A DNA stretch of 64,000 nt from Arthrobacter sp. B3I4 (GTDB lineage Bacteria > Actinomycetota > Actinomycetes > Actinomycetales > Micrococcaceae): NCBI RefSeq assembly GCF_030816855.1, contig NZ_JAUSYK010000001.1, positions 1,116,001 to 1,180,000 on the forward strand, read 5' to 3'. A model generated the notes under the pieces. That model did no database searches. It saw nothing but the letters and a program-made list of their open reading frames with translations, and was not told where the DNA came from. Below, in pieces: positions 1 through 64,000 of this stretch (position 1 is the first letter of the stretch; every line of letters starts with the position of its first letter). Both the position numbers and the translations under genes were made by a program.

Positions 1-1449
1 GGCAGCATTGTTCTCAAGCTCCTTGGAAACCTTGGCGTAGATGTCCTTCCGCTTCTGCGGGTCGGTGCTCGCTTTACCTTCGGCGAAGAGGGCGTCAAGG
101 GCTGGGGAACTGTAGCCCGCCACCTTGTTGAGGTTGCCGGTGCTGGTGAAGTAGCGCCCGTACATGCCATCCGGATCCGGGCGGCCGCCGTTGAGGGCCA
201 CCGCTGCGTCAAAGTCGCCAGCCTTCCACCGGGTAACGAAAGCGCCTGACTCCAGCACTTCCACGTTGAGGGTGATCTTCGCTTCGGCGAGCTGGGACTT
301 CAGATTCTGGGCCTCGTCCACTGAAGTGGCGTACTCGCCCTGGGAGACGATGGTTGAGAGCGTCACGCCGTCTTTCTTGCCAGCCTTGCTGAGGTAGTCA
401 GCGGCCTTGGAGAGATCCCGTTTAGCGCAAGGGCGGTCGTCCGCGTTGGACTTGAACGCCGGGGAGGTGATCGGTCCGGTGACTTCGCCCTCGCCGAGGG
501 CGGCGGTATCGAGCACCTGCTGCCGGTCCACGGCGCACTGGATGGCCAAGCGGACGTTGACGTCCTGCAGGTCCCCCCGTCGGGCGTTCAGCTGCAGGGC
601 GTGGTAGCTGAGTTGAGGCGTCTTAGCGACGGACATGTTGGGCCCCGCAGCAGTTTTAGCCACCAAAGGGCTGTTGAACACGGCGAAATTCACGTTGCCG
701 GACTGCATCGCCGAAACGATGGAGTTTTCATCAGGAATGACGCGCATCTCCACGGTGTCGAGCTTGGCCTTGTCTCCCCAGTAGGAATCGTTACGGGCAA
801 GCTTCAGCGACTGACTCGCGACCCGGTCCTTCAAAGCGAACGGGCCAGTACCGTTGGGAGCCTTCATAAGGGACTGCTCCGCGTCGTCCGAGGACAGAAT
901 CGCCATATTCACGACGGCGAGATTGGATGGCAGGGCAGCGTCCGGAGCGGACAGTCGCAGGACAACAGTGGCGGGGTCCGGGGCCTCCACTGCCGTCACG
1001 GCTGCCAGGGATGTACGGGCGACAGCACCTGTAGCTTCCTCTCTGATCTTGTCCAGGGAGAACTTGACGTCCTTGGAGTCGAAGGCACTGCCGTCGCTGA
1101 ACTTGACGCCCTCCCGGAGCTTAAACGTCAGGGTTTTTCCGGCATCCGACGCCTCCCAGGACTTCGCCAGGCCGGGAACGACCGCCAAATCCTTATCGAA
1201 CTCTGTCAGCGTTCCATAGATGTTCTGCAGAACAGAGACCGCCTGGAACTGGGTGGCTTTCCAGGGAAGGAGGGTGTCCGGATCGGTGGTGATCCCTACG
1301 ACCAGGTTTCCGCCGGAGTTTCCGGCCTTGCCGGCCGTCGCACCCGTTGGGGCGGACTGGGCGCCGCAGCCAGTAATGGTGACGGACACTGCTGCGGCTA
1401 TTGCGAATGCCGAAAGCGTGCCACGGATGAATCGGGAACCGCTGTGCAT
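1..1449 (-). CDS. ABC transporter substrate-binding lipoprotein, family 5 (oligopeptide type), partial
   Basis: Extracytoplasmic solute receptor of a peptide/nickel/opine-type ABC importer (SBP_bac_5 family). The gene reads leftward from ATG 1447-1449 and runs off the window edge, leaving 483 codons. Residues 1-28 form a lipoprotein signal with a lipobox ending Thr-Gly-Cys (Cys28), so the protein should be lipid-anchored outside the membrane. Family-typical segments follow: NLVVGITTDPDTLLPW, then GLAKSWEASDAGKTLTFKLR, GVKFSDGSAFDSKDV and NGTGPFALKD. Upstream on this strand is a GGAG-like ribosome site. It is divergent from the RpiR-family regulator at 1652, with a shared 202-bp control region, and nagB follows that regulator. 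Uptake of amino-sugar-containing peptides is therefore a reasonable inference, but the substrate is not readable from sequence. The permease and ATPase genes must lie left of the window. Confidence 0.9.
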   Translation of the reverse strand, partial: MHSGSRFIRGTLSAFAIAAAVSVTITGCGAQSAPTGATAGKAGNSGGNLVVGITTDPDTLLPWKATQFQAVSVLQNIYGTLTEFDKDLAVVPGLAKSWEASDAGKTLTFKLREGVKFSDGSAFDSKDVKFSLDKIREEATGAVARTSLAAVTAVEAPDPATVVLRLSAPDAALPSNLAVVNMAILSSDDAEQSLMKAPNGTGPFALKDRVASQSLKLARNDSYWGDKAKLDTVEMRVIPDENSIVSAMQSGNVNFAVFNSPLVAKTAAGPNMSVAKTPQLSYHALQLNARRGDLQDVNVRLAIQCAVDRQQVLDTAALGEGEVTGPITSPAFKSNADDRPCAKRDLSKAADYLSKAGKKDGVTLSTIVSQGEYATSVDEAQNLKSQLAEAKITLNVEVLESGAFVTRWKAGDFDAAVALNGGRPDPDGMYGRYFTSTGNLNKVAGYSSPALDALFAEGKASTDPQKRKDIYAKVSKELENNAA

Positions 1450-1651
1450 GGTTTGGTCTCCTCAGTGACAAGTGATGCCTCCTGCCATGCCGCACCGGCT
1501 GTTGCAGGTCCCCCAGAGAGCATCGATGATCCGGGTTGGTCATTAACTTACCCATGTGACCTGAATCATGTAAAGATATTCCGCAGAAGAGTTTTGCGAC
1601 GTCGGTCCCTTGAAGACTGACGTCCGATGAACATGTTGAAGAGGGAGCAGA

Positions 1652-2554
1652 ATGGCGAAGAGCGCAGTAAATGCCGCGGACTCTGAAGCGGTGCTGATTC
1701 GCATTCGCGCAGCTTTGCCCTCGCTGCGGCCGTCTGAAAGACGTATCGCTCAGGTGTTCGTGGACAGTCCGTCGGAGGGCGCCACCCTGTCGGTGGCCGA
1801 ACTTGCCGACCGTTGTGAAACGTCCACCACATCGGTGGTGCGTTTCTATAAACGAATGGGGTACTCCCACTACAAGGACCTTCTGATGGACCTCACACGG
1901 GAGGCCATGCGTCAAGAAATGACCACTTCGAGCCTCCCGCCGGTTTCCGGAGACATTGGGCGCAACGATTCTCTCGACGTCATTGTGGCCAAAGTGGCCA
2001 TCAACGAGACTCTGTCAATTTCAGACACGGCACGGTCACTGGATACAGAGGCCCTGGGACAAGCAGTGACGCTGATAACAGGATCCCGCCGGATCGACAC
2101 CTTCGGTATGGGCGCCGGCTCGCTGGTCGGCCTTGACCTGCAACAAAAACTTTCACGTGTCGGCCGCACGGTGATCAACTGGTCGGACCCTCATTCGGCC
2201 TGGACGGCTGCCGCGACGCTGGACTCCTCCTGCGTGGCCATTGCTATATCGCATTCCGGTCGCACCGGTGACACGGTGGATTTCCTTACAGTCGCGCGCG
2301 AATCCGGGGCGGCCACCATAGCAATCACCAACTTTCACACCTCGCCGGTCGCTTCAGCGGCCGACGTCGTGCTGACGACGTCGGCGAGGGAGAGCGCGTT
2401 CCGGTCCGGCGCCCTTGGCAGCCGTATCGCCCAGCTCATGGTGGTCGACTGCCTCTTTACGGCGGTAGCCCAAGCTTCCTACGACACCTCGGTGGAGGCG
2501 TTACGCAACACCTACAGGGTTGTCCATGACCGCAGCCAGGGCGGCGCCCGGTAG
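1652..2554 (+). CDS. MurR/RpiR family transcriptional regulator (HTH + SIS)
   Basis: DNA-binding regulator of 300 aa with the two-domain build of the RpiR/MurR family. The N-terminal winged helix-turn-helix (about residues 10-85) includes LRPSERRIAQVFVDSP and a recognition segment ETSTTSVVRFYKRMGY. A C-terminal SIS sugar-phosphate isomerase domain (about 125-260) contains FGMGAGSLVGLDLQQKL and the phosphosugar-binding type segment AISHSGRTGDTVDFL. ATG 1652 is preceded by AGGGAGCAG. It stands divergent to the solute-binding lipoprotein and 72 bp upstream of nagB, so its effector is probably an amino-sugar phosphate and its targets probably these two neighbours (inference). The 202-bp divergent region should hold its operator, but I cannot single one out confidently. 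Confidence 0.93.
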   Translation: MAKSAVNAADSEAVLIRIRAALPSLRPSERRIAQVFVDSPSEGATLSVAELADRCETSTTSVVRFYKRMGYSHYKDLLMDLTREAMRQEMTTSSLPPVSGDIGRNDSLDVIVAKVAINETLSISDTARSLDTEALGQAVTLITGSRRIDTFGMGAGSLVGLDLQQKLSRVGRTVINWSDPHSAWTAAATLDSSCVAIAISHSGRTGDTVDFLTVARESGAATIAITNFHTSPVASAADVVLTTSARESAFRSGALGSRIAQLMVVDCLFTAVAQASYDTSVEALRNTYRVVHDRSQGGAR

Positions 2555-2626
2555 CGCCAGCGGCACACGACGCCGGTCGGCAGACCGTTTTTGTTCCGCA
2601 CAGGGCCGTTTACGAATTGGAGAACA

Positions 2627-3439
2627 ATGGAAGTCATCATTGCCGCGACGCCTGGCCAGGTCGGGTGCATCGCCGCAGGAGTCATCGCGGGGATTGTCGG
2701 CAAAAAACCGGACGCCGTCCTTGGCCTCGCGACGGGCAGTTCTCCCATGGTCGTCTACGCAGAACTCGCCAGGATGCGTCACGACGCCGAAATTGACCTG
2801 GTTGCGACACGGGGCTTCGCTCTGGACGAGTATGTTGGGCTCGCGCCCGGGCACCCGGCCCGCTACGCCGCCGTCGTGCAACGGGACATCGTGGAACCGC
2901 TCGGCATGACGCCTGAAAACGTGACGGTCCCCGACGGCGGGAGCCTCGATCACGAGCAGGCCTGCAGGGACTTCGAAGCAGCGATCAGCCGCTCAGGCGG
3001 TGTTGATGTCCAAATCCTCGGCATCGGTACCAACGGCCATATCGGTTTCAATGAGCCAACGTCGTCGCTGACGTCCCGCACCAGGGTCAAGACACTCACT
3101 GAGCAGACGAGGGCCGACAACGCCCGCTTCTTCAACACCGCCGACGAAGTCCCGAGGCATTGCATAACTCAAGGACTGGGCACGATCTTTGAAGCCAGGC
3201 AGCTGCTTCTTGTCGCGCAGGGAAAGGGCAAAGCCCGAGCCCTCGCTGCGGCTATAGAAGGCCCCTTGTCGAGCATGTGCCCCGCGTCGTTGTTGCAACT
3301 CCACCCGCGTGCAACGGTAGTCATCGACGAAGCCGCCGCAGGCGACCTCGCCCTCACCGATTACTACCGCTATGCGTTCGACAACAAACCAGCTTCGAGT
3401 GGTGTGCGGTTCGGGCAAGGTCCCTGCGGCCAGGGTTAG
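2627..3439 (+). CDS. nagB: Glucosamine-6-phosphate deaminase
   Basis: Converts glucosamine-6-phosphate to fructose-6-phosphate plus ammonia in cytoplasmic amino-sugar catabolism. It is 270 aa from ATG 2627, close to the usual 260-270. I prefer ATG 2627, preceded by GGAG, over the in-frame TTG at 2591, because the protein family starts at MEVII. Visible landmarks are GLATGSSPMVVYAEL near the N-terminus (phosphate loop), the active-site segment GFALDEYVGL, and GIGTNGHIGFNEPTSSL. The last residues after DNKPA (SSGVRFGQGPCGQG) do not look like the usual short C-terminus. The sequence changes immediately to a truncated ABC transporter, so the 3' end probably abuts a recombination junction. The enzyme core is complete and it should be functional. 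It is probably controlled by the preceding RpiR-family regulator. Confidence 0.95.
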   Translation: MEVIIAATPGQVGCIAAGVIAGIVGKKPDAVLGLATGSSPMVVYAELARMRHDAEIDLVATRGFALDEYVGLAPGHPARYAAVVQRDIVEPLGMTPENVTVPDGGSLDHEQACRDFEAAISRSGGVDVQILGIGTNGHIGFNEPTSSLTSRTRVKTLTEQTRADNARFFNTADEVPRHCITQGLGTIFEARQLLLVAQGKGKARALAAAIEGPLSSMCPASLLQLHPRATVVIDEAAAGDLALTDYYRYAFDNKPASSGVRFGQGPCGQG

Positions 3440-3452
3440 CAGGCAGCCGGCG

Positions 3453-4081
3453 ACCGGAGACGGCAAGACAACCCTGGGGAAACTGATGATGCGCTCTTAC
3501 GAGCTTGACACCGGGAAGATCGCGCTCGACGGCGTGGACGTGGCGCTGATGTCCCGGCATGAGCTGCGCTCGCGGATGGGCATGGTGCTGCAGGACACCT
3601 GGCTGTTCGGCGGGACCATCCGGGACAACATCGCCTACGGCCGGCCCGGTGCGTCGGAGGCGGAGATCCTGGAGGCGGCTAAGCGACGTATGTGGACCGG
3701 TTCGTGAAGTCCCTGCCGCAGGGCTACGACACCGTGCTCGACGACGAGGGCGGCAACGTCTCGTCGGGGGAGAAGCAGCTGCTGACCATCGCCCGGGCGT
3801 TCCTGGCCCGACCCTCGGTGCTGATCCTGGATGAGGCCACATCCTCGGTGGATACCCGCACCGAGGTGCTGGTGCAGAAGGCGATGAGCGCTCTACGGTC
3901 GGACCGGACGTCGTTCGTCATTGCCCACCGGCTCTCCACTATCCGCGACGTCGACCTCATCCTGGTGATGGAAGCCGGGCAGATCGTGGAGCAGGGCACG
4001 CACGCGTCGCTGCTGGAGGCCGGTGGGGCGTATGCCCGGCTGTACGAAGCCCAGTTCGCGGCGCCGGTGGCGGAGGTTTAG
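3453..4081 (+). pseudogene. Multidrug-type ABC transporter, ATPase remnant (5'-truncated and frameshifted)
   Basis: Only the nucleotide-binding domain of an MsbA/LmrA-like exporter survives. It begins inside Walker A (GDGKTTLGKLMMR) right after the nagB end. The transmembrane domain that should precede it, about 350 residues, is absent. Following are the Q-loop (GMVLQDTWLFGGTIRDNIAY), a signature motif variant ([14 protein letters not shown]), Walker B ([13 protein letters not shown]) and the H-loop ([10 protein letters not shown]), ending at TAG 4079-4081. The frame breaks at 3683/3684. The DNA reads AAG-CGACGTATG, whereas adding one G (AAG-GCG-ACG-TAT-GTG) restores the expected [11 protein letters not shown], so one base is missing. 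Truncation plus frameshift make this a clear relic. It sits at the boundary between chromosomal nagB and the low-G+C accessory island. Confidence 0.85.
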
Positions 4082-4257
4082 ATGCGCTTACCTCGGACCG
4101 CTAGAAGGACCGCTGGCCAGCCGGCCGAGCTCGGGATGTACGAGTACCGCCGTTGTTGCAGGGAAAACGTCATGCGCCGACCTCTCATGGCACCGCGACT
4201 GACCATTTACGGCCGGCTCCGAAAGGCTTTAGAACTCTGGCCAGCGTTGGCTTCTTT

Positions 4258-4809
4258 CTAGTGCTGACCCGTCAGTCTCGTCAGCTGGCAACTAACGTCG
4301 GCCAGTTGGTTCCCACACTCGTCGAGCCAAGACTCCTGAGCCGAGGGCGAAATCTCAAGCCACCATGTTTCATTCGAACCGGCCCCGGTGTGCTGTCCCC
4401 TAGTGCCAATGACGTGCCTATCTAGGATCTCCTTTGGTATCAACCATGCGTTCATGTCGAAGGGGGCTAAGCCAAAGCACAGGCAATAGTCGTAGTCCCG
4501 GTCTCGAATCTGTTGAAATCGGTAGAAGCCAGAGTCCCAAAGGGTGGAGAACTTCACCTGAACAAGCACGCCGTTTAAGTCAAGGTAAGGCTGGTTGTCC
4601 ATGTAGACCTGTTCGGGGAAAATCCCAAGAGTATGTGCCCATGAAGTGACGAGCTGTCGCGCTACAGCCCCCTTGGTGGCGGACGGGAGGGCGAGCACCC
4701 ATTTGAAGGGACTTTCATCCCATATTTGAGTTCCTGGATGCTGTGTCTCCAGCCCATGAAGTATACGTCTCAGGAACTCGAAGTCCCTTTCGGAACGAAA
4801 ATTGACCAT
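4258..4809 (-). CDS. PD-(D/E)XK-like restriction endonuclease-type protein
   Basis: Protein of 183 aa, starting at ATG 4807-4809 after a strong GAGGGGGG ribosome site. Residues 77-86 (DLNGVLVQVK) fit a degenerate PD-(D/E)XK nuclease core with Asp77, Gln84 in place of the usual Glu, and Lys86; QxK variants are known in this superfamily. The segment FYRFQQIRDRDYDYCLCFG (residues 95-113), followed by WLIPKEI, is characteristic of small restriction-endonuclease-like proteins. It has no recognisable DNA-recognition domain, so specificity is unknown. It lies 414 bp downstream of a D12 adenine methylase on the same strand, as expected for the cutting partner of a restriction-modification pair. The function is inferred from motif and context. 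Codon use is less G/C-biased than in flanking chromosomal genes. Confidence 0.55.
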   Translation of the reverse strand: MVNFRSERDFEFLRRILHGLETQHPGTQIWDESPFKWVLALPSATKGAVARQLVTSWAHTLGIFPEQVYMDNQPYLDLNGVLVQVKFSTLWDSGFYRFQQIRDRDYDYCLCFGLAPFDMNAWLIPKEILDRHVIGTRGQHTGAGSNETWWLEISPSAQESWLDECGNQLADVSCQLTRLTGQH

Positions 4810-5223
4810 TACGACGACCCCCCTCGGTTCGGCGCGGCGACGAATGTCTCCCCTTTGGATTCAAGAATACCTTTAGCCAACCTGACGTGTATATTTTCCT
4901 TTTGTTCGTGAGATCGCTCGCTTTTCTGCTCCATTCGTCTCTCGGTGGGGAGAAGCCGTGCTGACGATTGCCGGGCCTTCTCGGACCGGCGGTAAGGGTT
5001 GCAGTCAACCGCTCGGGGAGGGCCGTCTCTGAATCAGTTGCCGGTTTCGCTCTGTCCTGGTGGATGGTCCGGGCCGCCGTGATGGGAAGCCCCGTCTCCT
5101 GCGGTTGCCGGACGTGAACCAGTTCAGACCGCGGATGCTCGTCATCGATGAACACCGGACCCGGTCCGCGCGCTACTTCCAGGCCTCTTCGCCGCCCCTG
5201 GCGCGGCCGGGTGTCGGTATCTC
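4810..5223. other. Intergenic stretch between nuclease-like gene and D12 methylase
   Basis: This 414-bp stretch has no gene I can support. An open frame on the minus strand spans 4715-5155. Its translation is rich in Arg/Pro/Thr, matches no family I know, and overlaps the start of the nuclease-like gene. The section around 4960-5200 is much higher in G+C than 4810-4940, so the stretch may be a patchwork of older chromosomal and island DNA. Confidence 0.4.
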
Positions 5224-6132
5224 CTAAGAGAGCAGTTCCATGCGCTTTTTTCGGAAGCTCGCGGCCGAAATCCCGCTAGGACTTAATTCGTCGGGCAGAA
5301 CGAGCTCCGGTGCATGGAAGATCACTTCGGAGCCCTTGGACGATTTAGCGGCGCTGTAGCTAAGCCCGTAATGGAGCGAGTCCTGGGCTTCGTAAAGGCG
5401 CAGTATGGCAGGGGCGGCGTCGTAGGAGACGATCCAAGGATGCGCCAGGCGGGAAACGGAGGCTGCGACTTCTGCGTGATCCTGATGCTCGTAAAAGTTG
5501 TCGTACAACCCCTCACCCTTCACGTAATACGGGGGGTCGAGATATAAAAACGCGGGGGGCTGTTCAGGTTCGGCCCATGACATGACGAACTCTACTGCAT
5601 CGATTTTGGTGAGGCTAATGCGTGACTTGAAGCGCGATATCTTTCGAATGCGCTGCACTAAGTTGTCTTTGTTAAACCTGGCATCAATTTTCCACGGGCC
5701 GTCTTGTTTAAGGCCACCTATGATGCCGCCGCTGATAATGCCTGAGCGGTTTGTCCGGTTGAGGAAGAAAGTCGAGAAGCCTAGCTCAAGAGTGGATGGC
5801 GAGATACTTCTCTGGACATCCTTCTGAAAGTGCCACTCTTCAACCGAAACTTCCGTCGTTTCTATAAGGGAACAGAGTGCATCCGTGTCATTCAGCACTG
5901 AGTGCCAGAACGCGTGTACGCCCTCGTTGAGGTCATTGATGTGGATATGGCCCGCATAGTCTTCGAACAGCAGTGACAGCGCTACGCTGGCTCCGCCTGC
6001 GTAGGGTTCGACGTAGTCTGAGCCCAAGAGATCGTTTTTCAGCATTATGAGCTTGATGTAGTTGGCAATCTTTCCTTTACCCCCGGGGTAGCGCAGAGGG
6101 GAGGGGAAACGTGCTGCAGCGGCCCCTGTCAT
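5224..6132 (-). CDS. D12-class DNA N6-adenine methyltransferase (Dam-like)
   Basis: Transfers a methyl group from S-adenosylmethionine to adenine in DNA. It is 302 aa with all D12 family landmarks in the usual order: PSPLRYPGGKG (residues 11-20, the N-terminal SAM-binding lysine motif), YVEPYAGGAS (40-49, motif I), FFLNRTNRSGI (122-132) and the catalytic DPPYY (199-203, motif IV). The start codon overlaps the stop of the upstream ParB-fold gene as ATGA (6129-6132), so the two are translationally coupled. A nuclease-like gene lies downstream on the same strand. It probably marks host DNA so that the island's nuclease spares it. An orphan or phage-derived Dam-like role is the alternative. The recognition sequence cannot be read from the protein. 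Confidence 0.9.
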   Translation of the reverse strand: MTGAAAARFPSPLRYPGGKGKIANYIKLIMLKNDLLGSDYVEPYAGGASVALSLLFEDYAGHIHINDLNEGVHAFWHSVLNDTDALCSLIETTEVSVEEWHFQKDVQRSISPSTLELGFSTFFLNRTNRSGIISGGIIGGLKQDGPWKIDARFNKDNLVQRIRKISRFKSRISLTKIDAVEFVMSWAEPEQPPAFLYLDPPYYVKGEGLYDNFYEHQDHAEVAASVSRLAHPWIVSYDAAPAILRLYEAQDSLHYGLSYSAAKSSKGSEVIFHAPELVLPDELSPSGISAASFRKKRMELLS

Positions 6133-7481
6133 TGCCAGACCACCTGAAGAAATGGTTGCAGTTCGTCCCAGGCGGTTCGGACTTCGCTAGCCTTAGGAAT
6201 CACGTATTTGTTATGTACGTACTGATTGAAGGTCATCGCAGACGCCGCTATGGTGTCCTGCGAATCGGCGATCTTGTACATGGCGCGCTTGAGCTGCTGG
6301 TCAAGGAGGTCTTCCGAGTGAAGTTTGTCCACGACTTTCTTCAATCGTTTTGACAATGGGGTGTTCATGCGTTCTTGTTCGGTCATCAAAGAGTATTCGG
6401 CAATTCCGTGATCTACCGTTAGTTCGAGGAATACGCGGAGCATCACTACGCCGGCGTTGGGAAACGTGTCCGCGTCGAGAGAGGTGAGTTCATTAAAAAT
6501 ACCGTTGAGGCGGGGAGGGGCGGGATTGATGCCGCAGTTCTTCATCGCCACGGACGTTCGCGGCGCTTTGGTGCGGGTCTTGGGTCTGGGTTTCGGCTTC
6601 AGGGGCGGAACACCGGAAGAGGAGGCCTTGCCTGCGTCTGCAAGAATCACGGGCGAAGCGATGCGTGTCGCTGGGTCGGGAAGTTCGGATGCGGAGAATT
6701 CTTTCAGATAGGCGACCCGGTCACTGGCCTCATAGACATCCTTTACTTTGATGGTCCCGCTACGGAGGTCGGTGACCATACGGCGCAGCCCCTTTATCAC
6801 CTCAGCTGCAGGGAAATGCGTCACGACCTGTCCACCCACAAAGTCGATTCCGAGCGTTTCCCTGATCTCCTTGGTATTCAGGATTCGCTGAAGGGTCGTC
6901 ATAATCCGCGTTTTGGATGAACTGGGCCCATCTACACTGTCGACGTAGTCGAGGATCTGTCCCGCAGTACTCCTTGGCCGGTTCTGCCCATGGCGGCTGA
7001 GGAACCGGTCCTGTTCGTTAGCGTCCCATTCAACTAGGCCTGCACCTTCGTTTGCCCCAGTGTGCCTGAGGGTAACCCAGTGAAAGGCGTCATCTTCGTT
7101 ATCGAAAAGAACGCAGGTGAGCTCGTCCACGGGGTCTTTCTCGAAGAGCTTTGCGAGCTCACCGAGTCGGCGCTGCTCGCTAGGACTGAGTCCACCGCTG
7201 ACAATCATCGGATTGTCAAGCGCCTTCAGCGCCAAGACCCGTCGATTTCCTTCGATAACCCTGTACTTCCTACGCTGGTCATCAGTAGCGACAACAGCGG
7301 GCAGGTTGGTGGGATCCGTGCCGTGCTTGACGATGTTCTCAGCCAAGTTCACCAGCCGCTTAGCCTGCTGCTTTGCGAGGGTTACGTAGACCTGCTGTTG
7401 CGAAGCCTGTTCATCCCCAAGCCGTGCATTTTTTTGGTCCAAGAGCAGATCTGCCAAAGGAACACTGACGGTTTCAGGCAC
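6129..7481 (-). CDS. ParB N-terminal-domain protein with C-terminal helical domain
   Basis: Protein of 450 aa starting at GTG 7479-7481 behind GGGGGGAAG. Residues 1-100 form a ParB/Srx-like domain: the opening VSVPLADLLLDQKNARLG and the NTP-binding/catalytic-type motif EGNRR (77-81) followed by VLALKAL. The middle (about 200-260) is helical. A C-terminal domain (about 325-450) is also helical and ends with FNQYVHNKYVIP (418-429) and AWDELQPF. That segment recalls HEPN-like helical bundles, but no canonical RX4-6H motif is visible. It lacks the features of a chromosome-partitioning ParB (no parA partner, no parS). Translational coupling to the D12 methylase argues for joint function, perhaps a CTP- or nucleotide-dependent DNA-sensing or nuclease subunit of a modification/defence module (inference). 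Confidence 0.75.
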   Translation of the reverse strand: MPETVSVPLADLLLDQKNARLGDEQASQQQVYVTLAKQQAKRLVNLAENIVKHGTDPTNLPAVVATDDQRRKYRVIEGNRRVLALKALDNPMIVSGGLSPSEQRRLGELAKLFEKDPVDELTCVLFDNEDDAFHWVTLRHTGANEGAGLVEWDANEQDRFLSRHGQNRPRSTAGQILDYVDSVDGPSSSKTRIMTTLQRILNTKEIRETLGIDFVGGQVVTHFPAAEVIKGLRRMVTDLRSGTIKVKDVYEASDRVAYLKEFSASELPDPATRIASPVILADAGKASSSGVPPLKPKPRPKTRTKAPRTSVAMKNCGINPAPPRLNGIFNELTSLDADTFPNAGVVMLRVFLELTVDHGIAEYSLMTEQERMNTPLSKRLKKVVDKLHSEDLLDQQLKRAMYKIADSQDTIAASAMTFNQYVHNKYVIPKASEVRTAWDELQPFLQVVWQ

Positions 7482-8129
7482 TGACTTCCCCCCAACTCAT
7501 ATTCAGCTCTGTCGTGAGCCACCTAGTCCACAATAGTCATCAACGAATGCCGTGGACACCAACGCCATATCTTGCCTAATCATGTCTCGCTACGCATAGC
7601 CGACAGCGATGCGTGGGACACCCGTTGCGGCGGGAGAACGAGGAGGCGCGTCTGCCATGGTGCGGACAGGGTCAGCGACGGAGGCGGCGCGCTTGTAGTT
7701 GCACGCCTCCCGTCGCAACATCTTCACTAACCCCGCTGAGTCCTGCGCCGTCAGTTGCAGTACCACCGTATCTGTGAAGATTGGCCGGGCCGGGCACTTG
7801 GTGCTGAGCTTGCGGCGGTATGCGCGAAAGCGCTGCCCGGAACTCGCCGCAGGCACTCGTGCTTGGAGTAGACCTGGTCTCGGGTGCCAATCGCCAATCA
7901 AATCTCTGACCCTCCGCGTCGGTCCAGGTGGACTCGAAGCGGCAAGGGCTGAACTGCAGGAAGGCGGCTAGTGCAACGATTCGATGCGTCGGAATGCGAC
8001 CCCGCAAACCCGTCATGCTGTATACCTAATGTCCCTGCTCGGGGTAGCTAAAAGTTTGTCGTAGGATAGGCAAATCTTAGTAACCTTTTGGCGTCCGCAC
8101 GGTGGCGCGTCGTCCTGGGAGTCCGAATC
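7482..8129. promoter_or_regulatory. Divergent intergenic region of the accessory island
   Basis: A 648-bp stretch separates the leftward ParB-fold/methylase operon from the rightward Ntn-hydrolase gene and must contain both promoters. It is A+T-richer near 8040-8100. A minus-strand frame of 103 codons (7590-7901) contains a plausible-looking stretch but has no ribosome site or recognisable homology, so I do not call it. No repeat or tRNA-like integration target is visible. Confidence 0.4.
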
Positions 8130-8993
8130 ATGACACTGTCAATCGCATGGATTCGAAGTGTGGGAGAAGTTGAAGAACTAGTTTTCGCATCGGATAGCCG
8201 ACTTCGAAATGGGCAAGCATGGGACTGTTGCCCGAAGATAATGTCGTTGCCTCGATCAGACTGTCTCATTTCATTTGCGGGAGATACTCAATACGCATAT
8301 CCACTCATGCTGCAAATGATCCAAGCCATTGACATGTATGCTCCTTCCAGTGACCGGAGAACCGATATCACGGTCGCAAAGAGGCATGCGCTCGAAGTGT
8401 TTAATCAGATGCGCTCTTTGATTCACGATTTTCCTCGCGGCGTCTCAAGCGCTGGTGATCCGGAGGCCGGTTTTCTTTTCGGTGGTTATTCGTGGCGTCA
8501 ACAGGAATTCCTCATATGGCAACTCCACTATGATGCCTCAATTGATAGGTATACTTTTCGACCGGTCCATAAGTGGGCAAAAGGAAACTCCAAGAAGGCC
8601 ATAGCATTCACCGGCGACGTGACCGTCGAAGCCAAGAATCGGCTCATAGACCTACTGAGGGACCGTGGGAAGTTGAGGAATGGCGGCTTCGACATGGAAC
8701 CCTTCGAGGTTCTTCGCGACATGATTAGATCCAACGAATACCCCACCGTTGGTGGCGCTCCCCAAGTGGCGAAGGTTTACAGATTCCTTCGATCCCAGCA
8801 TTTCGCCGTGCGATGGCCGGATGCCAGCGGCCTTCCCCACGCTTTGGGCCGTCCAGCGTTGACCTACGCCAGCGCCGAAGGGGAGCCGCCGGTGCCATAT
8901 GAGAGATTTGACGTGCCCGTAATTGACCCTGATAGCCCGGAGCGCCATTCAAGACACAGTAAAGAAGGCCAAGACGTTCTCTGGACGAAGTAG
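8130..8993 (+). CDS. Ntn-hydrolase (proteasome beta-subunit-like) protein of the island
   Basis: Protein of 287 aa from ATG 8130, which has GGGAG 8 nt upstream; this start is clearly better than the longer in-frame extension to 8088. It begins MTLSIAWIRS. Removal of Met exposes Thr as residue 1, the hallmark nucleophile of proteasome-like Ntn-hydrolases. Counting from this Thr, Asp21 lies in LVFASDSR and Lys35 in CCPKI, spaced like the Thr1/Asp17/Lys33 triad of HslV and proteasome beta subunits. A further SFAGDTQYAYPL segment and a C-terminal GGAPQVAKVYRFLR/VRWPD region follow. There is no ATPase partner nearby. It lies divergent to the D12/ParB pair, suggesting membership of the same accessory module. 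Enzymatic activity is inferred from the N-terminal pattern only. Confidence 0.6.
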   Translation: MTLSIAWIRSVGEVEELVFASDSRLRNGQAWDCCPKIMSLPRSDCLISFAGDTQYAYPLMLQMIQAIDMYAPSSDRRTDITVAKRHALEVFNQMRSLIHDFPRGVSSAGDPEAGFLFGGYSWRQQEFLIWQLHYDASIDRYTFRPVHKWAKGNSKKAIAFTGDVTVEAKNRLIDLLRDRGKLRNGGFDMEPFEVLRDMIRSNEYPTVGGAPQVAKVYRFLRSQHFAVRWPDASGLPHALGRPALTYASAEGEPPVPYERFDVPVIDPDSPERHSRHSKEGQDVLWTK

Positions 8994-9034
8994 GCCGGAC
9001 GGGTGGCGCGCTGGTTGGGAATCCCGCTTTTCTA

Positions 9035-9050
9035 GTGCGCGGAAGCGCAC
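9035..9050 (+). other. Hairpin downstream of the Ntn-hydrolase gene
   Basis: GTGCGC (9035-9040), loop GGAA, then GCGCAC (9045-9050) form a perfect 6-bp stem with a stable tetraloop 41 bp after the stop codon. No T-run follows, so it is at best a weak terminator or an mRNA-stabilising hairpin. Confidence 0.35.
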
Positions 9051-9116
9051 CGAGACCATCAACGGCCGCAGGGTGCAGTAGCGACCGGTGCAAGAGATAC
9101 AAGAATGTTCACCATC

Positions 9117-9818
9117 TCAAACGAGCGGCCAGGGATAGCGCATCCCCGTCCGGTCCACCGGCAGTGACCCCGCAACCAGCATCCGCTGCACTCGCCGCTG
9201 CAGGGCGGTGACCTCGTCGTCGTCGAGCAGTTCCGCCAACTCGGCGGGGACGGTCTCCGCGAGCTGAGCGATGTCGGCCAGCAGGGCCTCCGGAATCGGC
9301 TCGCCGGCGAAGTCCCAGATCACGGTGCGCAGTTTGAAGGCCGCGGAGAAGCAGAGTCCGTGGTCGATGCCCCAGATCCGGCCGTCGTCGCCGCGGAGCA
9401 CGTGGCCGCTTTTGCGGTCGGTGTTGTTCGCGACAAAGTCGAACAGCGCGATCCGGGCGAGATCAGGATGGGTCTCGGGGGCGTCCTCGAACAGTGTGAA
9501 GTAGTGCTGCTGGAAATCGCACTCGATGAACCACTGCAGCGAGCCGACGCCCAGGGGAGCGTCGTCACGGATCACGGTCGGCGGGACGAAGCCCCAGCCC
9601 AGCGACTCGCTCAGCACGTAGGCGGCGCGTTCGCGCTTGTAGAGCCCGGGCTCGAAGTCGGAGAGCGGACGTTCGCCGGCCTCCGGTTTGTAGACCGCGT
9701 ACCCCTCGTCCTCGCCGCAGGTGACCTGGACCAGGAACGTCTGGTTGCTGCTGCGCGGGATGAGGCCGAGCAGCTCGATGCTGCCCTCGGTCAGCAGAGT
9801 CAGTTCGCGGCCGGACAC
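9117..9818 (-). CDS. SCO1664 family protein (phosphatidylinositol kinase-like fold)
   Basis: Protein of 233 aa of the conserved actinobacterial SCO1664 family, distantly related to PI3/4-kinase-like folds. Typical elements are YAVYKPEAGERPLSDFE (nucleotide-lysine region), RERAAYVLSESLGW, FDFVANNTDRKSGHVL (catalytic-loop-like Asn-Asn-Xaa-Asp) and IWGIDHGLCF (DFG-like metal region). It is 25 bp downstream of an MSMEG_4193-type phosphomutase on the same strand, a well-known partner. In many actinobacteria a DUF3090 gene stands between or beside these two, and it is missing here. Biochemical function is unknown; the fold implies a phosphotransferase. Confidence 0.88.
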   Translation of the reverse strand: MSGRELTLLTEGSIELLGLIPRSSNQTFLVQVTCGEDEGYAVYKPEAGERPLSDFEPGLYKRERAAYVLSESLGWGFVPPTVIRDDAPLGVGSLQWFIECDFQQHYFTLFEDAPETHPDLARIALFDFVANNTDRKSGHVLRGDDGRIWGIDHGLCFSAAFKLRTVIWDFAGEPIPEALLADIAQLAETVPAELAELLDDDEVTALQRRVQRMLVAGSLPVDRTGMRYPWPLV

Positions 9819-9843
9819 GATCGCTCCCGCCTCCGAAACCGAT

Positions 9844-10518
9844 TCATGACGCCCGGAGCCCGCTGAGCGGTTCCGCCGTCGAATTCACCATCAGCACCGC
9901 AGGGTCCTGGCCCTCCACAAACGTGATGGCCGAGACCGAGCCAGGGCTGATCATGATCCGCTGGAACAGGTCCAGCGGCGTGCCCAGGGCGTGGGCCACT
10001 GCGGCCTTGATGGGATCGGCGTGGGAGAAGCACACCACCACACCCCCTGCGTGGGCCGCGCACAGCGCCTCCATCGCGCCGACAATCCGGTTCTGCATTT
10101 CCGGGAAGCTCTCGCCGTCCGGGAAGCGGAACTGGGACGGGCTGTGCTGCACTGTCTGCCACTCCGGCACGGCCGCCAGGTCTGCGATCGCGGAGCCGGT
10201 CCAGCCACCGAAATCACACTCCAGCAACCCGTCGTCGTGCTTCACGGCCAGCCCCGTGCGTGCCGCCGTCGGCTCCGCCGTCTCACACGCGCGCTCCAGC
10301 GGGGAGGAGTAGAGGGCATCCACCGGCAGTCCGGCGAGCCGGTCCGCGACCCGTTCGGCCTGCTCCCGGCCGCGGTCGGAGAGGTGCAGCCCCGGCGCGC
10401 GGCCCGGCAGGACGGATCCCGTAGTCGGCGTCTGGCCGTGGCGCACCAGCAGCAAGAGGGTGCCCGGACGCGCGGGGGCGGGAGGAGGAGTTGATTCAAC
10501 TGCAGTTGCTGTAGCCAT
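9844..10518 (-). CDS. MSMEG_4193 family histidine phosphatase/phosphomutase
   Basis: Histidine phosphatase superfamily enzyme of 224 aa. The catalytic phosphohistidine motif is LLLVRHGQT, followed by the second-half motifs YSSPLERACETAE and VVVCFSHADPIKAA (second catalytic His). I prefer ATG 10516-10518 over the ATG two codons upstream, because a -10-like TAGGCT (complement of 10527-10532) lies 8 nt before it, consistent with a leaderless transcript, while the upstream ATG would be only 2 nt from the -10. It is co-transcribed with the SCO1664-family gene. The substrate is unknown for this family. Confidence 0.9.
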   Translation of the reverse strand: MATATAVESTPPPAPARPGTLLLLVRHGQTPTTGSVLPGRAPGLHLSDRGREQAERVADRLAGLPVDALYSSPLERACETAEPTAARTGLAVKHDDGLLECDFGGWTGSAIADLAAVPEWQTVQHSPSQFRFPDGESFPEMQNRIVGAMEALCAAHAGGVVVCFSHADPIKAAVAHALGTPLDLFQRIMISPGSVSAITFVEGQDPAVLMVNSTAEPLSGLRAS

Positions 10519-10655
10519 CAGCATCCAGCCTATCGTTCACCGCCTGCCCCGTACCTCGCAAGCTCGGCCCGGGGACCCCGGGCGGCTCTCTTAGCCAAGC
10601 GTCCGGATGCGCAGGAATCTCACCAAATCCCTCGATTCCCCGCCGGGTACAGGTC

Positions 10656-10667
10656 TACGGTGGAGGA
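10656..10667 (+). promoter_or_regulatory. -10 box of a probable leaderless mRNA for the AAA+ gene
   Basis: TACGGT (10656-10661) fits the actinobacterial TANNNT -10 box and ends 6 nt before the GTG at 10668. The GGAGGA between them is too close to the start to act as a normal ribosome site, so leaderless translation is the simplest reading. Confidence 0.45.
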
Positions 10668-12056
10668 GTGAGTGATCGCCCCGAAATCTTCACTGTTGGT
10701 GAACTGCATGCCTCCGGCCACGTCCACAAGGACCTGCGCCGCGAGATCCGCGATAACCTGCTGGCCGCGCTCGCCGCCGGCCGCGACCCGTGGCCCGGGA
10801 TGTACGGCTTCAGCCGCACCGTCCTGCCGCAGCTCGAACGCGCCCTGCTGGCCGGGCACGACGTCGTCCTGCTCGGCGAACGCGGGCAGGGCAAGACCCG
10901 GCTGCTGCGCACCCTGGCCGGGCTGCTGGACGAGTGGTCGCCGGTGATCGAGGACTCGGAACTGAACGAACACCCCTACGACCCCATCACCGAACACTCC
11001 CGCGCCCTCGCCCTCACCGAGGGGGACCGGCTGCGGGTGGCGTGGCGGCACCGCTCCGAACGGTACGTCGAGAAGCTCGCGACGCCGGACACCTCCGTCG
11101 CGGACTTGATCGGCGACGTCGACCCGATGCGGGTGGCCGAGGGCCGCCGCCTGGGCGACCCGGAAACCATCCACTACGGCCTGGTGCCGCGCTCCAACCG
11201 CGGCATCATCGCCATCAACGAACTCCCCGACCTCGCCGAGCGGATCCAGGTCTCCATGCTCAACGTGATGGAGGAACGCGACATCCAGATCCGCGGCTAC
11301 GTGCTGCGGCTGCCGCTGGACGTCCTGGTGGTCGCGTCCGCCAACCCCGAGGACTACACCAACCGCGGCCGGATCATCACCCCGCTGCGGGACCGCTTCG
11401 GCGCCGAGATCCGCACCCACTACCCGATCGAGCTCGAGGACGAGGTGGCCGTCATCGAACAGGAAGGCCAGCTGGTGGCCGGCGTCCCGCCCGTCATCCT
11501 CGAAATCCTGGCCCGCTACACCCGGGCACTGCGGCAGTCCCCGGCGATCAACCAGACCTCCGGGGTGTCCGCGCGGTTCGCGATCGCCGGCGCCGAAACC
11601 GTCGCCGCCGCCGCCCTGCGCCGGGCCAGCGTGCGCGGCGAGGACCACGCCGTCGCCCGGATCATCGACCTGGAGGCCGCCGTCGATGTCCTCGGCGGCA
11701 AGATCGAGTTCGAATCCGGCGAGGAAGGCCGGGAACAGGACATCCTGGACCACCTGCTGCGGATGGCCACCGCCGAGGCCGTCCGGGCGCACTTCCACGG
11801 CATCGACATGGGTGACCTCGTCGCCGCGCTGGACGGCCACACCACGGTTACCACCGGCGAATTGGTCACCGCGCGGGAGTTCCTGGAAGGCCTCCCGTCG
11901 CTCAACGGATCGAGCCTCTACGACGAGATCGGTGAGCGCCTGGGCGCGGAGAACGACGGGCAGCGCGCCGCCGCCGTCGAACTGGCCCTCGAAGGCCTCT
12001 ACCTCGCCCGCCGGATCTCCAAGGACTCCGACGACGAGGAAACGGTTTACGGCTAG
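10668..12056 (+). CDS. AAA+ ATPase, magnesium chelatase ChlI/MoxR-like
   Basis: ATPase of 462 aa. It has Walker A GERGQGKTRLLR (about residues 65-76), a Walker B region GIIAINELPDLAERIQ and a sensor segment VVASANPEDYTNRGRII. This matches the helical-insert AAA+ clade of ChlI and MoxR-type chaperones. The GTG start at 10668 directly follows GGAGGA, and a TANNNT -10 box suggests leaderless translation. Twenty-seven bases downstream begins a VWA-domain protein on the same strand. The ATPase/VWA pair is a widespread two-gene unit thought to load metals or remodel protein complexes. No chlorophyll or cobalamin genes are nearby, so the target here is unknown. Confidence 0.93.
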   Translation: MSDRPEIFTVGELHASGHVHKDLRREIRDNLLAALAAGRDPWPGMYGFSRTVLPQLERALLAGHDVVLLGERGQGKTRLLRTLAGLLDEWSPVIEDSELNEHPYDPITEHSRALALTEGDRLRVAWRHRSERYVEKLATPDTSVADLIGDVDPMRVAEGRRLGDPETIHYGLVPRSNRGIIAINELPDLAERIQVSMLNVMEERDIQIRGYVLRLPLDVLVVASANPEDYTNRGRIITPLRDRFGAEIRTHYPIELEDEVAVIEQEGQLVAGVPPVILEILARYTRALRQSPAINQTSGVSARFAIAGAETVAAAALRRASVRGEDHAVARIIDLEAAVDVLGGKIEFESGEEGREQDILDHLLRMATAEAVRAHFHGIDMGDLVAALDGHTTVTTGELVTAREFLEGLPSLNGSSLYDEIGERLGAENDGQRAAAVELALEGLYLARRISKDSDDEETVYG

Positions 12057-12083
12057 GCAGTCCCAAGGCTTACAGGAGGGCCC

Positions 12084-14084
12084 ATGACCGCTCACCACCG
12101 GTCCCGGTACAGCCGCTACGCGGGCGGGCCGGATCCGCTCGCCCCGCCGGTGGACCTGGCGGAGGCGCTCGACGCCGTCGCCGAGGACGTCATGGCCGGC
12201 TACTCGCCCCGGCACGCCCTGCAGGAGTACCTTCGGCGCGGCGGCCGGAACCGGGAAGGACTCGACGACCTCGCCGGCCGGGTGCAGCAGCGGCGCAAGG
12301 ACCTGCTGGGCCGGCACAAGCTGGACGGGACGCTGAACGAGGTCCAGAAACTGCTGGAGACCGCGGTGCTGGAGGAGCGCAAGCAGCTGGCCCGCGACGT
12401 GCGGATGGACGACACGGACCGCGCCTTCCGCGAGATGCAGCTGCAGAACCTGCCAAAGTCCACGGCCGCGGCGGTCAACGAGCTCGCCTCCTACGACTGG
12501 CAGTCCAGTACCGCCCGGGAAGCGTACGAGCAGATCAAGGACCTGCTGGGCCGGGAGATCCTGGACCAGCGCTTCGCCGGCATGAAGCAGGCGCTCGAGG
12601 GCGCCACCGAGGAGGACCGCGCGGTCGTCGCCGAGATGCTGGGCGACCTCAACGAACTGCTCGACAAGCACCGCCGCGGCGAGGACACCGACGCGGACTT
12701 CCAGGAGTTTATGACCAAGCACGGCGAGTTCTTCCCGGAGAACCCGCAGTCGGTCGAGGAGCTGATCGACGCGCTCGCCGAGCGCGCGGCCGCCGCTCAG
12801 CGGATGCTGCGCTCCATGTCCGCCGAGCAGCGCGAGGAACTGATGCAGCTTTCCGCCCAGGCGTTCGGCTCGCCGGAGCTTATGGCACAGCTGGGCCAAC
12901 TCGATGCGAACCTGCAGGCCCTGCGCCCCGGCGAGGACTGGTCCGGCTCCGAACAGTTCGACGGCGAGGAGGGGCTAGGCCTCGGCGACGGCACCGGCGT
13001 GCTGCAGGACCTCGCCGAACTGGACGAACTCGCCGAGCAGCTCTCCCAGTCCTACAACGGCTCCCGGCTGGATGACCTGGACCTGGAGGCCCTGGGCCGC
13101 CAGTTGGGGCAGGACGCGGCCGTCTCGGCGCGGACGCTCGCGGAGATTGAAAAGGCCATGCACGACGGCGGCTTCCTGCAGCGCAACGCCGACGGGGACC
13201 TGAAGCTCTCGCCGCAGGCCATGCGGCGACTGGGCCGGTCGCTGCTGCGGGACACCGCCAAACAGCTCTCCGGCCGGCAGGGCCGACGGGACACCCGGGC
13301 CGCCGGGGCGGCGGGGGAGCAGACCGGGTCCAGCCGGCCCTGGGAGTTCGGCGACGCCGAACCCTGGGATGTCACCCGTACCATCACCAACGCCATCCGC
13401 CGCACCATCGCCGACGGCGGCGACTCGCGCCGCGGGCTGCGGCTGGCCGTGGACGACATCGAGGTGACCGAGACCGAGGCCCGAACCCAAGCCGCCGTCG
13501 CCCTGCTGGTGGATGTGTCCTTCTCGATGGCCGCGGAGGGGCGCTGGGTGCCGATGAAACGAACCGCGCTGGCCCTGCACCACCTGGTGTCGACTAAGTT
13601 CCGCGGTGACCGGCTGCAGCTGATCGCGTTCGGCCGTTACGCGCAGTCGATGGACATCGGCGAGCTGATGGCCTCGCCGGCGCTGCGGGAACAGGGCACC
13701 AACCTGCACCACGGCCTGCTGCTCGCCGGCCGCTTCTTCCGCAAGCACCCGTCCATGCAGCCGGTTCTGCTGGTGGTGACCGACGGCGAACCTACCGCGC
13801 ACCTGCTGGCCGACGGCGACTCGTGGTTCAACTGGCCGCCGGACGCGGAGACCATCCGCGTCACCGTTGCCGAGCTGGACCGGCTGGGCCGTTCCGGTGT
13901 GCAGGCCACGTTCTTCCGGCTGGGGAACGACCCGGGGCTGGAACGGTTCATCCAGAAGATGGCCCGCCGGGTCGACGGCCGCGTGGTGGCTCCTGAGGCC
14001 GGGGACCTGGGCGCCGCCGTCGTCGGCGAGTACCTCCGCGCGCACTTCCGGGGGCAGGCGTACAGCGACGACGACTGGGCGTAG
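12084..14084 (+). CDS. VWA (von Willebrand factor A) domain protein, ChlD/CoxE-like
   Basis: Protein of 666 aa paired with the AAA+ ATPase upstream, with an AGGAGGG ribosome site before ATG 12084. The first 450 residues are charged and helical (many Glu/Leu/Arg heptad-like stretches, likely coiled coil). The C-terminal VWA domain (about 470-650) has the metal-ion-dependent adhesion site LLVDVSFSMA (DxSxS), the conserved Thr in REQGTNLHHGLLLAGRFF and the Asp in VLLVVTDGEPTAHL. By analogy with ChlI/ChlD and MoxR/VWA pairs, it should bind a Mg2+-dependent partner and be remodelled by the ATPase. It is cytoplasmic, with no signal peptide or membrane segment. Confidence 0.93.
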   Translation: MTAHHRSRYSRYAGGPDPLAPPVDLAEALDAVAEDVMAGYSPRHALQEYLRRGGRNREGLDDLAGRVQQRRKDLLGRHKLDGTLNEVQKLLETAVLEERKQLARDVRMDDTDRAFREMQLQNLPKSTAAAVNELASYDWQSSTAREAYEQIKDLLGREILDQRFAGMKQALEGATEEDRAVVAEMLGDLNELLDKHRRGEDTDADFQEFMTKHGEFFPENPQSVEELIDALAERAAAAQRMLRSMSAEQREELMQLSAQAFGSPELMAQLGQLDANLQALRPGEDWSGSEQFDGEEGLGLGDGTGVLQDLAELDELAEQLSQSYNGSRLDDLDLEALGRQLGQDAAVSARTLAEIEKAMHDGGFLQRNADGDLKLSPQAMRRLGRSLLRDTAKQLSGRQGRRDTRAAGAAGEQTGSSRPWEFGDAEPWDVTRTITNAIRRTIADGGDSRRGLRLAVDDIEVTETEARTQAAVALLVDVSFSMAAEGRWVPMKRTALALHHLVSTKFRGDRLQLIAFGRYAQSMDIGELMASPALREQGTNLHHGLLLAGRFFRKHPSMQPVLLVVTDGEPTAHLLADGDSWFNWPPDAETIRVTVAELDRLGRSGVQATFFRLGNDPGLERFIQKMARRVDGRVVAPEAGDLGAAVVGEYLRAHFRGQAYSDDDWA

Positions 14085-14493
14085 TAGTCCAGGTGTGGGC
14101 GGCACGGTACTTGTCGAATTTCGCCGCCCGGTGCAAGCAGCCGAGACCGAGCTGCGCCGGCACATTCCAATAACGCCGCGGAACTTTGCCAGCGAACACA
14201 AAGCACCACACTTTTCTTGCCCAGAAGCGCCGGCAGCAAATCGTTGAAACTGCTGGCACCGTTTTCTAAAAGAGTTTGCGAGTAGCCCTAGGATAAACAA
14301 AACCTCATTACTTTCCGAGTTTTAGATCTCGACGTCGAGCCAAGATTGTGCCGGAGCATTGTTATTTGAAGTTAGGGGGCGCTGAGCCGTGAGCAGCGCC
14401 ACGGTGCTCCGAGCCGCCCGGGTGCTGGGCGAAGGCCCCGAAGAGGGGTTGCTGCCGGGCGCCTCACCCTCGGACTTGGGGCTTTTCTGAAAA
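14085..14493. other. Structured intergenic region upstream of the 44-aa gene
   Basis: About 410 bp without a supportable protein gene. Two foldable segments are evident. GGCGCTG (14378-14384) pairs with CAGCGCC (14394-14400). GAG-cc-GCCCGG (14411-14421) pairs with CCGGGC-gc-CTC (14455-14465) and encloses CCCC (14436-14439)/GGGG (14445-14448). GGGGCTTTT follows at 14478-14486. The layout suggests a small structured RNA or a terminator complex, but I recognise no known RNA family. A promoter lies just downstream at 14494. Confidence 0.35.
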
Positions 14494-14522
14494 CTGGCAC
14501 AAAAAAAATAAACGTGTATGGT
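14494..14522 (+). promoter_or_regulatory. Sigma-70-type promoter for the 44-aa protein
   Basis: -35 CTGGCA (14494-14499), 17-bp spacer containing an A8 tract, and -10 TATGGT (14517-14522). The spacing is ideal, and the start of the small gene lies about 35 nt downstream of the predicted transcript start. Confidence 0.55.
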
Positions 14523-14559
14523 CATTGGTACACGCAAAGCACAGAAAGGTGTGATTCCG

Positions 14560-14694
14560 TTGTCCGGAAAATCGCTTAAGAGTGGTAGTGCCAAAAAAGC
14601 AGGAAAGACGATTCTCGAAAAGCGGGCCCAGAAAAGAGCTAAAAGCGAAACTAGTGAACTTCAGTTCGTGAAGCCGCGCAAGAATCAGCGCTAA
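14560..14694 (+). CDS. Small basic protein (44 aa)
   Basis: TTG start at 14560 with AAAGG ten bases upstream, and TAA at 14692-14694. The 44-residue product begins MSGKSLKSGSAKKAGKTILE and ends VKPRKNQR. It contains about 14 Lys/Arg and no hydrophobic core, so it is probably disordered or nucleic-acid/ribosome-associated. Very short, Lys-rich proteins with a terminal KPRK-type tail are, to my knowledge, widespread but uncharacterised in actinobacteria. A well-spaced promoter directly upstream supports expression. An alternative in-frame GTG at 14551 is too close to the ribosome site. Confidence 0.65.
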   Translation: MSGKSLKSGSAKKAGKTILEKRAQKRAKSETSELQFVKPRKNQR

Positions 14695-14841
14695 TATGCC
14701 GCGGGCGGCCGGACGCGAGACTCCTAGCCCGCTCGGCCGCCTGCACCTCTTCTCCCGCGATGTAGACGCCGTCGCCCAGCAACGCCAGGCACCCGGAGGT
14801 GCCTCGCATTTCGTGTAAGCCCAAAGACAAGAAACAGAACC

Positions 14842-15300
14842 ATGAACACCACCTACGACGCCTTGATCGTCCCCGCCCAACTCACCCAGCCCGTGCGGAT
14901 TGAAAGGGTGGACGTCGATGTCGATGTTCTGCAGGAACTGGTGGGAGGGAACGTGGAGTCCCTCCCCGGTCCGGACTGGCACGTCTACTTTAACGATGAG
15001 GGCGGGCGGCTGCCGCAAAACGATCGGGCGGAAGTCCTCATCCGCGAAGCAGGCGCCGATCTCGATGAGACTTTCAAGGGGACGGGCGTCTTCCTGGGCC
15101 ACGGTCCTAGCGGTGAAGAAGCCAGCGCCCCCGCTCACCTCATCCGGCTCGCCGAGCAGCTCTTCGCTGCCAGGCTTCAGCCCGCGCTGCCCAGTCTGTC
15201 CAGCGCGCGACGCCCTCAGTCCGAGGACGGGGAGCCGGTCTCCGCCGTAGCGGACACATCTGCACCCACGCCCGCATACGACGCCGAAACCCGGCGGTAG
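14842..15300 (+). CDS. DUF3846-like protein
   Basis: Protein of 152 aa. The first about 110 residues resemble DUF3846: an opening MNTTYDALIVPAQLTQPVRI, then ELVGGNVESLPGPDWHVYFNDEG and the polar NDRAEVLIREAG. Such proteins occur singly on plasmids, phages and actinobacterial chromosomes; their function is unknown. The last about 28 codons overlap, tail to tail, the 3' end of the MFS gene on the other strand (15216-15300). This part is Ala/Pro/Ser-rich, as expected for antisense reading of membrane-protein code, so the C-terminus was probably extended by loss of an earlier stop. The ribosome site before ATG is weak (AGACAAGAAA). Confidence 0.6.
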   Translation: MNTTYDALIVPAQLTQPVRIERVDVDVDVLQELVGGNVESLPGPDWHVYFNDEGGRLPQNDRAEVLIREAGADLDETFKGTGVFLGHGPSGEEASAPAHLIRLAEQLFAARLQPALPSLSSARRPQSEDGEPVSAVADTSAPTPAYDAETRR

Positions 15301-16640
15301 ACCGGGGCTAGGAAGGCCAGCAGCGCGGCTGCGATCAGGATGACCCCGGCGATCAGGAACACCAGGGCGATGCCGCGCGAGGTTCCCTCGCCCAGCAGCG
15401 GGGCCAGTTGCGCGGCACCCTCGGCGGACCGTGCGTACGGGATGATCCAGACCTGGGCGATCGGTGCGATGAGGAAGGCAGTGACCGGCGCTGCCGCGGA
15501 CTCGAACGCCATCGCGAAGCCGAACACCCGGCCCTGCCGGGGCAGCGGCACCACCCGCTGGATCACCGTCTGCTCGGCGGCCTCGACAACAGGCACCAGG
15601 ACGAGGTACACCCAGATCCCCGCGACGTACAGCCATGCCCACTCCCGCAAAGTGAACACCGCACCGATGACCCCCATCAGGATCACCGCGAGGAGCATGG
15701 TGCGCAACGGGTTGCGCCCGAGCCCGAATCTGCCGACCAGCGCGCCGCCCAGGATGAAACCGGTGGCACCGAGGGCGAGGTACGCGCCCCATAGCTCCAC
15801 CGGGAACATCTCCAGGCCGTACGGGTCCATCAACGCCATGTAGACGCCGCCGATGAAGTTGTTGAATGTGGAGAACACGATCAGCGCGAACAACCCGGCC
15901 ACTGCCGCCACGGCGGCGAGGGAGCCCCGCAGGTCGAATCCGCCCTGCGCGTCCGTGGTGGCGGCGCGGACCTCCTCGGGCACCCGCAACGTCAGCACGT
16001 GGGCGAAGGCCAGCGCGGTGAGCGCCAAGGCCACCACAATGGTCCAGCCCATGCCCAGCACCCCGACCGATACACCGGAAAACACTGAGGTGACGATGAA
16101 CATCAGACCCTGCACCATGCCCACCAGCCCGTTGGCGTTGGCGCGCCGGTCCGGCTCGATGAGGATGGTGACGGTCGCGGCGAGCGCGATGTTGCGCATG
16201 TTCTCGACCACGGCGCCGAGCAGGATGATCAGCATGAAAGCCCAGAACCAAGGCCGCGTCAGATCCAGCAGTGCGTCGGCGGGAGTCAGCAGGAACAGCG
16301 CACCGGACAGCATGAACATCACCAGGGTGAAGGCGGCCGCAAAACGCATGACCGCAAGCTTGCGGTACCGGTCGACGTAGGTGCCGAAGCTGATGCTGGA
16401 CAGGGCGATCAACAGCATGTAGGCGCCGCCCACCACGCCGGTGGCGATCACGTTGCGTGTCTCCAGGTAAACCCAAAATGTCAGCGCGAACCACAGGTAA
16501 CTGGTGGTGATATTGGCCAGGCCGGTGTTCACCAGGATCCCGGTGAAGGTGCGGTACCGCTGCTCCGGGCTTCGCGCAGGGGTGTCGGCCGCGGCGGCAG
16601 CTGCGGCGGACGTCGACGGGACCGGTCCCTGCTCGGTCAT
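15216..16640 (-). CDS. MFS transporter
   Basis: Major facilitator of 474 aa with about 12 membrane segments and a poly-Ala N-terminal tail. The motif-A-like loop between TM2 and TM3 is FGTYVDRYRKLAVMR. It resembles the MFS_3/enterobactin-exporter-like group (drug or siderophore export). ATG 16638-16640 is chosen over a much longer upstream frame: TACACT on the complement (16648-16653) lies 7 nt before it, matching a leaderless start, and the upstream extension has no membrane segment and is antisense to an alpha/beta hydrolase. The substrate is unknown. The 3' end overlaps the DUF3846 gene by 85 bp on the opposite strand. Confidence 0.9.
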   Translation of the reverse strand: MTEQGPVPSTSAAAAAAADTPARSPEQRYRTFTGILVNTGLANITTSYLWFALTFWVYLETRNVIATGVVGGAYMLLIALSSISFGTYVDRYRKLAVMRFAAAFTLVMFMLSGALFLLTPADALLDLTRPWFWAFMLIILLGAVVENMRNIALAATVTILIEPDRRANANGLVGMVQGLMFIVTSVFSGVSVGVLGMGWTIVVALALTALAFAHVLTLRVPEEVRAATTDAQGGFDLRGSLAAVAAVAGLFALIVFSTFNNFIGGVYMALMDPYGLEMFPVELWGAYLALGATGFILGGALVGRFGLGRNPLRTMLLAVILMGVIGAVFTLREWAWLYVAGIWVYLVLVPVVEAAEQTVIQRVVPLPRQGRVFGFAMAFESAAAPVTAFLIAPIAQVWIIPYARSAEGAAQLAPLLGEGTSRGIALVFLIAGVILIAAALLAFLAPVYRRVSASYAGVGADVSATAETGSPSSD

Positions 16641-16744
16641 GGGTCCCAGTGTAGTGAGGACAGGCCGGTGTGGACATGCCTCCGTCCTTCCGCCGCGGGG
16701 ATAGCCGGCGCCGGGATTACGGCAGGGCACCCACGGCGGCGCGC

Positions 16745-17638
16745 CTAGCCCACGAGACTCAGCACGGCCTGCGCGAATGCACCCGGGTCCTCCTGCGGCA
16801 CGTTGTGCCCGACGCCCGGGAGCAGGACCTCGCGGTACGGGCCCGTGAAATGGTCCCGCCCGGTTGCCGCCGGCGGGCCGCCGATGCCGTCGTCCCCGCT
16901 CTCCAGCACGACCGTCGGGACGGGAATGGCCGGCTGGCGGGAGATCAGCTCCTCGAGGTGCCGGTACAGGGGATCGCCGTCGGCCAGGCCATAACGGTGG
17001 CGGTAGGAGTGGACGACGACGTCGACGAAGTCCGGATTGTGCAGGCTGGGGGCGCTTGCGGGAAACGCCCCACGTGCCGCGGCCCAGGAGGGCGACCAGG
17101 TGCGCCAGAGCAGCTCGCACAGGTCGTCCCGGTTGCGTTCCAGCCCACGGCGTCCCCGCTCGGAGTGGAAGTAGTACTGATACCAGTAGCTGCGTTCCCA
17201 TTCCGGGTCCACGGGCTCGCCTGATGTCGCGAGGTTGTGCATGTTGTAGCCGTTGACCGTGACCAGGCCGCGCACGCGTCCGGGTTCCAAAGCCGCCACG
17301 ATGCACGCGGCCCGGCCGCCCCAGTCGTACCCGGCAACGACTGCCTGCCCGACAACGAGCGCATCCATGAAGTCAAGCAAATCCTGCGCGAGCGCCCCCT
17401 GCTGTCCGGAGCGCATCGTCGTGTCGTCGAGGAAACGGGTGGGGCCGAAGCCGCGAAGGTACGGCACCAGCACGAAGGCGCCCTGGGCGGCGAGGAGCGG
17501 GGCGACGTCGTCGAAGGCCCGCACGTCATACGGGAACCCGTGGAGGAGGATCACCGGCGTCCCGCGGGGATCGCCCGCTGATTCGTAGCCGATCTCCAGG
17601 ACGGGGGTCTTGGTGCGGCCGAAGGATGCATAGCTCAT
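16745..17638 (-). CDS. Alpha/beta hydrolase, epoxide hydrolase/dehalogenase-like
   Basis: Cytoplasmic hydrolase of 297 aa. The oxyanion segment is LLHGFPYDVRAF and the nucleophile elbow is GYDWGG, with Asp as the nucleophile. This is the pattern of epoxide hydrolases and haloalkane dehalogenases rather than Ser esterases. A catalytic His lies in VLLPGVGHNVPQEDP near the C-terminus, and the acid candidate lies in VLESGDDG. ATG 17636-17638 is preferred because GAAGGA lies 9 nt before it; an in-frame ATG six codons upstream would bury that site inside the gene. The natural substrate is unknown. It is transcribed alone, divergent from a small membrane protein. Confidence 0.88.
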   Translation of the reverse strand: MSYASFGRTKTPVLEIGYESAGDPRGTPVILLHGFPYDVRAFDDVAPLLAAQGAFVLVPYLRGFGPTRFLDDTTMRSGQQGALAQDLLDFMDALVVGQAVVAGYDWGGRAACIVAALEPGRVRGLVTVNGYNMHNLATSGEPVDPEWERSYWYQYYFHSERGRRGLERNRDDLCELLWRTWSPSWAAARGAFPASAPSLHNPDFVDVVVHSYRHRYGLADGDPLYRHLEELISRQPAIPVPTVVLESGDDGIGGPPAATGRDHFTGPYREVLLPGVGHNVPQEDPGAFAQAVLSLVG

Positions 17639-17786
17639 GGTGCCGGGTCCTTCCACTCAATGCGGTGAGGCCAAGACTACTGGGCGCAGCCCCCGGGTCC
17701 TTGGGGGGCCAGGGGCGAACCCCGGCCCCGATGCCGTGCAAGGATAAGAAACCTGGGTATGGGACTGTCAGGACAGCGAGGTAAGC

Positions 17787-18116
17787 GTGGATTGGCTGCG
17801 GATCTGGTTCGACCTGGCCGGTGGCAGCTTCCTGGCCAGTGCGGTGCTCGGACTGGGCGTGGCACTGAAATGGTTTCAGACCGGCGGGTTCCGGTGGGTC
17901 CACCATGCACTGTTCACGGTCACCTGCGTCCTGGCCGCCGTCGCTGCCAGTTCCCTGTTCTGGTCCTCGAGCCCGGCCGGCTGGTTCCTGCTGCCGGCCG
18001 CTGTCCCGCTGGCGGCGCTGCCCGCCGTCGGGTCCTCAAACATCACCCGGCACGCCGCGCTGGCCGCGGCAGCCGCCCCATTCTTTCTTGTCAGTCTGCT
18101 CGTCGCCTGGAGGTAG
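17787..18116 (+). CDS. Small integral membrane protein, unknown
   Basis: A 109-aa protein starting at GTG 17787 after GAGG. It is almost entirely hydrophobic, with about four predicted membrane helices (residues 8-27, 36-58, 65-83 and 89-107). I recognise no motif. It ends 3 bp before the nitroreductase-family gene, so the two are co-transcribed and probably linked in function. A membrane partner or accessory for the FMN enzyme is possible. Confidence 0.65.
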   Translation: MDWLRIWFDLAGGSFLASAVLGLGVALKWFQTGGFRWVHHALFTVTCVLAAVAASSLFWSSSPAGWFLLPAAVPLAALPAVGSSNITRHAALAAAAAPFFLVSLLVAWR

Positions 18117-18119
18117 TGC

Positions 18120-18917
18120 ATGGAGTTTCTAGATGTTGTTTTCAACCGGAAGACCACCAACGGGCCCTTTCTGCCGGACAAAGTCAGCGAAGAACACCAG
18201 CAACTGCTGATGAAGGTGGCTGCGGCGGCGCCGTCGCAGTTCAACAGCCAGCCGTGGCGGTTTGTGCTCATTGAGGAGCGCGAGACCATCGACAGGATCG
18301 CTGAAATCAGCGGGGCCAGCATGACCAAAGTGATGGCCGAGGGGACCTTCTTCGAGCGCTACAAGAAGTACTTCCGCTTCAGCCGTGACGAGATGGAGGA
18401 GAAGCGCAGCGGGATGCTTTTCGACCAGTTGCCGGCGCTGCTGCGACCGTTCACGAAGAGGGTGTTCACGCCGTCGGGGCAGTCACTGATGAATAGGCTG
18501 CGGGTTCCGCGGACCCTGGGCGAGGAAAACCGCAAACTGGTGGCGGGCTCGCCGCTGCTGGTGGGGGTGCTGCTGGACCGTGCCGAGTACCGGCCGGGGC
18601 AGCTCTCGGCCTTCTACTCCGTCTTCAGCATGGGCGCGGCAATGGAGAACCTCTGGCTGACCACTGTGGAGCTCGGGATGGGCATCCAATTTGTGTCCTT
18701 CCCGATGGAGGCGCCGGAGAACTGGAAGCGCATCGAGGAACTGCTGCAGGTTCCGGCGGACCTTGAGCTGATGGCCGTGTACCGCCTGGGTTATCTGCCG
18801 GAAACCCAGAGGCGGCCGGCCATCGACTGGTCCAGCCGGGAGCGGAAGCGGATCTCCCAATACGTCTTCCGCGGAACCTGCGCCGTTCCCCAGTCCGGGT
18901 GGGACGGGCCTTCTTAA
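18120..18917 (+). CDS. Nitroreductase family FMN protein
   Basis: A 265-aa flavoprotein-type nitroreductase. The FMN-binding N-terminal pattern [20 protein letters not shown] (Ser, Asn, Gln, Pro-Trp-Arg) and the central [18 protein letters not shown] are diagnostic of the family. An insert rich in basic residues (about 55-125) distinguishes it from classical NfsB enzymes. The reaction is probably NAD(P)H-dependent reduction of a nitro or quinone compound, or flavin-dependent dehalogenation or dehydrogenation, but the substrate is unknown. The ATG follows the stop of the membrane-protein gene by 3 bp, and the end of that gene (CTGGAGGTAG) supplies the ribosome site. Confidence 0.9.
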
Positions 18918-18923
18918 GCCGGT

Positions 18924-19730
18924 TCAGTCGTTCCGGTCATGCACCCCCGCGAGCCAGTCAACGATCAGGGCTTGAGCCAGGGCGGGCTGCTCATGCAGCA
19001 GCGCGTGGCCGGCATGGTCGAGGACAGCGAACGTGCAGCGGGGGTAGTGCCGGGCCAGGTCCGCCGGACCGGAGTAGCCCGCGGTTGAGTCCTGCCGTCC
19101 GGCCAGAATGAGGGCGGGATGAGGGTAGGGGTTCCCGGTTTCCGGGTGCCGCAGTTCCCAGCGGGAAAAGATCCGCATCAGGGCAGCTTCATCAACAAGG
19201 GGTACTGCCGGAGCCACAAGATCACGGAACCGGCTCAGCGTTTCAGGGGTTTGGATAACGAAGTAGCCCCGGTACGAAGCCTCGAGTTCCGGGCCGAGGT
19301 CGATGGCCAGGTCGGCGGACGACACCAGGACCTCGTGGTCGGGCACGTTGCGGGTCTGGGCACCGATCGGGCAGACCAGCGCAAGCCCGATCACCTGCTC
19401 GGGCCGGTGTTGCGCAATGGCACGGGCCAGGTACCCGCCGTAGGAGTGGCCCAGGACAAGAAGCGGTTCAGACCCGACGACGTCGTCAATGAAGTCGAGT
19501 AGAACCTCCACGACTTCATCGTTGCTGGCAACCGTCTCGGGCGCCGGGGTCCGGCCCATTCCCGGCAGGTCCGGATAGAGCCGCCGGAAGCCAGAAGCGG
19601 CACTGAACATCGGCTCGAGGGCGCCGGCGACTTCGCGGTGGTCCACACCGGCACCGTGCAACGCCAAAACCGGCGTACCGCTGCCGAATTCGGCGTAATG
19701 CACAGTCACTCCGCGGACCGTGGCCTCCAT
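18924..19730 (-). CDS. Alpha/beta hydrolase (serine type)
   Basis: A 268-aa hydrolase with the complete Ser-hydrolase triad pattern: oxyanion region VLALHGAGVDHRE, nucleophile elbow VLGHSYGGYLA, acid in LAGRQDSTAGYSG and His in LDHAGHALLHEQP. It probably acts on a small ester or C-C bond in the cytoplasm. TACACT on the complement (19737-19742) lies 6 nt before the ATG, indicating a leaderless transcript. It ends 6 bp from the nitroreductase-family gene (convergent). No substrate clue comes from the neighbours. Confidence 0.9.
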   Translation of the reverse strand: MEATVRGVTVHYAEFGSGTPVLALHGAGVDHREVAGALEPMFSAASGFRRLYPDLPGMGRTPAPETVASNDEVVEVLLDFIDDVVGSEPLLVLGHSYGGYLARAIAQHRPEQVIGLALVCPIGAQTRNVPDHEVLVSSADLAIDLGPELEASYRGYFVIQTPETLSRFRDLVAPAVPLVDEAALMRIFSRWELRHPETGNPYPHPALILAGRQDSTAGYSGPADLARHYPRCTFAVLDHAGHALLHEQPALAQALIVDWLAGVHDRND

Positions 19731-19779
19731 CCAGACAGTGTAGAACGCCGGGTCTGCGCCCGTCCCGCGGTACCGGCCG

Positions 19780-21559
19780 CTAGCGGCTGCTCACTTTCCC
19801 GAACAGCCTCGCAAGGGGCGCGAGCACGATTGGCCGGGCGGCGAACCAGCCGGCCGCGGTGAGAGCGATGGCGGCTGCGAAGAGCCAAAACCCAACCCAG
19901 TTCACCTCGTCGGTGCCCGCGAACATGTGGTTCAGGTTCCGCAGCGCCCCGGTCGCGAAGACCAGGAACACGTGGATGAGGATGAACAGCACGAAGAACA
20001 GCATCGTCGGGAAGTGCAGCGCACGGGCGGCCTCCACCGGGTAGATCCGGTTCAGCGTCTTCGCGTCCTTGGGCCAGAACTCGCTCATCCGCGCCCCCGT
20101 GACCGCCGCGATCGGGGCCGCGATGAACACCACGATGAAGTACATGAGCTGCTGCAGGCTGTTGTAGTTGACCCAGCCGGTCTCCACCGGCCAACTGAGC
20201 GTCATGTACTGCAGCAGTGCCGACGCCGCGTTGGGGAAAACCTCCCAGCTGGTCGGCACGATCCGCATCCAGTGCCCGGACGAGAACAGCAACACCGCGA
20301 AGATCAGCCCATTAGCCAGCCACAGGATGTCGAGGCTCTGGTGCAGCCACAGCGTGATGCTGATTTTCTTGCCGCCGCGTTTCGGCGTCCAATAGGCGGG
20401 CGGCTTCTGCTGGGTGCGCACCTGGTAGCCGGAGCGGATGATGAGCACCATCAGGAAGATGTTCAGGAAGTGTGTCCATTGCGCCCCACCAGGGGAAGCC
20501 CGGCTGGGCCGCCGCGGGTAGCTCATAGGTGCCGGGGTAGCGGCGGAGGAACTCCGCCGCGCCTGGCAGCGTGGTGACACCGCGCGCTGCGAGCACCAAA
20601 ATCCCGGCGGCGACAATGGCGCCCAGCGCAAGGAGTACGGCCCGCGTGATCCACTGGCCCAGGGTGCGCGAACCGTAGAGCTTTGCCTTGGGCTGGGGCT
20701 GCTTGGGCTGTTGGACGGCGGCGGCAGGCGCTTTGGGAGTCTCAGCCTTTTCGACGACGGCGGCAGCGGGCGTTTCGGGCTTTTCGACGACGGCGGCGGG
20801 GGCTTCCGACGGTGCCGGTGCGCCCGCGGTTAGCGACGGTTCCGCCTGTGCCGGGACGACGTCGGCGGCCGGCGCGATCCTCGCGGCGGCTGGTGCAGCT
20901 GCGGGCGGAGCGGCAACTCCGGCGGGGGCTTGCGCCGATGCAGGTGCCGGAGTAGGTGCTGGTCCCGGCGCAGGGGCGGCAACCGTCGGAGCGAAGCCGG
21001 CCGGCGGCCACGGCTCGCCCCCGGCAACCCGCGGAAGGCCGCGCCGCAGCGCGGTGGCGCCCGGCGTCGTTGTTTCCGGTGCGGTGTCGGGAGTGACCGG
21101 GGCCGGCAGCGGCGCCGGCGCCGCCTCCTCCGCAGCAACGGTTGCAGGCGCAACCGGCGCGGGCACCGGCCTCGCCGGCCGGGGGACGGTATCGGCAACG
21201 GGAGGGTCAGCCGGTGCCACCGTCGGCAGTGAAACCTCACCTGCGGGCGGCCACGGCTCGCCGCCCGGCACCCGCGGGAGACCGCGGCGAAGCTGCCGGC
21301 CGGCCGCGCCCGCTTTCGCCTCAGGGGCGTCGGTCGCGGCGGCGGTCGCTGCGGGAACGCCGGGGGACGGGACCTCTACCGGCACAGACACCGCCGTCAC
21401 TTGCTGCGCTACATCGGCCGCAGCGGGAGCGGCATTGGGGGCCGCAGCGGGAGCGGCAGTGGAAACAAAACGCTCGGGCGCATCGCCGGCCGGCGGCCAG
21501 GGTTCGCCGCCCGGCACGCGCGGCAGGCCCCGCCGAAGAAACCCGGACTGAGTTGCCAT
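19780..21559 (-). pseudogene. Cytochrome b561/b6-like membrane protein with N-terminal Pro/Ala repeats (one-base frameshift)
   Basis: The gene starts at ATG 21557-21559, 2 bp after etfA. Residues 1-290 are Pro/Ala/Val-rich and carry three copies of [17 protein letters not shown] at about residues 9-25, 91-107 and 172-188 (period about 82). A first membrane helix follows (ITRAVLLALGAIVAAGILVL), then cytochrome b561-like helices with candidate haem histidines in WTHFLNIFLMVLI, LHQSLDILWL, ALHFPTMLFFV and LIHVFLVF. The frame breaks at the G4 run complementary to 20484-20487. Removing one G gives WWAQWTHFLN and joins the two halves into one protein. It probably passes electrons between the membrane and the adjacent ETF. 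It is either a one-base sequencing error or a recent knockout. Confidence 0.8.
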
Positions 21560-21561
21560 CG

Positions 21562-22545
21562 CTACTTCTTCCGGGCCTCGAGGGCGCTAATCAGCTGGGG
21601 GACCACCTTGAAGACGTCGCCCACCACGCCGAAGTCGGCGATCTCGAAGATCGGCGCGTCGGCGTCCTTGTTCACGGCCACGATGGTCTTGGCTGTCTGC
21701 ATGCCGGCCCGGTGCTGGATCGCACCGGAAATGCCCAGGGCGATATACAGCTGCGAGGACACGGATACCCCGGTCTGGCCCACTTGGTGCGCGTGCGGGA
21801 TGTAGCCGGCGTCGACGGCGGCACGCGAGGCGCCCACGGCGGCGCCCAGCGTGTCGGCCAGCTGTTCAACGAGGGCGAACTGTTCTTTGGAGGCCAGGCC
21901 CCGGCCACCGGCAACAACCTTCGCTGCGCCGCGCAGTTCCGGCCGGGTGGCGACGGCTGTCTCCTCGTCGAATGAATCAATCCGTGCGGCCGGTTTTCCG
22001 GACGGTGTCACGGAGAGGGTCTCCGACGTTTCCGGCTGGGCCTCGGCCCGGGCCTCGACGGCGCCCTGACGAATGGTGATCACCGGCGGCCCGAAGGTCG
22101 CCGTCGAGGTCACGTTGTACGCGCCCCCGTACACCGAGTGGTTGGCTACGACGCCCTCTTCATCACGGGAGACGCCGACCGCATCGACGCAGACCGCCGT
22201 CCGCGTCCGGGCTGCATACCGGCCCGCGAGGTCGCGGCCGTCCAGGGAATGTGAAAGCAGGATTGCGTCCGGCTGCACCTGTTCCGCGGCGGAGGCAAGC
22301 GCATCGACGCCCGGGACGCCCAGAACGGCAGGATCCGGAGTCTCGGCGATCAGGACGCGAACGGCACCCAGAGACGCGGCTTCCGCGGCGGCGGCCTTTC
22401 CGGCGCCGGGTGCGGCCAGGACCAAGGCAACAGGGGTGCCGGCTCCAGCGGCAGCGCCGAACAGTCCGGCGGCCGCTTGCTCGAGTTCACCGGAAGCCCG
22501 GGCTTCGACGACGACGAGGATGGCGTTTTGAGGAAATTCAGTCAT
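21562..22545 (-). CDS. etfA: Electron transfer flavoprotein subunit alpha
   Basis: FAD-binding subunit of ETF (327 aa), which accepts electrons from acyl-CoA and other dehydrogenases. The C-terminal FAD domain is intact, including [45 protein letters not shown] and [17 protein letters not shown]. The N-terminal domain (about 1-190) is typical. It follows etfB by 12 bp and precedes the cytochrome b561-like gene by 2 bp, so all three form one transcription unit. In sarcosine or fatty-acid catabolism ETF would hand electrons to the membrane; the third gene suggests a dedicated membrane outlet here. Confidence 0.97.
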
Positions 22546-22557
22546 GTCGGCAGTCCC

Positions 22558-23334
22558 TTACGCCAGTCGGTTTTCGATCAGGAAATTGGCAAGCTTCTCA
22601 CCGGCGTCGCCCTCGTCAACGATCTTGACCCCCGCGGCCCGCGGCGGCTTCTCTGCAACGGCCAGCATGATGGACCGCGCGGTGTCCGGGTCGTCGGCTG
22701 TCACACCCAGGTCCGCGAGGTTCAGCGTCTCCAGCGGCTTCTTCTTAGCGGCCATAATGCCCTTGAAGTTCGGGAAACGCGGCCCGGGTAGCGCCTCGGT
22801 AATGGAAATGACGGCAGGCAGGGAGGCAGAGACCTGCTGCACACCTGACTCGACTACCCTGGTGCCGGACACCCCGCCTTCGTTGATCTCGACTGAACTC
22901 AGCCCGGAAACCAGCGGCACGTCCAGTAATTCCGCCACCATTGCCGGCATCATGCCGCCGGAACCGTCGGTGGAAGCGTTCCCGGCGACCACCAGGTCGA
23001 ACCCGGCGCGGCGGATCGCTGCGGCCAGGGTCTCGGCGGTCAGGCCAAGGTCCGCACCGCGAAGCGCCTCGTCACAGATGTGGATGGCGCTTCCCGCGCC
23101 CATCGCAAGGCCTTTCCGTATCGTCGCCGTGGCGCCGTCGGGGGCCAGCGAGAGGACGACGACGTCGGTGCCCTGGTTCGCGTCCGCGTAAGCCAGCGCC
23201 AGCTCCAGGGCCCGCTCACAGATCTCATCAATGACGATCTCGCTGGCGTCCCGGTCAGCGAGGCCCGTTTCGAGGCTCAATTTTCGGTCCCCGTAGGTAT
23301 CGGGGACTTCCTTGACGAGGACAACGATCTTCAT
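22558..23334 (-). CDS. etfB: Electron transfer flavoprotein subunit beta
   Basis: AMP/FAD-binding partner of EtfA (258 aa). It opens MKIVVLVKEVPDTYGDRKLS and shows the ETF-beta core VIDEICERALELALAY, VVVAGNASTDGSGGMMPAM and the recognition-loop end FPNFKGIMAAKKKPLETL that docks partner dehydrogenases. It is the first gene of the etfB-etfA-cytochrome unit, preceded by GGAAGAGCC. The promoter should lie between 23335 and 23470, next to the bidirectional-looking hairpin at 23474-23516. Confidence 0.97.
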   Translation of the reverse strand: MKIVVLVKEVPDTYGDRKLSLETGLADRDASEIVIDEICERALELALAYADANQGTDVVVLSLAPDGATATIRKGLAMGAGSAIHICDEALRGADLGLTAETLAAAIRRAGFDLVVAGNASTDGSGGMMPAMVAELLDVPLVSGLSSVEINEGGVSGTRVVESGVQQVSASLPAVISITEALPGPRFPNFKGIMAAKKKPLETLNLADLGVTADDPDTARSIMLAVAEKPPRAAGVKIVDEGDAGEKLANFLIENRLA

Positions 23335-23473
23335 TGATGGCTCTTCCTGTGGCGGGCATGCCGCCGGAGGGGGACATGGCTAATCTCCCTAGAGTCTACG
23401 AAAGAGCGGCCCTGCCCGGCTGACCGGACCCGTGTCGCCAACGGATGTGCCACGCGCCGCGCCTCCGGCAACA

Positions 23474-23516
23474 GGAAAGGTCCTCCGCTTCCCTTCCAGG
23501 CTGCGGAGGACCTTCC
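23474..23516 (-). terminator. Hairpin terminator after the SLH-protein gene
   Basis: AAGGTCCTCCGC (23477-23488) pairs perfectly over 12 bp with GCGGAGGACCTT (23503-23514), and two more G-C pairs extend beyond a one-base bulge. It lies 26 bp past the stop of the leftward SLH gene. The loop is 14 nt, and no long T-run is present, as is usual in high-G+C actinobacteria. Confidence 0.7.
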
Positions 23517-23541
23517 GGTCGGCTGCTGTTGCGGCGCCAGA

Positions 23542-25465
23542 CTAGGCCGGGGGGTACTTCATCCGGTAGATGAAGGCCGCGGACTGGTCGCGCTGGACGC
23601 CCCACTCCGGACGGAACACGACGTTGCCGCCGCCGAGGTCCCAACCGGTGGTGATGTGCCGCTCCGCCAACCAGGAGATCTGCTTATAGAAGGTATGCCA
23701 GGTGGGAACGTCCGAGAACATGGACGTTGCGGGAGCGACATACTCCGGTGAACCAGCGGCCCGGTACAGGAATGCGGCCATCTGGTCGCGGAGGACAACC
23801 TGCGTCGGACGGAATGTGACGACGCCGTTGCCCTCATCCCAACCGGTCGTAATCTTCTGGTCTGCCAGCCAGGAAATCTCCTTGTAGAAGGTGCGCCAAG
23901 TCGGGACGTCCGCGAACTTTGACACCGCAGGCGGGGTGTAGTCCGGCGACCCGGCCCGACGGTAGAGGAACGCTGCCATCTGGTCCCCGCTGGACCTCCC
24001 AGGAAGGCTGGAACAACACGGTGCCGTCGCCCTGCTCCCAGCCCGTGGTGATCTTCCGGTCTGCCAGCCAGGCGATTTCCTTGTAGAAGGTGTGCCAGGT
24101 CGCCACATCCGCAAACGGAGACACGGCCGGCGGGGTGTAGGGCGGGTCGCCGAGCGTCCGGTAGGCGAACCAGTAACGCTTGGTGGCCTCGTTGCTTGCC
24201 AGCACCACCAGGCCGGTTGTGCTGTTGACGCTCTGCTTGCTGGTGGTCACGTCGTTCATACTTGCGGACGCGCTGTCCTCGATGATCGGCGTGCCGCGGC
24301 CCTTTGAAAAGACCGGGTTGTCCATGGAAGCGGTCTTCTCGTAGATCGCGCCGGGCGTTCCGGAGAAGTCGCAGCTCTGCACATCGGATGCCGGTCCTGT
24401 GTGGAAGGCATGGATGGTGTTCGACTCAGTATCGAGGACGATCTGGGGGCGGGTCACGCAGTCGTCCACCGTGGCAATGGTCGAGGACGTAAACGCTCCG
24501 GTCCCGGGCTTGAAGACCAGCAACATAAGCTCCGCCGCGCTCTGCTCGCCGGCGGTGTTGTTGTAGCTGGTCTTGATGGCAGCGAAGACGCGGCCGGAAC
24601 GGTCGGACTGTAGGGTTTTGACGCTCACGTGGTCGTCGGCGACTTGGTTGCCCTTCACAGCGTCCTGGGCCTTCCACGAGGACGAAGCCGTGGGGCTGGT
24701 GCCGTCGGTGTGGGTCGCCCACCGTACGGCTCCGGTGAGCTGGTCGCTCCACATCACCCCGATTTTGTTGCTGCCGTAGGCGACGATCGCCGAGATGTCG
24801 TCCGGGGCCAGGTTCGGGTTGGAGACGGGCAGCACGAAGGGCGTAAGCCAGCCCGTGCCACCGGGCGCGGAGCGATTAACGTAAACCTTGCTGGTGTAAC
24901 CGTCCGTCGCGTTCCAGGCGACCTGCGTCCAGGTGGCCCAGATTGCCCCGGTGCTGTCCTTGTCGATCGTCATCGACTCACTGCTGTTGTTCGTGATGAC
25001 GGTCGGAAAGCCGCTGTCCAGCGTGTACTTTCCGCCGGCGTAGCTGTAGCGGTAAAGCCTGGCCTGTCCTGGATCTGACTGCACCGGTGTGGTATCACCC
25101 GAGACTGCGGCAACATGTGATGCGATGTACAAGTGGGTGCCGTCCCACATGGTGTCCGCGAGGGTCGTGGCGCGGGTGTCGTTGGTGACCCCGGTGCTGA
25201 CCCAGGTCTTGGACGGAACGTCGAGGCGGTGGATGGTCCAGCCAGTGCCGGTGGTCCACATGTCCGCCCACCAGGAACCGTCATTCCACCAGAGCTTGCT
25301 CTGTGGTTTGTCGGAGGTCGGCGGGTTGTTAACCCCGGCATAGCTGGCGCCGGGATAACCGGAATCGGAAGCTGCGGTGGCGGTGCTGGTGCTCCCCAGG
25401 ACGAACCCGGCCAGCACCATCGCTGCGGTCAGGACCTGGCTGAGCCAGCGGACGGTACGTTTCAT
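23542..25465 (-). pseudogene. Secreted protein with three C-terminal S-layer-homology-like repeats (one-base frameshift)
   Basis: Starts at ATG 25463-25465. Residues 1-32 are a Sec signal peptide ending STATA. A large ectodomain of about 420 residues follows, rich in Trp/Asp/Thr and resembling sialidase/beta-propeller-type secreted proteins of Arthrobacter (for example KLWWNDGSWWADMWTTGTGW). The C-terminus holds three SLH-like modules with the pattern FADVxTWHTFYKEIxWLADRKITTGW...DQMAAFLYR, which anchor proteins to cell-wall polymers. Between the first and second modules the frame breaks: CAG-CGG-GGA-CCA should be CAG-CGG-GAC-CAG. The extra base lies in the C4 run at 23985-23988. Removing it gives QRDQMAAFLYRRAGS and restores a full-length protein of about 640 aa ending at 23542. 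Confidence 0.8.
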
Positions 25466-25981
25466 ATTGATCGCTATTCCTTCACGCTTGGATCACCATT
25501 TCCATGGGATTCGGGTTTCTGTAATGCCATCCGTTGCGTCGGCGGGGAAGAGGCTTTTCGCTTTCCCACATTTCCGGCGTTATTTCTGACCCAGCAAACC
25601 CGACCCTTGGAATTCGTGATACCCCCCTAAGTGCCAAGCTGAATTGTGCGCGATGCACAAGGCAACCTCGACCGCAACCGGTGTGGCACTATGTGGTTCA
25701 GTTGCGGCATACCCCGGGGCCTGCAACCGTCCCAAGCCATCGGTGTACCGTCCCAGTATCGAGATGGAAATTCGCGAATTCAATAAAAAGTGAGACATTC
25801 CCGTCTATATCGAGTAGACGATTTTTGTCACCACGTGGCAGTCCAAGTAGGCGCGTGAGAGAAGCAAGTAGTAACGCGTACGATTCAAGAAGCTAGACGC
25901 CCCGGTGCGGGCGTGCATCCCATCGTGGCTTCGATCAAAACTGAGTTTTATGGGTCGGTCGCGTTTGATGGGGCATTCAAT
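25466..25981. other. Long intergenic region, A+T-rich, upstream of the SLH gene
   Basis: About 516 bp without a supportable gene. The right-hand half is clearly lower in G+C than the surroundings. CGTCTA (25802-25807) and TAGACG (25815-25820) form a 6-bp stem followed by ATTTTT, a small terminator-like element on the plus strand with no plus-strand gene before it. The promoter and long leader of the SLH gene should also lie here. A frame at 25534-25896 has no start signal or homology. Confidence 0.4.
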
Positions 25982-26725
25982 TCAGAGTGGTTCGGGGCGG
26001 ACCTGCACCGGAGCGAGCCAGGCGGTGAGCCCGACGGCGACGAGGCTGCCGGCGGCGATGATGGCCGCGAGGACCACAATCTGGAACCGTCCTGCCTCCA
26101 GCGGTGAGACACCGCCGAAAATCGCTCCGACGAACGCGCCGGGAAGCGTGACGAGCCCGGTGGTCTTGGTCTGATCAACAGTGGGAACGAGGGCCGCGGA
26201 AATGGCCCGCCGGACCGGGTCCGCCGTCGCCTGCCGTGGCCGTGCGCCCAGGGCGAGCCATCCCTCGACCTCTTCCCACCGGTCGTTGACCAGTTCGACG
26301 AAGCGGCGGCCGGACAGGGTTGCGATTGTCATCGCATTCCCGATCACAATCCCGCCGATCGCAAGAATGTATCGCGGAATGAAAGCGATCGCCCCGGTGG
26401 CGAACACGACGGCGCCCGTGGCCAGGACGCCCGCGGCCATGCACGTTGCAACGGGGAGGAACCTGGACCGGAGCGACCCCAGACGCCGCGCCGACGTCGC
26501 GGCCGCAACGGTGAACATGACGGCAAGGGCGGCCGCGACCAGCCACGGTGACTCGATGACGCCGGATAAGACGAAGCTGATGGCGGCGAGTTGCACCACT
26601 CCCCGGGCGACGGCCAACGCGGCCGACCACGGCGCCGCGACCCGCGCGCCCATCAGTACGGTCGTCGCCATCCCGATGAGGATGACGACGCCGAGGGCCG
26701 TCCGGAGGGACTCGTCCAACGTCAT
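25982..26725 (-). CDS. FetB-like (UPF0014) ABC exporter permease
   Basis: A 247-aa integral membrane protein of the FetB/YbbM family, with about 7 hydrophobic segments. Hallmarks are ARGVVQLAAISFVLSGVI near the N-terminus, the central AIGGIVIGNAMTIATLSGRRF and the conserved TKTTGLVTLPGAFVGAIFGG. In E. coli FetB works with the ATPase FetA in metal (iron) export and peroxide resistance. No FetA-like ATPase is adjacent here: neighbours are an intergenic region and purU. It is therefore either an orphan permease sharing a distant ATPase, or fetA was lost. It is transcribed separately from purU. Confidence 0.85.
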   Translation of the reverse strand: MTLDESLRTALGVVILIGMATTVLMGARVAAPWSAALAVARGVVQLAAISFVLSGVIESPWLVAAALAVMFTVAAATSARRLGSLRSRFLPVATCMAAGVLATGAVVFATGAIAFIPRYILAIGGIVIGNAMTIATLSGRRFVELVNDRWEEVEGWLALGARPRQATADPVRRAISAALVPTVDQTKTTGLVTLPGAFVGAIFGGVSPLEAGRFQIVVLAAIIAAGSLVAVGLTAWLAPVQVRPEPL

Positions 26726-26855
26726 ATCGGCTCACACAGGGTCTGGGAGTTGGTCACCCTGCGATTTTTGCACGCGCCGCAAGGGTGGCGGACCGCATGA
26801 GCGCGCACTGCGCGCCGGAAGGACCGCGGAACGATCCTCCCGGTGCGGCGACGCC

Positions 26856-27755
26856 CTACCTCAGCACCACCGTCCGGTTTCCCTGCAGGATCACCCGGCC
26901 CTCACAGTGCCAGCGCACGGCGTTGGACAGCGCCTTGCACTCGGAGTCGCGGCCGGCCGCGACGAGGTCTTCAGGCCCGTAGGTGTGGTCAACCTCCACC
27001 ACCTGCTGGGAGATGATCGGCCCCTCGTCCAGTTCGCCGTTGACGTAGTGCGCGGTGGCGCCCACGGTTTTCACGCCGCGCGCGTACGCCTGGTGGTAGG
27101 GCTTGGCGCCCTTGAAGCTGGGCAGGAAGGAATGGTGGATGTTGATCGCCCGGCCGTCCAGCTTGCGGGTCAGCTCGTCGCTGAGGACCTGCATGTAGCG
27201 GGCCAGGACCACGAGTTCGACGTCGAACTCCTCGATCAGCTCCATCAGCCGGCCTTCAGCCTCGGGTTTGGTCGCGGCGGTGACCGGCACGTGGAAGAAC
27301 GGGATGCCGTGCCATTCCACCAGCGCCTGGTGGTCCGTGTGGTTGGACACCACGGCCACCACGTCGACCGGGAGTTCGCCGATCCTGGCGCGGAACAGCA
27401 GGTCATTCAGGCAGTGCCCGAACTTGGACACCATGATCAGCACGCGGCGCCTGGCACCATGCGGTTCCAGCCGCCAGCTCATCCCGAAGCGCTCGGCCAC
27501 GGCGGCGAATGCGGTCCGCAGGGTATCCGCCGTGGAGGTGTCGCCGTCGGACGCGAAGTGCACGCGCATGAAGAAGTGCCCCTCGGAGCGTTCGCCGAAC
27601 TGCTGGTTGGCGATGATGTCGCAGCCGTGTTCCAGCAGGAAGCCGGAGACGGCGTGGACGATGCCCGGCGTCTCCGGGCAGTCCAGCGTCAGGACGTGCT
27701 CCACGGTGGTGGCCGCGGACGGACCGGTAACTGTTTCAGTCTTGGTGGTAGTCAT
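26856..27755 (-). CDS. purU: Formyltetrahydrofolate deformylase
   Basis: Hydrolyses 10-formyl-THF to THF and formate (299 aa). An N-terminal ACT regulatory domain (about 18-95: LTLDCPETPGIVHAVSGFLL) precedes the formyltransferase-fold catalytic domain. The catalytic Asn-His-Asp set is visible in INIHHSFLPSFKG, AHYVNGELDEGPII and neighbouring residues. It is the last gene of the sarcosine operon, 3 bp after sdaA. In sarcosine-degrading Arthrobacter-type loci this enzyme clears the C1-folate produced by sarcosine oxidase and regenerates free THF, allowing flux without a sink for C1 units. Confidence 0.96.
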   Translation of the reverse strand: MTTTKTETVTGPSAATTVEHVLTLDCPETPGIVHAVSGFLLEHGCDIIANQQFGERSEGHFFMRVHFASDGDTSTADTLRTAFAAVAERFGMSWRLEPHGARRRVLIMVSKFGHCLNDLLFRARIGELPVDVVAVVSNHTDHQALVEWHGIPFFHVPVTAATKPEAEGRLMELIEEFDVELVVLARYMQVLSDELTRKLDGRAINIHHSFLPSFKGAKPYHQAYARGVKTVGATAHYVNGELDEGPIISQQVVEVDHTYGPEDLVAAGRDSECKALSNAVRWHCEGRVILQGNRTVVLR

Positions 27756-27758
27756 GCC

Positions 27759-29131
<1,373 letters not shown>

Positions 29132-29132
<1 letters not shown>

Positions 29133-29767
29133 CAGGGCACCTCGGTGGACGCGTATTCACGCATGGCATCGAGCAGCCAGCGGCCAAGGAACTCGGCGAA
29201 GGATGCCCGAGGCAGGATCCGGTAGGTCTGGTCCGCGGTCTTCCACAGCACTGCCGGGATCCCGCCGATCTCGGTGGACAGCGCCGTCCCGGTTGCAAAG
29301 ACGCGGGGATGCAGGTCCAGCGAGCAACCCTTCTCGAGCACCGCCCGCGCCTTGGGGCCCGAGAGCTCGAGCGTGGTCCGGTTGGCGGACAGGTCCACCA
29401 CCTGGCCTGCGCCGCCGCCGAGTGCCTCGACCAGGGCGCCGGGGAGCTCCCCGCCCAGGTCTTCGTGGGCTTCGGCCGGTGCCACCAGCAGGAACTCTGC
29501 GGGACCCAGCCACAAGGCGGCGGTCTCGCCGCGGCCGCGGACTTCGCCGGAGCTGGCCGGCAAGCCGCCGGTCAGGGCGCCCAGCCGTTTCCCGGCGTCG
29601 CCGGAGGGGTCAACGCGGATCCCTGCCATGGTCAGGAACGGCACCTCCCGCAGCTCCACGGCGCCACGAATGGAGCCGGTCTGAAACGCGTCGGCCAGTT
29701 GCGAAGCGGGGCTCCTGCGCAGGGTGAGGATCTTCTTGGCATTTTCGAGTGCTGCAGTGTCAGCCAT
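29132..29767 (-). CDS. soxG: Sarcosine oxidase subunit gamma
   Basis: Small subunit (211 aa) of heterotetrameric sarcosine oxidase; its fold relates to the folate-binding half of GcvT and it stabilises the complex. ATG 29765-29767 is chosen because it overlaps the soxA stop by 8 bp (ATGGCTGA), follows GAAGGGA, and fits the family start; an in-frame extension to 29818 would lie inside soxA. Visible family segments are [35 protein letters not shown], and [20 protein letters not shown]. The order soxB-soxD-soxA-soxG is the classical one in Corynebacterium and Arthrobacter. Confidence 0.94.
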
Positions 29768-32727
29768 CTTTACGGGTCCCTTCGGAGTCAAAAAGTACGG
29801 TTTCTGCGACGACAACATCCACCAGCTGGTCGCCGGCGGCGGCCACCAGGGTCTCGCCGATGCGGTTGCGGCCGTTCTTGATCAAGGCCAGCGCAAAGGA
29901 CCGGCCCAAGGCCGCGCTGTGGTAGCTGGAGGTCACAAATCCCTGCATGGGCACCGGGCCCTCACTCGGGTTGACGGCGATGCCCTGCTCCACGAGCTGG
30001 GTGCCCTCCGGAAGCCGGACGGAGCCGTCCACCGGCAGCACGCTGACCAGGTGCTTCCGGTCGGTGCGGTCAGCGTCCTTGCGGGCGTAGGACCGTTTGC
30101 CGATGAAGTCCTTGACCTTGGACACGACCCACTCCATCCCGGCGTCCTGCGGCGTGACGGTGCCGTCGGTGTCCTGGCCGACGATCGGGTAGCCCTTCTC
30201 GGCGCGCAGCACGTGCATGGTTTCGGTGCCGTACGGGGTGATGTGGAATTCCGCGCCGGCCGCCGCGACGGCCTCCCAGGTGTTCAGTCCGTACCAGGAT
30301 GGGACGTTGATTTCGTAGGCCAGCTCACCGGAGAACGAGATCCGGCAGATCCGTGCCCCGACACCGGAGGCCAACGTCGTTTCGCGGAACGTCATGAACG
30401 GGAACGCTTCAGCGTCCAGTCCGCCGTCCGCGGCCAGTTCCGGTGCCAGTTTGGCGACCACTTCCCGGGACTTGGGCCCGACGACGGCGATAGTGGACCA
30501 CTGCTCCGTGACGGACGTGCAGTGCACATCCAGTTCCGGCCACTCGGTCTGCAGCCACTCCTCCAGCCAGTCCAGGACTTTGGCGGCACCGCCGGTGGTG
30601 GTGGTCATGAAATACCGGTCCGGACCCAGGCGCAGGGTGACGCCGTCGTCGAAGATCATGCCGTCCGGGGTGCACATGACGCCGTAGCGGGCGGACCCGG
30701 GGGCAAGTTTTTTGAAGGCGTTGGTGTAGATCCGGTTCAGGAACTCGCCCGCGTCCTTGCCGCGGATCTCAATCTTGCCCAGCGTGGTGGCGTCCATGAA
30801 GCCCACGGATTCGCGCACAGCGGCGCATTCGCGCAGCACCGCGGCGTCCATGTCCTCGCCGTCCTGCGGGTAGTACCAGGGCCGCTTCCACTGCCCGACG
30901 TCTTCGAACAGTGCACCTTGGGCGACATGCCACGGATGGATGGAGGTGAGCCGGGCCGGGTCGAAGAGCTCGCCGCGCTGGCGTCCGGCCAGAGCGGCGA
31001 ATGCCACCGGCGTGAACGGGGCGCGGTACGCGGTGGTGCCGATCTCGCCAATACCGGCTGTTTCGCCGCCGCCGTGCTTGAGCGCCGCCGCGATCACGCC
31101 GATCGCGTTGACGCCGGAGGTCTTGCCCTGGTCATTGGCGGTGCTGATCGAGGTGTACCGCTTGACGTGTTCCACCGAGCGCATGCCTGCTCCGGTGGAG
31201 CGCAGGACGTCGGCCACGGACTGGTCGCGCTGGAAGTCGACGAAGTGGTGGTGCCAGTCCTCGGGCCCGCCTTCCTGGCCGGGAACCAGCCAGAGCTGCC
31301 GGGTCGGGGCGGAGGCCCGGGGCGCGGCGAGCGGCTCTGCAGCCGAGGCCGTCGAGTCCGTAGCGCCGAAGCCGGCTGCGCCGACGGCCGCAACCCCGGC
31401 TGCGATGCCCTCGGCAACGCAGTCGGCCAAGGCGTAGCTGCCGCGGCCTGCGCCGGCGACCTGTTGGTCCGGTACCACGCTGTTCGGCACGAAGGCCGCC
31501 AGGTCCTCGTCCCAGCGGAGCCTGCCCTGGCGCTGGGAATGCAGGTGCACCACCGGTGACCAGCCCCCGGACACAGCCAGCAGGTCACAGGCGAGCTGCT
31601 CGACGCCCGAGGTGAGCTCGCCGGCGTCGTTGATGCTCCGGACCGTGACCCCGGAGAGCCGGCCGTCACCGGACTCCGCGGCGCTGGTGTCGGCCACGGC
31701 ACTGCCAATCAGCACCCGGGTGCCGGCCGCAGCGGCTGCCGCGGCTACGCCGCTCAGCTGCGGCCGGGCGTCCACGACGGCCTCGACCTTGATACCGGCG
31801 GCGCGGAGGTCAGCGGCGAGGTCGTAGGCGCTGTCGTTGGTGGTGCTGATGACCACCCGGGAACCGGCGGCGACGGCGTAGCGGTTGAGGTAGCTGCGCA
31901 CGGCGGAGGCGAGCATGATGCCGGGCCGGTCGTTGTTGTCAAAGACCAGCGGCCGCTCGTGGGCGCCGGGGGCGAGGACAACCTGGGGCGGCGCGGATGT
32001 GCCAGATCCGCTGCCGGGACACTCCGGGGGCGGCGGGGGACAGGAGGTGGTCGGTCCGGTTCTGCGCCGCGATGACGTAGTTCGAGTCGTAGGAGCCGAA
32101 GGCGGTGGTGCGGTTCAGCACGTTGCACTCGGCGGCGGAAATCAGTTCGGCTTCCACCCCGGCGACCCAGTCCAAGGCCGGTTCACCTTCGATGGTGTCA
32201 GCGAGTGCCGGGTCGGTGGAGCCGGAGAGCAGGGCGCCGCCGAGCTCGGGCTGGTCGTCGATGAGGATGACCCGGGCGCCGGCACGGACGGCTTCGCGGG
32301 CTGCGGCCAGGCCGGCCGGTCCGCCGCCGACCACCAGGACATCGGTGTGGACGTACTTCTTGTCGTACTCGGCGCGGTCCTCCGCCGGGTCGAGCTTGCC
32401 GAGCCCGTTCAGGAATTCGGCGCTGAGCCCGTCCACCAGGGACACCGTCGTGGCGGGAAGCATGGATTCTGCGACGTGGCCCGGGAAGCGGGCCGCGACC
32501 TTGACCAGCGCATTGGCCTCCTCGACGCCAGCGGACAGGATGCCGCGCGGGCGGTCCTCGTACAGTGAGTTGCCAGCGGTGATCCGGCCATTGGCCAGCA
32601 GCGCCGAGGCGAGGGTGTCGCCGGGGTGGCCGGTGTACTCGCAGCCGTCCAGGCTGAAGCGCCAGGTGACGCTGCGGTCGATGCGCCCGCCGGCGCCGAG
32701 GCGAGCGGGCTGCTGCTGAGCGGTCAT
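29760..32727 (-). pseudogene. soxA: Sarcosine oxidase subunit alpha (one-base frameshift)
   Basis: Large NAD- and folate-binding subunit of heterotetrameric sarcosine oxidase; it oxidises sarcosine to glycine and transfers formaldehyde to THF. It starts at ATG 32725-32727, overlapping the soxD stop as ATGA. The dinucleotide motif VLVVGGGPAGLAAAREA lies near residue 130, and a GcvT-like C-terminal half includes [20 protein letters not shown] and [17 protein letters not shown]. At the G4 run 31985-31988 (C4 on the coding strand) one base is extra: GCC-GCC-CCA-GGT should be GCC-GCC-CAG-GTT. Its removal gives [19 protein letters not shown] and an uninterrupted protein of about 988 aa, the expected length. 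Everything else is intact, so a sequencing error is likely. Confidence 0.88.
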
Positions 32728-33053
32728 TTGACGGCTCCTTCCGGGGAAACGGGGGTGGTGATGGTCGGGGCCGTGGGTCCGGCCGCGGGGCGAAGCTGGC
32801 CCATCGGGTAGACCGCCTGGATGTCGTAGGTGACGGTGTCGCGGAGCATGTTGAACCATTGCCGGCAGCCGGTGCTGTGCAGCCAGCGTTCGGCGAAGGC
32901 GCCCTTGGTGTTGTCGCGGTAGAAGAGGTACTCGGCCCATTGGCGGTCCGTGAGTTCGGCCGGGTTTTCCGGGTACGGCACGTGGGCCTGGCCGCCGTAG
33001 TGGAATTCGGTCTCGTCCCGGGGACCGCAGTTGGGGCAGGAGATCAGGAGCAT
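32724..33053 (-). CDS. soxD: Sarcosine oxidase subunit delta
   Basis: A 109-aa zinc-binding subunit. ATG 33051-33053 gives MLLISCPNCG, placing Cys6, Cys9, His59 and Cys63 exactly where the zinc ligands of the characterised heterotetrameric enzyme lie. The rest (WAEYLFYRDNTKGAFAERW, WFNMLRDT) is typical. Longer frames upstream run antisense through soxB and can be discarded. It sits 14 bp after soxB and overlaps soxA by ATGA. Confidence 0.96.
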   Translation of the reverse strand: MLLISCPNCGPRDETEFHYGGQAHVPYPENPAELTDRQWAEYLFYRDNTKGAFAERWLHSTGCRQWFNMLRDTVTYDIQAVYPMGQLRPAAGPTAPTITTPVSPEGAVK

Positions 33054-33067
33054 GTCCGGTCCTCTTT

Positions 33068-34288
33068 CTAGTGGGCCACGGCGGCGGCGCCGTGTTCGTC
33101 GATCAAGGCGCCGGTTTCGAAGCGCTCGAGGGCAAAAGGTTTGTTGAGGGTGTGCGGTGTTCCGGTGGCGATGGTGTGCGCGAAGGTGAGGCCGGCGGCC
33201 GGGGTTCCCTTGAACCCGCCGGTGCCCCAGCCGCAGTTGACGAACATGTTGTCCACCGGCGTGGTGCCGATGATCGGGGAGGCGTCCAACGTGGTGTCCA
33301 CGATCCCGCCCCAGGTCCGGAGCACGTGCGCCCGGGCGAAGATGGGGAAGAGTTCGACGGCGGCTGCCATCTGGTGCTCGATTACGTGGAACGACCCGCG
33401 CTGGCCGTAGCCGTTGTAGGAGTCGACGCCGGCGCCCATCACCAGTTCGCCCTTGTGGGCCTGGGACACGTAGACGTGCACGTGGTTGGACATGACCACC
33501 GTGGGGTGGACCGGTTCGTGCAGTTCGGAGACCAGGGCCTGCAGCGGGTGAGACTGGATGGGCAGCCGGAAGCCGGCCATCTCGGCCAGGACCGAGCTGT
33601 GACCGGCGGCGGCCAGCCCGACCTTCTCGGTGTGGATGGTGCCGCGGTTGGTTTTGACGCCCGTGACGCGGTTGCCGTCTTTGATGAAGCCGGTGACCTC
33701 GCAGTTCTGGATGATGTCCACGCCCATTTCGTCGCACTTGCGGGCGAAGGCCCAGGCCACGTGGTCGTGCTTGGCGATGCCGGCCCGGGGCTGGTAGGTG
33801 GCACCCATGACGGGGTAGCGGATGTTGTCGCTGATGTTCAGGATGGGGCAGAGTTCCTTGACCTGCTGCGGGTCCAGCCATTCCGCGTCGACGCCGTTGA
33901 GCTTGTTCGCCCCCACGCGCCGCATGCTCTCCCGGACATCGCCCAGGGTGTGGGCCAGGTTCATCACGCCGCGCTGGCTAAAGAGGAAGTCGTATTCGAG
34001 TTCCTCGGGCAGGATTTCCCACAACTTCAAGGCGTGCTCATAGATGGCGGCGCTTTCGTCCCACAGGTAGTTGGAACGGATGATGGTGGTGTTCCGCGCC
34101 ATGTTCCCGCCGGCCAGCCAGCCCTTTTCCAGGACAGCGATGTTAGTCATCCCGTGGTTCTTGGCCAGGTAGTATGCCGTCGCCAGGCCGTGGCCGCCGC
34201 CGCCGACAATGACGGCGTCGTAGCTGTTTTTGGGATCGGGGTTCCGCCAGAGGAAAGCGGGGTGTTCGGGAAGCTGTTCGGTGCTCAC
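33068..34288 (-). CDS. soxB: Sarcosine oxidase subunit beta
   Basis: Catalytic FAD/FMN subunit (406 aa). It has the Rossmann motif [19 protein letters not shown] (residues 25-43). The conserved His174 in IAKHDHVAW corresponds to the histidine that carries covalent FMN in characterised enzymes (His173 in the usual numbering). Flavin contacts are visible in [13 protein letters not shown] near the C-terminus. The start overlaps the stop of glyA as ATGA, so the two are coupled. It oxidises the N-methyl group of sarcosine with O2, yielding H2O2. Confidence 0.97.
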
Positions 34289-35595
34289 TGGGCAACTCCG
34301 TTCGGGGTGGATCCGGCCGCGCCGGAAAGGTGGGGATAGAGCGGGAACTTCTCGGCCAGGACGGTCACCCGGTCGCGCAGCAGCACCGCGGACTCGTCGC
34401 TGAGCTCGCCCTTAAGCGCTTCGGCGATGATGTCGGCGACCTCGGTGAACTCGGCACGGCCAAATCCCCGGGTGGCCAGGGCCGGGGTGCCGATCCGGAG
34501 GCCGGAGGAGACCATCGGCGGCCGCGGGTCGAACGGGACGGCGTTGCGGTTCACGGTGATGCCGATCCGGTGCAGGCGGTCCTCGCCCTGCTGCCCGTCC
34601 AGGTCGGACTCGCGCAGATCCACCAGGACCAGGTGGACGTCGGTGCCGCCGCCCACCACGGAGATGCCGTGTTCGGCCACGTCAGGTTGCAACAGCCGGT
34701 CGGCGAGGATCTGCGCCCCCTCCAGGGTGCGCTGCTGGCGGTCCCTGAACTCTGCAGTGGCGGCGATTTTGAAGGCCACGGCCTTGGCCGCAATCACATG
34801 TTCCAGCGGGCCGCCCTGCTGGCCGGGGAAGACGGCGGAGTTGATCTTGCGGGCCAGCGAGGCGCGGCTCAGGATGACGCCGCCGCGGGGTCCACCCAGG
34901 GTCTTGTGCGTGGTGGTAGTGACGACGTCGGCAAACGGCACCGGGTTCGGGTGCAGGCCCGCGGCCACCAGGCCGGCGAAATGGGCCATGTCCACCATCA
35001 GGTAAGCACCTACCAGGTCGGCAATGCGGCGGAACTCGGCGAAGTCGAGCTGGCGGGTGTAGGCGGACCAGCCGGCGACGATGAGCTTCGGCCGGTGCTC
35101 GAGCGCCAGTGCTTCCACCCTGTTCATATCCACGGTCATGTCGGATTCGCGCACCTGGTACGGAACCACGTTGTACAGCTTGCCGGAGTAGTTGATCTTC
35201 ATGCCGTGGGTCAGGTGCCCGCCGTGGGCCAGATCCAGGCCCATGATGGTGTCGCCTGGATCGAGCAGCGCGAACATTGCGGCGGCGTTGGCCTGCGCGC
35301 CGGAGTGCGGCTGTACGTTTGCAGCTTCTGCCCCGAACAACTCCTTTACCCGGTCGATGGCGAGCTGCTCGATCACATCGACGTGTTCGCAGCCGCCGTA
35401 GTAGCGCTTGCCCGGGTAGCCCTCGGCGTATTTGTTGGTCAGGACGGAACCCTGGGCGGCCATCACGGCCGCCGGGGCGAAGTTTTCGGAGGCGATCATT
35501 TCCAGCGTGGACTGCTGGCGGCCAAGCTCCCGGGAGATGGCTGCGTCGACCTCGGCGTCGACGACGGAGAGGGTGCCTGTGAGCACGTCTGCCAT
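34285..35595 (-). CDS. glyA: Serine hydroxymethyltransferase
   Basis: PLP enzyme of 436 aa interconverting glycine + 5,10-methylene-THF and serine. The PLP lysine lies in [17 protein letters not shown]; other hallmarks are [34 protein letters not shown] and [16 protein letters not shown]. It is the first gene of glyA-soxB-soxD-soxA-soxG-sdaA-purU, with GAAAGGAG upstream of ATG 35593-35595. Its location shows that this copy is catabolic and fuses the glycine and C1 products of sarcosine oxidase into serine. A second housekeeping copy is likely elsewhere. Confidence 0.97.
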
Positions 35596-35641
35596 GGTTT
35601 GCTCCTTTCGATCAAAGGGCTAGTCAACAACTGCTAGCCAA

Positions 35642-35686
35642 CTAATACATGACTGATATATTAGGTTGAATGCAACAATATGTTGC
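35642..35686. promoter_or_regulatory. Operator region for the sarcosine operon/GntR regulator
   Basis: Two inverted repeats lie in the divergent promoter region: CTAATA (35642-35647)/TATTAG (35658-35663), and the perfect GCAACA-ATA-TGTTGC (35672-35686). The second has the size and symmetry of FadR/FCD-type GntR operators. It sits 75 bp before the regulator gene and 77 bp before glyA. Confidence 0.55.
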
Positions 35687-35761
35687 AGATCACTCACCGT
35701 CAAGGGTGGGAGCGAAGATTGCGGAGCGAGTCAGTGGCCCGCACGGGCACGAGGAGGGGAC

Positions 35762-36433
35762 ATGACGAGCCTTGCACTAGAAGACGCGGCGGCCGAGGCA
35801 GAACTGCCGCTGTCCGAACAGGCCTACCGGCAGCTGCGCGACCAGCTGATCATGCTGGACATCCGGCCGGGCGAAGCCATCAATGACTCAGCGCTGGCGG
35901 CCCGGCTTGGCTTCGGGCGGACTCCGGTGCGGGAGGCGCTGAAGCGGCTGGAGAGTGACCATCTGGTGGTCTCCTATCCGCGCCGCGGAACTTTCGCCAC
36001 CCGTGTGGACATCACGGAACTGGCGGACATTTCGGAAATCCGGGAACTGCTGGAGCCGTTGGCGGCCAGGCGGGCCGCCCGCAATGCCGGTCCTGCGATG
36101 CGTGCCAGGCTGCGGGCACTGGCTGCCGACATTGCGGAGTCAGACCCGCTTGGCGCCGACCAGCACGCGCTGATGCGTTTCGACATCATGGTCCACCGGC
36201 AGATCTATGCGGCGGCCGCCAACCCCCACCTGGAAGACGTGCTGATCCGGTACGACAACCTGGCGACGCGGATCTGGTGCCTGGTGCTGGACAAGATTCC
36301 GTCCGTTGCCGGGCACATCACCGAGCACGTTGACCTGCTCCACGCCATTGCCGACGGCGACGCCGAACGGGCCGCCGGCCTCGCTTTCGAGCACGTCACG
36401 AGCTTTGAGAAGACCATCCGCAGCGTGCTTTAG
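35762..36433 (+). CDS. GntR family regulator, FCD (FadR) subfamily
   Basis: A 223-aa transcription factor. The winged helix domain (about residues 15-80) contains LSEQAYRQLRDQLIMLDI, LAARLGFGRTPVREALKRLE and the wing YPRRGTFATRVD. The FCD effector domain (about 95-215) contains EIRELLEPLAARRAAR and the metal-type histidines in FDIMVHRQIYAAA and GHITEHVDLLHAI. ATG 35762 follows GAGGAGGGGA. It is divergent from the sarcosine operon and is its obvious regulator, probably responding to sarcosine, glycine or a related acid (inference). Its 3' end overlaps the PucR gene end by 4 bp. Confidence 0.93.
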   Translation: MTSLALEDAAAEAELPLSEQAYRQLRDQLIMLDIRPGEAINDSALAARLGFGRTPVREALKRLESDHLVVSYPRRGTFATRVDITELADISEIRELLEPLAARRAARNAGPAMRARLRALAADIAESDPLGADQHALMRFDIMVHRQIYAAAANPHLEDVLIRYDNLATRIWCLVLDKIPSVAGHITEHVDLLHAIADGDAERAAGLAFEHVTSFEKTIRSVL

Positions 36434-37932
36434 GTTGTCTCCCTGCGCAGGCCCGGCGGCGCTGCGGCTACCGCAGCCGCGGCCCCGATATGGATGCTGA
36501 ACAACCTGCCCGAAGTCCGCGGGTCGCAGCCCAGCAACACCAGGATTTTGCTTAGCCGCTTGTGCATCGTCTGCCGTTCAATGTTCAGGGACACCGCCGA
36601 CGCCGTCGTATTGCAGCCCGAATCCAGCCAGCACAGCAGGGTGGCCAGCAAGGTGGTGCCGTGCTTGCGGTCCCAATCCATGACTTCTCCGAGCGCCGAC
36701 TCCACGTAGGAGTTCAAAAAGGCCGGCTCGGGCACTGCGGCAAGAATGCGGCGGCCCAGGAAGTCCATGGCGTCGAGTACCTCCCCGGCCGCAGGCACGC
36801 CCAGTCGAAGAACCTCCTGGGCCTCCACGTAGGAGTCGTGTGTGCGGGAGCTGTCAGCCACGCTGGGGCCGAACGCCGCGTAGGTATCCGAACCTGCCAG
36901 TGCGGTGCCGGCGCCGCGGATCAGCACGTCACGGGCTGCCCGGGCTCCCTGATGCGGGAGCGCAAGCAGTACCGCCCGTTCACCGTCCCAGAGGTGTGAC
37001 TTCACCTGCACCCCGCGCAGCCGGAGCGCACGCTCCACGGCTGGAAAATTTGCATCCCTCCCGGTCGTCCGGAAAACGGCCATCACGGCGGTGAGGCCAG
37101 GCTGCAGTCCTGCCTGCAGCCAGAGCTGCCGGACGACGTCGGCGTCCCGGCCTTCGATCACCGCTTCCAGCAGGCGCGCCTCCGCCACCTGGGCCGGCGT
37201 CGGCCGGAATGCCTGCGCGAGGGCGAGGGCGAGGATACCGGCCAGTCGGTCGGCCGCTAGATCCAGCAGCAACGGGTCTTCGTCCGGCGAGTGCAGTGAG
37301 AGCTGCGCTGCGAGCTGGCCGCCGACGACGATGCCCGCTTCGGCGCGGTAACCCCCCTCCGTGTCGACTTCGCCGGCGCGGCCGAGGAGGGATCCGTCGG
37401 GAGCTACCAGCGCCACTTCGGCTTTCAATGTTCCGGCCAACAACTCGAGGATGGTCGGAAGGTGGGGTCCTTTGTCCGTGATCTGGCGGGCAATCTGCCG
37501 TGACACGTCGTCGACCACCAGGTGGGCAGCGGCCTGTTCGTTGACCACGAGCCGGTTCACGGCCTCGGCGATGTCGACAAAGGGCGCCACCGACCGAAGT
37601 TCTATCAGCGGCAGCTTGTTCCGGTTCGCCGCGGCAATCAGGTTCTCGGACAGCAACGCCGCCTGACCGGCGGTCTGCAGGGCCAGCGCGGCGATGTGCC
37701 GTGCCGCGAGGCTTGCGACATAGTCTTCCTGCTCCTCGACCGGCAGTGCCAGCAGGGCCTCGCCGCCGGAGAGCAGCAGTTCCCCGCCGCGCAGGAGCGG
37801 AGCGATGGTGAGCACCTCGCTGGAGTGCACCCAGCGAACCGGGCGCTGCCACGTACCGGGCACGTCGCTGCGCAGCAGCGGGCTGGCGGCCGCCATGGCG
37901 GGCAGGGCAAGCACTTCAGCGAGCGTGATCAT
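36430..37932 (-). CDS. PucR family transcriptional regulator
   Basis: A 500-aa regulator. It has an N-terminal purine-catabolism (PucR) domain (about 1-125: MITLAEVLALPAMAAASPLL ... LPLIELRSVAPFVDIAEAVN), a middle GGDEF-like/CdaR-type region (about 270-390), and a C-terminal helix-turn-helix with LLATLLCWLDSGCNTTASAV and NIERQTMHKRLSKILVLLG. PucR-type activators control purine and related nitrogen catabolism. It stands divergent to the permease-creatinase-creatininase cluster, which is therefore its probable target. A palindrome lies 22 bp before its GTG/ATG region. Confidence 0.93.
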   Translation of the reverse strand: MITLAEVLALPAMAAASPLLRSDVPGTWQRPVRWVHSSEVLTIAPLLRGGELLLSGGEALLALPVEEQEDYVASLAARHIAALALQTAGQAALLSENLIAAANRNKLPLIELRSVAPFVDIAEAVNRLVVNEQAAAHLVVDDVSRQIARQITDKGPHLPTILELLAGTLKAEVALVAPDGSLLGRAGEVDTEGGYRAEAGIVVGGQLAAQLSLHSPDEDPLLLDLAADRLAGILALALAQAFRPTPAQVAEARLLEAVIEGRDADVVRQLWLQAGLQPGLTAVMAVFRTTGRDANFPAVERALRLRGVQVKSHLWDGERAVLLALPHQGARAARDVLIRGAGTALAGSDTYAAFGPSVADSSRTHDSYVEAQEVLRLGVPAAGEVLDAMDFLGRRILAAVPEPAFLNSYVESALGEVMDWDRKHGTTLLATLLCWLDSGCNTTASAVSLNIERQTMHKRLSKILVLLGCDPRTSGRLFSIHIGAAAAVAAAPPGLRRETT

Positions 37933-37953
37933 TGGATCTCCCTCCCGGGGGAC

Positions 37954-38010
37954 GCGACACTTTGTCGCTTCATATGTCGCCAGTGTAATCAGAATGATTC
38001 TACTTTGTGG
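37954..38010. promoter_or_regulatory. Candidate PucR operators
   Basis: The intergenic region between the PucR gene and the NCS1 permease contains GCGACA-CTT-TGTCGC (37954-37968), an extra half-site TGTCGC (37975-37980), the palindrome AGAAT-G-ATTCT (37991-38001) and a repeated ACTTTGTSG (37959-37967 and 38002-38010). The assignment to PucR is inferred from position. Confidence 0.45.
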
Positions 38011-38077
38011 GGAAGCTCACTCCTAAACTGGATTCACTCCCCGTTCTTCATCACAACGTAGTGAATTGAGGCACAGC

Positions 38078-39643
38078 ATGAACCAAGCTCAACAAGGCCA
38101 GCATGAAGCGGCCACTGGAGAGGTTGAAGACGTCCTGCAACCCATTCCGGAATCCGCCCGGACCACGAAACTCTCCGGCCAGTTCTGGATCTGGGCCGGC
38201 GCGAATGTGGCTCCCATCAACTGGATCCTCGGGGCCCTCGGCATTCACCTCGGGTTGGGCCTCGGCGACACCATCCTGGTGCTCATCGTCGGTAACCTCA
38301 TCGGGATGGCGGGCTTCGGCTTCTTCGTCATCCTGGGGCAGCGGACCGGTGCCACCGGCATGCTGCTGGCCCGCGGCGCTTTCGGCCGCCGCGGCGCTTA
38401 CCTACCGGCAGCCATTCAGGCCACCATCGCCATCGGCTGGTCAGCGGTAAACACCTGGGTCATCCTTGACCTGATTCTGGCCCTTTTCGGCATGATCGGC
38501 TGGGTTGACCCCGCTGAACGCAACATCGGCGTCCGCATCCTCGTCGCGGCGGTCATCATGAGCGTCCAGGTCGCAATCTGCTACCGCGGCTACCGCGCCA
38601 TCTCGAAGTTTGAGCGGATCACCATGCCGCCCACGATCCTCGTCCTGGTCGGGATGTCGATCGTCGCCTGGACGCAGCTGGACATCAACTGGAGCTACGC
38701 CGGGCCCGAGGGGGCCATCCTCGAAGGGCTGCCACGACCGGCCGCCATGTCCTCGATCATGACCGTCATCGGCATCGGCTGGGGCATCGGCTGGTTTACC
38801 TACGCCCCGGACTACTCCCGCTTCGTCAGCCGCAAGGTCAAACCCGCCAAGTTGTTCACGGTCAGCGTCCTGGGCCAGTTCCTGCCCGTGGTCTGGCTGG
38901 GTATCCTGGGGGCCAGTCTCGCAACCAAGAACGGCCAGGCAGACCCAGGGCAGCTCATCGTCTCCAACTTCGGCGCCCTGGCCATTCCGGTCATCCTGCT
39001 CGTCATCCACGGGCCGATCGCCACGAACATCATCAACCTCTACACCTTCGGCGTCGCCTTCCAAGCCCTGGACGTCAAAATCTCCCGGCGCAAGCTCTCG
39101 ATCATGGTCGGAATCCTGTCCATGTTTGCCGTGATCGGCTTTATGTTCGCCGAGGACTTCGCGATGATCCTCGACTCCTGGCTCGGCGCCATTGTCGCTT
39201 GGGTCGCGACCTGGGGCGGCATCATGGCCGTCCACTACTTCATCTTTGAACGGCACCACAAAGACTTCTCCTACCTCTTCCTCGACTCGAAGAAGACTGC
39301 TCTGAAGTCCGTCAACCCGGCAGCCTTCATCGCCTTCTTCGCCGGCATCCTCATGACCTGGATGTTCATGTACGGCGGGATCCCCGCCCTGCAGGGCCCA
39401 ATCGCCACGGCAATGGGCGGCGTCGACTTCTCCTGGCTGGCCGGGACCGTCACGTCGTCGGTGATCTACTTCGCCCTCGGCTACGCCCGCTTCCGCCGGC
39501 GCATCCGGGCCGGCGTGCCCCTCGGCATCCGCCTCAACCTGCAGGAAGAAGCAGTCCTCGCCGAGCACGGCGACGCCTGCGAAGACAAGCACAGCATTCC
39601 GGAACCGGCCCCGCGGCCTCAACCGGCACAAGCCACCTCCTGA
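38078..39643 (+). CDS. NCS1 family permease (cytosine/purine permease-like)
   Basis: A 521-aa membrane transporter with 12 predicted helices. It begins at ATG 38078 with GAGG upstream. NCS1 landmarks are SGQFWIWAGANVAPINWILG (TM1), GLGDTILVLIVGNLIG, GQRTGATGMLLARGAFGRRG and WFTYAPDYSRFVSR. It heads the permease-creatinase-creatininase unit, so creatinine or creatine uptake is the likely role rather than cytosine. The C-terminus is a hydrophilic tail of about 45 residues. H+ or Na+ coupling is typical of the family. Confidence 0.94.
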   Translation: MNQAQQGQHEAATGEVEDVLQPIPESARTTKLSGQFWIWAGANVAPINWILGALGIHLGLGLGDTILVLIVGNLIGMAGFGFFVILGQRTGATGMLLARGAFGRRGAYLPAAIQATIAIGWSAVNTWVILDLILALFGMIGWVDPAERNIGVRILVAAVIMSVQVAICYRGYRAISKFERITMPPTILVLVGMSIVAWTQLDINWSYAGPEGAILEGLPRPAAMSSIMTVIGIGWGIGWFTYAPDYSRFVSRKVKPAKLFTVSVLGQFLPVVWLGILGASLATKNGQADPGQLIVSNFGALAIPVILLVIHGPIATNIINLYTFGVAFQALDVKISRRKLSIMVGILSMFAVIGFMFAEDFAMILDSWLGAIVAWVATWGGIMAVHYFIFERHHKDFSYLFLDSKKTALKSVNPAAFIAFFAGILMTWMFMYGGIPALQGPIATAMGGVDFSWLAGTVTSSVIYFALGYARFRRRIRAGVPLGIRLNLQEEAVLAEHGDACEDKHSIPEPAPRPQPAQATS

Positions 39644-39671
39644 AAACCACCGCAACGTAAGGAAACCCCGC

Positions 39672-40928
39672 ATGACCATCACGACTTCCGCCCCCGCTGC
39701 CAACGTCTCCGAGCTGGAGCGCCTCAAGGTTCTGAACAACGGCGAAAAAGTCAGCCTGACCTTCTCCGACACCGAGTTTGAGCGCCGTCTGGCCGGCCTG
39801 CGCAGCATCATGGCAGAGAAGGACCTCGACGCCGTCGTCCTTACCAGCTACCACTCCATCAAGTACTACTCGGACTTCCTCTTCACCTACTTCGGCCGCT
39901 CCTACGCCATGGTGGTCACCAAAGATGACACAGTGACCGTCACGGCCAACATCGACGCAGGCATGCCCTGGCGGCGCAGCTACGGCGACAACGTGGTTTA
40001 CACCGACTGGCGCCGAGACAACTACATCTTCGCGATCCAGGAAGCACTGCGCACCCGCGGCATCAACCCCCGTCGGCTGGGGGTGGAGGACGATTCCCTC
40101 CCGCTGGACAACCGGAACAAGATCCAGGCGGCGTTCGGGTCGGCCACCCTGGTGGATGTGGCCCAGGCCGCCATGCGCCAGCGAATGATCAAGTCCGCCG
40201 AGGAAATTGAGGTCATCAAGCACGGCGCCCGGATCGGGGACCTGGGCGGCGAAGCCATCCGCAACGCCATCACCGCCGGCATCAGCGAGTACGAAGTTGC
40301 CCTCATCGGCACCGAAGCTATGGTCCACGAAATCGCCCGGACGTTCCCGAACTCGGAAATCCGCGACACCTGGGTCTGGTTCCAGTCCGGGATCAACACC
40401 GACGGCGCCCACAACTGGGCCACCACCCGCAAGATCCAGGAACACGACATCCTGTCGCTGAACTGCTTCCCCATGACCTCCGGCTACTACACGGCGCTGG
40501 AACGGACCCTGTTCTACGGCGAACCGGATGCCCGCTCGCTGGAACTGTGGAACATCAACGTAGAGGTCCACAAACGCGGGCTCGAGCTGATCAAGCCGGG
40601 CGCGGTCTGCAAGGACATCGCAGCCGAACTGAACGAGATCTACGTCGGCCACGGCCTGCTCGCCAACCGGACCTTCGGCTACGGACACTCCTTCGGCGTG
40701 CTCAGCCACTACTACGGCCGGGAAGCCGGACTCGAGCTCCGCGAGGACATCGACACCGTGCTGGAGCCGGGCATGGTGGTCTCGATGGAACCGATGATCA
40801 CCGTCCTGGACGGCCAACCGGGTGCCGGCGGCTACCGCGAGCACGACATTCTCGTGGTCGGCGACGAGGGGGCCGAGAACATCACCAAGTTCCCGTTCGG
40901 TCCGGAGTACAACATCATCAGCGCCTGA
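39672..40928 (+). CDS. Creatinase (creatine amidinohydrolase)
   Basis: Hydrolyses creatine to sarcosine and urea (418 aa; characterised enzymes are about 400-410). It belongs to the M24/pita-bread fold but follows the creatinase pattern: GDNVVYTDWRRDNY, DTWVWFQSGINTDGAHNWAT, GYYTALERTLF, LELIKPGAVCKDIAAELNE, FGYGHSFGVLSHYYGREAG and GAGGYREHDILVVG. The histidines and glutamates of the creatinase active site are all present, while the metal ligands of true aminopeptidases are partly replaced. It lies 28 bp after the permease and 92 bp before creatininase, a gene order that confirms the pathway. Confidence 0.95.
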   Translation: MTITTSAPAANVSELERLKVLNNGEKVSLTFSDTEFERRLAGLRSIMAEKDLDAVVLTSYHSIKYYSDFLFTYFGRSYAMVVTKDDTVTVTANIDAGMPWRRSYGDNVVYTDWRRDNYIFAIQEALRTRGINPRRLGVEDDSLPLDNRNKIQAAFGSATLVDVAQAAMRQRMIKSAEEIEVIKHGARIGDLGGEAIRNAITAGISEYEVALIGTEAMVHEIARTFPNSEIRDTWVWFQSGINTDGAHNWATTRKIQEHDILSLNCFPMTSGYYTALERTLFYGEPDARSLELWNINVEVHKRGLELIKPGAVCKDIAAELNEIYVGHGLLANRTFGYGHSFGVLSHYYGREAGLELREDIDTVLEPGMVVSMEPMITVLDGQPGAGGYREHDILVVGDEGAENITKFPFGPEYNIISA

Positions 40929-40938
40929 CAGCCAGACC

Positions 40939-40981
40939 GGAAGGGCGCGGCGCCACGGCCTCCGTGGCGCCGCGCCCTTCC
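40939..40981 (+). other. Perfect 20-bp hairpin between creatinase and creatininase genes
   Basis: Positions 40939-40958 pair perfectly with 40962-40981 around a CCT loop (stem starts GGAAGGGCGCGGCGCC). There is no T-run. It probably acts as a partial terminator or mRNA stabiliser setting the ratio of creatinase to creatininase. Confidence 0.75.
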
Positions 40982-41020
40982 GCAGCACATCCACTGCATC
41001 TGCAAAGGAGCACCACCAGC

Positions 41021-41824
41021 ATGCACAAGTCAGTTTTCCTTGAAGACACGGACGCGTTCAGCTACCGCGAGGCCCTTGCCTCCGGAGAGTCCATCGTCCT
41101 GATCCCCGTCGGCTCGCTGGAACAGCATGGCCCGCACCTCCCGTTGGGAACGGACACCATCCTGTCCTCCCGCTTCGCCGAGGGTGTCGCGCGGCAGCTG
41201 GGGGCACTGGTGGCCCAACCCATTGCGTATGGCTACAAGTCCCAGCAGAAGTCCGGCGGCGGTAACCATCTTTCCGGCACCACCAGCCTGGACGGGACCA
41301 CGCTGATCGGGGTAGTGCGCAATCTGGTGAAGTCCTTCCTGAACCAGGGCGTCCGCCATCTGGTCCTGATGAACGGCCACTTCGAGAACTACCAGTTCCT
41401 CTACGAGGGAATCGATCTCGCCCTCGAAGACCTCGGAATCAAGCCCGGCGCAGCGCAGAGCGTGCTGCTGCTGTCCTACTGGGACTTCGTCAGCCAGGAC
41501 ACCCTTGCGCAGGTCTACCCGGACGGCTTCCCGGGCTGGGACATCGAACACGGCGGTGTGCTGGAAACCTCGCTGATGCTCCATCTCGAGCCGGCCCGGG
41601 TGGCCATGGACCGCCTGGCGGACGGTCCCGCCGCGGTGCTGCCGCGCTTCGACCGGCTTCCGGTGGTGCCGGACCGCACCCCGGCCAGCGGCTGCCTCTC
41701 CTCCGCGGCCGGCTCCAGCGCCGACAAGGGCAGCCTGCTGTACAAGCAGGTGGTCGAAGACCTAGTCGCCGACATCGTCACCGAGTTGGTCCTGGAGCCC
41801 GCCCGGGCGGCCGTCCTGCAGTAG
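41021..41824 (+). CDS. Creatininase (creatinine amidohydrolase)
   Basis: Interconverts creatinine and creatine (267 aa). The family's metal-binding pattern is complete: VGSLEQHGPHLPLGTDTI supplies Glu, His and Asp; LVLMNGHFENYQFL supplies His and Glu; and WDIEHGGVLETSLML supplies the last Glu. ATG 41021 has AAAGGAG about 11 nt upstream; a long in-frame extension back into creatinase is antisense-like and rejected. It is the third gene of the permease-creatinase-creatininase cluster. The product is probably a cytoplasmic hexamer with two metal ions per subunit, as in the Pseudomonas enzyme. Confidence 0.94.
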   Translation: MHKSVFLEDTDAFSYREALASGESIVLIPVGSLEQHGPHLPLGTDTILSSRFAEGVARQLGALVAQPIAYGYKSQQKSGGGNHLSGTTSLDGTTLIGVVRNLVKSFLNQGVRHLVLMNGHFENYQFLYEGIDLALEDLGIKPGAAQSVLLLSYWDFVSQDTLAQVYPDGFPGWDIEHGGVLETSLMLHLEPARVAMDRLADGPAAVLPRFDRLPVVPDRTPASGCLSSAAGSSADKGSLLYKQVVEDLVADIVTELVLEPARAAVLQ

Positions 41825-41847
41825 CAGGACAGCGGTTTCGGGACGTA

Positions 41848-42624
41848 ATGCCCATGGTGGTGGTTGCCCAGCTGCGCCACCATGACGCTATGGACCCTGA
41901 AACACCGAAAGCAGCAGAACTGAGCCTTCCCCAGGCCTTCCTCCTTCTCGCGACCAACGATCAAGACGGAAAACCCGCCGTGCCGGTGTTCGCGCTGCGG
42001 ACTGCCCTGGCCGGGGCCGTCCTCGCCGAACTTGAGCTGTGCGGTGCCATCGAGCTGCAGGGAAAGCGCGTCAGGGTCACGGACTCGCCGGCGTCGACGA
42101 GCGTCGAGCATGAGCTGGAGCTCATTCGAGGCAAGTCCCGGCCCCACAGCCCGAAACGGTGGGTGTCCATGCTCGAGGGCAAGGCCGAAGTGCAGCGCGT
42201 CTACGACGGCATGGTCGCCCGAGGCCTCGTGGAGCAGATCGGCGAAAAGCACCTCGGTGTTTTCAGGTCCATCCGGTACCCGGAGAAGGACCACGGCCCG
42301 GAAGCTGCCCTCCTGCAGAAGATCGGAGCTGCGCTCAGTACTGTGCTGCCAGCTTCCGCGGAACCGGCACCCGGGGGCTCCGACGTTCCGAGCCCTGATG
42401 TCCCGGCGGCCCCAGGTGCGGCGCCGGCTGCAGCTGAGGCGCCGGACGCCAGGACCACGGCCCTGATCGCGCTGCTGCAGGCAGCCGGGCTGCTCGGCAA
42501 GCTGTTCCCGGCGGTGGACAAAGTCCGCGCCGACGAGCTGGCTAAGGACTACTGGCCCGCCCGCGCGGTGGAAGATGAACTCCGGCTGATCAGGCTCGCG
42601 AAGGAAGAAGCTCCGGCCGTGTAA
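41848..42624 (+). CDS. GPP34 (GOLPH3-like) family protein
   Basis: A 258-aa actinobacterial protein of the GPP34 family, related to eukaryotic Golgi phosphoprotein 3. Family segments are LSLPQAFLLLATNDQDG, LRTALAGAVLAELEL, RVRVTDSP and KHLGVFRSIRYPEKD. A Pro/Ala-rich linker (about 170-200) precedes the C-terminal helix pair containing TTALIALLQAAGLLGKLFP. In bacteria the role is unknown; lipid binding is possible by analogy. The start may be ATG 41848 or ATG 41890 (MDPETPK), neither with a strong ribosome site. It lies after creatininase but is probably unrelated to creatinine metabolism. Confidence 0.85.
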   Translation: MPMVVVAQLRHHDAMDPETPKAAELSLPQAFLLLATNDQDGKPAVPVFALRTALAGAVLAELELCGAIELQGKRVRVTDSPASTSVEHELELIRGKSRPHSPKRWVSMLEGKAEVQRVYDGMVARGLVEQIGEKHLGVFRSIRYPEKDHGPEAALLQKIGAALSTVLPASAEPAPGGSDVPSPDVPAAPGAAPAAAEAPDARTTALIALLQAAGLLGKLFPAVDKVRADELAKDYWPARAVEDELRLIRLAKEEAPAV

Positions 42625-42700
42625 TCCTCACTGCCGGGAGCCGGAGGGGCTCCGAAGGTGCGCCGCGCGCGGCGTCCGGAAACCCGGCAGCGTTCATTAT

Positions 42701-42718
42701 GTTGACGATGCGTTCAAC
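42701..42718. promoter_or_regulatory. Operator-like inverted repeat before the XRE-cupin regulator
   Basis: GTTGA (42701-42705) and TCAAC (42714-42718) flank an 8-bp centre, 18 bp upstream of the regulator's ATG. The half-sites resemble those of the palindrome at 43359-43376 beyond the gene, suggesting autoregulation. Confidence 0.5.
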
Positions 42719-42736
42719 CTAAAGGACCATCGTCGT

Positions 42737-43339
42737 ATGGAGAATCATCTTGCCGGCCCGGCTTTCCCCGGCGTGGAGGGACAAGCCGAGCGTGCGATGA
42801 CCGCCGTCGGAGCGTTGGTGCTGCAGTTGCGCAGGGAGGCTGGGTACAGTATCGGCAGCCTCGCCGCGGCGGCCGGTCTCAGCCCGGGCCTGCTCAGCCA
42901 GATCGAGCGCGGCCAGGGTAACCCGTCGCTGACAACGCTGATTAAGCTTTCCCAGGCGCTGAAGGTGCCGGTCGGACGTTTTTTTGACACCAAAGACAAG
43001 GGTGGCGCCCTGGTCCGGCGGAACGAGAGGCGGCGGCTCGAAGTCGCCGAAGACAACCTGATCTACGAACTCCTCACGCCCCACATGAACGGGCACCTCG
43101 GCATGCTGCGGGCACAGATCGCTGCAGGCTGGGACAACCGGAACGCTCCTTTCGTGCACCCCGGCGAGGAGTGCGTCACCATCGTGCAGGGCAGGCTACA
43201 CGTGTGTGTCGACGGCGTCGGATACGACCTCGACGAGGGTGACTCACTCACTTACGACTCGTCCCTGCCGCACTGGTACCGCAACCCGACGTCGGAAGAC
43301 GCCGTGCTCATCGGGGCGATGACGCCGCCGTCCTTCTGA
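42737..43339 (+). CDS. XRE family regulator with C-terminal cupin domain
   Basis: A 200-aa regulator. The HTH (about residues 24-78) has VLQLRREAGYSIGSLAAAAG, LSPGLLSQIERGQGNPSLTT and LIKLSQALKVPVGRFF. The cupin effector domain (about 110-190) has FVHPGEECVTIVQGRLHV, YDLDEGDSLTYDSSLPHWYRN, with histidines placed for metal or ligand binding. Such proteins usually sense a small metabolite of the operon they control. It lies upstream of, and on the same strand as, the M20 deacylase/MHS transporter pair, with similar palindromes before both. ATG 42737 follows AAAGGA. Confidence 0.92.
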   Translation: MENHLAGPAFPGVEGQAERAMTAVGALVLQLRREAGYSIGSLAAAAGLSPGLLSQIERGQGNPSLTTLIKLSQALKVPVGRFFDTKDKGGALVRRNERRRLEVAEDNLIYELLTPHMNGHLGMLRAQIAAGWDNRNAPFVHPGEECVTIVQGRLHVCVDGVGYDLDEGDSLTYDSSLPHWYRNPTSEDAVLIGAMTPPSF

Positions 43340-43358
43340 CCGAAGCGGCGTGGCGGTC

Positions 43359-43422
43359 TGTTCAATAAAATGAACAAATCTGACCCAAAGTGTTGACACT
43401 GGGAATGAGCGACCCAAATACT
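43359..43422 (+). promoter_or_regulatory. Operator and promoter of the M20 deacylase/MHS transporter operon
   Basis: A perfect palindrome TGTTCA-ATAAAA-TGAACA (43359-43376) lies 16 bp before a promoter with -35 TTGACA (43393-43398), 18-bp spacer and -10 AATACT (43417-43422). The gene start is about 80 nt further on. The arrangement fits control by the upstream XRE-cupin protein. Confidence 0.65.
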
Positions 43423-43508
43423 GGATGGAGTGCGCGGCCGCTCGGCTAGCGCTTTCGCCGCCGGCATTCTTGGCCGGCCCCGTCAACACTCCCAGGGGGA
43501 ACCCGCCT

Positions 43509-44735
43509 ATGATGCCCGCAACTGCGCCGGCTGCCGCTCTAATCGCTACGGAACCCAGCGCCGCCGCGCTGGAATGGTCCAAGAAGCTCGTCTCCTTCGA
43601 CACGACCAGCCGCAATTCCAACGTCGCGCTGATCCGCTGCATGGCGGACGAGCTCACCGCCCACGGCATCGCCCCGCTCATCGTCCCTAGCCCGGACGGC
43701 AACAAAGCCAACCTTTTCGCCACTATCCCGGCCCACGATGGGACAGTCACCGGCGGCATCATGCTCGCCGGCCACACCGACGTCGTCCCGGTGGACGGGC
43801 AGGCCTGGGACAGCGAGCCGTTCACGCCGGAGACCCGGCAGGGGCGGCTCTACGGCCGCGGCACCACGGACATGAAGGCGTTCAGCGGTGCCATCCTGGG
43901 CTTTCTGCCGGAATTCCTGTCCCGGCCGCTGGCGGAGCCGCTGCACTTCGCCTGGACCTACGACGAAGAGGTCGGCTGCCACGGTGCCGTCGTCCTGCTG
44001 GCCGAACTGGAGGCGCGCGCGATTCACCCCCGCATTGGTTTCGTCGGTGAGCCGACCAGCATGCGGCCCGTCTCCGCACATAAGAGCAGCCAGCTCTTCC
44101 GCGTCACGGTCACCGGCATCGCCGCGCACTCCTCGATGACTTCCACCGGCGTGAACGCCATCGAATACGCAGCCAGGGCGATCGCCTTCATTCGCTCCGT
44201 CGCCGACGAACACCGGCTTGGGGGGCCCTTCGACGAGACCTTCGTGGTCCCCTACACCACGGCCAACGTCGGCGTCGTCAGCGGTGGCGCGGCGGTCAAC
44301 ACCGTGGCGGAAAAGTGCGAGTTCGAATTCGAGTTCCGGACCATTCCGGGTGATGACGCGGAGGCCGTGATTGCGCGGATCGAGGAGCACCTGGCGGGGC
44401 TGCGGAGTGAAATCCAGCAGGAAAACTCCTCCGCGGATGTCCGGATGGACGCCCTCGGCACAGTCCCCGGGCTCAACCCCGACGGTCCCCGCGAAGCACT
44501 CGAACTGGCGCAGCGCCTCACTAGAAACGCCGTCGAAGAATCGGTGGTTTATGCCACCGAGGCGGGCCTCTTCCAGCGGGCCGGCATCGACACAGTGGTG
44601 TGCGGCCCCGGCAGCATGGACCAGGGACACACCGCCAACGAATACATCGAACTGAGTCAGATCGCTGCCTGTGAGACTTTCCTGCAGGCCCTCGCCGACC
44701 ACCTTTCCACAACCGAACGGACCGAACAGCCATGA
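43509..44735 (+). CDS. argE: M20 family deacylase, ArgE-like (acetylornithine deacetylase type)
   Basis: Metal-dependent amidohydrolase of 408 aa starting at ATG 43509 behind AGGGGGA. Metal ligands appear in GGIMLAGHTDVVP (His, Asp), GRGTTDMKAF (Asp), DEEVGCHG (catalytic Glu-Glu), FVGEPTSMRP and GPGSMDQGHTANEYIE (His). The overall sequence fits ArgE, which releases acetate from N-acetylornithine. However, the operon partner is an MHS-type transporter and the regulator a cupin protein, so the true substrate may be another N-acyl amino acid used as a nutrient. Its stop overlaps the transporter start as ATGA. Confidence 0.88.
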   Translation: MMPATAPAAALIATEPSAAALEWSKKLVSFDTTSRNSNVALIRCMADELTAHGIAPLIVPSPDGNKANLFATIPAHDGTVTGGIMLAGHTDVVPVDGQAWDSEPFTPETRQGRLYGRGTTDMKAFSGAILGFLPEFLSRPLAEPLHFAWTYDEEVGCHGAVVLLAELEARAIHPRIGFVGEPTSMRPVSAHKSSQLFRVTVTGIAAHSSMTSTGVNAIEYAARAIAFIRSVADEHRLGGPFDETFVVPYTTANVGVVSGGAAVNTVAEKCEFEFEFRTIPGDDAEAVIARIEEHLAGLRSEIQQENSSADVRMDALGTVPGLNPDGPREALELAQRLTRNAVEESVVYATEAGLFQRAGIDTVVCGPGSMDQGHTANEYIELSQIAACETFLQALADHLSTTERTEQP

Positions 44736-46054
44736 GCCACCAAGCCACTACCGGTGTGGAAACACAGGACGGGATCCTGGACACCCGACCGCCCGCCGTC
44801 GTCGCCCTCGAGCGAAGCAACGCCCGCAAGGCCGTCGTCGCTGCCTCCATCGGCAACGGACTCGAGTGGTTCGACCTGATCGTGTACGGCACGTTCGCCG
44901 TCACCATATCCAAGCTGTTCTTCCCCACTGACAACGAGGCCGCATCGCTGCTGCTGACCTTCGCCTCGTTCGGCGTTTCCTTCATCATGCGGCCACTTGG
45001 CGGCATCCTGATCGGACGCTACGCGGACAAAGCCGGCCGCAAGGCGGGCATGCTCGTTTCGATCCTGGTGATGTTCGTGGGCACCCTGCTCATCGTGATC
45101 GCGCCGACGGCGGCCGCCATCGGCGTCGCTGCCAGCCTCCTGGTGCTGGTTGCCCGGCTGTTGCAGGGCTTCGCCACGGGCGGGGAGTTCGGCACCGCAA
45201 CGGCGTACCTGATCGAGTACGCACCCACACGCAAGGCCTTCTACGGCAGCTGGCAGGTGGCCACCCAGGGTGGCGGCATCCTGCTCGCCGGCATCTTCGG
45301 GTTCGTCCTCAACAGCTACCTCAGCACCCAGTCCCTCGAGTCCTGGGGCTGGCGCCTGCCGTTTATCTTCGCGCTGGCCATCGGCCCGGTGGGCTGGTAC
45401 ATCCGCTCCAAGATGGAGGAAACTCCGGAGTTTCTGGCCACCGAACGGTCCGCGGCGCCGCTGAAGGAAACCTTCATCGGTAACGGCGGTCGGCTGTGGG
45501 CGATCGTCGGCGTCGTTTCACTGGGGTCCGTCGGCGTCTACATCGCCCTTTTCATGCCCACCTACGCCATCGTGAACCTCGGGATGCCGAAAACCGTCGC
45601 GTTCCTCTCCACTCTGATTTTCGGTGTGGTGATGAGCCTCGGCTCCCCGTTTATCGGTATGCTCGCCGACAAGGTGGGGCCGGCCCGGATCATGACCTGG
45701 GCTGCTCTTGGCACCATCGTTGCGGGCATTCCGGCGTTTCTGGTCCTCATTGCGGCGCCGGAACTGCCGACCATGATCGTCGTCGAACTCGTCCTGTCGG
45801 TGCTGGCCACGGCCTACTTCGCGCCGCTGCCGGCCATCATGTCCTCGATGTTCCCGGCCCGTATCCGTTCCACCGGGCTCTCGCTGGGCTACAACATCGG
45901 CGTCACCGTCTTTGGCGGGTTTGCTCCCTTCATCCTCACCTGGCTGATCGGCAGCACCGGATCCCTGCTGGTGCCGGGCTACTACCTCGTCGCCATCGCG
46001 GTCATCGCCACGGTAAGCCTGACCATCTCCCGCAAGGTCTACCGCCAGGCATAG
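44732..46054 (+). CDS. MFS transporter, MHS (metabolite:H+ symporter) family
   Basis: A 440-aa, 12-helix symporter. The MHS signature is clear: ASIGNGLEWFDLIVYGTFAV in TM1, then RPLGGILIGRYADKAGRKAG (motif A) and GFATGGEFGTATAYLIEY. Relatives carry proline/betaine, alpha-ketoglutarate, citrate or aromatic acids. Translational coupling to the M20 deacylase (ATGA overlap) suggests it imports that enzyme's substrate, such as an N-acyl amino acid. The N-terminal 35 residues are cytoplasmic. Confidence 0.93.
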   Translation: MSHQATTGVETQDGILDTRPPAVVALERSNARKAVVAASIGNGLEWFDLIVYGTFAVTISKLFFPTDNEAASLLLTFASFGVSFIMRPLGGILIGRYADKAGRKAGMLVSILVMFVGTLLIVIAPTAAAIGVAASLLVLVARLLQGFATGGEFGTATAYLIEYAPTRKAFYGSWQVATQGGGILLAGIFGFVLNSYLSTQSLESWGWRLPFIFALAIGPVGWYIRSKMEETPEFLATERSAAPLKETFIGNGGRLWAIVGVVSLGSVGVYIALFMPTYAIVNLGMPKTVAFLSTLIFGVVMSLGSPFIGMLADKVGPARIMTWAALGTIVAGIPAFLVLIAAPELPTMIVVELVLSVLATAYFAPLPAIMSSMFPARIRSTGLSLGYNIGVTVFGGFAPFILTWLIGSTGSLLVPGYYLVAIAVIATVSLTISRKVYRQA

Positions 46055-46162
46055 GAAGTCCGGCGGCCGGCGCACCCTGGTCAGGGCGCCGGCCGCCGGC
46101 CCGCTGACGGGAACGGGACAGCCTGCTCTTGCCCGGCACTGAGCCCGGTGCCACCATGGCTC

Positions 46163-46471
46163 ATGGCCACTGAGGATGACGTCCGACGCACTGCCCTGGC
46201 CCTGCCGGGAGTTGTTGAACGGCGCAGCTGGGGCCAGCCGGCCTGGTTTGCCGCCACGCTCCTGGCGCGGATCTGGGAGGAAGGCGTACTGACGGTCAAG
46301 ACAGAGGAACGCGACGCGCTCGCTGCTACGGATCCGGATACCTTCTTCTGGACCCTGCACCACGAGCGGTCACCGCAGCTGCTGTTGGTGCGGCTGGACC
46401 GGATAGACGACGACGAGCTGGGTGAACTCCTGGCGGAATCCCACCGTTTGGCCGGCGGCCGTCAGGCCTGA
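46163..46471 (+). CDS. MmcQ/YjbR family protein
   Basis: A 102-aa protein of the YjbR/CyaY-like fold. Typical elements are EDDVRRTALALPGVVERRSWG, the aromatic WFAATLLARIWEEGVLTVK, and a C-terminal LVRLDRIDDDELGELLAES. These are sometimes described as DNA-binding, but function is unproven. The start is ATG 46163 (MATEDD) rather than the in-frame GTG at 46148, because homologues begin there. Confidence 0.85.
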   Translation: MATEDDVRRTALALPGVVERRSWGQPAWFAATLLARIWEEGVLTVKTEERDALAATDPDTFFWTLHHERSPQLLLVRLDRIDDDELGELLAESHRLAGGRQA

Positions 46472-46523
46472 TCCGGCACCAGGGGGCGAAGGGCGTTGGT
46501 AAGGGCGCCAAGTGCAGAACGCA

Positions 46524-46535
46524 TAGGCTTGGGCC
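46524..46535 (+). promoter_or_regulatory. -10 box for leaderless APC permease mRNA
   Basis: TAGGCT (46524-46529) ends 6 nt before ATG 46536; no ribosome site is present, as expected for a leaderless transcript. Confidence 0.5.
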
Positions 46536-47858
46536 ATGGAAACTGTCACCGAACCAACAAAGTCGAAACTGAAGCAGGCCATAACCGGCCCGCTGCTCTA
46601 CCTTTTTATTCTCGGTGACGTCCTGGGCGCGGGGATCTACGCCCTGGTGGGCAAAGTCGCCGGCGAGGTCGGCGGCGCAATTTGGATTCCGTTGGCGCTG
46701 GCCTTGATTCTGGCGCTGCTGACGGCCACTTCCTACGCGGAGCTCGTAACGAAGTACCCCAAAGCCGGGGGAGCCGCCGTCTTCGCTGAACGCGCTTTCA
46801 AAGTGCCCCTCATCTCGTTCCTCGTCGGCTTCTGCATGCTGGCCGCGGGCGTCACCAGCGCGGCAGGATTGAGTCTGGCATTCGCAGGGGACTACCTCAA
46901 GCCCTTCCTCGATGTCCCCGCGACCGCGGCGGCACTGGTATTTCTGTTCCTGATCGGCCTGCTCAACGCGCGGGGCGTCAAGGAGTCGGTGCGAGCAAAC
47001 GTCATCATGACCGTCATCGAGGTGTCCGGGCTGGTGCTGGTCATCGTGCTGGTGGGCCTGATGTTCGGGCGCGGCGACGGCGACGCGTCCCGTGTGGTGG
47101 CCTTCAATCCCGAGGTCTCTCCGGCGGCCGGAGTCCTGGCTGCCGCCCTGCTGGCGTACTACTCGTTCGTCGGTTTCGAGACGTCGGCCAACGTGGCGGA
47201 AGAGGTCCGGGACGTCCACCGCGTGTACCCGAAGGCGCTTTTTGGAGCGTTGCTGACCGCCGGCGGCATCTACGTCCTGATCGGCCTGGCCTCGTCGATC
47301 GCACTGCCGGCGGATGAGCTCAACCAGTCCTCCGGACCGTTGCTGCAGGTGGTGCAGGCGACCGGTTTCGGAGTGCCGGACTGGCTCTTCGGCCTGGTTG
47401 CACTGATCGCTGTCGCCAACGGCGCGCTCCTGACCATGATCATGGCGAGCCGCCTGGCCTTTGGAATGGCGGAACAGTCACTGCTGCCGGCCGTCCTGGG
47501 GCGTGTGCTCCCGAACCGCCGCACTCCTTGGGTCGCCATTGCCGTCACAACCGTTGCCGCCATGTTGCTGACCGCCACCGGGGACCTGGAATCACTGGCG
47601 GAGACGGTCGTGCTGTTGCTCCTGTTCGTCTTCATCAGTACAAACACGGCGGTTTTGGTGCTTCGGAGGGACAAGGTAGAGCACAAGCACTTCCGGGCGC
47701 CCACGGTCGTCCCGTACCTGGCATTGGCTTCGTGTGCGGTGCTGCTGTTGCAACAGGATGCAGGCATCTGGTGGCGGGCGGCCGTGCTCTTGCTTGTCGG
47801 CCTGGTGTTTTTCTTCGCTGCCAAGTGGGTCGCATCCAAGGCCCGCACCAAGCACTAG
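46536..47858 (+). CDS. APC superfamily amino acid permease
   Basis: A 440-aa transporter with 12 predicted helices. TM1 carries the discontinuous-helix motif LFILGDVLGAGIYALVG (GxG in the substrate site). TM2-3 region YAELVTKYPKAGGAAVFAERAF and TM6 YYSFVGFETSANVAEEV are standard for amino acid/polyamine/cationic families. A specific substrate cannot be assigned. It starts with METVTEPTKSKLKQA directly after a TANNNT -10 box. It is convergent with the MarR regulator gene (30 bp apart). Confidence 0.92.
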   Translation: METVTEPTKSKLKQAITGPLLYLFILGDVLGAGIYALVGKVAGEVGGAIWIPLALALILALLTATSYAELVTKYPKAGGAAVFAERAFKVPLISFLVGFCMLAAGVTSAAGLSLAFAGDYLKPFLDVPATAAALVFLFLIGLLNARGVKESVRANVIMTVIEVSGLVLVIVLVGLMFGRGDGDASRVVAFNPEVSPAAGVLAAALLAYYSFVGFETSANVAEEVRDVHRVYPKALFGALLTAGGIYVLIGLASSIALPADELNQSSGPLLQVVQATGFGVPDWLFGLVALIAVANGALLTMIMASRLAFGMAEQSLLPAVLGRVLPNRRTPWVAIAVTTVAAMLLTATGDLESLAETVVLLLLFVFISTNTAVLVLRRDKVEHKHFRAPTVVPYLALASCAVLLLQQDAGIWWRAAVLLLVGLVFFFAAKWVASKARTKH

Positions 47859-47888
47859 ACGCTCCAGGCCGGGAGGGGGCCGGGCCAG

Positions 47889-48389
47889 TCAGCCCGCGTC
47901 AATGGTGTCTACGGCTTCACGCATCCGTAGCAGAAAGCCCACCACGGCGCGTGCGTCCTCGGGGGTGAGGGAGTTGGCAATTTCGAGCATCCGCTGGTGC
48001 ATCCGGCCCAGGGTGTGGCGTACTTCCTCGTCCGCCCCGGGCGTGGGCCGGAGGATGATGGCGCGCCGGTCGGAGGGGTGCGGTTCGCGGGTGATGTAGC
48101 CGCTGGCCACCATCCGGTCGACGAGGGCAGTCATCGACGCAGATGTCATGCCCAGGCGGGTGGCCAGTTCTTTGGGCCGGACCTGTACTCCGGCCGTCTC
48201 CGCTTCCAGCAGGTAGCGCAGCGCCAGCAGGTCCGTCTCGCCCATCGCCATGGAGTCGCGGGTGCGGCGCCGCATCGCCGTCTCCGACGCCCGGTAGTCC
48301 CGCAGCGCATTTAGGACGTCGACGCCGGAGGGCTGGCCGTCCCGTCGGGCCGGGTACCAGTAGCCTTCGCTCTCACCGGAGGGATGCAC
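47889..48389 (-). CDS. MarR family transcriptional regulator
   Basis: A 166-aa winged-helix repressor starting at GTG 48387-48389 with AAGGA upstream. The DNA-binding part contains LRYLLEAETAGVQVRPKELA, LGMTSASMTALVDRMVASGY and the wing REPHPSDRRAIILR, all canonical. Residues 1-40 include an atypical Gly/Arg-rich extension (HPSGESEGYWYPARRDGQPS). No regulated operon lies alongside. A palindromic site just upstream suggests autorepression; the ligand is unknown, possibly an aromatic acid as for many MarR proteins. Confidence 0.93.
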   Translation of the reverse strand: MHPSGESEGYWYPARRDGQPSGVDVLNALRDYRASETAMRRRTRDSMAMGETDLLALRYLLEAETAGVQVRPKELATRLGMTSASMTALVDRMVASGYITREPHPSDRRAIILRPTPGADEEVRHTLGRMHQRMLEIANSLTPEDARAVVGFLLRMREAVDTIDAG

Positions 48390-48397
48390 GCGATTTC

Positions 48398-48430
48398 CTT
48401 AGATAACCTAGCTGTACGTTCGTCTAAGCA
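48398..48430. promoter_or_regulatory. MarR-type operator
   Basis: CTTAGATAACCTAG (48398-48411) is a near-palindrome resembling MarR boxes, and CTAAG at 48424-48428 gives a wider repeat of the same half-site. It covers the region between promoter and ribosome site of the MarR gene. Confidence 0.5.
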
Positions 48431-48471
48431 ATAAAGGGTAGCGCAGTCCTCGGGCCAAAGCCGCCGTCGGA

Positions 48472-49536
48472 CTATTTCGGTGCCGCGACCGAACCCCTGC
48501 GGATCAGTTCCGCCCTGAATTCCGGAACTACGGCGGACGGCTGTCGGCCCTCAATCTGCCGGATCAGGGCGGAAGCGGCCGCAGCGCCCATGTCGTAAAC
48601 CGGCTGTGCGATGACCGTGAGCGGCGGCGTCGTCAACCGGGTCCAGGCAAAGTCGTCGTACATCAGGAAGGAAACTTCCTCCGGAATCGACAGGCCAAGC
48701 TCCTGGATGGCTTCGACCACACTGAGACCGATCAGGCCGTCGGAAGCGATAATCGCCGTCGCCGGATCAGGGCGCTGCAGCAGTTCCCGGGTGATCTTTC
48801 TGATCGACTCGGCACTGCCTGCGTTCAGTCGGACCAGGTCGTCCGGCGGTTGCAGGCCCGCCTCGGCGAACGCCCGTCTGAACCCGTCGCGCCGGTCCGA
48901 AATCTGGGACGACTCCAGTGCCATGCCATCGTGGTACGGCTCGTTCGTCCGCAGCGTGGAGATGAAGGCGATCCGGCGATGGCCGGCGTCGATCAGGTAG
49001 CTCGTTGACTGGTAGGAGATGTTCTCCATGTCTACGGCAATGGTGTCCACGTCGAGCCCCGGCGCTTTGCGGTCCAGCAGCACCAGGGGCCGGGCGGATT
49101 CGTGGACCCGCCGCAGGTGCTGGGTGTCCACGGAGGACGCCGGCGCCACGATCAAGCCGTCCACTCGCTTGTCCAGCAGGACCCCGACGGCGTCGACCTC
49201 CGCGGCCGTATCCTCATCCGTGTTGACCAGAATGACGTTGTAGCCGCTGCGCTTCGCGGTGTCCGAAATGCCTCGGGTCGCCAGGCCGAAGTGGGGATTT
49301 TCGATATCACCGACCACAACCCCGATCGTATGGGACTTACCCGTGTTCATGCTGCGGGCCAGTTCATTAGGGCGGTAGTCCAGCTCTTCGGCGGCGGCCA
49401 ATACCCGCTCCCGGACGTCATCGCTGACTGCACCATAGTTGCCCAGAGCCCGCGCGGCCTGGGCCTTCGAAACCTGAGCGGCCCGCGCGACGTCGGCGAC
49501 GGTGACATCTCGGCGGCGGGAAGGATCACTTTTCAT
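48472..49536 (-). CDS. LacI family transcriptional regulator
   Basis: A 354-aa repressor. The HTH and hinge (about residues 9-60) show VTVADVARAAQVSKAQAARA and VLAAAEELDYRPNELARSMN. The periplasmic-binding-protein-like effector domain has GVVVGDIENPHFG, DGLIVAPASS and AIIASDGLIGLSVVEA. It is divergent from the amino-acid ABC operon (49711-54496) and separated from it by a long perfect inverted repeat. It is therefore the likely local regulator, although LacI proteins generally bind sugars rather than amino acids. Confidence 0.94.
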   Translation of the reverse strand: MKSDPSRRRDVTVADVARAAQVSKAQAARALGNYGAVSDDVRERVLAAAEELDYRPNELARSMNTGKSHTIGVVVGDIENPHFGLATRGISDTAKRSGYNVILVNTDEDTAAEVDAVGVLLDKRVDGLIVAPASSVDTQHLRRVHESARPLVLLDRKAPGLDVDTIAVDMENISYQSTSYLIDAGHRRIAFISTLRTNEPYHDGMALESSQISDRRDGFRRAFAEAGLQPPDDLVRLNAGSAESIRKITRELLQRPDPATAIIASDGLIGLSVVEAIQELGLSIPEEVSFLMYDDFAWTRLTTPPLTVIAQPVYDMGAAAASALIRQIEGRQPSAVVPEFRAELIRRGSVAAPK

Positions 49537-49601
49537 TACGGCCTTTCGTAGCGAACCCTTGACGCCGTCTGTGGCTTAGATTACATTTCTAGCAATCGAT
49601 G

Positions 49602-49640
49602 TGAGTCCGGTCTCAATCGTATGGATTGAGACCGGACTCA
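49602..49640. promoter_or_regulatory. Long perfect inverted repeat in the LacI/ABC divergent promoter region
   Basis: Positions 49602-49618 and 49624-49640 are perfect 17-bp complements around GTATG. The core CTCAATC-GTATG-GATTGAG looks like an operator, while the full length could also form an RNA hairpin in the leader of the ABC operon. Confidence 0.65.
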
Positions 49641-49710
49641 GCAAGACCCCCATTGACGCATCCTCCCGCCGGGCGCGGACCGCGCCTCACTCCCATGATT
49701 GGAAAATGCT

Positions 49711-50586
49711 GTGAACACAGGAAAGAAACTGCGCCCCGCGGCGCTCATGGCCGCCGCCGTCGCCGCGGTTCTCGCGCTGTCCGGCTGCGGCGGGGCCTCC
49801 ACCGCCTCGTCGTCGCCCGCGGACAACCCGTACGGCCTGATCCAGGCCGGCACCATCCGTGTCGCAAGCCTGGGCGATTCCAAGCCCTATACTTTCACCG
49901 ACGCGCAGGGTAGTTTCACTGGCTTCGACGTCGAGCTCTTCAAGGACGTGGCCCACCGCGCCGGTGTCGACAACGTGGTTTTCACCGGCCAGGACTTCTC
50001 CGGGCTGCTTTCCGCCGTTGCCAACGGCCAGTTCGACGCCGGCGTCGCCGCCATCGGCATCACGGACAAGCGCAAGCAGACGGTTGACTTCTCCGACGGC
50101 TACCTCGCCGGCTACCTGACGGTCATCACGAAGCCGACGTCCGGCATCAGCGGGGCCGACGGCCTCGGCGGAAAGCGCCTCGGGGTTGTGCAGGGGACGC
50201 TGCAGGAAGCCTACGCCGTGAAGAACTTCACCTCCGCCAGCCTGGTGCGCTTCCCGGACAACAACACCGCAATCTCCGCCGTAAACAGCGGTTCCGTCGA
50301 TGCCCACTTCCTGGACTACGAGGCGGCCAAGGCGTACGAGAGCCAGTACGGGCTCGTCAGCGCCGCGGACATCCCCTCCTTTGACGCCCCCGCCGGGTTC
50401 GCCGTGGCGAAGGGCAAGACTGCCTTCAAGGACGCACTGAACAAGGGACTGGCCGCCGCGATGGAAGACGGCACCTGGAAAAAGCTGTACCAGAAGTGGT
50501 TCCCGGGCTCCCCGATGCCCAAGCAGTACCTGCCGAAGGCCGAGCAGGCGGCAAGCCCGTCGCCCACCCCCACCTCAAGCAAATAA
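49711..50586 (+). CDS. Amino-acid ABC transporter substrate-binding lipoprotein (family 3)
   Basis: Solute receptor of 291 aa from GTG 49711 (GGA 7 nt upstream), rather than TTG 49699. The signal peptide ends in the lipobox LSGC, giving a lipidated receptor. SBP_bac_3 segments are [52 protein letters not shown] and the ligand-site neighbourhood [14 protein letters not shown] Ser/Pro/Thr-rich C-terminal tail follows. It starts an operon with permease, ATPase, a Gfo/Idh/MocA dehydrogenase and a DAO-family oxidase. The ligand is probably an unusual amino acid or opine-like compound that these enzymes degrade. Confidence 0.92.
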
Positions 50587-50640
50587 GCCGCCGTACCGCC
50601 AGGCGAACACCTCCAACAGCTAGCCCCGCGGCAACAAATC

Positions 50641-50667
50641 AGGCGGGCCGCCCTACGCGGCCCGCCT
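50641..50667 (+). other. Attenuator-like hairpin between receptor and permease genes
   Basis: AGGCGGGCCG (50641-50650) pairs with CGGCCCGCCT (50658-50667). Such hairpins after a receptor gene commonly lower expression of the downstream transporter subunits. Confidence 0.65.
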
Positions 50668-50701
50668 AGGATCCACAAGCAACCTACGTCTGAGAGCAAC
50701 C

Positions 50702-51490
50702 ATGGACTGGTTAAGCACCATCGCCCGTACCTTCTTCGACTTCGCCGCAATGGCTGAAGTCCTGCCCCAGCTATTGGGAGTCGGTCTCCTCAACACCCTC
50801 ATAATCTCCCTCGCCGCAACTGTCATCGGGGTTGTCCTCGGCATGGTCATCGCCGTCATGGGCATCTCTCCCTCCCGGTGGCTGCGCGTCCCCGCCCGGA
50901 TCTACACGGACCTCTTCCGCGGACTCCCGGCAATCCTCACTATCCTGCTGATTGGCCAGGGATTCGCGCGCTTCAGCCAGTCGATCTTCGGCCCCTCGCC
51001 CTACCCGCTGGGAATCATTGCCCTGAGCCTGATAGCCAGCGCCTACATTGGAGAGATCTTCCGCGCCGGCATCCAGAGCGTTGACAAAGGCCAGGGCGAA
51101 GCCTGCCGGGCGCTGGGCATGAGTTACGCCAAGTCCATGGCCTTGGTGGTCGTGCCGCAGGGCGTCCGCCGGGTCCTGCCGGCGCTGGTCAACCAGTTCA
51201 TCGCGATCGTGAAGGACTCCTCGCTGGTCTACTTCCTCGGCCTCCTGGTATCCGAACGGGAACTCTTCCGCGTTGGCCAGGACGCCGCCGTCCTCTCCGG
51301 CAACCTCTCACCGCTGGTGATGGCCGGGGTCTTCTACTTGGTGATCACCGTGCCCCTGACCCACCTCGTCAACTACTTCGACAACCGGTTCCGTACCGGC
51401 CGCCGCCGTCCCGCCGCCCCCAGCAGCGGTCTCAAAGAAGTCAACGAACTCGCCGCGGCCTCACCGCTGACCACCGGGAGCAACACATGA
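50702..51490 (+). CDS. Amino-acid ABC transporter permease (HisM/GlnP type)
   Basis: A 262-aa inner-membrane permease with five to six helices. The N-terminal family motif LLGVGLLNTLIISLAATVIG and the EAA loop EACRALGMSYAKSMALVVVPQGVRR are diagnostic; YTDLFRGLPAILTILLI is also conserved. A single permease gene implies a homodimeric channel. The start of the ATPase gene overlaps its stop (ATGA, 51487-51490). Confidence 0.94.
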   Translation: MDWLSTIARTFFDFAAMAEVLPQLLGVGLLNTLIISLAATVIGVVLGMVIAVMGISPSRWLRVPARIYTDLFRGLPAILTILLIGQGFARFSQSIFGPSPYPLGIIALSLIASAYIGEIFRAGIQSVDKGQGEACRALGMSYAKSMALVVVPQGVRRVLPALVNQFIAIVKDSSLVYFLGLLVSERELFRVGQDAAVLSGNLSPLVMAGVFYLVITVPLTHLVNYFDNRFRTGRRRPAAPSSGLKEVNELAAASPLTTGSNT

Positions 51491-52266
51491 GCCTCGCCAG
51501 CAACACCGCCAAGAACACCGCACCGGACATCGAGACCTTCCACGGCTCCAGCCTGGAACTGAAAAACCTCACCATGGCCTACGGCGACATCGAGGTGCTG
51601 CGCAATGTCAGCCTCAGCGTCGCGCCGGGAACCACCACCTGTATCATCGGGCCCTCCGGCTCCGGCAAATCCACCCTGCTGCGCGGAGTCAACCGACTGC
51701 ACGAGCCCAAGAGCGGGGACGTGCTCCTGGCAGGCGAAAGCGCCCTGCACGTCAAACCTGACCTTTTGCGGGCCCGCATTGGCATGGTGTTCCAGCACTT
51801 CAATCTCTTCCCGGACCATACCGCCCTGGAGAACGTCGCACTGGCCCTTTGGAGCGTCAAGGGAATGCCCAAGGCCGAGGCCCGAGAACGCGCCCGCCGC
51901 CGCCTCGCCGAGGTCGGCCTGGCCGAACGCGCCGACCACCGGCCCCGGGACCTCTCCGGCGGCCAGCAGCAGCGCGTCGCGATCGCCCGGGCCCTGGCTA
52001 TGGAACCTGAGGTCATGCTCTTCGACGAGGCCACCAGCGCCCTGGACCCGGAACTGGTCAAGGGCGTGTTGAACCTGATGGCCGGCTTGGGCCGCCGTGG
52101 GATGACCATGCTGGTGGTCACGCATGAAATGGGCTTCGCCCGGAAGGTCGCGGACCAGGTGGTCTTCATGGACGAAGGCGAAGTCGTCGAATCCGGCACC
52201 CCCGCCCAGCTCTTCGACAACCCCCAAAGCGAACGGCTTCAGCGGTTCCTCTCCGAGGTGCTCTGA
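51487..52266 (+). CDS. Amino-acid ABC transporter ATP-binding protein
   Basis: A 259-aa ATPase of the polar amino acid class. Walker A GPSGSGKSTLLR, Q-loop MVFQHFNLFPD, signature LSGGQQQRVAIARAL, Walker B VMLFDEATSALDPE and H-loop MLVVTHEMGFA are all intact. About 25 residues of extra N-terminus precede the family start LELKNLTMAYGD. It is coupled to the permease by an ATGA overlap and directly abuts the following dehydrogenase (stop and ATG adjoin). Confidence 0.96.
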   Translation: MSLASNTAKNTAPDIETFHGSSLELKNLTMAYGDIEVLRNVSLSVAPGTTTCIIGPSGSGKSTLLRGVNRLHEPKSGDVLLAGESALHVKPDLLRARIGMVFQHFNLFPDHTALENVALALWSVKGMPKAEARERARRRLAEVGLAERADHRPRDLSGGQQQRVAIARALAMEPEVMLFDEATSALDPELVKGVLNLMAGLGRRGMTMLVVTHEMGFARKVADQVVFMDEGEVVESGTPAQLFDNPQSERLQRFLSEVL

Positions 52267-53319
52267 ATGGAGACGTTGAAGGAAAGCACCGCGGGCTCGC
52301 CCATCCGCACCGCCGTCGTCGGCTTCGGCGTCTCGGGCAAGGTCTTCCACGCACCGCTGATCGCAGCCCACCCGCGCTACTCACTGGATGTCATCGTTAC
52401 CTCCCAGCCGGACCGGGCCGCGGAAGCGGCGCGACTCTACCCCGACGCCAAGGTTCTCGCGTCGCCGGAGGCGCTGTTCGCCCTCGCTGCGGACCTCGAC
52501 CTTGTCGTCCTCGGCACGCCTCCGCAGACCCACTTTGATCTCGCCGCAACTGCGATCTCCCGGGGCCTGTCGGTCGTGGTGGACAAGCCCTTCGTCCCGA
52601 CCTCGGCCAAGGGAGAGGGCCTGATCTCCATGGCGACTGACGCCGGCGTGCAGCTTACGGTGTTCCAGAACCGGCGCTGGGACGCGGACTTCCTAACGCT
52701 TCAAGAGTTGCTCCGTGGCGGTGCGCTCGGTGACGTCCGCAGCTTTGAGTCGCGCTTTGAATGGTGGCGGCCGGAAGGGTTCGGGAACTGGCGTGATACG
52801 GCTGCAGTGTCCGACGGCGGCGGCATCCTCAACGACCTCGGCGCCCATCTGATCGACCAGGCCATCCAGCTGTTCGGCCCGGTGGCCGAGAGCTACGGGG
52901 AGACCGCCAACCACGGTCACCCCGACGGCGGTGACACCGAAGCTTTCGTTAGCCTGCGCCACGAGTCCGGTGTCCGTTCACGGCTGTGGATGAACGGGAT
53001 GGCGGCCCAGACCGGTCCGCGCTTCCACGTCCTCGGGTCCGAGGCTGGCTACACCAAGCGCGGCCTCGACAGCCAGGAACGCACCTTGGCCCACGGGGTG
53101 CTGCCCTCGGATTCCGCCTACGGTGTCGAGCCCGAGGACTCTTGGGGGGTCCTCGGCGTCGACGCAGCCGCCGTGCCCGTCCCGGCCAGGAGGGGCGCTT
53201 ATCCCGAGTTCTATAGCCGGCTGGCAGCGGCGCTTGATGGTAACGGCCCGCTGCCGGTTGACCCCCGCGAATCCCTTGAGGTGCTCAAAGTCATCGAGAG
53301 CATCCGCGCCTTCGCCTAG
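52267..53319 (+). CDS. Gfo/Idh/MocA family oxidoreductase
   Basis: A 350-aa NAD(P)-dependent dehydrogenase. The Rossmann motif is VVGFGVSGKVFHAPLIAAHP, with the family EKP-type catalytic segment VVDKPFVPT (Asp-Lys-Pro here) and a conserved GGGILNDLGAHLIDQAIQLF. It begins immediately after the ATPase stop codon. The close coupling with an amino-acid importer and an FAD amine oxidase suggests reductive or oxidative handling of the imported compound, for example an opine or imino acid. The substrate is not determinable. Confidence 0.92.
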   Translation: METLKESTAGSPIRTAVVGFGVSGKVFHAPLIAAHPRYSLDVIVTSQPDRAAEAARLYPDAKVLASPEALFALAADLDLVVLGTPPQTHFDLAATAISRGLSVVVDKPFVPTSAKGEGLISMATDAGVQLTVFQNRRWDADFLTLQELLRGGALGDVRSFESRFEWWRPEGFGNWRDTAAVSDGGGILNDLGAHLIDQAIQLFGPVAESYGETANHGHPDGGDTEAFVSLRHESGVRSRLWMNGMAAQTGPRFHVLGSEAGYTKRGLDSQERTLAHGVLPSDSAYGVEPEDSWGVLGVDAAAVPVPARRGAYPEFYSRLAAALDGNGPLPVDPRESLEVLKVIESIRAFA

Positions 53320-53383
53320 CATCCCCGCGCGGCCCTCCAGGTCCCGCGCACCCTGAAGCCAACCCTTAAGAAAGGCCACACCC

Positions 53384-54496
53384 ATGTCCTCCACCAAACG
53401 CGTCGCCGTCATCGGCGGCGGCATCCTCGGCGTCTCCACCGCTGTCCATCTGCTGCGCGAAGGGGCCTCCGTGGTCCTTTTGAGCGAACAAGGCCTGGCC
53501 AGCGGGGCCTCCGGCCGCTCCTTGTCCTGGCTGAACTCCGCCGGTGAGCGATCCACCCCGTACCACCAGCTCCGCGTCGCCGGCGTGGACCGCTACCGCA
53601 CGCTCTTCGCCGCGGACCCGGACCGGGACTGGCTGCAGTTCGGCGGCGGCGTGATGTGGCACGCCGCTGGCCAGCGGTCCGCGACGCAGGCCCGCCACGA
53701 CTACGAGACTTCCATTGGGTACAACTCCAAGCTCGTCGAGCCAGACCAGATTGCCGCGGTGGCTCCCGGAATCGACGCGGCGGCCGTGCCGGAGGCCGCG
53801 ATCTTCAACCCCGGCGAGGGCTGGGTCAGCCTGCCCGAGCTGGTGGACTTCCTGATGGAGGAGTTCCACGCCCTGGGCGGGGAACTCGTCCTCAACGCCG
53901 GCAAGGTCTCGGTCACGGTCGACGGCGGCCGGGCCACCGGTGTCGAGACGGCCGCCGGCGGGACTTACGCGGCGGACGCGGTGCTGGTGGCGTGCGGCGC
54001 CGCGACCCCCTCCGTTGTTGCGCCGCTAGGCGTCGAGATCCCCAACGGGTCGCCGGTGTCCATGCTGGTGCTGACCAAAACCGTGGAACACGGGCTCAGG
54101 GCCGTGCTGAACACACCCCGGGCCGCGGTCCGGCCGAACCCGGGCAACACCCTGGCCCTGGACCATGACTGGTACGAAGAGCACATCACCGAACACGCCG
54201 ACGGCACCTTCAGCATCCCGGACGAGGTGGTCCAGGAACTCGCGGACGAAGCCTCCAAGCTGATCGCCGGCAACCCCGAGCTCAAGCCGGCCTCCTGGAA
54301 GATCGGGTACAAGCCCATCCCGGGCGACGGCGAGCCCGTCCTCGGCGAACTCGGCCAGGTGCCCGGCTGCTTCGTGGCCTTTACCCACTCCGGCGCCACG
54401 CTGGGCCTGATTGCCGGCGAACTGCTCGCGGGCGAGATCGTGACCGGCAAGAAGCACCCGATGCTTGCCACCTTCCGGCCGGGGCGCTTCTCCTGA
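53384..54496 (+). CDS. FAD-dependent oxidoreductase, DAO family
   Basis: A 370-aa D-amino-acid oxidase/glycine oxidase-type flavoprotein. The dinucleotide motif RVAVIGGGILGVSTAVHLLREG opens the protein, and GLASGASGRSLSWLN and FVAFTHSGATLGLIAGELLA are typical FAD contacts. It follows the dehydrogenase by 64 bp, with AAGAAAGG before the ATG. It probably oxidises a secondary or primary amine of the imported substrate, producing an imine and H2O2. It ends the operon and is convergent to the SDR gene at 54597. Confidence 0.92.
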   Translation: MSSTKRVAVIGGGILGVSTAVHLLREGASVVLLSEQGLASGASGRSLSWLNSAGERSTPYHQLRVAGVDRYRTLFAADPDRDWLQFGGGVMWHAAGQRSATQARHDYETSIGYNSKLVEPDQIAAVAPGIDAAAVPEAAIFNPGEGWVSLPELVDFLMEEFHALGGELVLNAGKVSVTVDGGRATGVETAAGGTYAADAVLVACGAATPSVVAPLGVEIPNGSPVSMLVLTKTVEHGLRAVLNTPRAAVRPNPGNTLALDHDWYEEHITEHADGTFSIPDEVVQELADEASKLIAGNPELKPASWKIGYKPIPGDGEPVLGELGQVPGCFVAFTHSGATLGLIAGELLAGEIVTGKKHPMLATFRPGRFS

Positions 54497-54596
54497 CCTA
54501 GGCTCGGTGAGCAGCCCGGGCTGAGCCTGCAACGCTACGACGGCGGTGGAACAACCCGACGTCGTCGTAGTGCTTGTCGATGGTGCCGCCGCCGGG

Positions 54597-55328
54597 TCAG
54601 GCCAGACGCACTCCGGTGGCCCGGGCCAGATGATCCACCAGCTCGTCCTGGAACTGCTCGTCATACACCGCGGGTTGGGCTTTCGCCCGGCGCTGATGGT
54701 GCCAGTAGCCGCCGGAGGTGAGCGCCTCCGGGTCTTCACTCGTGGCGAGCCATACCTGCGTGAGATGTCCTAGGCGCAAGTCGTCGGGCGCACCCGGGCC
54801 GCCCATCTTCGTAGGCACCCAACCGGGGTCCACGGCGTTGCTGAGGACGTCCGGCCAGGCCCGGGCGACGTAGGCAGCGAGAGCGGTGACGTAGAGCTTG
54901 CTGTCCGAATAGGAGACGCTCGGGTCCCGGCCGCCCGAGGCGATGCCTGAGAAGGCGGCGTGGCCGCCACGGTGCATACCGCTGCTGAGATAAATCAGCC
55001 GGCGCGGGCGGGGGATCAGCGCGGTGAGGACGTAGGGGGCGAAGACGTTGACCTGCAGGATCTGCGGTCCGTGCAGCACGCCGGCGTTGTGCACCACCGA
55101 GTCCACTGCCCCGCCCGGGTTCACCTGTTCCGCGACGGCGCGCGTTTGCTCGAGGTCCGACAGGTCCCCGATCACTCCCGTCGCGCCGCGGTCAAGGAGG
55201 TCCTGCACCGCGGTGAGGCGCTCGGCGCTGCGTGCGTGTACAACGACGTCGTGGCCGTTCCGGAGCAAGGATTCCGCGGTGGCCCGGCCGAGTCCGTCAG
55301 TTGATCCCGTAATGAAAATGCGACCCAT
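54597..55328 (-). CDS. SDR family NAD(P)-dependent oxidoreductase
   Basis: A 243-aa short-chain dehydrogenase. The cofactor motif FITGSTDGLGRATAESLL opens the protein, the NNAG-type segment is VHNAGVLHGPQ, and the catalytic pair is in VSYSDSKLYVTALA (Tyr-Xaa3-Lys). GATACT on the complement (55336-55341) ends 7 nt before the ATG, consistent with a leaderless transcript. The substrate is unknown. Confidence 0.92.
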   Translation of the reverse strand: MGRIFITGSTDGLGRATAESLLRNGHDVVVHARSAERLTAVQDLLDRGATGVIGDLSDLEQTRAVAEQVNPGGAVDSVVHNAGVLHGPQILQVNVFAPYVLTALIPRPRRLIYLSSGMHRGGHAAFSGIASGGRDPSVSYSDSKLYVTALAAYVARAWPDVLSNAVDPGWVPTKMGGPGAPDDLRLGHLTQVWLATSEDPEALTSGGYWHHQRRAKAQPAVYDEQFQDELVDHLARATGVRLA

Positions 55329-55379
55329 AGCTTCGAGTATCGGCCCTCCGGCCGCACTCCGGATACCACCCCGGACGCA

Positions 55380-55414
55380 AACGACGACGGCGGGAGCCTC
55401 CCGCCGTCGTCGTT
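55380..55414 (-). terminator. Strong hairpin terminator after the 67-aa gene
   Basis: Positions 55380-55395 and 55399-55414 form a perfect 16-bp stem around GCC, 18 bp past the stop of the leftward 67-aa gene. TTTGCG follows on that strand. Confidence 0.75.
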
Positions 55415-55431
55415 GTGCGCTTGTTGAGGTG

Positions 55432-55635
55432 CTAGGCGGAGGCGGACTCCAGGTTGCCCGCGCCGTGGTTCAGGCTGAGCGTAAAGGTGTTGGGGCCGCT
55501 GGCGTGGACCGCGATGTTGGACTTTGCGGTGTTGTGGCGGACCGAGAGGTCGTGGACCAGGGCGTCCAGCTCGTGGTGCATGGTGGAGCGGTCCACGAGC
55601 TTGTGGGTGACAGTGTTGGCAGTTTCAAACGTCAT
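55432..55635 (-). CDS. Small hypothetical protein (67 aa)
   Basis: Starts at ATG 55633-55635 (MTFETANTVTHKLVDRST) with GGAAG about 11 nt upstream. It is polar, with two predicted helices/strands and no motif I know. It is flanked by its own terminator downstream and a 10-bp hairpin upstream (55669-55692), so it is a stand-alone transcription unit, which supports it being a real gene. Confidence 0.7.
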   Translation of the reverse strand: MTFETANTVTHKLVDRSTMHHELDALVHDLSVRHNTAKSNIAVHASGPNTFTLSLNHGAGNLESASA

Positions 55636-55668
55636 TGTTCAGTGCTTCCATTTCTGAATCCGGATGTC

Positions 55669-55692
55669 CGGCTCCGCACCGATGCGGAGCCG
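55669..55692 (-). other. Hairpin upstream of the 67-aa gene
   Basis: CGGCTCCGCA (55669-55678) and TGCGGAGCCG (55683-55692) form a perfect 10-bp stem with loop CCGA. It lies 34-57 bp before the start codon: either a leader hairpin or a terminator for leftward read-through from the SQR gene. The remaining 240 bp up to 55930 shows nothing else recognisable. Confidence 0.6.
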
Positions 55693-55930
55693 CCGTAACC
55701 AACCGGGACACCCGAGACCGTGGCGGCTCTGCGAGCTCACCGGTTTGGCCTCATTGCGTCCACCAGGATGGTGCCCCCGGGCCGCGTCCGACGTTGGGCG
55801 TCAGAAGCGGACCTGAGGGCTGTGCAGGCCGGGGACTAATGCCCCGTCTGCCTTTTCATCATGCACAGCGCCGGGCTGACGGCTCAAGCCAGATCGCGAT
55901 TGTTGCAGGTGAGACTCGTCACAACCCACG

Positions 55931-57127
55931 TCAGGCGCGGCCCTTGAGGATCAGACGCCAGTAGATCTGGGGAAAAATGTCGCGGTCCACGATCCAGGAC
56001 AGCCGGGTCTCCTTCCACGTTGGCACCTTGGGGATGGTGGGCATGGGCTGGAACTGGTCATCGAACTCCGCGAAGACAACCGTCGAGCGGGAGACCGTGA
56101 AGGGGCACACGGAGTAGCCGTCGTATTTCTGCTTCAAGGGCTTCCCCTTTCGGACGGCCACCAAGTTCTTGGCGAGGACCTTGGTCTGCTTCCGCAGGGA
56201 GCCGCCGGACTTCGAGTTGGTGGTGGCCGCGGCGTCCCCCAGTGACCAGACGTTTGGAAACCTGGCGTGCCGGAGAGTCTGCGGATTCACTTCAACGAAG
56301 CCGCCGGCGTCACCCGCGGCGGGCAGCTTGGTCGCCTTGAGCCAGTCCGGGGCCGACTGGGGCGGGACGGCGTTAAGCACGTCGTAGTGCAGTTCCTCGG
56401 TGGATCCGGTCGCATGGTCCTGGATGCGAGCGGTCTGCGCCGCAGGATCCACGGAAACCAGTTCGCTGTTGAGCCGCAACTCAATGCCGTACTCGGCAAT
56501 CTTGCGGTTCAGCTCTTCGTCGACGCCGGGCACACCGAACACCGTGGGGTAGGGCTGCACCATCACCACGCGGATGTCTTGCAGCACGCCCTGCTCCCGC
56601 CAGTAATCGCACGCCAGATACATCGGCTTCTGTGCAGCGCCGCCGCACTTGATCGGCCCGGCAGGCATGGTAAAAACGGCGGTTCCGGACTTGAGCGCGC
56701 TGAGAAGTGTCCACGACTTGGCTGCCAGGCCGAACTCATAGTGGGACGCTCCGGCCGGGGAGTGGACGGCCTCGGCCAGGCCCGGGATCTTCCCCCAGTC
56801 CAACTGCAGGCCGGGGCAGACCACCAGATGCCCGTAACCAAGCTGCCCGCCGGAGGCCAGCGACACCGTGCTGGCAGCCGGGTCCACGTCCACCACGCTG
56901 TCCCGGACCCATTCCACGCCGCGGGGCATAACGGAACGCTGCGGCCGGGTTGCCTCCGACGCGCTCGCGCGCCCGCCGGCGATGTGGGAGAACAGCGGCT
57001 GGAAGAAGTGCTGCTCTTTCGGCTCGACCACGGCGACATCCTTTACCCCGTAACGGCGGAGGCGCCCCGCGAGGGAAAGGCCGGCGTTGCCGCCGCCGAT
57101 GATCACGACCTCGTGCTGCCCGGCCAC
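55931..57127 (-). CDS. sqr: Sulfide:quinone oxidoreductase-like flavoprotein
   Basis: A 398-aa membrane-associated FAD enzyme of the type II SQR group. It has VVIIGGGNAGLSLAGRLRR (FAD), the catalytic cysteine region GPIKCGGAAQKPMYLACDYW and VVMVQPYPTVFGVPGVDEEL. A C-terminal amphipathic/hydrophobic segment follows SVCPFTVSRSTVVFAEF. It oxidises sulfide (or persulfide precursors) and reduces the quinone pool, mainly for detoxification in heterotrophs. No rhodanese or persulfide dioxygenase gene is adjacent. It follows the DUF2945 gene by 5 bp in one transcription unit. Confidence 0.9.
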   Translation of the reverse strand: MAGQHEVVIIGGGNAGLSLAGRLRRYGVKDVAVVEPKEQHFFQPLFSHIAGGRASASEATRPQRSVMPRGVEWVRDSVVDVDPAASTVSLASGGQLGYGHLVVCPGLQLDWGKIPGLAEAVHSPAGASHYEFGLAAKSWTLLSALKSGTAVFTMPAGPIKCGGAAQKPMYLACDYWREQGVLQDIRVVMVQPYPTVFGVPGVDEELNRKIAEYGIELRLNSELVSVDPAAQTARIQDHATGSTEELHYDVLNAVPPQSAPDWLKATKLPAAGDAGGFVEVNPQTLRHARFPNVWSLGDAAATTNSKSGGSLRKQTKVLAKNLVAVRKGKPLKQKYDGYSVCPFTVSRSTVVFAEFDDQFQPMPTIPKVPTWKETRLSWIVDRDIFPQIYWRLILKGRA

Positions 57128-57132
57128 GGCCT

Positions 57133-57339
57133 TTACTTCTTCTCTGTCAGGGCGGAGGCTTTGTGCGCGGCCCGGGCGCCGGTTTTCGCGGACTCCACCA
57201 CGTACTGCGGCTCATCCTCACTGGCCCGGTGGGTGTGTCCGTCCAGCTCAAAGTCGCTGACTTTCTTTTCTACGATCTTGCCGTGGGTGGCGCCCTGGGA
57301 CGTGTTCCATTCCACCGGAGTTCCCTTGCTCAGCGACAT
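57133..57339 (-). CDS. DUF2945 family protein
   Basis: A 68-aa protein from ATG 57337-57339 (AGGAG upstream). It has the family pattern KGTPVEWNTSQGATHGKIVE, with DEPQYVVESAKTGARAAHKAS at the C-terminus. It is related to the SH3-like hypervirulence-associated (HVA1) proteins, and its function is unknown. It is the first gene of a two-gene unit with the SQR-like enzyme. Confidence 0.88.
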   Translation of the reverse strand: MSLSKGTPVEWNTSQGATHGKIVEKKVSDFELDGHTHRASEDEPQYVVESAKTGARAAHKASALTEKK

Positions 57340-57518
57340 CGGTGCTCCTCTGGTAGGTCGGGTCCAGCAGCGCAGGGGGATCAGCCGCTGAAGTCTCAAT
57401 GGTAAGCATGATGAGCTTTATTGGGTACCGTCCGGTCCCGCCGCCAACTGGCCGCCGCTTTCGGACTGACGGTCCCCGTGCCCGTTTTGCGGTTCGCGTT
57501 GGAGACGCTTGTCCTGCC

Positions 57519-57557
57519 TAGAATGAGGCCCACGGCGTTTGGCCTTATGGCCATAAG
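57519..57557 (+). promoter_or_regulatory. -10 box and palindrome before the DapA-like gene
   Basis: TAGAAT (57519-57524) is a good -10 box. The perfect palindrome CTTATGG-CCATAAG (57544-57557) lies just downstream, between it and the ribosome site, where a bound repressor would block transcription. Confidence 0.5.
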
Positions 57558-57579
57558 CTCCCGGCAAGGAGTTGGACGA

Positions 57580-58476
57580 ATGTTTACCGGCCTGAGTGCC
57601 TTCCCCCTGACCCCCCTCGCGAATGACGCGGTCGACGAGGCCGCCTTCGTCCGCCTCGTCGAACGGCTGGTCGAGGCAAACGTTGATTCGATCACGGCGC
57701 TCGGTTCCACCGGCTCCTACGCCTACCTGAGCAGCCAGGAGCGGAGCCGGGTCGCCCGGCTGGCTGTCGAGTATGCCGCCGGGACGCCCGTGTTCGTTGG
57801 CGTTGGGGCGCTGCGGACCTCGCAGGTCCTCGCGAACGCGGAGCAGGCCGAGCAGGCCGGGGCCGCCGGACTGTTGCTCGCCCCGATGACCTATCAGCCG
57901 CTCACGGACGACGACGTCTACGAACTCTTCCGCGCGGTATCGGAGAACTCCCCGCTACCGGTGATCGTGTACGACAACCCGGGCACCACACACTTCAGCT
58001 TCAGCACCGAACTTTATGGACGCATCGCCGCCCTGCCCGGGGTCGCGTCGATCAAGATTCCGGCCCTGCCGGCCGATCCCGAGCAGGCGCGGGCGAGGCT
58101 CCGGAACCTCCGGGCGGCCCTCCCTGGCGGCGTGAGCATCGGGGTTTCCGGCGACGCCGCGGCCGCCGCCGGGCTGGCGGCCGGCTGCGACGCCTGGTAC
58201 TCCGTCATCGGTGGCACGTTGCCAGCCGTGGCGTTACGGATCACCCGCGCCGCCCTGCACGGGCGGCCCGCCGAGGCGCTGGCCGAGTCCGAACGGCTGG
58301 CGCCGCTGTGGCGGTTGTTCGCCGAGTTCGGCGGCAGCATCCGAGTCGTGGCAGCAATCGCCGAACACCTGGGGCTGGCGCCACAGGCAAGCCTGCCTCT
58401 GCCCATCCTGGGGCTGACAGGGCGGGAGCGGGCCCTTGTTGCCGCCGTCGTCGACGAACTCGGACTGGCCGACTAA
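57580..58476 (+). CDS. Dihydrodipicolinate synthase (DapA)/N-acetylneuraminate lyase family protein
   Basis: A 298-aa class I aldolase-fold enzyme. ATG 57580 has AAGGAG 9 nt upstream and matches the family start MFTGLSAFPLTPL; the frame extending to 57421 crosses the promoter. The Schiff-base lysine lies in GVASIKIPALP, the proton-relay Tyr in VIVYDNPGTTHFSF, and GSTGSYAYLSSQER corresponds to the GTTGE-type loop. It lacks the strict DapA pattern, so a pyruvate-dependent aldolase or lyase acting on another keto acid is likely. No lysine genes are nearby. Confidence 0.9.
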   Translation: MFTGLSAFPLTPLANDAVDEAAFVRLVERLVEANVDSITALGSTGSYAYLSSQERSRVARLAVEYAAGTPVFVGVGALRTSQVLANAEQAEQAGAAGLLLAPMTYQPLTDDDVYELFRAVSENSPLPVIVYDNPGTTHFSFSTELYGRIAALPGVASIKIPALPADPEQARARLRNLRAALPGGVSIGVSGDAAAAAGLAAGCDAWYSVIGGTLPAVALRITRAALHGRPAEALAESERLAPLWRLFAEFGGSIRVVAAIAEHLGLAPQASLPLPILGLTGRERALVAAVVDELGLAD

Positions 58477-58529
58477 CCCGGACATACACGGTGTCCGCAC
58501 CACGGATCCCGCACGCCCGGAAGAAGGCT

Positions 58530-59360
58530 TCAGTCCTCGATGGCTGTGCTCACGCTGACGTCCCGCCACTGGTCCAGGTCCGCGCGTTCGGCCTGCGCAA
58601 CGGCACCAAAGGCGTCGAACGCATCCTCACCGAGCACCAGCAGGGCCGGCGGGTTCTCGCTTTCGACGACGGCCAGGATGGCTTCCGCCGCCTTGGCGGG
58701 GTCGCCCGGCTGGGTGCCGTGGATGGTGTCATGCTCTTTGCGGCGCCTGCCGGCGGTGTCCGCATAGTCCTCGATCGGCGTCGCCGACTGGGTCAGCGAC
58801 CGGCCGGCAAAGTCTGTCCGGAACGCGCCCGGTTCCACGACGGTGACGTTGATGCCCAGCGGCTGCAGTTCTTTCCGCAGGGACCCCGAGAGGCCCTCCA
58901 GGGCAGCCTTGGTGGCGGAGTAGTATCCGGACCCGGCCGGACTAATCCGGGCGCCGATCGAGGAGATGTTGAGAATGGATCCGGCCCGTCTGGCGCGCAT
59001 GTCCGGGAGGACCGCCTTGATCATGTCGATGGCACCAAAAACGTTGGTGTCGAACAATCGCCGGATGTCGGCGTCGTCTGCTTCCTCAACTGCCGCTCGG
59101 TATCCGTACCCGGCATTGTTGACCAGCACATCGACAGCGCCGAAACGGGCCTGCGCCTGCTGCACCGCAGCTGTGATCTGCTCCCGGTCGGTGACATCGA
59201 GGGGGAGTGCCAGCGCCGTCTCCGGGTAGGCCGCCCCGAGCTCGTGCAGCGTCTCGGTGTTCCGCGCGGTGACTACCGCACGGTGGCCGCGGGCAAGGAC
59301 CGTTTCTGCGAGGGCCCGGCCGAGACCGGTCGAGCATCCAGTGATGAGCCAGGTTGCCAT
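58530..59360 (-). CDS. SDR family oxidoreductase
   Basis: A 276-aa short-chain dehydrogenase. It has WLITGCSTGLGRALAETVLA (cofactor binding), VLVNNAGYGYRAAVEEADDA (NNAG motif) and GSGYYSATKAALEGLSGSLR (Tyr-Xaa3-Lys). TTTKR-like start context AAAGGACCCCCCA precedes the ATG. It resembles the oxidoreductases that act on medium-size carbonyls. It is convergent with the DapA-like gene; the physiological substrate is unknown. Confidence 0.92.
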   Translation of the reverse strand: MATWLITGCSTGLGRALAETVLARGHRAVVTARNTETLHELGAAYPETALALPLDVTDREQITAAVQQAQARFGAVDVLVNNAGYGYRAAVEEADDADIRRLFDTNVFGAIDMIKAVLPDMRARRAGSILNISSIGARISPAGSGYYSATKAALEGLSGSLRKELQPLGINVTVVEPGAFRTDFAGRSLTQSATPIEDYADTAGRRRKEHDTIHGTQPGDPAKAAEAILAVVESENPPALLVLGEDAFDAFGAVAQAERADLDQWRDVSVSTAIED

Positions 59361-59437
59361 TGGGGGGTCCTTTCGCTGGTTCTACTTATCCAACACGAGA
59401 ACGACGGCGGACGGCAGACCCGCCGGCGGCTGCGCCC

Positions 59438-61018
59438 CTACTTGGCCGTCGGCGTCGGCGTCGGCGTCGGGGTGGCCGTTGCCGCCGGGGCCTGCAGCTG
59501 GGCCGGGGTGAGTTTCATCCACGGGGAGTCCGGGGCGCCCTCGAGCATGGCCTGCGGGCTGTCCGACTGCGTCCACCATTTGGCTTCAAAGGCATAACCG
59601 TCGAAGAGGATCCGCGAACCGCGCTGGTAGACCGCCGTCGGGGACCAATCCGGGTAGGTGCCTGCCGGGATGGTCGTCCGCGGGCTGGGCCGGTCTCCCG
59701 GCAGCACGGGGCCGATCAGCTTCCAGGGGACGGTGGCGCCCTGCTCTACCGGGTTGTCGGGGCTGTCACCCTGGGTCCACCACTTGGCCTCGTACACGTT
59801 GCCGTGCCACACCGTCCGGTCCCCGGACACGTAGCGCGCGGTTTCCTTCCACACCGGGTAGGGGCTGGTGGAAGGATCGTCGGTGGCAGTCGGGGCGGCG
59901 GACGTAGCCGTAGCCTGTGGTTCGGCTGACATGGTGGGGATGACGTCGGCACCCAGAACGGTGGAGAAGTGGACGTCCCCCTGCTTGACGCCACTGCAGC
60001 TGTCCGAGACCTTGGTGACGTCCGGGTAGTTGCTTCCACAGGTACGGTCACGGTTGAGGGACCACATGGAGACCCTGCCGACGCCCTTTGACTTGGCGTA
60101 TTTGTTCAGCGAAGCGGCGTCGTCGAGGGTGAAGATTTCCCCTGCGATGTCGTTTTGTCCGATCATCGGGGTGAGGCCCAGCTTGCGCCAGACGGTGTCG
60201 GAACCAAGGTCCTCACCGTTGTCCCGGTACAGCGCCTGCACCTGCGTGTGGGCGGCGGCGGCAGCGGACGCGGAGGCCTGGTACATGGTCTGGCCGGCCG
60301 GTTTACTGGCGCTGAAATCCATGGTCATGATATTGACCCCGGTCACTTCGACGCCGGCGCGAAGAGTGCGTGCCACGGCGTCGCGCCCGGCCTGGGTCAG
60401 GCCTGCCGGGTCCGCGGGCAGCGTCAGCCACACGTCAAGGTTCTTTCCGCCGTTCTTGCGATCCTGCTGGAGGGCGGCGAGAGCCTTGCCGCGACGGTCA
60501 ATGGATGCTGCATCGGTGAGGGCGGCACCCTCGACGTCCAGGTCTATCGAGCGCAGGTCGTACCGCTCGACCACCTCGCGGTACGCGCCGGTAAGCCGGG
60601 ACTGGTCCGTGCACTCGAGCGCGAGTTCGCTGTTGCTCAGGCCGCCGAACGAGACCGAAACCGTCCCGCCGATCTGGCGGAATCTGGCGATCCGCCGGTC
60701 CAGATCCAGCTCCGTTTCGGCCGCGGCGAGACTGTAGGCGGCACCCCACGACGGCGTGCAGGGGTTCTCCTTGTCCGAAACGATGAAGGACAGTACGGCG
60801 CCCTTGGCCTCTGGAGTGGTCGGCGATTCGAAAGCAAACCTCGGCGTCGCGGTCACGTCGACGTAGCCGGAAAAGACTGAGGGGATCGAGGACGCGGCGG
60901 TGGCGTCCTGAAAGGAGCGGAGCCCCAGATACGACCCGCCGGTGAGTGCCAGCAGGACCAGAACAAGGACTCCGAGCCGCAGCTTTGAAAGGCGGCGTCC
61001 GGGAAAGCGGTTCGACAC
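59438..61018 (-). CDS. Membrane-anchored GH18-type hydrolase with two chitin-binding (CBM5/12) modules
   Basis: A 526-aa protein. A basic N-terminus and one transmembrane or uncleaved signal segment (about residues 14-33, LRLGVLVLVLLALTGGSYLG) precede a GH18-like domain (about 45-345). It contains GTVSVSFGG and the catalytic motif SIDLDVEG (DxDxE), then NIMTMDFS (Met/Asp substrate contacts) and VGRVSMWSLNRD. Two C-terminal CBM5/12 modules (YPVWKETARYVSGD..., YPDWSPTAVYQRGS...) each end in the Trp-Trp pair EAKWWTQ. It should cleave beta-1,4-GlcNAc-type polymers outside the cell. The divergent GT2 synthase suggests it may process that polymer. Confidence 0.9.
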   Translation of the reverse strand: MSNRFPGRRLSKLRLGVLVLVLLALTGGSYLGLRSFQDATAASSIPSVFSGYVDVTATPRFAFESPTTPEAKGAVLSFIVSDKENPCTPSWGAAYSLAAAETELDLDRRIARFRQIGGTVSVSFGGLSNSELALECTDQSRLTGAYREVVERYDLRSIDLDVEGAALTDAASIDRRGKALAALQQDRKNGGKNLDVWLTLPADPAGLTQAGRDAVARTLRAGVEVTGVNIMTMDFSASKPAGQTMYQASASAAAAAHTQVQALYRDNGEDLGSDTVWRKLGLTPMIGQNDIAGEIFTLDDAASLNKYAKSKGVGRVSMWSLNRDRTCGSNYPDVTKVSDSCSGVKQGDVHFSTVLGADVIPTMSAEPQATATSAAPTATDDPSTSPYPVWKETARYVSGDRTVWHGNVYEAKWWTQGDSPDNPVEQGATVPWKLIGPVLPGDRPSPRTTIPAGTYPDWSPTAVYQRGSRILFDGYAFEAKWWTQSDSPQAMLEGAPDSPWMKLTPAQLQAPAATATPTPTPTPTAK

Positions 61019-61231
61019 AGATTTACCCCAATACTTGTCGGAGAGTTGAAGCGCAACCCTTCCACGCGGATTCGCCGCCTTGTTCTCGCCGCCCGGCTTC
61101 GTAGTGAAGAAGCAGGGGGTGAGTCATTGGGCGTCGTGCGCTTAGTATAAGGGCAGACCGCGCTCCGCAATGACGGGGAGGGCGGCCTGCCGTGTGTCCG
61201 CTGGGGGTGCACAGTCTGGGGATGGGGAAGT
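61019..61231. promoter_or_regulatory. Divergent promoter region of the GH18 and GT2 genes
   Basis: 213 bp serve both genes. TATACT on the minus strand (complement of 61144-61149) is a good -10 for the GH18 gene, and the overlapping TATAAG (61146-61151) could serve the GT2 gene. No clear operator is visible. Confidence 0.4.
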
Positions 61232-63553
61232 ATGACTGAGCTTTTGGCCGCTCCGCGGCCTGACGATTTGGACGCCGGGGACCCGGCGTCGAAAGCCCGC
61301 AGACGGCAATGGGGAGCGGAGCGGCGGTCTGAACCATTGGCCATCGTGCACCCCGAGCCGTCACGCCGGAAGGTCATTCTCGGCAGGGTCGGCATCGTCG
61401 TGACCGTGCTGGCCTGGCTGGCGTATGTGGTGACCACGGTGCTCAGGGAACTGGTCAACGACCCCACTGCGGGGTTCAGATTCCGTGCCGAGGCGGTGTC
61501 CTACGTCGTCGTCGTTACGTTCCTGACGTTCTCGGCGCTGATGTACCTGCTGGCCAGGCAGGGTGCACTTAACCGCTTCCGCGACCACCGCAGAGTTCCC
61601 CGCGGGGAGCTGGACCGCCACTTCGCCGATTACCAAAATGCAGTTACGGTGCTCGTCCCGTCCTACGCCGAAGAGCCGCAGGTCGTCCGGGCCACGCTTT
61701 GGTCCGCAGCGCTGCAGGAATTCCCGGACCTGTCTGTCGTCCTGCTGCTTGATGATCCGCCCTTCCCCACCGACCCCGCGGACCGGGAGCGGCTGCAGGT
61801 CACACGAGACCTCGCCGCAAACATCACCCGCACCCTGCACGAGCCGTCCTCACGCCTGAACGCCGCCAGAGACGCCTTTGACCGCAGAGCCGGTAACGGT
61901 TCGTCCGATGGCGAGCTTGAGGCGCTGATCGAGGAGTACGAGTACGCCGCCGGCTGGCTTGAAGGGATGGCGGAAGCCGAAACCGTCGAAGACCACGTCG
62001 ATGAATTCTTCGTGGATCTGGTGCTGATGGGCCTCGCCCGCGAACTGCGGCTGGTCCTGACCGCCCTCTATGCGGCGCGGGCCCAGGGCGCCACCCCGGA
62101 ACCGGCGCGCATGCGGGAGCTGTACGCCCGGCTGACGTGGATCTTCAATGCGAGGGTCTCGACTTTTGAACGCAAGAAATACGTGAGCCTGTCGCACGAG
62201 GCAAACAAGGCCATGAACCTGAACTCCTACCTCAGCCTCATGGGGCAACGGTGGCGGCCCGAGCAAACGGCAGACGGCACGGTTCTCCGGCCAGCGGTGG
62301 AACGGGGCCCGAATGACCTCGTCATCGAGGACAGCACCTACGTTCTGACCCTCGACGCCGATTCGCTGCTGCTCAGGGACTACTGCCTGCGGCTGGTGCA
62401 GTTCCTGGAATCCCCCGGAAACGAGCGGGTGGCCGTCACCCAGACGCCCTACTCGTCGTTCCGCGGCGCACCGACGCGAATCGAACGGGTCGCCGGGGCG
62501 TCCACGGACCTCCAGCACATCCAGCACCAGGGCATGACCCGGTACGGCGCCACCTTCTGGGTGGGCGCCAACGCGGTGATCCGCAAGGTAGCGCTCGAGG
62601 ACATCGTGGAAGTTTCCGCAGAAGGCGGCTTCGAAGTGCGGACCTACATCCAGGACCGCACCGTCATCGAGGACACGGAATCGAGCGTGGATCTGGGCCG
62701 TGAAGGCTGGGATCTCGTGAACTACCCCGAACGCCTCAGCTACAGCGCCACGCCCCCTGACTTCGGCTCCCTCGTGGTCCAGCGCCGGCGTTGGGCCAAC
62801 GGCGGCCTGCTGATTCTGCCGAAGCTCTGGGACGCCATCCGGCGCCGCCGTGGGAGCGACAGGGACGTACACGCGCGTGAAATCATGCTGCGCGTCAACT
62901 ACATGGCCTCCATCACCTGGGCCAGCTTCGGACTGCTATTCCTGCTGGCCTACCCCTATGACAGCAGGCTCCTCAGCCCTCTGGTGTTCGCCGCAGCGCT
63001 GCCGTACTTCCTGGCTATGGGCAGCGATTTGCGCGATTGCGGCCACCGTTTCAGCGACATCTTCCGGATCTACGGGTTCAACCTGGTGCTGATGCCGGTG
63101 AACCTCGCCGGCGTCGTGAAGTCGTTGCAGCAGGCGCTGACGGGCGACAAGATTCCGTTCGCGCGCACCCCAAAGGTCAAGGACCGGACCGCTGCCCCCG
63201 CCATTTATGTCCTTGCGCCGTATGCCATCGTGGTGTTTTCGCTGCTGACCGTCTGGCGCGACGCCATGTTGCACAACTGGGCCAACGCCGTCTTCGCGGC
63301 CTTCAATGCGGTGATGGCCGGATATGCCATCACCGCCTACATCGGGCTGAAGAACTCGGTGGTCGACATCTTCCTCGGGGTCCTGAACTGGCTGTACGTC
63401 AGGCCGAAGCAGCCTGTTTCCGCGCAGCCCGTGATCGTTCCGAAGTCCCCGGAAGAGGTCGATTGGGAGTCGATCCTCTACCACGGCGACCGGCGGCTCA
63501 ACCGCGACCTGCGCGGCAAGAAGGACCGGCGCAAGAGGGCCGGTGTTCGCTGA
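61232..63553 (+). CDS. GT2 family processive glycosyltransferase (cellulose/chitin synthase-like)
   Basis: A 773-aa membrane enzyme, starting at ATG 61232 after GGGGAAG. Two N-terminal helices (about 50-70 and 87-107) precede a large cytoplasmic GT2 domain. Catalytic elements are VTVLVPSYAEEP, a first Asp in VVLLLDDPPFP, TLDADSLLLRDYC (DxD), TQTPYSSFRG (TED-like) and the processivity motif QRRRW (Q-x-x-R-W) in VVQRRRWANGG. About five C-terminal helices form the export channel. A long charged insert (about 200-300) is unusual. It probably makes and extrudes a beta-linked exopolysaccharide. No PilZ domain is visible, and the GH18 partner is divergent. Confidence 0.92.
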   Translation: MTELLAAPRPDDLDAGDPASKARRRQWGAERRSEPLAIVHPEPSRRKVILGRVGIVVTVLAWLAYVVTTVLRELVNDPTAGFRFRAEAVSYVVVVTFLTFSALMYLLARQGALNRFRDHRRVPRGELDRHFADYQNAVTVLVPSYAEEPQVVRATLWSAALQEFPDLSVVLLLDDPPFPTDPADRERLQVTRDLAANITRTLHEPSSRLNAARDAFDRRAGNGSSDGELEALIEEYEYAAGWLEGMAEAETVEDHVDEFFVDLVLMGLARELRLVLTALYAARAQGATPEPARMRELYARLTWIFNARVSTFERKKYVSLSHEANKAMNLNSYLSLMGQRWRPEQTADGTVLRPAVERGPNDLVIEDSTYVLTLDADSLLLRDYCLRLVQFLESPGNERVAVTQTPYSSFRGAPTRIERVAGASTDLQHIQHQGMTRYGATFWVGANAVIRKVALEDIVEVSAEGGFEVRTYIQDRTVIEDTESSVDLGREGWDLVNYPERLSYSATPPDFGSLVVQRRRWANGGLLILPKLWDAIRRRRGSDRDVHAREIMLRVNYMASITWASFGLLFLLAYPYDSRLLSPLVFAAALPYFLAMGSDLRDCGHRFSDIFRIYGFNLVLMPVNLAGVVKSLQQALTGDKIPFARTPKVKDRTAAPAIYVLAPYAIVVFSLLTVWRDAMLHNWANAVFAAFNAVMAGYAITAYIGLKNSVVDIFLGVLNWLYVRPKQPVSAQPVIVPKSPEEVDWESILYHGDRRLNRDLRGKKDRRKRAGVR

Positions 63554-63600
63554 CCGTAACATGGGCCGGTTGGCCGTGGCTGCCCCGGCCTGCCCGCCCC

Positions 63601-63613
63601 TAGAATGGGCCAG
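63601..63613 (+). promoter_or_regulatory. -10 box for a leaderless start at 63614
   Basis: TAGAAT (63601-63606) ends 7 nt before ATG 63614, with no ribosome site between, so transcription should begin at the start codon. Confidence 0.55.
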
Positions 63614-64000
63614 ATGATGCCGGAACCGATCCTTGCCGCGAACGGGAAGAACTCCCTTTCTGTCACTGAGGGCATCATTGAGTCCGTCTGGGCTCCGGGC
63701 ACCTTCGTGGACATCGATGATGCCCGGGACGCCATGCGGGCCACCGCCCTGCTGGCGAGGACGGGGCGGATGCCGATGCTTTCCGTTATGACCGACGTCG
63801 AAATCAGCGCTGCTGCACGCTATGAGTTCGCCAAGTCGGCCGACGTGCTTGCCATTGCTGTGCTGGGGTCGAGCGCCGTCGACCGTGTAGTGGCTGCCGC
63901 CACCAGCCGCGACACCCGGTACCCGCATGAATTCTTCACCTCCAGGAGCCAGGCCCTGGCCTGGCTCGCCGGCTTTCTCGACCAGTCCGCCGAGCCCGCT
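63614..64000 (+). CDS. Conserved actinobacterial protein of unknown function, STAS/SpoIIAA-like, partial
   Basis: An open frame of 129 codons without a stop to the window edge, beginning MMPEPILAANGKNSLSVTEG. The segment WAPGTFVDIDDARDAMRATA, MLSVMTDVEISAAARYEFAK and AIAVLGSSAVDRVVA resembles small Arthrobacter proteins with a STAS/SpoIIAA-like alpha/beta fold (DUF7793-like). I recognise no catalytic residue. The leaderless -10 box supports the start. Homology assignment is tentative. Confidence 0.65.
   Translation, partial: MMPEPILAANGKNSLSVTEGIIESVWAPGTFVDIDDARDAMRATALLARTGRMPMLSVMTDVEISAAARYEFAKSADVLAIAVLGSSAVDRVVAAATSRDTRYPHEFFTSRSQALAWLAGFLDQSAEPA

Follow-up and report, generated by a model that had tools for sequence, protein, structure and literature searches.

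The locus at 4258-8993 raises the question of whether four adjacent accessory genes, which a preliminary description had taken for an undescribed defence module, make up one system or are neighbours of separate origin. The window, by which we mean the whole 64,000-nucleotide stretch of DNA analysed, held all four open reading frames where that description had placed them, the Ntn-hydrolase frame having first been listed at 8088-8993 on the plus strand (301 aa). The features are as follows.

4083..9120, no strand: variable site, differing in content from the nearest relative identified (G023) between matching flanks
4258..4809, minus strand: REase-like gene, 183 aa, predicted PD-(D/E)XK fold, relative of PDLC03515; a neighbour of PD-Lambda-5, outside that system
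4810..5223: gap of 414 bases between the REase-like gene and the D12 methylase gene
5224..6132, minus strand: PD-Lambda-5 B, D12-class DNA adenine methyltransferase, 302 aa, by PADLOC and Pfam profiles
6129..7481, minus strand: PD-Lambda-5 A, ParB-fold protein, 450 aa, GTG start, EGNRR motif, C-terminal half weakly DUF4145-like
8130..8993, plus strand: proteasome-like Ntn-hydrolase, 287 aa from ATG 8130, with Thr2, Asp22, Lys36 and Gly51; a solo gene

The G+C content over 4258-8993 was 0.557 against a mean of 0.657 for equal-length stretches of the window sampled every 500 bases, the lowest of which reached 0.559, making this the G+C-poorest stretch of the window, as the 'visibly lower G+C' of the preliminary description had it. 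Third-position G+C was 0.55-0.65 in the four genes compared to 0.84-0.92 in three right-hand genes, and 0.71 in one left-hand gene. At the left flank, the gene called 'nagB' runs into a broken ABC-transporter remnant.

The low G+C content common to all four genes and their adjacency in this one genome would fit a single new defence system, in which the methylase marks self DNA, the ParB-fold protein senses, the nuclease cuts and the Ntn hydrolase would mature or release a component. The co-occurrence counts, for which genes in the loci of relatives were called by ORF length only, pointed the other way from either search direction. Starting from the ParB-fold protein, matches to the REase or Ntn families were found in 0 of 80 genome loci and 0 of 80 viral loci, with flanks exceeding 4.5 kb upstream and 5.5 kb downstream in only 40 of the 80 ParB loci; starting from the other genes, a ParB or D12 methylase gene was near the Ntn gene in 0 of 16 other loci (13 distinct) and near the REase-family gene in 0 of 7 other full-length loci. 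The ParB family occurred in 3 of 99 relatives, the Ntn family in 4 of 99 and in 4 of 394 in another genome set, and the REase family in 1 of 99, 1 of 394, 5 of 206 (one a fragment) and 7 of 395 across genome sets, and among the 99 the window's genome alone carried more than one of the families. Alignment queries of viral contigs returned 102 relatives of the ParB-fold protein (80 kept), two of the Ntn protein and none of the REase-like protein, and single-protein scans of viral contigs found nothing. The closest metagenomic relatives, which are sequences without gene context, were 87% (ParB), 77% (Ntn) and 77% (REase) identical. In addition, the Ntn gene lies on the strand opposite to the other three, 648 bases from the ParB gene, the REase relatives pair with another methylase type, and the two-gene core is already a known complete system. 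A single four-gene system, which the preliminary description had proposed, is thus extremely unlikely and was rejected on the co-occurrence counts. The preliminary description had named the four parts correctly, and its link to defence holds for two of them, but the outcomes it had set against itself did arise, for 'one module' as well as for 'undescribed'. We consider it highly probable that the four genes are neighbours of separate origin, namely a PD-Lambda-5 pair, a remodelled REase offshoot and a self-standing Ntn hydrolase, among which a recent local partnership may exist.

The core of the locus proved to be the opposite of undescribed. The ParB-fold protein matched PADLOC model PDLC04008 with 625 bits (E 2e-188, residues 1-450 on 1-449 of 449), and the D12 methylase matched PDLC04018 with 390 bits (E 1.5e-117, residues 8-285 of 302 on 3-281 of 291), the two genes lying on the same strand with a 4-base overlap. 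The A-protein model, the B-methylase model and the adjacency of A and B were all found here, and by these matches the genes at 6129-7481 and 5224-6132 are a complete pair of the anti-phage system already named PD-Lambda-5 (Vassallo et al. 2022, PMC9519451). Two motif claims made earlier for this pair were borne out, the D12 motifs by a Pfam MethyltransfD12 match at 7e-17 with DPPY present, and the ParB-type EGNRR by its unchanged retention in 24 of 24 aligned relatives. Weak matches to DUF4145 and to ParB_N were seen in 8 and 3 of the 24 family members, respectively, and the ParB alignment had no match among PDB sequences. The B methylase gene adjoined the ParB gene in 75 of 80 genome loci of ParB relatives; four of the remaining five ended at contig ends, and one (L018) had a weaker match 1.3 kb upstream.

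We also looked for a recurrent third gene beside PD-Lambda-5, taking from each locus the ORF of 95-700 aa that came next after the methylase; one was available in 65 of the 80 loci, and 63 were scanned after two apparent copies of other loci (L054 and L061) were left out. None stood out: 284 PADLOC families were matched, and the 25 commonest, mostly of ATPase type and including no REase family, each occurred in 4 of the 63. The ParB-fold protein and the D12 methylase would act jointly on phage DNA: host DNA would probably be marked by the methylase, and the roles of sensor and effector would probably fall to the ParB-fold protein and its DUF4145-like tail. This would fit the discoverers' view of the system as 'compacted RM + Abi' (PMC9519451). 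No paper on the mechanism of PD-Lambda-5 was found by title or abstract start, in a search that lay mostly outside the subscription literature.

The REase-like protein matched PDLC03515, a type II REase family of PADLOC, at 2e-40 and was 44-62% identical to seven genomic relatives. The 'PD-(D/E)XK-like core' ascribed to it holds as a predicted fold and fails at the active site, where the expected catalytic Asp and Glu are replaced by Tyr75 and Gln84 and Lys86 is kept; of the features of a type II REase, the profile match and the fold were thus present, while the catalytic D...(D/E)xK and a linked cognate methylase were absent. R51, Y75, Q84 and K86 were fixed in 29 of 29 sequences of the window protein's branch (a fragment of the window's own REase, P0137, being left out), and D75 was found in 11 of 11 sequences of the other set of the family; because the two sets were drawn up by residue 75, the uniformity of Tyr75 is by construction, that of R51 and Q84 is not. 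As an independent check on these sets, a tree of 15 rows, eight with known context, placed partnered and solitary loci on opposite sides of one branch with support 96/96, and residue 75 (Tyr or Asp) agreed with the branch in all 15 rows. Gln instead of the ExK Glu also occurred in four of five partnered relatives, and Q84 alone is therefore no sign of an inactive enzyme. Asp77, which lies two residues past Tyr75 on one strand with it, could take over the role of the lost Asp75 in the window copy; position 77 was D or E in 21 of the 29. Against PDB sequences the REase alignment gave one antibody-chain match (E 0.12), taken as chance, and the family was represented by no plasmid record and by 13 from cyanophages, which were 30-34% identical.

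The preliminary description had joined this protein to the D12 methylase as a restriction pair. That it is an active type II enzyme in a restriction-modification (R-M) pair with its neighbour would agree with the label of PDLC03515 as a type II REase and with the REase-like gene lying downstream of the methylase on the same strand, but the relatives have a different partner: an overlapping methylase was present in five of eight full-length REase loci (window included) and absent in three, and the partners were of N6/N4 type, with D12 in none of the other seven loci. The 414-base gap between the two genes and the missing catalytic Asp and Glu also speak against such a pair, which we regard as very doubtful; it was rejected as the leading view on partner type and active-site residues.

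No N6/N4 or C5 methylase matched in window 1-16000, and a tblastn search of window 4600-5400 with six N6/N4 methylases (the five partners and a core one) gave nothing at E <= 1 and so revealed no remnant of a partner methylase in the 414-base gap. The core gene is a partner-family methylase lying elsewhere in the window's genome. It was found in 57 of 79 genomes examined, including 49 of 49 of the genus, and was 60-64% identical to the partner methylases of two relatives (L193 and L194). Judging by methylase identities of 58-67%, the core methylase and the REase-like protein likely share a recognition site. The core methylase was present in all three genomes with a solitary REase, although, since the whole genus carries it, this co-presence is expected anyway.

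These findings bear on whether the protein cuts. It could be an active solitary restriction enzyme with Asp77 replacing Asp75, protected by the core methylase as in separated R-M systems, which, like solitary restriction endonucleases, are described as known (Ershova et al. 2012, PMC3488263). The core methylase in all three solitary-REase genomes and its identity to the two partner methylases are consistent with this reading, to which we nonetheless give less weight, as position 77 was non-acidic in 8 of 29 sequences, including the solitary copy L192 (Gln), R51, Y75 and Q84 were fixed throughout the branch, and a methylase universal in the genus offers no independent support through co-presence. 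We favour the view that the 183-aa protein is an offshoot of the type II restriction-enzyme family. In all 29 sequences of its branch the active site has been remodelled alike, and in three of three known contexts no methylase of the kinds searched for was linked to it. The core chromosomal N6/N4 methylase that the genus carries, a member of the partner methylases' family, is its likely site-mate. Such a protein most likely binds the recognition site without the usual cutting, or cuts and is tolerated through core-methylase protection. A more specific and distinctly speculative proposal is that the R51-Y75-Q84-K86 branch (at least 29 distinct sequences) has lost both its partner methylase and ordinary nuclease chemistry and has become a reader of the core-methylase recognition site. 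If true, such a reader, which variable defence sites would carry, could act in regulation, in sensing incoming DNA that lacks methylation or in shielding against competing restriction enzymes.

For the Ntn-hydrolase, the start is better placed at ATG 8130 than at 8088: of 22 aligned homologues, 13 start exactly with the Met-Thr at 8130, which is closely preceded by GGGAG. The claim of a Thr-initiated Ntn-hydrolase was upheld by Thr in 20 of the 22 and by a predicted proteasome-beta fold. K36 was kept in at least 90% of the 22 rows, D22 and G51 were invariant, and Thr2, Asp22, Lys36 and Gly51, matched by eye, correspond to Thr1, Asp17, Lys33 and Gly47 of proteasome-like proteins. The protein thus has both marks of the proteasome-like hydrolases, the predicted beta-like fold and the N-terminal Thr with its Asp, Lys and Gly equivalents. 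It had no match in four family libraries, its PDB sequence matches were HslV chains only (best E 0.0025), and Anbu was one of 50 VIA rows in a structure comparison. The family had no phage records and eight plasmid records, six of which were fetched; one of the eight, from E. coli, is 4.94 Mb long and bears the label plasmid. The Ntn gene occurs by itself as an accessory gene of plasmids and islands. Its product is a proteasome-like Thr hydrolase of such accessory regions that stands on its own, and it probably serves as a protease or amidase with a separate role.

That role may be a solo anti-phage one, the gene merely sharing a defence-rich site with PD-Lambda-5. Among 54 neighbours at 13 other loci, SduA (two models), LeoA, LeoBC, PD-T7-5, PD-T7-1 and GajA were matched at E <= 1e-40 by one protein per model, as raw counts, and four neighbours matched Phage_integrase, while other neighbours were phage structural genes, an autotransporter adhesin and proteins of no known kind. 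No paper on proteasome-like or Ntn proteins in phage defence was found by title or abstract start among the matches listed. On this gene context we hold an anti-phage role to be quite possible, with the balance tilting against it.

A comparison with the closest relative found, G023, showed where these genes lie. Window 3453-4082 corresponded to 2842-3472 of its locus L229 at 89% and window 9121-14080 to L229 9645-14536 at 91%, and between these matching flanks L229 carried other ORFs than the window; a second copy of window 3528-4084 was present in L229 at 4331-4887. There were no RNA families in window 2000-12000, no obvious island-end pair among the repeats listed (20 of 38 direct families and 25 of 49 inverted pairs), and no phage families by Pfam in the eight ORFs scanned from 2591 to 9818. 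A short variable chromosomal site would have taken in accessory genes of separate origin. Collectively, the supposed new four-gene defence system falls away with its core placed in PD-Lambda-5, and two leads emerge. One is a branch of restriction-enzyme relatives that stands without a linked methylase and has a uniformly swapped active site, in hosts carrying a core partner-family methylase; the other is a lone proteasome-like gene that is widespread on plasmids and islands.

Compared to known systems, the window shares with PD-Lambda-5, at gene level, a ParB-fold A protein and a D12-type B methylase, adjacent and on the same strand; the original is reported from an E. coli P2-like prophage (PMC10482375), whereas the present copy occupies a chromosomal site. 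With the PDLC03515 type II REases, the REase-like protein has in common the profile match and the predicted PD-(D/E)XK fold, but the active-site positions read E or K/D/E or Q/K there and R51/Y75/Q84/K86 here, and PADLOC lists that family with the methylase MTase_II PDLC03300, whereas the window's gene has no adjacent partner methylase. As in the systems described by Ershova et al. (PMC3488263), the REase gene is without a linked methylase and a candidate methylase lies elsewhere in the genome; what sets the window's case apart from those described there is the candidate's standing as a core gene of the genus, together with the remodelled active site of the REase branch. Finally, the Ntn protein shares its predicted fold and catalytic-residue equivalents with HslV, Anbu, BPH and the 22 families of Fuchs et al. 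2021 (PMC8665760), is without a match in the four family libraries, and resembles some members of the proteasome-like families described there in residing in mobile DNA.

All four open reading frames at this place were recovered:

4258-4809, minus strand: 183-aa relative of type II restriction endonuclease family PDLC03515 (REase), usual active-site residues replaced
5224-6132, minus strand: 302-aa D12 methylase
6129-7481, minus strand: 450-aa ParB-fold protein
8088-8993, plus strand: proteasome-like Ntn-hydrolase (Ntn), start better placed at ATG 8130

Their low G+C was likewise confirmed: 4258-8993 has 0.557, whereas equal-length stretches stepped every 500 bases averaged 0.657 and went no lower than 0.559. 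The genome is a single contig of 3.61 Mb (window, C1:1116001-1180000). A tRNA search of the window was negative, as was an Rfam search of 2000-12000.

To the left, a nagB-like ORF (2591-4081) continues into an ABC exporter remnant (3453-4082) broken across two reading frames; the exporter gene is intact in genome G023, the closest relative found (L229:1390-3471, 693 aa). G023 matched the window at 3453-4082 (89%) and 9121-14080 (91%), with 94% protein identity for a flanking gene, and between these flanks part of the left one is present a second time, together with ORFs of 646, 493 and 175 aa (L229:5205-9490). The site therefore varies in content. These three ORFs had no Pfam match and may represent another accessory system.

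The 450-aa protein matched PADLOC PD-Lambda-5_A (PDLC04008) over its full length with 625 bits, and the 302-aa protein matched PD-Lambda-5_B (PDLC04018) with 390 bits; their genes overlap by 4 bases. A ParB profile run against a one-genome-per-species collection yielded 280 relatives, with record titles including Actinomycetota, Bacteroidota, Pseudomonadota, Chloroflexota, Gemmatimonadota and archaea. Among the best 80 of these 280, the D12 methylase adjoined ParB in 75 genome loci, while four of the other five were truncated at contig ends and the fifth (L018) had only a weaker match 1.3 kb upstream. All 24 aligned relatives keep the EGNRR motif unchanged; Pfam matches to DUF4145 (8/24) and ParB_N (3/24) among them were weak (best E ~0.01). 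DUF4145 is related to HEPN folds. Together, the PADLOC matches, the overlap, the adjacency in relatives and EGNRR identify the two genes, by sequence, as a PD-Lambda-5 locus. Within the same genus, G028 has two ParB-like genes of this kind and a D12 methylase (L173:4799-10173), the latter lying on the opposite strand in pieces that overlap.

The preliminary description had read the four genes as one candidate undescribed module. REase and Ntn family profiles gave no match in the 80 genome loci of ParB (40 of them with flanks exceeding 4.5 kb on the upstream side and 5.5 kb on the downstream side) or in its 80 viral loci. Conversely, ParB and D12 methylase were absent from 16 Ntn loci (L174-L182, L190, L191, L195-L197, L090 and L091; 13 distinct, L182 and L191 being the same E. 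coli place as L190, and L196 closely resembling L195; the L090 gene sits at a contig end), and ParB, D12 methylase and Ntn from seven other full-length REase-family loci, one of which (L251) spans 4.5 kb only. Among 99 relatives, ParB matched three times (two weakly, at 28% and 35% identity), Ntn four times and REase once, and only the window's genome held more than one of these families; across 394 genomes of the class, Ntn matched four times and REase once.

Of 5426 E. coli genomes, 126 carry a single copy of an Ntn relative (identity at least 99%, all chromosomal); in the two places read (e.g. L190:15001-15834), an integrase and ypjA adjoin it and its reading frame is split in two.

Both separated restriction-modification systems and orphan methylases that afford protection have been described (Ershova 2012, PMC3488263). 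Elsewhere in the window's genome, a methylase of the PDLC03300 type, the partner-methylase family, was detected with 578 bits:

G000:C1:1759856-1760797 (L230:7854-8798): core orphan N6/N4 DNA methylase, adjacent to MarC and a DEAD-box helicase

It showed 58-67% identity to all five partner methylases (60-64% to those of L193 and L194) and was present in 57 of 79 genomes examined, comprising 49/49 searched in the genus (split in G029) and 8/30 of the order outside it, six of these weak. Each of the three genomes whose REase is solitary (G000, G617 and G771) carries it, that of G771 with 78.6% identity over 295 aa and adjoining the same helicase; this is expected and lends no independent support, because every genus genome searched has it. 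Apart from the start residue, the REase-like protein of G771 is identical to one listed for Arthrobacter sp. zg-Y20, which makes an Arthrobacter relative likely. In L193 (6186-7205) and L194 (6447-7532), the REase-methylase pair has beside it, on the opposite strand, a gene for a C5-cytosine methylase.

Collectively, the observation of four accessory genes holds; the view that they make up a single undescribed module does not. What remains of interest is the REase branch with its remodelled active site, along with the solo proteasome-like gene; the ParB-methylase pair is, by sequence, a further example of PD-Lambda-5, an already known type of anti-phage system (Vassallo et al. 2022, PMC9519451).
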